From positions 1 to 26,176 of IMG/VR virus record IMGVR_UViG_3300043539_002725: 26,176 nucleotides of DNA. One strand, given 5' to 3'. Under the pieces are notes generated by a model. That model did no database searches and was not told the DNA's origin. It was given only the letters and a program-made list of their open reading frames with translations. Source of the DNA: a virus. Position numbers and translations under genes: made by a program. Every line of letters starts with the position of its first letter. The stretch's first letter is position 1. This document shows positions 1 to 26,176 of the stretch, in pieces.

Positions 1-4
1 GATT

Positions 5-1387
5 ATGACTAAGAATTTTGACTATCTAGGAAACACTTTTCAACTTCAACTACTCAACCAATTAATCTTAGATAAAGAATTCGCTCAGTCGATTATTGAT
101 GTTTTAGAACCATCTTACTTTGATAACAAGTATTTTAAACTTGTTATTCAAATGATAAGAGAGTACTATACAAAGTATCAGTCCACACCAACTTATGATA
201 CTCTTGACCAAATAGCTAAAGCGGAGATAAGCCAAGAGCTGGCACTTAAGATTGTTCTTGACACTTTGAAGCAAATTCAAGAAGCACCATTTGAAGGTGG
301 TGTTTTTGTTCAAGAAAAAGCTTTGAAATTTTGTAAGCAGCAAGAACTTCAAAAAGCTATGGACAAGGCTCAAAAGATTATCACCAATGGTGATTTTGAA
401 TCTTATGACCAAGTTGAAGGAATGGTTCGAGAAGCACTTCAAGTAGGTGAGAGAGAAACTGGGATATTAGATGTATTCACTGGTTTGGATGATGTTCTGA
501 ACGATGATTACAGACATCCAATTCCCATGGGTATTGATGGGATTGACAGACTGTTAAAGGGCGGTTTAGCAAAAGGTGAGATTGGAGTTGTACTTGCACC
601 AACTGGTGTTGGTAAAACGACTTTGATGACCAAAATTGCTAACTCAGCATTTAGCATGGGTTACAATGTGTTACAGATTTTCTTCGAGGATAACCCAAAA
701 ATTATCCAACGAAAACATTTCACAATTTGGACGGGAATTGAACCTGATAATCTTTCACTTCGTAAGGAAGAAGTAATGGATAAAATTGCTGAAATTCAGA
801 ATACGATGCCCAACAAACTGATATTGAAAAAGCTTCCATCAGATACGATGACTATGGCGCAAATCAAGAATCAGGTTCGTAAAATGATTGCCGATGGAAC
901 TAAACTTGACATGATTACTCTTGATTATATTGATTGTGTTGTTCCAGAGAACACTAAAAATGATGAATGGAAAGCCGAAGGTTCTGTTATGAGACACTTC
1001 GAAGCAATGTGTCATGAACTTGGAATTGCCGGTTGGACAGCCACACAAGGTAACCGTTCATCAATTTCTTCTGAGGTAGTCACTACTGACCAAATGGGTG
1101 GTTCAATTAAGAAAGCCCAAGTAGGTCACGTAATCATTTCGGTTGCAAAAACTCTGCAGCAGAAAGAAATGAAACTTGCTACAATAGCAATCACCAAATC
1201 CCGTCTTGGACAAGATGGTGTTGTATTTGAGAACTGTAAGTTTGACAATGAGTTGTTAATTATTGATACTGAATCTTCTGTAACCTTCTTAGGGTTTGAA
1301 GAACAGCAAGAACAACGCAAAAGTGATAGAGTCAAAGAGCTTATGGAAAAACGCAAGCTCAGAGAACAAACAAATAGTCCGATTTAA
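5..1387 (+). CDS. gp41: DnaB-family replicative DNA helicase (T4 gp41-like)
   Basis: Predicted hexameric replicative helicase that unwinds DNA ahead of the phage polymerase using NTP hydrolysis. The 460 residues split into an N-terminal helical domain (about 1-150) and a RecA-like motor domain (about 170-440). The motor shows Walker A APTGVGKTT at 198-206 (K204), a catalytic-glutamate position in FFEDN near E228, Walker B MITLDYID at 303-310 (D307), an H3-like TATQGNR at 345-351, and a basic KSRLGQDG segment near 398-405. The length is close to T4 gp41, and the N-terminus (LLNQLILDKEFA) resembles the start of gp41-type proteins, so the ATG at 5 is probably the true start. Only four bases precede it, so this cannot be tested. 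nrdB follows after 30 nt, giving a replication and nucleotide-supply cluster. Helicase family is secure; gp41 rather than another phage DnaB type is likely. Confidence 0.9.
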   Translation: MTKNFDYLGNTFQLQLLNQLILDKEFAQSIIDVLEPSYFDNKYFKLVIQMIREYYTKYQSTPTYDTLDQIAKAEISQELALKIVLDTLKQIQEAPFEGGVFVQEKALKFCKQQELQKAMDKAQKIITNGDFESYDQVEGMVREALQVGERETGILDVFTGLDDVLNDDYRHPIPMGIDGIDRLLKGGLAKGEIGVVLAPTGVGKTTLMTKIANSAFSMGYNVLQIFFEDNPKIIQRKHFTIWTGIEPDNLSLRKEEVMDKIAEIQNTMPNKLILKKLPSDTMTMAQIKNQVRKMIADGTKLDMITLDYIDCVVPENTKNDEWKAEGSVMRHFEAMCHELGIAGWTATQGNRSSISSEVVTTDQMGGSIKKAQVGHVIISVAKTLQQKEMKLATIAITKSRLGQDGVVFENCKFDNELLIIDTESSVTFLGFEEQQEQRKSDRVKELMEKRKLREQTNSPI

Positions 1388-1417
1388 TTTAGCCATTAAA
1401 ACTCAAATCAAAAAAAA

Positions 1418-2698
1418 ATGAATACAACTGATATTGTTAGTTCAAGTGAACCCCGTTTTGTTATCAAACGCAGTGGTGATAAAGTTCCTTTCGAAGAGGA
1501 CAAAATAAAAAATGCTATTATTAAAGCAATGCAATCCGTCAACAAGGTAGACCTTGAAATGGCTGAAAAGATTGCGAGAATTACAAAGAAAAGCATTTTT
1601 AGAAATAACAAAATTGGAGTACCTCATGTTGATGAAATCCACGACATGGTGGAAAACAAATTAATGGATAATGGTTTGAATGATGTTGCTAAAGAATATA
1701 TCATTTATCGTTCAAAGCACCAACCTAACATCTTCATGAAGAGAACTAATCTTAAACCCTATGAGTACCCAGCACTCGTGGAATATGTTGACGCTATTCG
1801 TCATTCATATTGGGTTCATACTGAGTTTAATTTTACTTCTGACATCCAGGATTTCATGGTACACCTGAATGAAAAAGAAAAGATGGCTGTACAACGTGCA
1901 ATGCTTGCTATCTCACAAATTGAGATTGCGGTTAAAACGTTCTGGGGCGATATCTACAAGAGATTACCTAAACCTGAAATCGGCAGTGTTGGTGCAACTT
2001 TTGCAGAATCTGAGGTGCGTCATGCTGATGCTTATTCACACCTTTTGCAGTTGTTGGGGCTGAACGGGGAATTTGAAAACTTACTTGAAGTCCCAGCAAT
2101 CCGTAGACGAATTAAATATTTGGAAAAATCAATCACCGGCTCAAAGGCTGTGGAAAACCAAGATTACTTTGAATCAGTTGTATTATTTTCAATGTTTGTT
2201 GAAAACGTTTCTCTATTCTCACAATTCCTGGTAATCATGTCTTTTAACAAACATAAGAATGTATTGAAAGGTGTTAGCAATGCTGTTGAGGCAACTTCAA
2301 AGGAAGAAAATATTCATGCAGAGTTCGGTTTTGACTTGGTTAATCTAATCAAAAAAGAAAACCCAACTTGGTGGACACCAGAATTAGTTGAAGATTTGAT
2401 TGAAGCAACCAAAGAAGCTTTTGAAGCTGAATCAGAAATCGTTGAATGGATTTTTGAAAAGGGCGATTTGGATTTTCTTACAAAAGCACAAACAATCGAG
2501 TTTATTAAACACCGATTCAACATTTCCCTAAATTCCATTGACATTGAGAATGTTTTTGAAGTTAATGAGAAACTCTTGGAAACCACCGAATGGTTTGATG
2601 ATGAAATTCTCACAACAAAACACACTGATTTTTTTAACAAGCGTAGTATAAATTACAGTAAAAAATCAAAATCTATTACGCTTAACGATTTATTTTAA
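1418..2698 (+). CDS. nrdB: Class I ribonucleotide reductase small (radical) subunit with N-terminal ATP-cone
   Basis: Beta subunit that holds the dimetal centre and radical needed by NrdA to reduce ribonucleotides. Residues about 13-100 form an ATP-cone (FVIKRSGDKVPFEEDKI onward), a regulatory domain normally at the N-terminus of NrdA. The ferritin-like core follows, with metal ligands assigned by alignment from memory to E. coli NrdB: E169, E199, H202, E262, E297 and H300. The radical tyrosine Y206 is in the expected ExxHxxxY spacing. The C-terminus SITLNDLF is a typical acidic/hydrophobic NrdA-docking tail. At 426 aa it is longer than ordinary NrdB (about 375) because of the cone. The A-rich leader has no Shine-Dalgarno. 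The gene ends 24 nt before nrdA. Family is secure; metal and radical type cannot be decided from sequence alone. The first ligand is Glu rather than the Asp of E. coli. Confidence 0.95.
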   Translation: MNTTDIVSSSEPRFVIKRSGDKVPFEEDKIKNAIIKAMQSVNKVDLEMAEKIARITKKSIFRNNKIGVPHVDEIHDMVENKLMDNGLNDVAKEYIIYRSKHQPNIFMKRTNLKPYEYPALVEYVDAIRHSYWVHTEFNFTSDIQDFMVHLNEKEKMAVQRAMLAISQIEIAVKTFWGDIYKRLPKPEIGSVGATFAESEVRHADAYSHLLQLLGLNGEFENLLEVPAIRRRIKYLEKSITGSKAVENQDYFESVVLFSMFVENVSLFSQFLVIMSFNKHKNVLKGVSNAVEATSKEENIHAEFGFDLVNLIKKENPTWWTPELVEDLIEATKEAFEAESEIVEWIFEKGDLDFLTKAQTIEFIKHRFNISLNSIDIENVFEVNEKLLETTEWFDDEILTTKHTDFFNKRSINYSKKSKSITLNDLF

Positions 2699-2722
2699 TT
2701 TAAAAACAACGACAATAACAAT

Positions 2723-4429
2723 ATGGAAAATAGAGAACCTTTTGACTGGATTAATGATGAGTCAATTACTTTCCTCCGTCGAGGATATTTGAGCGAAGGG
2801 GAAGAACCTTTACAACGTATTAGAACAATTGCTGAACATGCTGAGAAGATTTTAGGAATTGAAGGATTTGCGGATAAATTCTACGATTACATGGGTAAAG
2901 GATGGTATTCACTTTCTTCTCCTGTGTGGGCAAACTTTGGAAAAAAGCGTGGATTACCCGTTAGTTGTTTTGGGTCAAATATTGGAGACAATATTGAGTC
3001 AATTCTTTATACTCAAGCTGAAGTCGGTGAGATGAGTAAAATGGGGGGTGGAACATCCGGTTACTTTGGAAATATTCGTGGTAGAGGTGCTGAAATTACA
3101 GACAACGGTCACGCACCTGGCTCTGTACACTTTATGAATTTGTTCCAAAGTGTTGTTGATAACATTTCACAAGGTTCAACTCGTCGTGGACGATTCTCCC
3201 CTTACCTTCCAGTTGAACACCCAGACATCATGGAGTTTTTAGAAATTGGTACCGAAGGTTTTCCTATCCAAGATTTGACACATGCTGTGACGGTATCTGA
3301 CCAATTCATGGAAGAAATGATTGCTGGAGACAAAAAGAAACGAGCTATTTGGGCTAAAGTAATTCAACGTAGAGGTGAAATTGGTTATCCATACATTATG
3401 TTCTCTGATACAATGAACAACAAGGCACCCGAGGTCTATCAAGAAAAAGGGATGAAGATTTATAACTCAAATCTATGTTCGGAGATTGCACTTCACAATT
3501 CAGAAGAAGAATCTTTTGTTTGTGTTCTATCATCAATGAATGTTTTGCACTACGATGAGTGGAAAGATACTGATGCGGTTGAAATGATGATTTATTTTTT
3601 GGATGCTGTTGTTACTGAATTTATTGAAAAGATTGATGCTATTAGGAATACTGGTACAATCGAAGGACGACGTGCATTCTTTTATCTAGAAAAAGCATAC
3701 AATTTTGCTAAGAGACAACGTGCTCTTGGCTTGGGAGTTTTGGGATGGCATTCATTGTTGCAATCCAAAGGATTACCATTTGATTGTCGTGATACTGCTA
3801 GATTGAATGTCGAAGTATTCAAACTCATCAAAGAAAAATCGTACAAGGCATCCGCTGAACTTGCCCAGATGTTTGGTGAACCTGAAACTTTAGTTGGTTA
3901 TGGTCGTAGAAATGTTACGTTGAATGCTATTGCACCAACAACTTCATCAGCGTTTATTCTTGGACAAGTTTCACAATCAATTGAACCTATTTGGTCAAAT
4001 TGTTATGTAAAGGACGTTGCTAAACTAAAAGTAACCATCAAAAATCCTGTGTTGAAAAACCTTCTCGCTAGTATGGGAAAAGACACCAAGACAACTTGGG
4101 ATAGTATCAAAAAGAATGATGGTTCAGTTCAGTACTTGGAATTCTTAACTGATGAACAAAAAGAGGTTTTCAGAACTTTTGCTGAAGTGAACCAGTCAGC
4201 AATTATCAATCAAGCGGCTATTCGACAAGATTTCATTGACCAGGCTCAATCGTTGAACCTTATGGTTTCTCCGGATATGCCTACAAAAGATGTTAACAAA
4301 CTTTTGGTGGACGCATGGCAGTTGGGAGTTAAAACTCTTTATTACCAACATTCAATGAACTCAGCTCAAGCATTTGCTAGAAAGAAATTGAATGTAAATG
4401 ACTTGCACTGCGCATCATGTGAGGCATAA
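2723..4429 (+). CDS. nrdA: Class I ribonucleotide reductase large (catalytic) subunit, lacking an ATP-cone
   Basis: Alpha subunit that reduces ribonucleoside diphosphates to deoxyribonucleotides with the radical supplied by NrdB. The catalytic set appears complete: redox Cys in PVSCFGS (C82), the active-site N-x-C-x-E in NSNLCSEI (N250, C252, E254), the partner Cys in SFVCVLSS (C267), the radical-transfer tyrosine pair in TLYYQHS (Y540, Y541), and a C-terminal CASC pair (C563, C566) for re-reduction by thioredoxin or glutaredoxin. At 568 aa it is much shorter than E. coli NrdA (about 760) because it begins almost directly at the catalytic domain and has no ATP-cone. The cone is on the adjacent NrdB. 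I see no intein, intron or frameshift. A strong terminator follows, so this is the last gene of the metabolic unit. Confidence 0.95.
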   Translation: MENREPFDWINDESITFLRRGYLSEGEEPLQRIRTIAEHAEKILGIEGFADKFYDYMGKGWYSLSSPVWANFGKKRGLPVSCFGSNIGDNIESILYTQAEVGEMSKMGGGTSGYFGNIRGRGAEITDNGHAPGSVHFMNLFQSVVDNISQGSTRRGRFSPYLPVEHPDIMEFLEIGTEGFPIQDLTHAVTVSDQFMEEMIAGDKKKRAIWAKVIQRRGEIGYPYIMFSDTMNNKAPEVYQEKGMKIYNSNLCSEIALHNSEEESFVCVLSSMNVLHYDEWKDTDAVEMMIYFLDAVVTEFIEKIDAIRNTGTIEGRRAFFYLEKAYNFAKRQRALGLGVLGWHSLLQSKGLPFDCRDTARLNVEVFKLIKEKSYKASAELAQMFGEPETLVGYGRRNVTLNAIAPTTSSAFILGQVSQSIEPIWSNCYVKDVAKLKVTIKNPVLKNLLASMGKDTKTTWDSIKKNDGSVQYLEFLTDEQKEVFRTFAEVNQSAIINQAAIRQDFIDQAQSLNLMVSPDMPTKDVNKLLVDAWQLGVKTLYYQHSMNSAQAFARKKLNVNDLHCASCEA

Positions 4430-4455
4430 ATAAAGGTTTAGCACCTTAATGAACG

Positions 4456-4488
4456 AAAACCCCGACAAAGAACTTGTTGGGGTTTTTC
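4456..4488 (+). terminator. Rho-independent terminator after nrdA
   Basis: A 13-bp stem pairs AAAACCCCGACAA (4456-4468) with TTGTTGGGGTTTT (4474-4486) and includes one G-U pair. The loop is AGAAC. The descending arm runs directly into a T-tract that ends at 4487. It lies 27 nt after the nrdA stop and before the baseplate genes, so it separates the nucleotide-metabolism unit from the virion unit. Confidence 0.9.
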
Positions 4489-4513
4489 ATTTCTTATAAA
4501 AATTTTCAAGGTA

Positions 4514-4520
4514 TATTTAT
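4514..4520 (+). promoter_or_regulatory. Candidate late-promoter element TATTTAT before gp25
   Basis: TATTTAT lies 5 nt before the gp25 start codon and after the nrdA terminator. The same heptamer precedes four other structural genes in this window. If it acts as a -10-type box, transcription would begin at or next to the A of the ATG, giving a leaderless message. It is close to the reverse complement of the T4 late box TATAAATA. Promoter function is inferred. Confidence 0.45.
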
Positions 4521-4525
4521 GTGAT

Positions 4526-4996
4526 ATGGCAGATGGTGTTACATATGGTTTAGCGTTTCCCTTTGAAAACTCCAATAAAGGAGATTATCTATTATTGACA
4601 GAAACTCAGTTTGCACAAATAAGAAGTGACCTAATTCACTTGTTACTAACAAGAAAAGGTTCTCGATACTATCTCCCAACATTTGGTACTAGGTTATACG
4701 AATTTTTATTTGAACCTTTTGATGGTTTAACCTTTGATGCTATTGAAGCGGACATAAGAGATTCTGTTCAGCAATTTATGCCAAACTTACTTATAAACAA
4801 TATTACAATTGAACCTGCAGACCCTTCTGAAGAAGTTCCACTTGCGAGAGGTGAAAGTATTCCAGGGCAAGCGAAGGATAATGTTTTCCGTGTTCCTGGA
4901 AAAGGGACCTCGGAGTATACAGCAAAAGTTAAAATTGATTATGCTGTAGATAATAACACTTTCGCACAAAGTGATTTTGTTATCTTGAATATTTAA
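4526..4996 (+). CDS. gp25: Baseplate wedge protein, GPW/gp25 family
   Basis: Structural protein of the inner baseplate wedge at the tail-sheath end in contractile-tailed phages; the family includes T4 gp25, P2 gpW and type VI secretion TssE. The hallmark segment RKGSRYYLPTFGTRL lies at 43-57, followed by YEFLFEP (58-64), matching the family pattern of a basic-Gly-Arg turn and a conserved FG before a hydrophobic helix. At 156 aa it is slightly longer than T4 gp25 (132 aa). The C-terminal half (about 95-156) is a beta-rich extension I cannot place. gp6 follows after 6 nt, the wedge pairing expected of this family. The start is ATGGCA with no Shine-Dalgarno. Confidence 0.88.
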   Translation: MADGVTYGLAFPFENSNKGDYLLLTETQFAQIRSDLIHLLLTRKGSRYYLPTFGTRLYEFLFEPFDGLTFDAIEADIRDSVQQFMPNLLINNITIEPADPSEEVPLARGESIPGQAKDNVFRVPGKGTSEYTAKVKIDYAVDNNTFAQSDFVILNI

Positions 4997-5002
4997 CAAT
5001 AT

Positions 5003-6841
5003 ATGGCTACAAACAGAATATCCTACACTGCTAGGGATTACGAAAGCATCAGAGTTGAATTACAAAACTATGTAAGAACATACTATCCTGAATTGATTCA
5101 GGATTTCAACGATGCTTCAGTATTTTCTGTTTTTCTTGATTTGAACGCAGCAATCGCGGACAACCTACATTACAATATTGACAGGAGTATCCAGGAAACT
5201 GTCCTACAATATGCTCAGCAAAGGTCCTCAATATACAATATAGCCAGAACATACGGTCTTAAAGTTCCTGGACAAAGACCTTCAGTTGCTTTAGTTGATT
5301 ATTCAATCACTGTTCCTGCTTTTGGGGATAAGGAAGATGAAAGATACTTAGGTATTCTCACTCGTGGTTCACAGGTTTTTGGTGCTGGCATTGCATTTGA
5401 AAACCAAAACGATGTTGATTTTGCTTCACCATATAATAGTTCGGGATTTCCAAACAGAACAAAAATTCCTAACTTCGATGCTAATGGAAATTTAATTAAT
5501 TATACAATAACCAAAAGAGAATTGGTTGTTAATGGTATTACAAAAGTTTTCAAAAGAGTTATCAATCCAGCCGACGTTAGACCTTTCTATGAATTATTTC
5601 TTCCTGAGAAAAACGTTTTGGGGATAACAAGCGTACTTCTAAAATCGGGAACTAACTATACCAATGTGCCAACAGCATCAGAGTTTATTGGTCTAGAAAA
5701 TAGATGGTTAGAGGTTGATGCTTTAGCCGAAGATAGAGTTTTCATTGAAGACCCAACAAAAGTGTCAGACCAGCCAGGAATTAAAGTAGGAAGATACGTT
5801 CAAACAAACAGTCGTTTCATTACGGAATTTACTCCAGAAGGATTTTTGAAAATGACTTTCGGGGGAGGTACAACTTCAGCTCAAGATAGTTTTAATGCTT
5901 TCACAAATCTGGGGGTTCCAGTCAACATCCAATCGTTGAGTAATAACTTCTCACTAGGGTCGACACTAGCACCAAACTCGACACTATTTGTACAATACAG
6001 AATAGGTGGGGGATTAGCTACAAACATAGGTACAAACGTTATTAACCAAATTGGAACAGTATCATTCTTTGTTAATGGTCCTTCACAAACCATTAACTCT
6101 GCTGTAATCAACTCACTAAGATGTAATAACCCAACGGCAGCAATAGGTGGTTCAAATGTTCCCACAACCGAAGAAGTTAGAAACTATGTCAGTTTTAACT
6201 TTTCAGCTCAAAAAAGAGCCGTTACCGTTAATGATTATGAGTCTTTACTTCGCAACATGCCAAGTCAATTTGGTGCGCCAGCAAAAGTATCAATTACAGA
6301 AAACAACAACAAAATCCTAATCAATTTACTATCTTTTGATACCTCAGGTAAATTGACAAACATTGTATCAAATACCCTTAAACAAAACGTTGCAAATTAC
6401 CTCTCTAACTATCGAATGATTAATGATTACATTCAGGTAACCACAGCGAACGTGATTGACCTTGGGGTTGAAGTCTCAGTTGTTCTTGATGCCACCCAAA
6501 ATTCTGGGCAAGTTGTTTCTGAGATTGTTAACCGAGTGTCAGAATATTTTAATCCAATCGGAAGAGAGTTAGGGCAGAACGTATATTTGTCGCAACTAAG
6601 AAGTATTGTTCAGAATCAAATAGGGGTTATTACGGTAACTGATATTATAATTTCAAATAAAGTGGGGGGTCAGTATTCCGGAGCTGAAACATCAATGGCT
6701 TATTCAGACCCAGAATTAAAAATTATTGCTCCTGTTGACGATACAATTTTTGCTGAGCCAGACCAAATCTACCAAGTTAGATATCCTCAAAAAGATATTG
6801 TAGTAAGAGTTAAGAATTTACAGAACGTATCTTTTACTTAA
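5003..6841 (+). CDS. gp6: Baseplate wedge protein, gp6/Baseplate_J-like
   Basis: Main wedge protein that dimerises and links neighbouring wedges into the ring around the tail hub. The N-terminus has the characteristic opening YTARDYESIRVEL (8-20), then a helical region with FNDASVFSVFLDLNAA and AQQRSSIYNIARTYGL, which resembles the gp6 pattern of helices ending in QKR and a Tyr/Gly turn. AQKRAVTVNDYESLL (about 402-416) matches the conserved NRAVTxxDY region of gp6/gpJ proteins. At 612 aa it is close to T4 gp6 (660). It sits 6 nt after gp25 and ends a two-gene unit; a 91-nt gap with TATTTAT follows. Assignment rests on motif recognition and on the gp25 neighbour. Confidence 0.85.
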   Translation: MATNRISYTARDYESIRVELQNYVRTYYPELIQDFNDASVFSVFLDLNAAIADNLHYNIDRSIQETVLQYAQQRSSIYNIARTYGLKVPGQRPSVALVDYSITVPAFGDKEDERYLGILTRGSQVFGAGIAFENQNDVDFASPYNSSGFPNRTKIPNFDANGNLINYTITKRELVVNGITKVFKRVINPADVRPFYELFLPEKNVLGITSVLLKSGTNYTNVPTASEFIGLENRWLEVDALAEDRVFIEDPTKVSDQPGIKVGRYVQTNSRFITEFTPEGFLKMTFGGGTTSAQDSFNAFTNLGVPVNIQSLSNNFSLGSTLAPNSTLFVQYRIGGGLATNIGTNVINQIGTVSFFVNGPSQTINSAVINSLRCNNPTAAIGGSNVPTTEEVRNYVSFNFSAQKRAVTVNDYESLLRNMPSQFGAPAKVSITENNNKILINLLSFDTSGKLTNIVSNTLKQNVANYLSNYRMINDYIQVTTANVIDLGVEVSVVLDATQNSGQVVSEIVNRVSEYFNPIGRELGQNVYLSQLRSIVQNQIGVITVTDIIISNKVGGQYSGAETSMAYSDPELKIIAPVDDTIFAEPDQIYQVRYPQKDIVVRVKNLQNVSFT

Positions 6842-6885
6842 CATCTTTATTTAATTTTCATACCGGGTATATTTTGATTAGGAAA

Positions 6886-6905
6886 GTGTTTTTGAAAAAA
6901 AACAC
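6886..6905 (+). other. Short hairpin with GAAA tetraloop between gp6 and the next gene
   Basis: GTGTTTTT (6886-6893) pairs perfectly with AAAAACAC (6898-6905) around a GAAA loop. Only two or three of the eight pairs are G-C, and no T-run follows, so it is a poor terminator on the + strand. It lies just upstream of the TATTTAT element at 6912. It could be a weak terminator, an RNA-processing site or chance in AT-rich DNA. Confidence 0.3.
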
Positions 6906-6911
6906 CATAAA

Positions 6912-6918
6912 TATTTAT
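6912..6918 (+). promoter_or_regulatory. Candidate late-promoter element TATTTAT before the 1666-aa gene
   Basis: TATTTAT sits in ATAAATATTTATC, 14 nt before the ATG at 6933, in the 91-nt gap after gp6. It is the second of five identical heptamers at structural-gene unit boundaries. Confidence 0.45.
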
Positions 6919-6932
6919 CATTAAAACCTTGA

Positions 6933-9900
6933 ATGGGACAGTCCTTGAGAATAAACACTAGTGTTGGTATAGATAAAAACATTTCATTCCAATTAGACCA
7001 AGATTTTGAGTTTCTTGAAATCCTATCTCTTCAAATATTTCAAAATGATATTTACCCAAGAGATTGTGCTGATTTCGGAGTTGTTGTCGGTAGAGTTGTT
7101 GCAAACGGTGGACTTGGAATACCAAACGCAAAAGTATCGATTTTTGTTCCAATCACAGAGGCTGATGCCCTGAACGACAGAATAGTTCAGTTATACCCGT
7201 ATACACAACCTAACGATAAAAATGATGATGGATACCGGTTTAACTTATTACCATATCTACAATCCTATTCAACTCATGCTGCAACCGGAACTTTCCCTTC
7301 AAGAGAGGATGTTCTCAAAGACCCTGTTGTAGTCGATATCTACGACAAATATTATAAGTTTACCGTAAAAACCAATGATAGCGGAGACTTCATGATTTTA
7401 GGTGTCCCTGTTGGACAGCAAACAATTGTTATGGATTTGGACTTGAGTGATATTGGAGAATTTTCTCTTACACCACAAGATTTAATTAGAATTGGTTTAG
7501 CAACAGAAGCACAAGTTGCAGGAAGTACATTCAGAACTTCAACTGACCTAGATTCACTTCCACAAATTATTCACATTGAAAAGGTTTTTGAAGTTGCTCC
7601 ATTCTGGGGTGAGCCTACAATTTGCCAATCGTCAATAAGTAGAATCGATTTTGATTTAAGAGATGAAGCGAACATTGACATCCAACCTACGGCAGTGTTC
7701 ATGGGTTCAATTTATTCTACTGGTGATGAGTTTAAAATTGCTGCACCACTTGGTTTTGGTAATGAACCACCTTCTTTGCTGACTGCCGGATGTAAGCCAA
7801 AAGATAATATGGGGAATCTTTGTGATTTGACTACTGGTCCAGGGCAACTTTTAGCTGTAAGACAAACTATAGTCCAAGATGACCAAGGGAGACCAATTCT
7901 TGAAGAATACCGTTTAGAAAATTCGGGTAATGTAATCGATGAAAATGGTACTTGGTTGGTAGAGGTTCCAATGAACATGGACTACTTAACCACCAATGAG
8001 GAAGGGCAAAGAATTTTTTCTAGAGACCCTCGTGTTGGTATACCGACAAAAAGCAAATACCGTTTTAAAGTAAAGTGGCAACAAGCACCTACAGATACAG
8101 AACCGGTCAAAAGAGCTTATTATTTATTACCTAATGTTAGGGAGTGGGGTTGGAGAACGGCAGTTATTGACCCAAACTATGATAACTCATTGAATACAAG
8201 CCGAGAACTTGCTAGTTCATATTATTTTGGTCTTGATTGGACAGGATATACTGATGCAGAATCTGCAACAGTTTCAAATCAAAAGTTGCAGGCAGCAATA
8301 AATTGTCAAGACACCTTTTATGAGTTTGAGTATAATAAAGTTTATACTCCTGCAGGTTTAATTGACCAATATAAGAGGGGAATTAACAGAGGAAGATTTA
8401 TAGGTATTAAGGAGATTGGGGATAGTGATTGTGAAACAACGGTGAATAAGTTTCCGGTAAATGATGGTGTAAAGAACTTTAGCACCCAGTTTTTTCTCTT
8501 TGCAATTTTGATGCAATTCATTCAACAATTATTCCCTATAATTTTGATTATTTACCATGTTTTAGGATTTGTTATTAATACGTTTATAGTTCCATTAATT
8601 CAACTAGTTGTAAGGTTTCAGAATATTGTTGCTTATGCTTTATTAGTAATTGGTGGTGCTCTAGCTATTTTTGCTGGAGCTGGAATACCTTTAATTGTTG
8701 CTGGTGTTGGTTTGTTATTAGGGGGGCAATCCTTAAGTAATCTTTTACAAAGATTTGTCCAATTTTTGAGATTTGGGCCTTTACGACTCCCGATGATAAC
8801 TTATCCCGAGTGTCAGAATTGTGATTGTACGTCCCCAAGTTTGGATGGTGGTGGTGACTCAACACCAAATTCATTATTGACACCATTAACACAGAGTGGT
8901 TTATATTTTGAAGCACTGGAAGATTATCCTGGTTTACCTGCTCCAGCAACTGATGATGGTGACGTTAGTGATGGAAACATTTCTGTTCTTTCATTAATTT
9001 TTTCTGAAGCAATAGGAACTAGAAATGCTGATGCTAAAAAATTAGCACAAGATAATTCGACGGAGTCACAAATCTCAAGATTACCTGATACAAGAAATTC
9101 AATAAGAATCCCTAAAAAAGTTTTTGCAATATCCTCTGATATTCCAATGGCTCAAAGAATTAATATTTTTAATACCCGAAAAAAATATTTTGATAATGTA
9201 AATAAAATAAGTGTAAGTTTTGATAATCCAAATAATTTAACAACACAACACTTTGATAATACGTTAACAATTCTTACTCAATCACCCCTTGCTGCTGGCA
9301 CACTTTTAACTTGTGTGGGTATAGACAAAACTGAGGATGTAAATTTCCTTTATTCAGGAAATACGCTTTTTGGTGGTATCAGTGGAACCACTCTTCTTTC
9401 AGGCGCGGGAACCGTAACGGTAAACTATGCAACAAGCCAAACTGCAAATGCAAGTAAAACTTACTTTTTGAACACGGGTTCTACAATTAACAATTACAAA
9501 TTTCCTGCCGATTTGGAATACTACCAGGTTCTTACAGCTATAACCGTCAGTGATGCTTTTGCAATTGCAAGTGGGGGAATACTAAATGTGTTGGACTCAT
9601 CAACCGAAATTGATTGGTCAATTTTGAATTTTGATTTTGGAGGGTGGGCATCTCAAACCTCGGTGAATATCAAAACCAGAGATTTTTATGATGGATTTGA
9701 CAATCAATACATTTTAATTCTTCAAAGAGGTGTTGACCCATATTCACCCCTCTACACTAACCGATATGGTATTGGAAGTTTATTTGGATTATCAAATACA
9801 AATTCATTGACTTTTACTGCGCAAACAAGACTTAATATTCCTATACAGGCTCTACCTGCAAATGGAATTTCAGTTCAAAACCACACCAGTCAAAACAACA

Positions 9901-11933
9901 TCTTCTATTCATCTTATTTCTTTGAAGCAACTAATGACTTTACTGCTTTTACAACAAGCAATGTGGGTTATTATAGTGCTATTGATGGCAATAGAAACTA
10001 TTCAATTTACAATAATCCAACCGTTGGTCCAATTAACACTCCTCTTATTACAACGGGCCAGATGGGATGGGTTTCAAACTATCTTAATACGCCCACAAAT
10101 AGTTCCGTTGAAATTGTGGTTAGTAAAGATACTAATGAGTCTTTTAGTTTTACACCAAACCCAGCAAACTATGATGCAACTGAAGACTTGTCTGGTGCAG
10201 ATTTTTATTGGACAGTATTAGATGGGGGAACTAATCCACCCAATAATCCTAAAAATTGTAGCAGTGTTTATTATAGTTTTTCTTTATTACCCACAGTTGA
10301 TAGCACAAATACAAAGCTAAATGTTTCTAATAAAGCTAGAAATGTAATGCGCACAGACCGATTGCCATCATCTGATTTTTTAGATGGTAATGCATGGGAT
10401 TCTATTGTTCCAGTTTTACAAATGAACCGTGGGTTTACCATGTATATTCTTGACACCGGTGGTGAGAGTATTGCCACAACAACTTATGGCTCTGGGGCTA
10501 GTATTGTTGGAAATGATATTGAGGATTTACCAAATGCTTTGAATATAACAGAAACATTTTCATGCGAAAACATGGTAAGTTTAGATTGTTATTCTAATGT
10601 CGACAATACACTTGTTGTTGATGTAAATTGTGCTGAAGAAGATAGAATAGAACGTGGTTGTTTTGTTTTTGCTAAAAGATTACTTATTGGATTACCAAGG
10701 GATTTAAATGCTTTCACTGAATGGGGCTTACGATACAGATTTTTCTACGCATTGTGTCAAGGGGTAGTTTCACAAACATTTACAAACAACTGGGTTAATG
10801 GAAGTTTGTACACGTTTCCGTTTGCTGTAAGAACACTTTATGGTGCTAATAATCAAATTTCTAGAAGAGTGTTTTGTAAAGACCTCATTTATTATAATGA
10901 AGACAGCAATAATTTTTACTACAGAAGTAGTCCATACAGCCCAACAAGCGACAGCTTTGTTGGAAAATTAAATAATCCACTTACTGGTTCTTTAAACGAT
11001 TATAGTTTAAAAACTCCAGCAACTATCATGAACCTAGGGCCTAAAACAGCAATTTTCAAAGAGCTCACTTTGAATCCCTCGGATGATGGTTTTGTTATGG
11101 ATGTTCTCACTCCGACAAGTTATGGAGACACAAGTGATTTGTTAAACTTGTTTGTAATTACAAGAATGACAAATGCTTCTTACCTCAGATTCTTACTTCA
11201 GTATTATCCAGGTGTTGCAGGAACTAACTTAGCAATTAACAGTTTATTTTCTAGACCACTTCTAAGACTTGATGGGGATATTACTCAAATGCTTTCAATT
11301 AATTCTGAATTTGGGGTTATAAAATTCAGTTCACAAAGTTATCAGGATGACCCTAATGACCCTAATAATCCGATTTACATCGCAAGAAATCCGAACGGAT
11401 TTTCGGTAATGGGTATTTTCTATTCATCGACTACTGAAGATTTACAATACAAGGATTACTTATCGCCAGGAAGAATAAATTTCAGACCAACACCTTCTTC
11501 AAATGCTTTTCCTTATTATTATGATTTGAAATCACAAAGAGTTCCTTTTTATCGTTGGAGAAGAGATGATGTTGCAGAATTGTGGAGCAGCATAAACGTC
11601 GTACTCAACTTAGGAAATCAAGTTGGAATATTCGGAACTCAAAGTAATGACTGGGCAACAGACAACTCTGACATTTTTAGCAAGAATTATCAAGCACAAG
11701 ATAGGACAGACCCATCGCAACCATCATATTTTTTGGGTTCAAATTCACAACTAAACGACATTGATGCCAGGGGATATATTTTTAATGTCGATGCAAATGG
11801 AAATTACTCAACAACAGCAGGAAACTATCCAGACGTTTTTGCAGTAGGCGCACCAAACCATTTTTACTTTGGTTTAATAAAAGGAGGGACTTCATTAGAT
11901 AGGTTCAAATCAAAATACTTAGCAGATGAATAG
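6933..11933 (+). CDS. Very large phage structural protein (1666 aa) with internal hydrophobic block; function unknown
   Basis: I do not recognise a named family for the whole protein. The N-terminal region has a carboxypeptidase-regulatory-like beta fold signature: FGVVVGRVVANGGLG and IPNAKVSIFVPI at about 48-74, then SGDFMILGVPVG at 151-162. In the middle, residues 520-597 are almost purely hydrophobic (FFLFAILMQF, PIILIIYHVLGFVI, IVAYALLVIGGALAIF, IPLIVAGVGLLLGG), enough for three or four membrane helices. A CxxCxC cluster follows (C627, C630, C632). The remaining thousand residues are Asn/Ser/Tyr-rich and beta-like with a second Cys-rich stretch near 1210-1255, ending in HFYFGLIKGGTSLDRF. 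There is no signal peptide. It follows gp6 and overlaps the next gene by 8 nt. Its place in a baseplate operon suggests a tail or baseplate component; membrane contact during infection is possible but unproven. Confidence 0.7.
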   Translation: MGQSLRINTSVGIDKNISFQLDQDFEFLEILSLQIFQNDIYPRDCADFGVVVGRVVANGGLGIPNAKVSIFVPITEADALNDRIVQLYPYTQPNDKNDDGYRFNLLPYLQSYSTHAATGTFPSREDVLKDPVVVDIYDKYYKFTVKTNDSGDFMILGVPVGQQTIVMDLDLSDIGEFSLTPQDLIRIGLATEAQVAGSTFRTSTDLDSLPQIIHIEKVFEVAPFWGEPTICQSSISRIDFDLRDEANIDIQPTAVFMGSIYSTGDEFKIAAPLGFGNEPPSLLTAGCKPKDNMGNLCDLTTGPGQLLAVRQTIVQDDQGRPILEEYRLENSGNVIDENGTWLVEVPMNMDYLTTNEEGQRIFSRDPRVGIPTKSKYRFKVKWQQAPTDTEPVKRAYYLLPNVREWGWRTAVIDPNYDNSLNTSRELASSYYFGLDWTGYTDAESATVSNQKLQAAINCQDTFYEFEYNKVYTPAGLIDQYKRGINRGRFIGIKEIGDSDCETTVNKFPVNDGVKNFSTQFFLFAILMQFIQQLFPIILIIYHVLGFVINTFIVPLIQLVVRFQNIVAYALLVIGGALAIFAGAGIPLIVAGVGLLLGGQSLSNLLQRFVQFLRFGPLRLPMITYPECQNCDCTSPSLDGGGDSTPNSLLTPLTQSGLYFEALEDYPGLPAPATDDGDVSDGNISVLSLIFSEAIGTRNADAKKLAQDNSTESQISRLPDTRNSIRIPKKVFAISSDIPMAQRINIFNTRKKYFDNVNKISVSFDNPNNLTTQHFDNTLTILTQSPLAAGTLLTCVGIDKTEDVNFLYSGNTLFGGISGTTLLSGAGTVTVNYATSQTANASKTYFLNTGSTINNYKFPADLEYYQVLTAITVSDAFAIASGGILNVLDSSTEIDWSILNFDFGGWASQTSVNIKTRDFYDGFDNQYILILQRGVDPYSPLYTNRYGIGSLFGLSNTNSLTFTAQTRLNIPIQALPANGISVQNHTSQNNIFYSSYFFEATNDFTAFTTSNVGYYSAIDGNRNYSIYNNPTVGPINTPLITTGQMGWVSNYLNTPTNSSVEIVVSKDTNESFSFTPNPANYDATEDLSGADFYWTVLDGGTNPPNNPKNCSSVYYSFSLLPTVDSTNTKLNVSNKARNVMRTDRLPSSDFLDGNAWDSIVPVLQMNRGFTMYILDTGGESIATTTYGSGASIVGNDIEDLPNALNITETFSCENMVSLDCYSNVDNTLVVDVNCAEEDRIERGCFVFAKRLLIGLPRDLNAFTEWGLRYRFFYALCQGVVSQTFTNNWVNGSLYTFPFAVRTLYGANNQISRRVFCKDLIYYNEDSNNFYYRSSPYSPTSDSFVGKLNNPLTGSLNDYSLKTPATIMNLGPKTAIFKELTLNPSDDGFVMDVLTPTSYGDTSDLLNLFVITRMTNASYLRFLLQYYPGVAGTNLAINSLFSRPLLRLDGDITQMLSINSEFGVIKFSSQSYQDDPNDPNNPIYIARNPNGFSVMGIFYSSTTEDLQYKDYLSPGRINFRPTPSSNAFPYYYDLKSQRVPFYRWRRDDVAELWSSINVVLNLGNQVGIFGTQSNDWATDNSDIFSKNYQAQDRTDPSQPSYFLGSNSQLNDIDARGYIFNVDANGNYSTTAGNYPDVFAVGAPNHFYFGLIKGGTSLDRFKSKYLADE

Positions 11934-13620
11934 ATTTGAAATAATACCCTCAAGACTGAGTTTTAAGTCCGCACCGATTGTTGACCAACAGGTTAGTATT
12001 GATTTAAATCAAACGCAAAAGGAGTTGACGCAGTATGTTAGAAACAACTCATTATCCCTTGAACAATTGTATCAGGATGAACGTCAAGCTTCATCAAGAT
12101 TTAGACCAAGCTTCAAGGTTCAGTATTTGTATGATAACACTTTGACTGGTACCACAGGGTACAATCCATTCAAGAATAATTTGTATTATGTTGACCCAAT
12201 CCAATCAAAGTTAAGTGGTGTTTGGAAAGGATTTCCTCAATTTTATGAGTTTGATTTTTTTAGAACAAGAATAGATGATGGGCACTTTGATTATCAACCT
12301 GTAAGTGCCTATACCTACAATTGGACTTACTACTTGACTTATGCTGCAGAAAATGACTATACCAAACCCATGGAAGCCACGTATCAAAATACTACGGTTA
12401 ATTGGATTTCTGGGGATGGAATTCCTTTTATAATGTTTAAGTCCATACAGGGAGGTGCAAACATAATCTCATTCCAATGTTTAATGCCACACAATTTGAC
12501 AATCGACAATTTTGTCGAATTGTCATTTTCATATGACGAGGAAAATATATTTGGAATTTATTCATTTGGCGATTCCAACTTTGATAGTTCAAATTTCATA
12601 TTCAATATTTTAGATATTGGTTATACTGGAACAACATTTACCGACGGTGCAACAGGAACATTCAAAAGAGTTCTAGACCCAAACAACTTAGCGGAAACTC
12701 GCTCAAAATATTATGTCAGAAAAAATAGAATTGTTTACAACGAAAATGATATTATAACAACAAAAACTGGGTTTGAATTAAATTCTTTTCCTAACGAGAA
12801 AAAATTAGAGTACAGTTCAATAACTCCAAATGATATAACCAGGATTTCCCAAAAAACAAGTTCATTGACATATAACTTCACCCTTGCAAAAGACTTGGTG
12901 TTAAGTGCCACAACCGACAATCACAATCGTCCGGTTGGTGAAGTCTTTTTATCAATAGTTAACAAGGGATATAGTGGATACTTCAACAAAGCAAATAATG
13001 GTGTTGGTTTGAAACAGGGTTGGGTATTTAATATAACCAATCAAGTGGATTCTTGGTGGAGCGAACTCAATCAGGATTCATATTCCAACATACCAGTAGA
13101 TTCGTACACTCTAACAAATGGAACGACAGAAACTTTCTATTATAACAGAGTGCTAAACCCTGGAGATTTAATTGATGGTGATTTTTGTGAGTGGAATGAT
13201 TATACGCAATTTGAACTTGTGGTCTCCAGGTATGTTCAAAAAATTCAGTTTAATCAGGAAGTTTTTACTACTGAAACTACACCATCATATAATTCTTTAG
13301 GTTATTACTACTTACCCCACAATTCAATGGTGCTTAGGATATTCTCGGACTATATCGAAACATCCCCAGCAAACCAAGTTGATGGTATCCCATCTTGGGC
13401 ATATTTCTCTGAACAAGACCAGCAGTTCCGTTGGAGAGAACCATACTTTTATGGAGAATTTGATGAACTTGACAGGGGAACAAACTTTCCATATTTAAAC
13501 CGAGCACACTATCCTTTTTCCAACCAAATCTTTCGTTTAATTCCTGAGGGAAGTAATTATCAAGAGGTGCTGGGTGGATTCGATATTCCTGTTCAGCCAA
13601 TCATTGATGACTGTGAATAA
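11926..13620 (+). CDS. Probable baseplate or tail structural protein, unknown family (564 aa)
   Basis: Unrecognised protein encoded within the baseplate cluster. The start ATG overlaps the previous stop by 8 nt (ATGAATAG), which indicates translational coupling and supports the start. The opening MNRFEIIPSRLSFKS leads to a short helical stretch (about 27-56), then a long region rich in Tyr, Phe, Trp and Asn with alternating hydrophobic residues, typical of beta-rich virion proteins. There are only three cysteines, and no signal peptide or membrane helix. Position and composition support a virion role; the exact one (wedge periphery, fibre connector) cannot be told. It could be a divergent T4 gp8- or gp10-like protein, but I see no motif proving this. 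Confidence 0.6.
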   Translation: MNRFEIIPSRLSFKSAPIVDQQVSIDLNQTQKELTQYVRNNSLSLEQLYQDERQASSRFRPSFKVQYLYDNTLTGTTGYNPFKNNLYYVDPIQSKLSGVWKGFPQFYEFDFFRTRIDDGHFDYQPVSAYTYNWTYYLTYAAENDYTKPMEATYQNTTVNWISGDGIPFIMFKSIQGGANIISFQCLMPHNLTIDNFVELSFSYDEENIFGIYSFGDSNFDSSNFIFNILDIGYTGTTFTDGATGTFKRVLDPNNLAETRSKYYVRKNRIVYNENDIITTKTGFELNSFPNEKKLEYSSITPNDITRISQKTSSLTYNFTLAKDLVLSATTDNHNRPVGEVFLSIVNKGYSGYFNKANNGVGLKQGWVFNITNQVDSWWSELNQDSYSNIPVDSYTLTNGTTETFYYNRVLNPGDLIDGDFCEWNDYTQFELVVSRYVQKIQFNQEVFTTETTPSYNSLGYYYLPHNSMVLRIFSDYIETSPANQVDGIPSWAYFSEQDQQFRWREPYFYGEFDELDRGTNFPYLNRAHYPFSNQIFRLIPEGSNYQEVLGGFDIPVQPIIDDCE

Positions 13621-14452
13621 GTACGATATAAGATTAGGGATAAATAATGCTGACAAAGTTCTGCAAATACCCGTCATGCTTGATTGGGAATTGCTCAATA
13701 CTGAAAACGAAGTTGATAAACTTGAAGCACAAATTAATCAGGATATTGCTGGATTAGGAATTGATTTTGAAACAACAAGATTTTCACACTCAGCCTATAC
13801 CTACACACCCCCCTCTTTAAGTATAATCCAACCAACCCCTACATTAAGAACAAGTGTCAATTATGAATTTAACTTTTTTTCTGGGGGTACTTTAAATGGG
13901 TCTACCTCAACGGCCAACTGGATACCCAACTACAATGCTCAAGGATTTTCTTATGATGAAATTTATTACTATACCAGGGGATTTACCAATAGTTTCTTCA
14001 AGTTGGACTTTTACGATTCACCTCAGCAGGCGGCTCAACAAAATTATTTGACGATTATTATCCCAACAACACAAGGAGAGCAGATGCCAGTTGACATGCA
14101 GGGGCTTGATGTTTTAATTAACAAGCCGGTATATTCTTTGGATTTTGTTGGTGATACAGATGGGTTTTTTGTCTACTGGTTAAAATCCAGGGAGTACATC
14201 AACATCGACCAGTTCTATGTGAGCTGCAAGTTTTATAATGCAAAAACGGGCCAGTTTGTTCGAATGATTAACAGACCTCAGAGTCTTCAAAATATTAACA
14301 CGTTTACTGTTAATAACCTATACAATTTCTACTACATCTACAAGTTGGATTATCCAAGTGAAAAGTATGTGGTATTTGACTTGCCAACCTTTGAGAGAGT
14401 AGGTACAACAACTCCCATAAAATGGTATGAATATGTAGGACCTAATGGCTGA
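13607..14452 (+). CDS. Probable structural protein, unknown family (281 aa)
   Basis: Unrecognised protein. The reading frame is open from a GTG at 13574, but I choose the ATG at 13607 (MTVNKYDIRLGINNADK), which overlaps the preceding gene by 14 nt; the GTG would overlap by 47 nt and add 11 residues of no clear character. The sequence has a short helical segment (NTENEVDKLEAQINQDI), then Tyr/Phe/Asn-rich beta-like sequence with no cysteine cluster, signal peptide or membrane segment. It overlaps the next gene by 8 nt. It is coupled within the 6933-15515 unit and so likely made together with the 1666-, 564- and 356-aa proteins. Function unknown. Confidence 0.6.
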   Translation: MTVNKYDIRLGINNADKVLQIPVMLDWELLNTENEVDKLEAQINQDIAGLGIDFETTRFSHSAYTYTPPSLSIIQPTPTLRTSVNYEFNFFSGGTLNGSTSTANWIPNYNAQGFSYDEIYYYTRGFTNSFFKLDFYDSPQQAAQQNYLTIIIPTTQGEQMPVDMQGLDVLINKPVYSLDFVGDTDGFFVYWLKSREYINIDQFYVSCKFYNAKTGQFVRMINRPQSLQNINTFTVNNLYNFYYIYKLDYPSEKYVVFDLPTFERVGTTTPIKWYEYVGPNG

Positions 14453-15515
14453 TTATAAGTTTGTTGTTGGACCAGGTAATATAAGCTCTGACTTAACTAC
14501 TGTTGATGTAAGTGGAACTAGCGTTGGGGTATATTCATCCATGACGCAGGTTCTAAGTGGGGGGACAAATGGTGATTCTATTTTAACTGGATTAAGCGTT
14601 TGCATAATGCTAACGGAGACGACCATTGATTTGGGATATTATTCACCATTTGATGGTGCTGCCGAGCAGAAAGATGTGGTTACAAACTTTATTTTTACTT
14701 CATCAACCAACTCCCCATATGTTTATACGGTTTTCAATTCTTCTGATAACGCGGCTAACTATCTTGCTCTTGCCAGCTATACGATAAACTGGGGGGATAA
14801 TACTCCAGATGAAATATTTTTGGGGGATACTTTGTCCCACACCTATCCAACAATACCATCAGGATATACCATTACGATGAAACAGACAACACCTTTTGGT
14901 GTTAATGATGTGTCCAAAATAATAACGATACCTTTTACAAATGCTGTAATTTATAACCCCTTGGGTCGTGCATTCTTCACACCTCTAGGTGGAAGCTGGG
15001 CGACCACTCCAATAAGTTATGATTACATATTCTCCGGTGATGCTGTGAACACAGTTGAAAGCGAGGTATCTTCTGGATATACGCAGGTTCCTTTTGTTGT
15101 TTCCGGAAACTCTAGCTCAAGAATTACGGAACTGGCTTTGTATGGTCCTGTTACATATCAAGTTGGGGTTCCTGTTTTTGTGGGTGGATTGCCCTATGGA
15201 GTTATCACGGATATGAATCCGGTGTTTACTGCATATACAATTCAAGACACAAATTATTATGACTATTCGGATGGAACAAGCATCTATTTCCAAAATAGTG
15301 ATGGTTTTACAAGCGACATGCTAACTGCGGTTCCAATCACAAAAGACGAGTTGTTGCTCAAAATTCAAGACCAACCTCAAATCGTTACAGATGTTTATGT
15401 TGAAAGGGGTAAAAATACTGTGTATCAACAAATTCAAAGATTGGGTGAAGTATCTACCCTTTCGGGATTAATAAACTATGGTTATGGATATTATACCATA
15501 GAAAATAAGGGATAA
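14445..15515 (+). CDS. Probable structural protein with a PKD-like segment (356 aa)
   Basis: Last gene of the 6933-15515 unit; it starts inside the previous stop (ATGGCTGA overlap). Residues about 80-165 look like a PKD-type immunoglobulin-like domain: YTINWGDNTPDE (112-123) carries the WGD signature, and a SHTYP strand (131-135) sits at the usual distance. PKD domains are common in surface proteins and in phage fibres and act as spacers or carbohydrate-contact modules. The C-terminal part (about 300-356; VYVERGKNTVYQQIQRLGEV) is polar and possibly helical, then Tyr/Gly-rich. No signal peptide. The role is unknown; a virion surface or baseplate accessory protein is the simplest reading. Confidence 0.6.
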   Translation: MADYKFVVGPGNISSDLTTVDVSGTSVGVYSSMTQVLSGGTNGDSILTGLSVCIMLTETTIDLGYYSPFDGAAEQKDVVTNFIFTSSTNSPYVYTVFNSSDNAANYLALASYTINWGDNTPDEIFLGDTLSHTYPTIPSGYTITMKQTTPFGVNDVSKIITIPFTNAVIYNPLGRAFFTPLGGSWATTPISYDYIFSGDAVNTVESEVSSGYTQVPFVVSGNSSSRITELALYGPVTYQVGVPVFVGGLPYGVITDMNPVFTAYTIQDTNYYDYSDGTSIYFQNSDGFTSDMLTAVPITKDELLLKIQDQPQIVTDVYVERGKNTVYQQIQRLGEVSTLSGLINYGYGYYTIENKG

Positions 15516-15517
15516 AC

Positions 15518-15524
15518 TATTTAT
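15518..15524 (+). promoter_or_regulatory. Candidate late-promoter element TATTTAT before the 302-aa gene
   Basis: TATTTATA occupies most of the 27-nt gap between the 356-aa and 302-aa genes, 18 nt before the GTG start. It is one of five copies at unit boundaries. This is the shortest gap in the structural half, and it still contains the motif. Confidence 0.45.
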
Positions 15525-15542
15525 AAAAAAAGAAATTAGAAA

Positions 15543-16451
15543 GTGGCAATCGGGACTTATGGTACAATTAGAACGGCGGATGTATCGCCGGAGGATGTAG
15601 AAATCATCCTAAATTATACACCATCAAGGGATGAGACGGCGGACTTTGTTCTAACGACCCTTGACGCACCAAGCGTGCTTAGACCATACTTCAACAATGC
15701 TGCCACTGGTGGTAATGCAAATGTTGAGGTTTTGGGTGGATTATACAACCTAACACTTCCTGCTGATGTGTTTAATCAGGTCGGAATTTATACAATGATG
15801 CTCCGACCTGCACAGATTAGAACATCAATTACCGATTGTGGTGTCCTATCAGCTTTGCCAAACGTTAAAGGTATTATTATTGACCTTAACAATGTTCCTT
15901 CTCAATTCAGAAACAAATTTGCACCGCAGGGACTTATTGGATTTAGAGTTGAATATTTGAATCCAGATGGTTCCAAGATTCCAAACTTCTTTAGAATTGT
16001 AACTTCGAACTTCTATTGTGAGCCAGTGGTTGTGAACCAAGTAAACACAACACAGAAAGCTATCAGATATCGTTACGTGGAAGGCGTGACAAACCTTATG
16101 TTCTGTACTTTGTCACCTTCGTCATCCCCGACGAATAAACCCAACGCAACACCATTTATTGGTCAACCAGGGCAAAGTATTGTTATGACAAACACTTACT
16201 TCAATCCAGTTACCATTGAGATTGACATGGTTGAATACGATATCTCTTCACTTGCAATTGCCCTTTACGGAAATCAGACCAAGAGTGTTGATGATGGTAT
16301 CTACACAATCTACGACAGTGATAATAACATTTACAAGCAGTACAACTTGTTTGAAATCCGTGACCAGTTCAATGCTCTTCTATACGAGGTTCGCCAGGAT
16401 AGAGGTGCTAATATTGATTTTACTAAAAACTTCACAACAATAGTTAGCTAA
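15543..16451 (+). CDS. Probable baseplate/tail structural protein, unknown family (302 aa), GTG start
   Basis: Unrecognised protein that opens the 15543-21901 unit. The start is GTG; the first in-frame ATG is about 85 codons later, and the GTGGCA context copies the ATGGCN starts of neighbouring virion genes, so GTG is well supported. The opening MAIGTYGTIRTADVSPEDVEIILNY may be helical; the rest alternates hydrophobic and polar residues with several Pro/Asn turns, fitting a compact beta-rich structural protein. KGIIIDLNNVPSQFRN and LIGFRVEYLNPDG are notable but not diagnostic. The stop overlaps the next start by one base (TAATG), coupling it to the gp7-like protein, so a wedge or connector role is plausible. 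No signal peptide or membrane helix. Confidence 0.6.
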   Translation: MAIGTYGTIRTADVSPEDVEIILNYTPSRDETADFVLTTLDAPSVLRPYFNNAATGGNANVEVLGGLYNLTLPADVFNQVGIYTMMLRPAQIRTSITDCGVLSALPNVKGIIIDLNNVPSQFRNKFAPQGLIGFRVEYLNPDGSKIPNFFRIVTSNFYCEPVVVNQVNTTQKAIRYRYVEGVTNLMFCTLSPSSSPTNKPNATPFIGQPGQSIVMTNTYFNPVTIEIDMVEYDISSLAIALYGNQTKSVDDGIYTIYDSDNNIYKQYNLFEIRDQFNALLYEVRQDRGANIDFTKNFTTIVS

Positions 16452-19400
16452 TGGCGGTAAATGGCACGAAGTTTTTCTACCCGCCTACCCCGGGAAATGG
16501 GGCTGGAACCTTTGATGATATTGTTGGATTTCAAATCGTCGAGGGTGGCGGTCTAACTTCTGCTGTTTTTGATTTTACTACTACTGTTACCGAGAAGGTA
16601 AACAGGACATTCTCTATTGGAACATTCTCGAATCCAATATCCCTTGAGGATTTGGATGTAAACTCCCTGGAAGAAAGTAGAAGAATTCTGCAGACCCAGT
16701 TTAGAGTTTATCCAAATTATGATGTTTCCCAAGTTCTTAACTTTTCTTTATATGGTTCTCTAACAAAAAGGTTGAGTGTGTCTGTTACGCACATCATCAA
16801 TTATTTTCCTGCAGGTGTTGATGTAAGAAGAGTAATGCCAGATTTTACAACTGGACAAACAGCAACAGGAATTTCCTATAATGCTGTAGAACAGGAAACA
16901 ACTTTCACAGTTCCAGTATCTCAAGCTTACAACCCATTCATGATTGAGTTCTCTCAGAGTGCTACAACAGCCATGATGGTAAGAGAATTGGAGACTTCCC
17001 AATACAGAAACTTGACAAGAAGTTATCTTAATTACGTTCTAGATTATGACGGAGAAACTTATATCGTTGTTGATTTCGAACCTTCTGTCAGTCAATCATC
17101 TGGAAACTTAGTTTTCACTGTGTCTGGTGCACCATTTGGTAACGCAACAAGTTCTACTACTCAAGATTTTATTATCAGACCTAGCAACTACATCGTTGAC
17201 AAAGTATTTCAGGAAGATTTTGACGAGGTTGAGCAGTTTTTGATGAACCGCTTAATACAACCTGAATACACAGCCAATTTCCAAGTACCACAACAAAACC
17301 AAGCTGGTCAGTTCTACACATCCTATGTTCAAGTTACGTTTCCTAAGGATGGTGATTGGAATCTAGATATTACTTCATTCAGATTTGACAACTACCTTGC
17401 AAGATTGGGGGATGTTGCGGGTGAGCTTGACACCTACAAAACAAATTTGATTTCGAGATTTTTGGTTACAGCATCAATCAAAGAATTTGATACCATGGAC
17501 CAGAAGGTTGAAAAAATCCTTCAGATTTATGGACGGAGCTTTGACCAAATCAAACAATACATCGATGCTCTGGCAAACATGAACTCAGTTCATTATGTCC
17601 CACAGAACGATATTCCATCTCAGCTTCTTTTCAATCTATCGCAAACACTAGGTTGGACAAACAACTTCTCACCAATCACCAATGAAGATTTCCTTTCAAG
17701 CGTTTTTGGAAATACTAGCCAAATTGAATACCCTGGTTTTGCCAGAGCACAAACACCAACGGAACTCAATTACCAATTCTACAGAAACCTAATTTTGAAC
17801 TCGGCATATTTGTTCAAGTCCAAAGGTACGAGAAGGTCAATTGAATTTTTATTAAGATTGATAGGTGCTCCAGAAGCTTTGATTGAATTCAACGAGCACA
17901 TTTATCTGGCAGACCAGAGAATTGACATGACTCAATTCGACAGGCAATTCGCACAACTCTCAGGTGGTACTTATGTAAATGAAATTCCAGCACTTTCTCC
18001 TGGAAATACGTTCTCAATCAGAGGTCAAATTTACACAGCTTATACTACTTCAACAACATATGAAGCGGTAAACATTCGGAGAAATGATTATCCCGTTGAT
18101 GAATTTGGATGGCCACAATCTCCAAACCCTGCAGGTACAAATGGTGTATTCTTCCAAGAAGGTGCTGGTTGGTATGAATCAACACCACAGCACAGAAGCC
18201 CGAATGAGATTACTGTAACTGGTGATGTATTCACCGGACAAAATGTTGATGTTCAAACTCAACTTGAGCCGTTTACATATGGTGGGATTTACCTTGATAG
18301 ATTTAATCAATTTCCATATATCCAAGATGGATACAAACTACAAAGAGTTCCTGACAATAAAAAATCTTGGTTAGCAACAGACGATAAGTTAAGAATTGAT
18401 ACCCAAGAGGGTTTCAATGCTTATTACTTTGTTGGTGATGAAAAGTTGGTATTGAACGTAAAGAACATCGATTTGTTTTTGAATGTGGGTCAAGGTTTGG
18501 CTTATGACGTTTGGGAGGAATCGAGATTATACAATTACCCAATTCCAGAATCAGGATTTACTGCAAACTTCCCATCTCCTGGTGGTATTGATGACACGTT
18601 CATCAACCCAGAGCCGCAAAAGAAAACATTCTTTGAGTTCTATCAAACTTTCTGGCAGAATATGATTAACACCAGAAATAGAATGTATATCTCCGATGGT
18701 AAAACAGGTGGTTACCCAACATTACAATCTGTTTTTTGGAAATACATTCAGTCTGAACAAACTGTTGGTTTACCGAATAACAAATACACATATCAGAAAC
18801 TCATCGAGTACGTTGATGCTGTTGGTCCTTATTGGATGACTTTGGTTGAACAGATGATTCCAGCAACAACACTGTGGAATACTGGTGTTAGATTGGAGAA
18901 CTCTATATTCCAAAAACAAAAATTTGTTTACCGTCGTCAAAGAGGTTGTCAACTTATTCCAGTTGAAGCTCAGCCGTGTTTCATTATTTCAAATATTTTC
19001 GATTACGATTGTAATACAGAGTACGTCGACTTTTTCATTTACCCATGGTTAAATGGTGATGTTACAGTATCGGACTTCCAGAGCATTCTAACTAACAGAG
19101 TAAATAACTATCTCATATCAGTCGGTGCCAATCAGAACTCATATAATCCAAATTCAATATCCTCTCAGTGGTACTTGAATTTAACAATTGGAACACAAAC
19201 AATTATAGATGTTTATTTCTACCAAGGAAGTGGTATAAGTGACGTTCCAACATCAACACTTTGGAGACAAACATTGATTGACAATTTGAATAATTTATAT
19301 CAGTACGGATACACTTATACTTTGAATGGTAATTTCCTTACCATAACAAACTTAGATTGTGTAACTCAAAACTCACTTCAAGAAGTATCTCTGGATGTGG

Positions 19401-19471
19401 GAATAAACATAACACTTGATTGTCCTGTAATACCTCAGGCTCAGTTAGAAGAAGAATTAGTGGTAGCATAA
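16451..19471 (+). CDS. Probable baseplate wedge protein, gp7/P2 gpI-like (1006 aa)
   Basis: Likely the third core wedge protein, which with two gp6 copies forms the wedge trimer in contractile tails. The best evidence is the central helical region: DYLARLGD-like helices near 314-325, DQKVEKILQIYGRSFDQIKQYI near 352-375, and YRNLILNSAYLFKSKGTRR followed by SIEFLLRLIGAPEAL (444-477). The KSKGTxxSIEFLLRLIG pattern resembles tail_P2_I/gp7 proteins. Length is close to T4 gp7 (1032 aa). The N-terminal 300 residues are beta-rich. The last roughly 100 residues form a separate module (DVYFYQGSGISDVPTSTLW at 920-938) that recurs in the next gene product. Start is the ATG overlapping the previous stop. 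The gp7 identity is inference from motif, size and context; the gene is separated from gp25-gp6 by five genes, unlike T4. Confidence 0.6.
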   Translation: MAVNGTKFFYPPTPGNGAGTFDDIVGFQIVEGGGLTSAVFDFTTTVTEKVNRTFSIGTFSNPISLEDLDVNSLEESRRILQTQFRVYPNYDVSQVLNFSLYGSLTKRLSVSVTHIINYFPAGVDVRRVMPDFTTGQTATGISYNAVEQETTFTVPVSQAYNPFMIEFSQSATTAMMVRELETSQYRNLTRSYLNYVLDYDGETYIVVDFEPSVSQSSGNLVFTVSGAPFGNATSSTTQDFIIRPSNYIVDKVFQEDFDEVEQFLMNRLIQPEYTANFQVPQQNQAGQFYTSYVQVTFPKDGDWNLDITSFRFDNYLARLGDVAGELDTYKTNLISRFLVTASIKEFDTMDQKVEKILQIYGRSFDQIKQYIDALANMNSVHYVPQNDIPSQLLFNLSQTLGWTNNFSPITNEDFLSSVFGNTSQIEYPGFARAQTPTELNYQFYRNLILNSAYLFKSKGTRRSIEFLLRLIGAPEALIEFNEHIYLADQRIDMTQFDRQFAQLSGGTYVNEIPALSPGNTFSIRGQIYTAYTTSTTYEAVNIRRNDYPVDEFGWPQSPNPAGTNGVFFQEGAGWYESTPQHRSPNEITVTGDVFTGQNVDVQTQLEPFTYGGIYLDRFNQFPYIQDGYKLQRVPDNKKSWLATDDKLRIDTQEGFNAYYFVGDEKLVLNVKNIDLFLNVGQGLAYDVWEESRLYNYPIPESGFTANFPSPGGIDDTFINPEPQKKTFFEFYQTFWQNMINTRNRMYISDGKTGGYPTLQSVFWKYIQSEQTVGLPNNKYTYQKLIEYVDAVGPYWMTLVEQMIPATTLWNTGVRLENSIFQKQKFVYRRQRGCQLIPVEAQPCFIISNIFDYDCNTEYVDFFIYPWLNGDVTVSDFQSILTNRVNNYLISVGANQNSYNPNSISSQWYLNLTIGTQTIIDVYFYQGSGISDVPTSTLWRQTLIDNLNNLYQYGYTYTLNGNFLTITNLDCVTQNSLQEVSLDVGINITLDCPVIPQAQLEEELVVA

Positions 19472-19472
19472 G

Positions 19473-21605
19473 ATGGCTGAAGAATTTGGTAATGGTATAG
19501 TTTTTAGCTACAACCTCAATGTAACAGGGGCTTGTCAAACTGGTTTTGGTGCCGTAGAAATTGTCCCAACGGGAGGAGTTGCTCCATACACGTTTGACTG
19601 GTATAACCCAGAGCTTGGTTTGGGGGCTTATAAAACAAATTTGCCAGCAGGAACTTACTTTGTTCGTGCAAACGATTCTGGGCTTCCGGTGAATGCACAG
19701 TTCTATATGAACATTATCGTGTCGGATTGTTTGTGTGTAAACGTATCAAATGTCAATTCAACAACTTGTGGTTCAGATAATGGTTCGGTAACTGGAACCT
19801 CCTCATCGGTGTTCTCTAGCGTTGATTATTACCTTTACACGGGAAACGATGCGTATGTCACTTCTGCAACAACAAATACCGGTCAAGTTGTATTCAATAA
19901 TTTATCTGCAGGAACTTATTATTTATATGGCTTTGATGGTGGTGGGGCGACCGGTAATAGCCAAAATTTTATTGTTCAGCAATCTGAACCACTCTCTTAT
20001 GGATTATATGTTGTTCCAAACGCATCTTGTGACGGAACAGCCCGTGGAAAGCTTTATGTTACTGGTGTAACAGGAACAGCACCTTTCACTTATTTGTGGA
20101 GTAATGGACAAACAACCAGTAGTATTACTGGTTTAACTGCAGGAGTTTACTCAGTTCAAGTTACAGATTTTTATGGTTGTCAGCTAACACAAAATGCTCA
20201 AATCACAAATGTGCCACCAATTGGATTGGGAAGTTTTACTTCTGTCCCCCCCACTTGTTTTGAGGCTGATGGAAGTGTTACTATTACAATTACTGGTGGA
20301 ACGGCACCATATTATTATTCTGCCAGTACAGGTTATGTAGAAGTCACTTATGCCACTTCTCTCACCTTAACCAATCTTAGCAGCGGGAACTACACCTTCC
20401 AGGTTACAGATGCTGCACTTTGTAGTTTAAATGCCACCACATCAATTACAAGTCCAGGAGGAATTAGTTCTGTAAATGTATCATCTACCAACTCCTCATG
20501 TTCCTCAAACGATGGAACAATCACGGTCCAAGTCATTGGTGGTATTGCACCTTACAATTATACACTTGTTAACCCAGATGGTGATACGTTATCTACAACA
20601 AGTAATCAAACAACTGAGGTTTATTCAAATTTAGCTTCAGGAACATATTCAATATTTGTCGAGGATACAACAGGTTGCGCATATACCACAGAAATAACTT
20701 TAATTTCCCAAGACAAATTCACAACATCTCTACTGACCACAGGAACAACTTGTGGAAACACTGGTGGGATAGTTCAAATTACAATTAGCTCCCAAGCAAC
20801 GTTGCCCGTTACCTATTCAATTGATGGAACAAACAACATTGTTGGTTCAAATCAATTAACGGTTACATATACAAACGTAAGTGTTGGACAACATTTGCTG
20901 ACGGTAACAGACGCTGATGGGTGTTCTATTTCGACACCATTCTCTATATCATCCACACCACCTGTTGATTTCTCTTTATATTCAACCTCATGTGGTTCTG
21001 GTAATCAAGGAACCATCACAGCATTCATCACGCAAGGGACCGCACCATTTGATTTTACTTGGAGCAATAACATCGCAGGTAATCCACAAGAAATTACAGT
21101 TGAAGGTTTAACAGGTGGAACATATTCACTTATTGTTGAGGATTTCTACGGATGCTCTCTTGCCAGACAAACAACTATTGAATGCAACGCAAAATGCGTA
21201 ACCTACCAAACCTACACGATGGGTTCAGAAATATTCAACATTCTTTCACCAACCAAACATGGCATCAATCAAATTTTGGTTGAAGGATTTAATGATTTAA
21301 CCTCAACAAATACAAATTGTACATTGTTGTCCGCAGTTTATACCGCACAAGTAGAATTGCAACCAGACAATACCTTCCTCAACAGTACTTTCTACACTGG
21401 AACCTCCTTAGTTGATGTTCCAAGCGACAACCTGTGGTTTACAACAATTACAAACCTTCTACAAAGTGTTGATGGAATTACCTCCGTTAATATCAATCCT
21501 CTAACAAATCAAATCACAATTTCTGCAAACCCAGGTAGTGCAATTGTTGGTCAAGAATTGAGTGTCAAACTAATTATAGTATACGACATCATCTGCTTGA
21601 CATGA
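19473..21605 (+). CDS. SprB-repeat fibre or adhesin-like virion protein (710 aa)
   Basis: About seven tandem units of 65-80 residues fill residues 15-570. Each resembles the SprB repeat of Bacteroidota gliding adhesins: a Cys, then an acidic/Gly-rich DGSV-type strand, GGTAPYxYxW, an aromatic WSNG, LxAGxYxVxVTD, and a GC pair. Clear cases are units near 183-245 (C186 to C236), 255-325 (C262 to C317), 335-408 (C343 to C402), 420-492 and 500-571. The C-terminal about 130 residues are a different module that aligns with the end of the preceding protein. No signal peptide or type IX secretion sorting domain is visible, so this is probably a virion part, not a secreted host protein. It starts one base after the gp7-like gene and overlaps the next by ATGA. 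A receptor-contact or spacer role is inferred. Confidence 0.8.
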   Translation: MAEEFGNGIVFSYNLNVTGACQTGFGAVEIVPTGGVAPYTFDWYNPELGLGAYKTNLPAGTYFVRANDSGLPVNAQFYMNIIVSDCLCVNVSNVNSTTCGSDNGSVTGTSSSVFSSVDYYLYTGNDAYVTSATTNTGQVVFNNLSAGTYYLYGFDGGGATGNSQNFIVQQSEPLSYGLYVVPNASCDGTARGKLYVTGVTGTAPFTYLWSNGQTTSSITGLTAGVYSVQVTDFYGCQLTQNAQITNVPPIGLGSFTSVPPTCFEADGSVTITITGGTAPYYYSASTGYVEVTYATSLTLTNLSSGNYTFQVTDAALCSLNATTSITSPGGISSVNVSSTNSSCSSNDGTITVQVIGGIAPYNYTLVNPDGDTLSTTSNQTTEVYSNLASGTYSIFVEDTTGCAYTTEITLISQDKFTTSLLTTGTTCGNTGGIVQITISSQATLPVTYSIDGTNNIVGSNQLTVTYTNVSVGQHLLTVTDADGCSISTPFSISSTPPVDFSLYSTSCGSGNQGTITAFITQGTAPFDFTWSNNIAGNPQEITVEGLTGGTYSLIVEDFYGCSLARQTTIECNAKCVTYQTYTMGSEIFNILSPTKHGINQILVEGFNDLTSTNTNCTLLSAVYTAQVELQPDNTFLNSTFYTGTSLVDVPSDNLWFTTITNLLQSVDGITSVNINPLTNQITISANPGSAIVGQELSVKLIIVYDIICLT

Positions 21606-21901
21606 CACAAATAAGAATATCTGCTGTAACAGGTGCAACACCAATTAACGTTTACGTTGCAGATATCTATGGTAACAACCAAACTTTATTAGGTGTAATC
21701 ACCAATACAGGTGCCATACCACCAGATGCTAGTTTTTACCCACCTTCATTATTTAACTCCGCACCGCAAATTATGGTCATACTTATTGACAATAATGGGT
21801 GTGAAAAATTCGAAATTATAGATTGCACATTCGGTTGCGGGTTCACAATATCCGTTGAACTTGCCAATTGTGTGGTAACAATGACGGTAACAGAAATCTA
21901 A
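21602..21901 (+). CDS. Small probable virion protein, unknown (99 aa)
   Basis: Short protein whose ATG overlaps the preceding stop as ATGA, the last gene of the 15543-21901 unit. The sequence is beta-like with GATPINVYVADIYGN at 16-30, YPPSLFNSAPQIMVILIDNN (46-65), and a cysteine pair in DCTFGC. The PxNxYxxD pattern also occurs near the N-terminus of the 510-aa protein that follows (GPFNIYID), so both may carry a similar small attachment fold, but this is weak. No signal peptide or membrane helix. Coupling to the SprB-repeat gene suggests an accessory of that fibre; function is not known. Confidence 0.6.
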   Translation: MTQIRISAVTGATPINVYVADIYGNNQTLLGVITNTGAIPPDASFYPPSLFNSAPQIMVILIDNNGCEKFEIIDCTFGCGFTISVELANCVVTMTVTEI

Positions 21902-21912
21902 TTAAACAACAC

Positions 21913-21950
21913 TTGTGATTAAACTTGGACCCACAAAAGCTTAATCGCAA
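21913..21950 (+). other. Imperfect stem-loop in the gap before the 510-aa gene
   Basis: TTGTGATTAA (21913-21922) pairs with TTAATCGCAA (21941-21950), nine Watson-Crick pairs and one G-U, with an 18-nt loop that may pair further inside as CTT/AAG. No T-run follows, so it is not a canonical terminator. The rest of this 120-nt gap has a run of seven G at 21976-21982 and the TATTTAT element. No credible gene lies in the gap. Confidence 0.35.
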
Positions 21951-22002
21951 TATGAAATCACAAAGGACTGAAAAAGGGGGGGACAAAAGTTTAAGTTTTA
22001 TG

Positions 22003-22009
22003 TATTTAT
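22003..22009 (+). promoter_or_regulatory. Candidate late-promoter element TATTTAT before the 510-aa fibre gene
   Basis: TATTTAT lies 12 nt before the ATG at 22022 in the longest non-coding gap of the structural half. It is one of five identical heptamers at unit boundaries. Confidence 0.45.
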
Positions 22010-22021
22010 TATAGAATAATC

Positions 22022-23554
22022 ATGGCGTTACAAACAATTATAGTAGTTAATACCGCAAGCGGATGTAATACATCCGTTGAACAGCAAGTAACCTATGTTG
22101 GTTCACAATGTTATATTGTAAGAATTCCCGTCGGAAGTAATGCTATTGGGCCCTTCAACATTTACATCGATAGCACAGGGTCAACCCCATATTATACTTC
22201 TGTCGTTAGAAACGACATGATTAATGGTCAAGTGGTTTGTTTAGGCACAGCTCTACCAACTTCAACACCGACCCCAACACCAACACCAGGTGCGTTAACA
22301 ACAACTCCAACAGCAACACCAACACCAACGCCAACAAACACTTCTACAATAACTGCAACACCAACTATAACACCAAGCCCGACAGCAACTGTAGGAACTA
22401 CTCCTTCTCAAACCCCAAGTAATACGCCAACATCAACTGTAACACCATCAGTATCTCCGACTCAAACAGGAACGCCAACAAATACGCCTTCAGGAACTCC
22501 AACTCAAACTCCTACACCAACGTCAACCATTGGAACAACACCGTCGCAAACCCCAAGTAATACACCAACCCCATCGGTAACTTCATCAAATACACCAACA
22601 CCCACAAATACTCCAAGTAATACTGCAACAAATACACCAACACCAACAAATACTGCTACACCAACACAAACACCAACAAATACTCCAAGTAATACTGCCA
22701 CCTCAACTCAAACTCCCACACCAACTCAAACACCTTCGAACACACCATCACAAACTCCAACAAATACTCCGACAGCATCAATAACAGCAACACCTTCGAA
22801 CACACCATCAGAAACTCCGACGAATACTCCAACTCCAACTAATACTTCAACTCCTACAAATACGCCATCGAATACTCCAACAACTACTCCGACAGCAACT
22901 AATACGCCAACTCAAACCACAACTCCAACACCAACTCCTACCGGAACTCAAACAGGATTTATGGCATACATATTCGCAGAACCTCAATTATCTGGTGATG
23001 CAACCACTTTGGAAAATTATGCACTAGCTAATGGCGCTGTTGAATGGGCAACAATTTATAATAATGGTATTCCAAACAACTCCGGTGGAAATTACAGTAA
23101 CGATTTGGATGTGTATGCACATCAACCGTCTTTCGCAGTTGGCGGAGGAAACTTTGTTACAGCAGTTTCTTTAAGTGCAGCGATTGCGCAAACACCAGGT
23201 CAAGTTATAAATGGTGTTGCTCAAAATATCTATACATACGGTTCAATTCAAGTCAGCTCTGCAGCTATCAACGCTAGTATTCAATATTTTTATACTATTT
23301 GGGTTCCCCTTGCTGGTGTTGGTGGAACTTTAACTGATATGACAAATGATGTTGGTACAACCTTAGGCTCTAACGATGTTTTCAATGATATTGGTACTGT
23401 AACCACTTTGACTGCGTTAAACGTAACAGTTACAAGTGGTGCTGCAATACCAGCGGGAACTTATCGTGTACTTTGGGTTAGTCCACAATTCCAACTTCCG
23501 ATTTCACCACCATTAACAGGTAGTTTGTACTTCCGAGGTGATACTAAATCTTAA
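22022..23554 (+). CDS. Fibre-like protein with Thr/Pro-rich linker (510 aa)
   Basis: Three-part architecture. Residues 1-78 form a small beta-like head with three cysteines. Residues about 79-311 are an uninterrupted low-complexity linker of Thr-Pro units ([22 protein letters not shown]), with Asn, Ser, Gln and Ala the main other residues and no aromatic residue. Residues about 312-510 are a globular C-terminal domain, Ala/Gly/Thr-rich and beta-like, beginning [14 protein letters not shown]. The linker should be extended and could be glycosylated. The C-terminal domain would be the exposed tip, possibly the receptor-binding part. No signal peptide. The start ATGGCG follows a TATTTAT element by 12 nt, and the gene is alone in its unit. 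The fibre role is inferred from architecture and neighbours; I do not recognise either globular domain. Confidence 0.65.
22256..22954 (+). repeat. ACN/CCN low-complexity repeat encoding the Thr/Pro linker
   Basis: About 700 bp of degenerate ACA/CCA-type triplets (for example ACACCAACACCAAC) encode the Thr-Pro linker of the 510-aa protein. The + strand is very poor in G, so the - strand is G/T-rich with repeated GGTGTTGG-like tracts. Local near-repeats such as CTTCGAACACACCATC occur twice near 22732 and 22792. Confidence 0.85.
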
Positions 23555-23597
23555 CCGAAAAAATAAATTTCAAAAGGTGATATGATAAAATTTTCAC

Positions 23598-23604
23598 TAT
23601 TTAT
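23598..23604 (+). promoter_or_regulatory. Candidate late-promoter element TATTTAT before the collagen-like fibre gene
   Basis: TATTTATA lies 13 nt before the ATG at 23618 in a 63-nt gap and is followed by an A-rich stretch. It is the fifth copy of the heptamer at a structural unit boundary. Confidence 0.45.
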
Positions 23605-23617
23605 AAAATAAAAAAAA

Positions 23618-26176
23618 ATGGCGTTCCCCTATAAGAATCCTACCTCACTTTCATTATTAAATGCTCCAGAGGGAGTAACTATTACCAGTAATGTTGGTAC
23701 TAATTTTTCGGTATCTCAGGTTGGTGGTTATCAAGAAGTTTTCTATCTTGATAATTTGGGCTTAACTTTTGTGGGAACTGGAACGCAACTTCTTTCAGCC
23801 AATACAATTCCAATCCAGATAAATGTTCAAGCGAATAGTGGATTAAATTTTACCCAACTAACACTTAATTCTGATAATATTTCTTCTGGTAGAAGAAGAT
23901 TAGGTATGCAGGTCTATGTTAACGAAAGTGACACTGTATATCAATACCACATTCCAGATTATGACCTTTTATGGGAAGCTTTAACGGGTCTTACTGGTTC
24001 TTCAGCAATTACTCAAAACCCTACATTTACAACTGTAAACGCTCGTTCACAAGCTGGGAGAGATTTCATTAATGTATGGACAGGGTCAACAATTGAAGGG
24101 GTAAACGGTGTAACAAGAGAAAATGCTCGTTGGAGAATATTCTGGGGAACTGACATACAAATTACAGGTGGAACTTATTATTCAGCAACCACTACTTTAG
24201 ATTTGTTTAATAGTACTGGCGGTACAGTTTCAATTACAGGATTTACAGGAACTGTTACAGGTGGCACATATAATTCAGGAACTTCGGCTTTAACTTTAAA
24301 CAATAGCGATGGTACTTCGGTAACAGTTACAGGAATAACCACATCTGGTGGCGGCACAACAGTTACGGGTGGTACTTACTTTTCCGCAGCTACTACTTTG
24401 GAATTGTACAATTCAACGGGAGGTACGGTTTCAATTTCAGGATTCACTGGTGTATTGACTGGTGGTACATACAATTCAGGTACTGGAAATTTAACGCTAA
24501 ATAATAGTGATGGAACATCTGTTGTTGTGACAGGTGTTACTGGTACTTCTGGGACAAGCGGAACAAGTGGTTCCTCTGGCACTAGTGGTGTTGGTTCATC
24601 GGGAACTTCAGGCACATCCGGAATTGATGGAACTTCAGGAACCTCAGGAGTTGATGGGACGTCTGGTACTAGTGGCCAATCAGGAACCTCAGGAACAAGT
24701 GGTGAATCTGGTACTTCAGGAACAAGTGGTATTTCAGGTACTTCAGGAACTAGTGGTATCGATGGTACCTCTGGAACAAGTGGTGTAGATGGAACATCTG
24801 GTACTAGCGGTTTAGACGGAACATCAGGTACAAGTGGTGAATCTGGTACTTCAGGAACAAGTGGTATTTCAGGGACTTCGGGCACTAGCGGTATTGATGG
24901 CACATCAGGAACAAGTGGTGTAGATGGAACATCTGGTACTAGCGGTTTAGACGGAACATCAGGTACAAGTGGCGAATCTGGCACATCAGGAACAAGTGGT
25001 GTGGATGGTACATCAGGAACTAGCGGTGAATCTGGTACCTCCGGAACAAGTGGTATAAATGGAACCTCAGGAACATCTGGTACAAGTGGCTCTGATGGTA
25101 CATCAGGAACAAGCGGAGAGTCGGGTACCTCAGGTACTAGTGGTGAATCAGGAACGTCAGGAACTAGTGGTGTTGATGGTACCTCAGGAACAAGTGGTAT
25201 TGATGGTACATCGGGTACTTCAGGAACAAGTGGTATTGATGGTACATCAGGAACAAGTGGTGAGTCTGGTACTTCAGGAACTAGTGGTGTGGATGGTACA
25301 TCAGGAACTAGCGGTGAATCTGGTACCTCCGGAACAAGTGGTGTTGATGGTACATCGGGTACTTCAGGTACAAGTGGTGTGGATGGTACATCTGGAACGA
25401 GTGGTACGACTGGTACTTCAGGAACTAGTGGTGTGGATGGTACATCAGGTACAAGTGGTGAATCCGGCACATCAGGAACAAGTGGAATTGATGGCACTTC
25501 CGGAACTAGTGGAACAAGTGGTATTGACGGTACATCAGGTACAAGCGGTGAGTCTGGTACTTCAGGAACTAGTGGTATGGATGGTACATCAGGAACAAGT
25601 GGTCAATCTGGTACTTCAGGTACGAGTGGTATTGACGGTACTTCGGGAACTTCGGGAACTTCGGGATTGAGTGGTGTTGATGGTACCAATGGAACATCTG
25701 GAAGTAGTGGTACATCAGGAACAAGTGGCCAATCGGGTACATCAGGAACCAGCGGTGAATCTGGTACGTCAGGTACAAGTGGTGAATCTGGTACGTCAGG
25801 TACAAGTGGCCAATCTGGTACATCAGGTACAAGTGGTGTTGATGGAACTTCTGGAACGTCAGGTACAAGCGGTATAGATGGAACATCGGGTACAAGTGGT
25901 GTGGATGGTACATCAGGAACAAGTGGTGAATCTGGTACTTCAGGTACGAGTGGTGAATCAGGTACATCAGGAACTAGTGGTCTAAATGGAACTTCAGGGA
26001 CTTCTGGTACAAGCGGTATAGATGGTACTTCAGGAACTTCAGGTACCAGTGGTGTTGATGGGACTTCAGGCACCTCAGGTACTAGCGGAACAACAGGTAC
26101 ATCTGGAACTAGTGGTTTGGATGGTACATCCGGTACATCAGGAACTAGTGGTCTAGATGGAACTTCAGGAACTTCA
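23618..26176 (+). CDS. Collagen-like (Gly-Thr-Ser)n fibre protein, C-terminus beyond the window
   Basis: Open frame of 853 codons from ATGGCG with no stop before the window edge, so the gene is partial at its 3' end. Residues 1-180 form a globular N-terminal domain of unknown fold ([19 protein letters not shown] start; [13 protein letters not shown] near 110-122). Residues 183-308 hold two copies of a roughly 67-residue beta module ([20 protein letters not shown] and [20 protein letters not shown]), a Gly/Thr-rich pattern often seen in phage fibres. From 309 onward the chain is Gly-X-Y triplets, mostly GTS, interrupted by GID, GVD, GLD, GES or GQS. The stretch contains no Pro, Lys, Arg or aromatic residue. 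A trimeric, rod-like side or tail fibre is the likely role; a distal tip or chaperone domain should lie downstream. All the antisense and shifted frames here are repeat artefacts. Confidence 0.8.
24164..24541 (+). repeat. Two tandem copies of a 67-residue beta module
   Basis: Copy one begins at residue 183 (24164) and copy two at residue 250 (24365), a period of 201 bp. Both run TGGTY, an aromatic/Leu strand, [33 protein letters not shown]. The second copy leads straight into the collagen-like triplets. Confidence 0.8.
24542..26176 (+). repeat. Collagen-like Gly-X-Y triplet tract
   Basis: 545 residues are visible (309-853): 181 triplets with one two-residue interruption (Gly-Val, 324-325). 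The commonest unit is nine residues, GTSGTSG plus a variable pair, with occasional 12-residue units. The variable pair alternates between hydrophobic-Asp (ID, VD, LD, MD) and polar-Ser (ES, QS). The tract continues past the window end. Confidence 0.9.
24701..24970 (+). repeat. Tandem 135-bp duplication inside the triplet tract
   Basis: 24701-24835 and 24836-24970 encode the same 45 residues (15 triplets: [12 protein letters not shown] and so on). By direct comparison they differ at eight bases, all synonymous third positions and all between codons 13 and 24 of the unit. A third partial copy begins at 24971. Confidence 0.85.

Follow-up and report, generated by a model that had tools for sequence, protein, structure and literature searches.

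Why would a phage carry, next to its baseplate genes, a protein built from the repeats of a bacterial surface adhesin? The question is raised by a 26-kb viral contig (26,176 nucleotides, hereafter the window), in which an ORF on the plus strand, like the wedge, baseplate-block and fiber genes of the window described below, spans exactly 19473–21605, from its ATG at 19473 to a stop codon ending at 21605, and encodes a 710-aa protein. An initial annotation had recognized about seven SprB-type repeats in it and had suggested that a host adhesin repeat was captured for use as a virion spacer or receptor-binding rod, possibly engaging the partners of SprB itself. The identification of the repeats is borne out by the Pfam SprB model (PF13573), which matches the protein in five stretches with an E-value of 8.3e-22 and 77 bits (cut-off 28). 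In the DNA of the window, the same model finds five copies, three of them above the curated cut-off, and it finds none in the control genomes (0/14). The number of repeats is likewise correct: in hhalign profile comparisons, seven units are mutually homologous, every pair scoring a probability of 78–99.5%.

The array consists of R1 (19494–19736, residues 8–88), R2 (19737–19988, residues 89–172), R3 (19989–20207, residues 173–245; Pfam match at 20010–20114), which is the best conserved stretch of the core, R4 (20208–20453, residues 246–327; Pfam match at 20235–20333, 41.7 bits), R5 (20454–20711, residues 328–413; Pfam match at 20478–20579), R6 (20712–20954, residues 414–494) and R7 (20955–21188, residues 495–572; Pfam match at 20988–21071). 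R1, R2 and R6 were assigned by profile comparison; R1, R2 and R7 score weakly or not at all with Pfam, yet are related to the other units by their profiles. A flexible joint (21189–21251, residues 573–593, pLDDT under 50) connects the array to a C-terminal domain (21252–21602, residues 594–710).

The AlphaFold model of the whole protein (pLDDT 83.7) predicts Ig-like domains up to residue ~572, a disordered joint at 573–593 and an alpha/beta C-terminal domain; its pTM of 0.33 is as expected for such a beads-on-a-string arrangement. Among solved structures, the nearest matches are fragments of GhpA, the grappling-hook protein of the Bacteroidota member Aureispira sp. CCB-QB1 (9flp, 9fly, 9flw, 9fls), followed by a general likeness to Ig/FN3 folds. 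GhpA forms a long, similar Ig-like rod (Foldseek E 1.9e-20; VIA Z 12.3 over 506 residues, with a large rmsd because the inter-domain angles differ), but it belongs to a cellular appendage, comprises thousands of residues, lacks the C-terminal domain of the phage protein and is only 15–20% identical to it. The best match among viral models is A0A6J5LD72 from an uncultured Caudovirales phage (UniProt/BFVD), a full-length homologue of 714 aa (34% identity over 722 columns, E 1.8e-59). It is already listed in UniProt as 'SprB repeat', so databases contained the family beforehand; the name refers to the domain only, and no description of the role or context of this entry was found.

Outside viruses, the repeats are at home almost entirely in Bacteroidota. 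A search of cellular genomes with the 710-aa protein gave 425 matching stretches, from which 78 loci were kept, 77 of them titled Bacteroidota or their genera. Residues ~8–590 align, and most cellular matches stop near residue 570–590. The sole other title is Glaciecola amylolytica (L111, CP034120.1), a record that may be mislabeled or contaminated, given that the ends of its protein closely resemble Fluviicola/Flavobacteriales entries (L143, L153). Cellular PF13573 proteins are T9SS-exported surface proteins, and many exported Bacteroidota proteins of this sort use the SprB repeat as a generic Ig-like module. They belong to the same repeat family as the phage protein but are mostly longer (1000–4200 aa in most loci) and equipped for export: a rough hydropathy test indicates a hydrophobic leader in 47 of 51, and nearly all of the 56 cellular C-termini examined match T9SS sorting domains (33 matches to type B, 24 to type A).

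Both features are missing from the phage protein, in agreement with the initial annotation. No leader peptide is present at its N-terminus (MAEEFGNGIVFSYN...) or in the aligned homologues, and at E<=0.001 NCBIfam detects a T9SS sorting domain neither in the 710-aa protein nor in any of the phage proteins (0/34), 33 of 34 of which match PF13573. The best sorting-type NCBIfam match in the window protein is an internal Por_Secre_tail (E 0.3), and Pfam Por_Secre_tail matches occur in 5 phage homologues; as the NCBIfam sorting domain is absent from all of them at the above threshold, these are regarded as cross-matches to the Ig-like repeats. A secreted adhesin was rejected on account of the absent leader and the absent sorting domain. 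A protein of different appearance is found in a 642-kb uncultured phage record filed as a huge phage (L096, LR756502.1; 7435–12447), where a 1670-aa SprB-type protein seems to begin with a signal peptide and, judged by eye, to end in a sequence similar to a T9SS type B sorting domain; it has the look of a secreted host-type adhesin, unlike the family in the window.

The gene neighborhood places the phage protein elsewhere, namely in a conserved block downstream of a gp25-like baseplate wedge gene (4526–4996; PF04965, 5e-10) and a gp6/Baseplate_J-like wedge gene (5003–6841; PF04865, 1.5e-8), so that its assignment to a baseplate gene run was justified. Genes for a DnaB-like helicase and ribonucleotide reductase lie farther upstream. 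The best conserved member of the block, a 302-aa protein (15543–16451; 81% mean identity), served as a marker for the clade. It is encoded at 438 loci in viral contigs, 80 of which were retrieved. In all marker contigs that reach the position (62/62), a homologue of the SprB-repeat protein with 34–86% identity follows directly after a gene for a conserved baseplate-block protein of 1006 aa in the window (16451–19471); one of the 62 breaks off within an added N-terminal module, but its ORF starts in the same way and the module has a homologue in a relative whose sequence is complete. The reverse search with the SprB-repeat protein gave 259 loci, and the 1006-aa gene lies upstream in each of the 80 contigs retrieved (80/80). 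Together with the gp25-like and gp6-like genes of the window, the gp23 capsid gene identified in 7/12 related contigs marks the phage clade, by its gene content, as T4-like.

Within this fixed position, the core itself is fixed in length. The seven repeats and the C-terminal domain comprise ~705 aa, and the match extends over 704–715 codons in full-length loci. The core is complete in all 33 aligned homologues, its sole internal insertion being one of 17 aa in two sequences. Modules are added only at the ends: after residue 2 (19476–19478 in the window) in seven of the 33 (112–378 aa), and past residue 710, the end of the C-terminal domain, in fifteen (98–684 aa). The additions are usually placed behind Thr-Pro-rich linkers and fall into about 16 groups without mutual BLAST match, although remote kinship between some of them is possible. 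A PARCEL/BspA-like repeat module occurs both as an end addition to the core and in separate downstream fiber genes. No module is present in the window, as in 60/77 complete ORFs of the SprB-protein sample. The conservation profile of the core is flat, with no hypervariable stretch, and its dN/dS of about 0.05–0.1 (dS saturated) reflects purifying selection. With a mean identity to the window of 49%, compared with 81% and 61% for its neighbors, the core evolves faster than they do. A diversity-generating retroelement acting on the gene was considered and rejected, as no reverse transcriptase was found in 12 related contigs, several of which are fragments.

The same stability is seen in the history of the repeats. 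In a tree of 140 phage repeats (20 phages) and 156 cellular repeats, the sequences of all 20 phages group together, with no cellular ones among them, at each of the positions R1–R5 and R7 (support 0.97–0.998; 0.998 for R1 and 0.981 for R2), while R6 resolves as a clade for just 11 of 20 phages. Because all positions but one form phage-only clades, the tree shows the array to have been assembled once, in an ancient event that preceded the divergence of these phages. The proposed capture of a host adhesin is therefore not supported as a recent or particular event, and recent capture is rejected by synteny and by the repeat tree: the gene belongs to the syntenic core of the phage clade, and its repeat positions are vertically inherited.

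The C-terminal domain points to the phage rather than to the host. Its residues 614–709 share common ancestry with the C-terminus of the 1006-aa protein encoded directly upstream (residues 896–992; 19136–19426), as shown by profile comparison (hhalign probability 96.8, E 2.4e-10) and also by HMM search (8.6e-7), whereas the seven repeats, used as negative controls, scored 0.6% or less. Both domains have the same predicted order of helix-strand-strand-helix-strand-strand-strand. Among the 78 SprB-matching cellular proteins, whose repeats do align, the C-terminal 140 residues alone gave no match, nor did tblastn detect the domain in cultured phages. On this sequence evidence, the protein is a chimera of cellular-type repeats and a phage-only C-terminal domain.

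The middle part (257–484) of the 1006-aa protein matches gp109 of Flavobacterium phage immuto, as well as a protein of 1336 aa from Microcystis phage Mel-JY01. The name gp7-like, given to its gene in the initial annotation, found no confirmation: no Pfam match was obtained, and an hhalign comparison with T4 gp7, of poor sensitivity, was negative. The model has a pLDDT of 53.8, with confident parts limited to the C-terminal domain and a stretch at ~110–320, and a fold search with this low-confidence model returned no match.

Taken together, the most probable reading (roughly 0.62) is that the SprB-repeat protein is a core rod or adaptor of the baseplate periphery, seated by its C-terminus, in T4-like phages that probably infect Bacteroidota, and that recognition is left mostly to exchangeable modules. 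The seven Ig-like repeats would form a rod of fixed length acting as a spacer or scaffold, a role already contemplated in the initial annotation and consistent with the fixed core length and the predicted Ig-like rod. The flexible joint would link this rod to the small alpha/beta domain, which most likely seats it at the baseplate edge by pairing with, or mimicking, the domain of the 1006-aa neighbor. Host recognition would be carried out mostly by interchangeable modules, attached to the core ends in some relatives. In the window, it could be provided by two separate genes just downstream, which encode a fiber-like protein with an ~80-aa N-terminal domain, a long Thr-Pro stalk and a variable C-terminal domain (22022–23554), and a collagen-like fiber protein with GTSGTSGxxG repeats (23618–26176; PF01391, E 6.9e-78) that runs past the contig end. 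We infer in this way that the protein is present in the virion, located at the baseplate and anchored there, and that the labor of binding is divided. Four findings speak against this role. The nearest cultured relatives, immuto and Mel-JY01, have no detectable SprB protein within the regions examined; in the 60 complete ORFs without a module, the core itself could bind; additions at both ends clash with a simple picture in which the C-terminus is buried and the N-terminus points outward; and the core, as noted above, evolves faster than its neighbors.

The second of these findings leads to a rival reading, according to which the repeat core is a receptor-binding adhesin acting on the Bacteroidota surface, with glycans, SprB-type proteins or the gliding/T9SS machinery as its targets. 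The repeats have their source in secreted surface proteins, and most homologues have no added tip. Phage resistance in F. columnare coincides with a loss of gliding motility, and the gliding machinery is the suspected site of the receptors (PMC7345892); host-type Ig repeats on tails have also been proposed as host-surface binders in the BACON hypothesis for crAssphage (PMC6949934). Unlike typical receptor tips, however, the array shows no hypervariable region and is invariant in the number and order of its repeats, and the variability is found in the end modules and the downstream fiber genes. Moreover, homology alone predicts no ligand, because the repeat family occurs in many unrelated secreted proteins. 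We therefore consider this reading unlikely, though the most credible of the alternatives, and the suggestion that the protein binds its receptor via the partners of SprB finds no support, given a generic repeat, a length-frozen core without a hypervariable tip and variable parts at the ends.

A capsid decoration or neck/whisker protein, as opposed to a baseplate part, is improbable. The sole PHROG match is a 'virion structural protein' of the head and packaging category (E 5.7e-7), and the best, weak, PDB sequence match is a phage decoration protein (E 0.4), but both fall inside the generic Ig-like repeats, while the gene order is that of a baseplate/fiber block and the C-terminal domain is common to the adjacent baseplate-block protein. 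Improbable, too, is a scenario in which the frozen array would be more than a spacer and would dock on SprB-like filaments or the T9SS/gliding machinery of the host, so that the phage would ride on, or be gathered by, the moving adhesins, with the end modules tuning specificity. A non-virion protein, that is, a host-like adhesin displayed or secreted by infected cells and serving, for instance, superinfection exclusion, has very little to commend it: a phage-record SprB-type protein that has both a signal peptide and an end of the T9SS type appears to exist (LR756502), but the aligned homologues here are leaderless, lack the sorting domain (0/34) and belong to a conserved baseplate block.

The nearest kind so far described is that of the BACON repeat tail proteins of crAss-like phages (PMC6949934). 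These, too, carry tandem Bacteroidetes host-type Ig-like repeats in the tail region, and the BACON array is stable within the crAssphage lineage and distinct from the bacterial domains. The SprB-repeat protein fits this tail-associated kind by its tandem host-type repeats, its tail-gene neighbors and its distinctness from bacterial domains. The BACON proteins differ in belonging to another domain family and to crAss-like rather than T4-like phages; a shared baseplate C-terminal domain or an end-module pattern does not appear in the accessible portion of the same source. In position, the protein is analogous to the T4 baseplate-periphery adaptors gp9, gp10 and gp11, which come after gp25/gp6 in the wedge/fiber run. 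No sequence kinship with these adaptors was detectable, and comparison of the neighboring proteins with T4 gp7–gp12 found nothing, in a test so weak that the true gp6 pair scored just 18%. In the literature searched, no paper describing SprB repeats as part of phage structural proteins was found; the single paper that mentions both 'SprB repeat' and 'phage' deals with Bacteroidetes toxins.

The analysis yields a concrete, testable inventory of baseplate-edge parts for an abundant uncultured T4-like clade (438 contigs with the marker), including a fixed virion-locus part that phages have built from the surface-protein repeat toolkit of Bacteroidota. Since modules attach at two fixed points only, the family offers a natural system for studying swapped host-recognition parts. 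Furthermore, a viral contig annotated with 'SprB repeat' does not necessarily carry a host gene or a gliding adhesin.

As to the host, the only named or cultured matches of the gp6-like protein are Flavobacterium phage immuto, Microcystis phage Mel-JY01 and an uncultured huge phage, and the same three are top-ranked for gp23 of a related contig. SD motifs precede 8% of start codons in the clade (background 8.7%), compared with 5% in immuto and 56% in T4, and mRNAs without SD motifs are characteristic of Bacteroidota (PMC6847099, PMC9976891). A search of cellular genomes with the 302-aa marker gave no match. Based on the SD-less starts, the Bacteroidota repeat pool and the likeness of gp6 to that of a Flavobacterium phage, the clade probably infects Bacteroidota.

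Several further observations concern the neighboring genes. The gene immediately downstream, whose start overlaps the stop of the SprB-repeat gene, encodes a 99-aa protein (21602–21901) that has a domain in common with the N-terminus of the Thr-Pro-stalk protein (hhalign 97.5%). Short proteins in two related contigs (L013, L014) also contain it, which suggests a small family of probable fiber adaptors; kinship of the 99-aa protein with the SprB domain is not claimed, the hhalign probability being just 27–32%. Within the fiber block of the same two contigs, genes that by eye are glycosyltransferase-like were noted (L013, 10634–12654; L014, 11615–13629), and six others (L064, L069, L074, L080, L082, L088) encode more SprB-like ORFs at least two genes downstream of the core gene. 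In the window, an antisense ORF (24376–25497, 373 aa) is the mirror image of the collagen-like ORF and no gene. The baseplate run also includes a 1666-aa protein (6933–11933) without a PHROGs family match, which has an extended hydrophobic, membrane-like stretch in its middle (~residues 520–610). In the ribonucleotide reductase genes (1418–2698 and 2723–4429), the N-terminus of the small subunit matches the N-terminal regions of large-subunit/NrdD profiles, while the match of the large subunit begins at profile position 230. The small subunit may accordingly carry an allosteric ATP-cone, an arrangement known from Bacteroidota.
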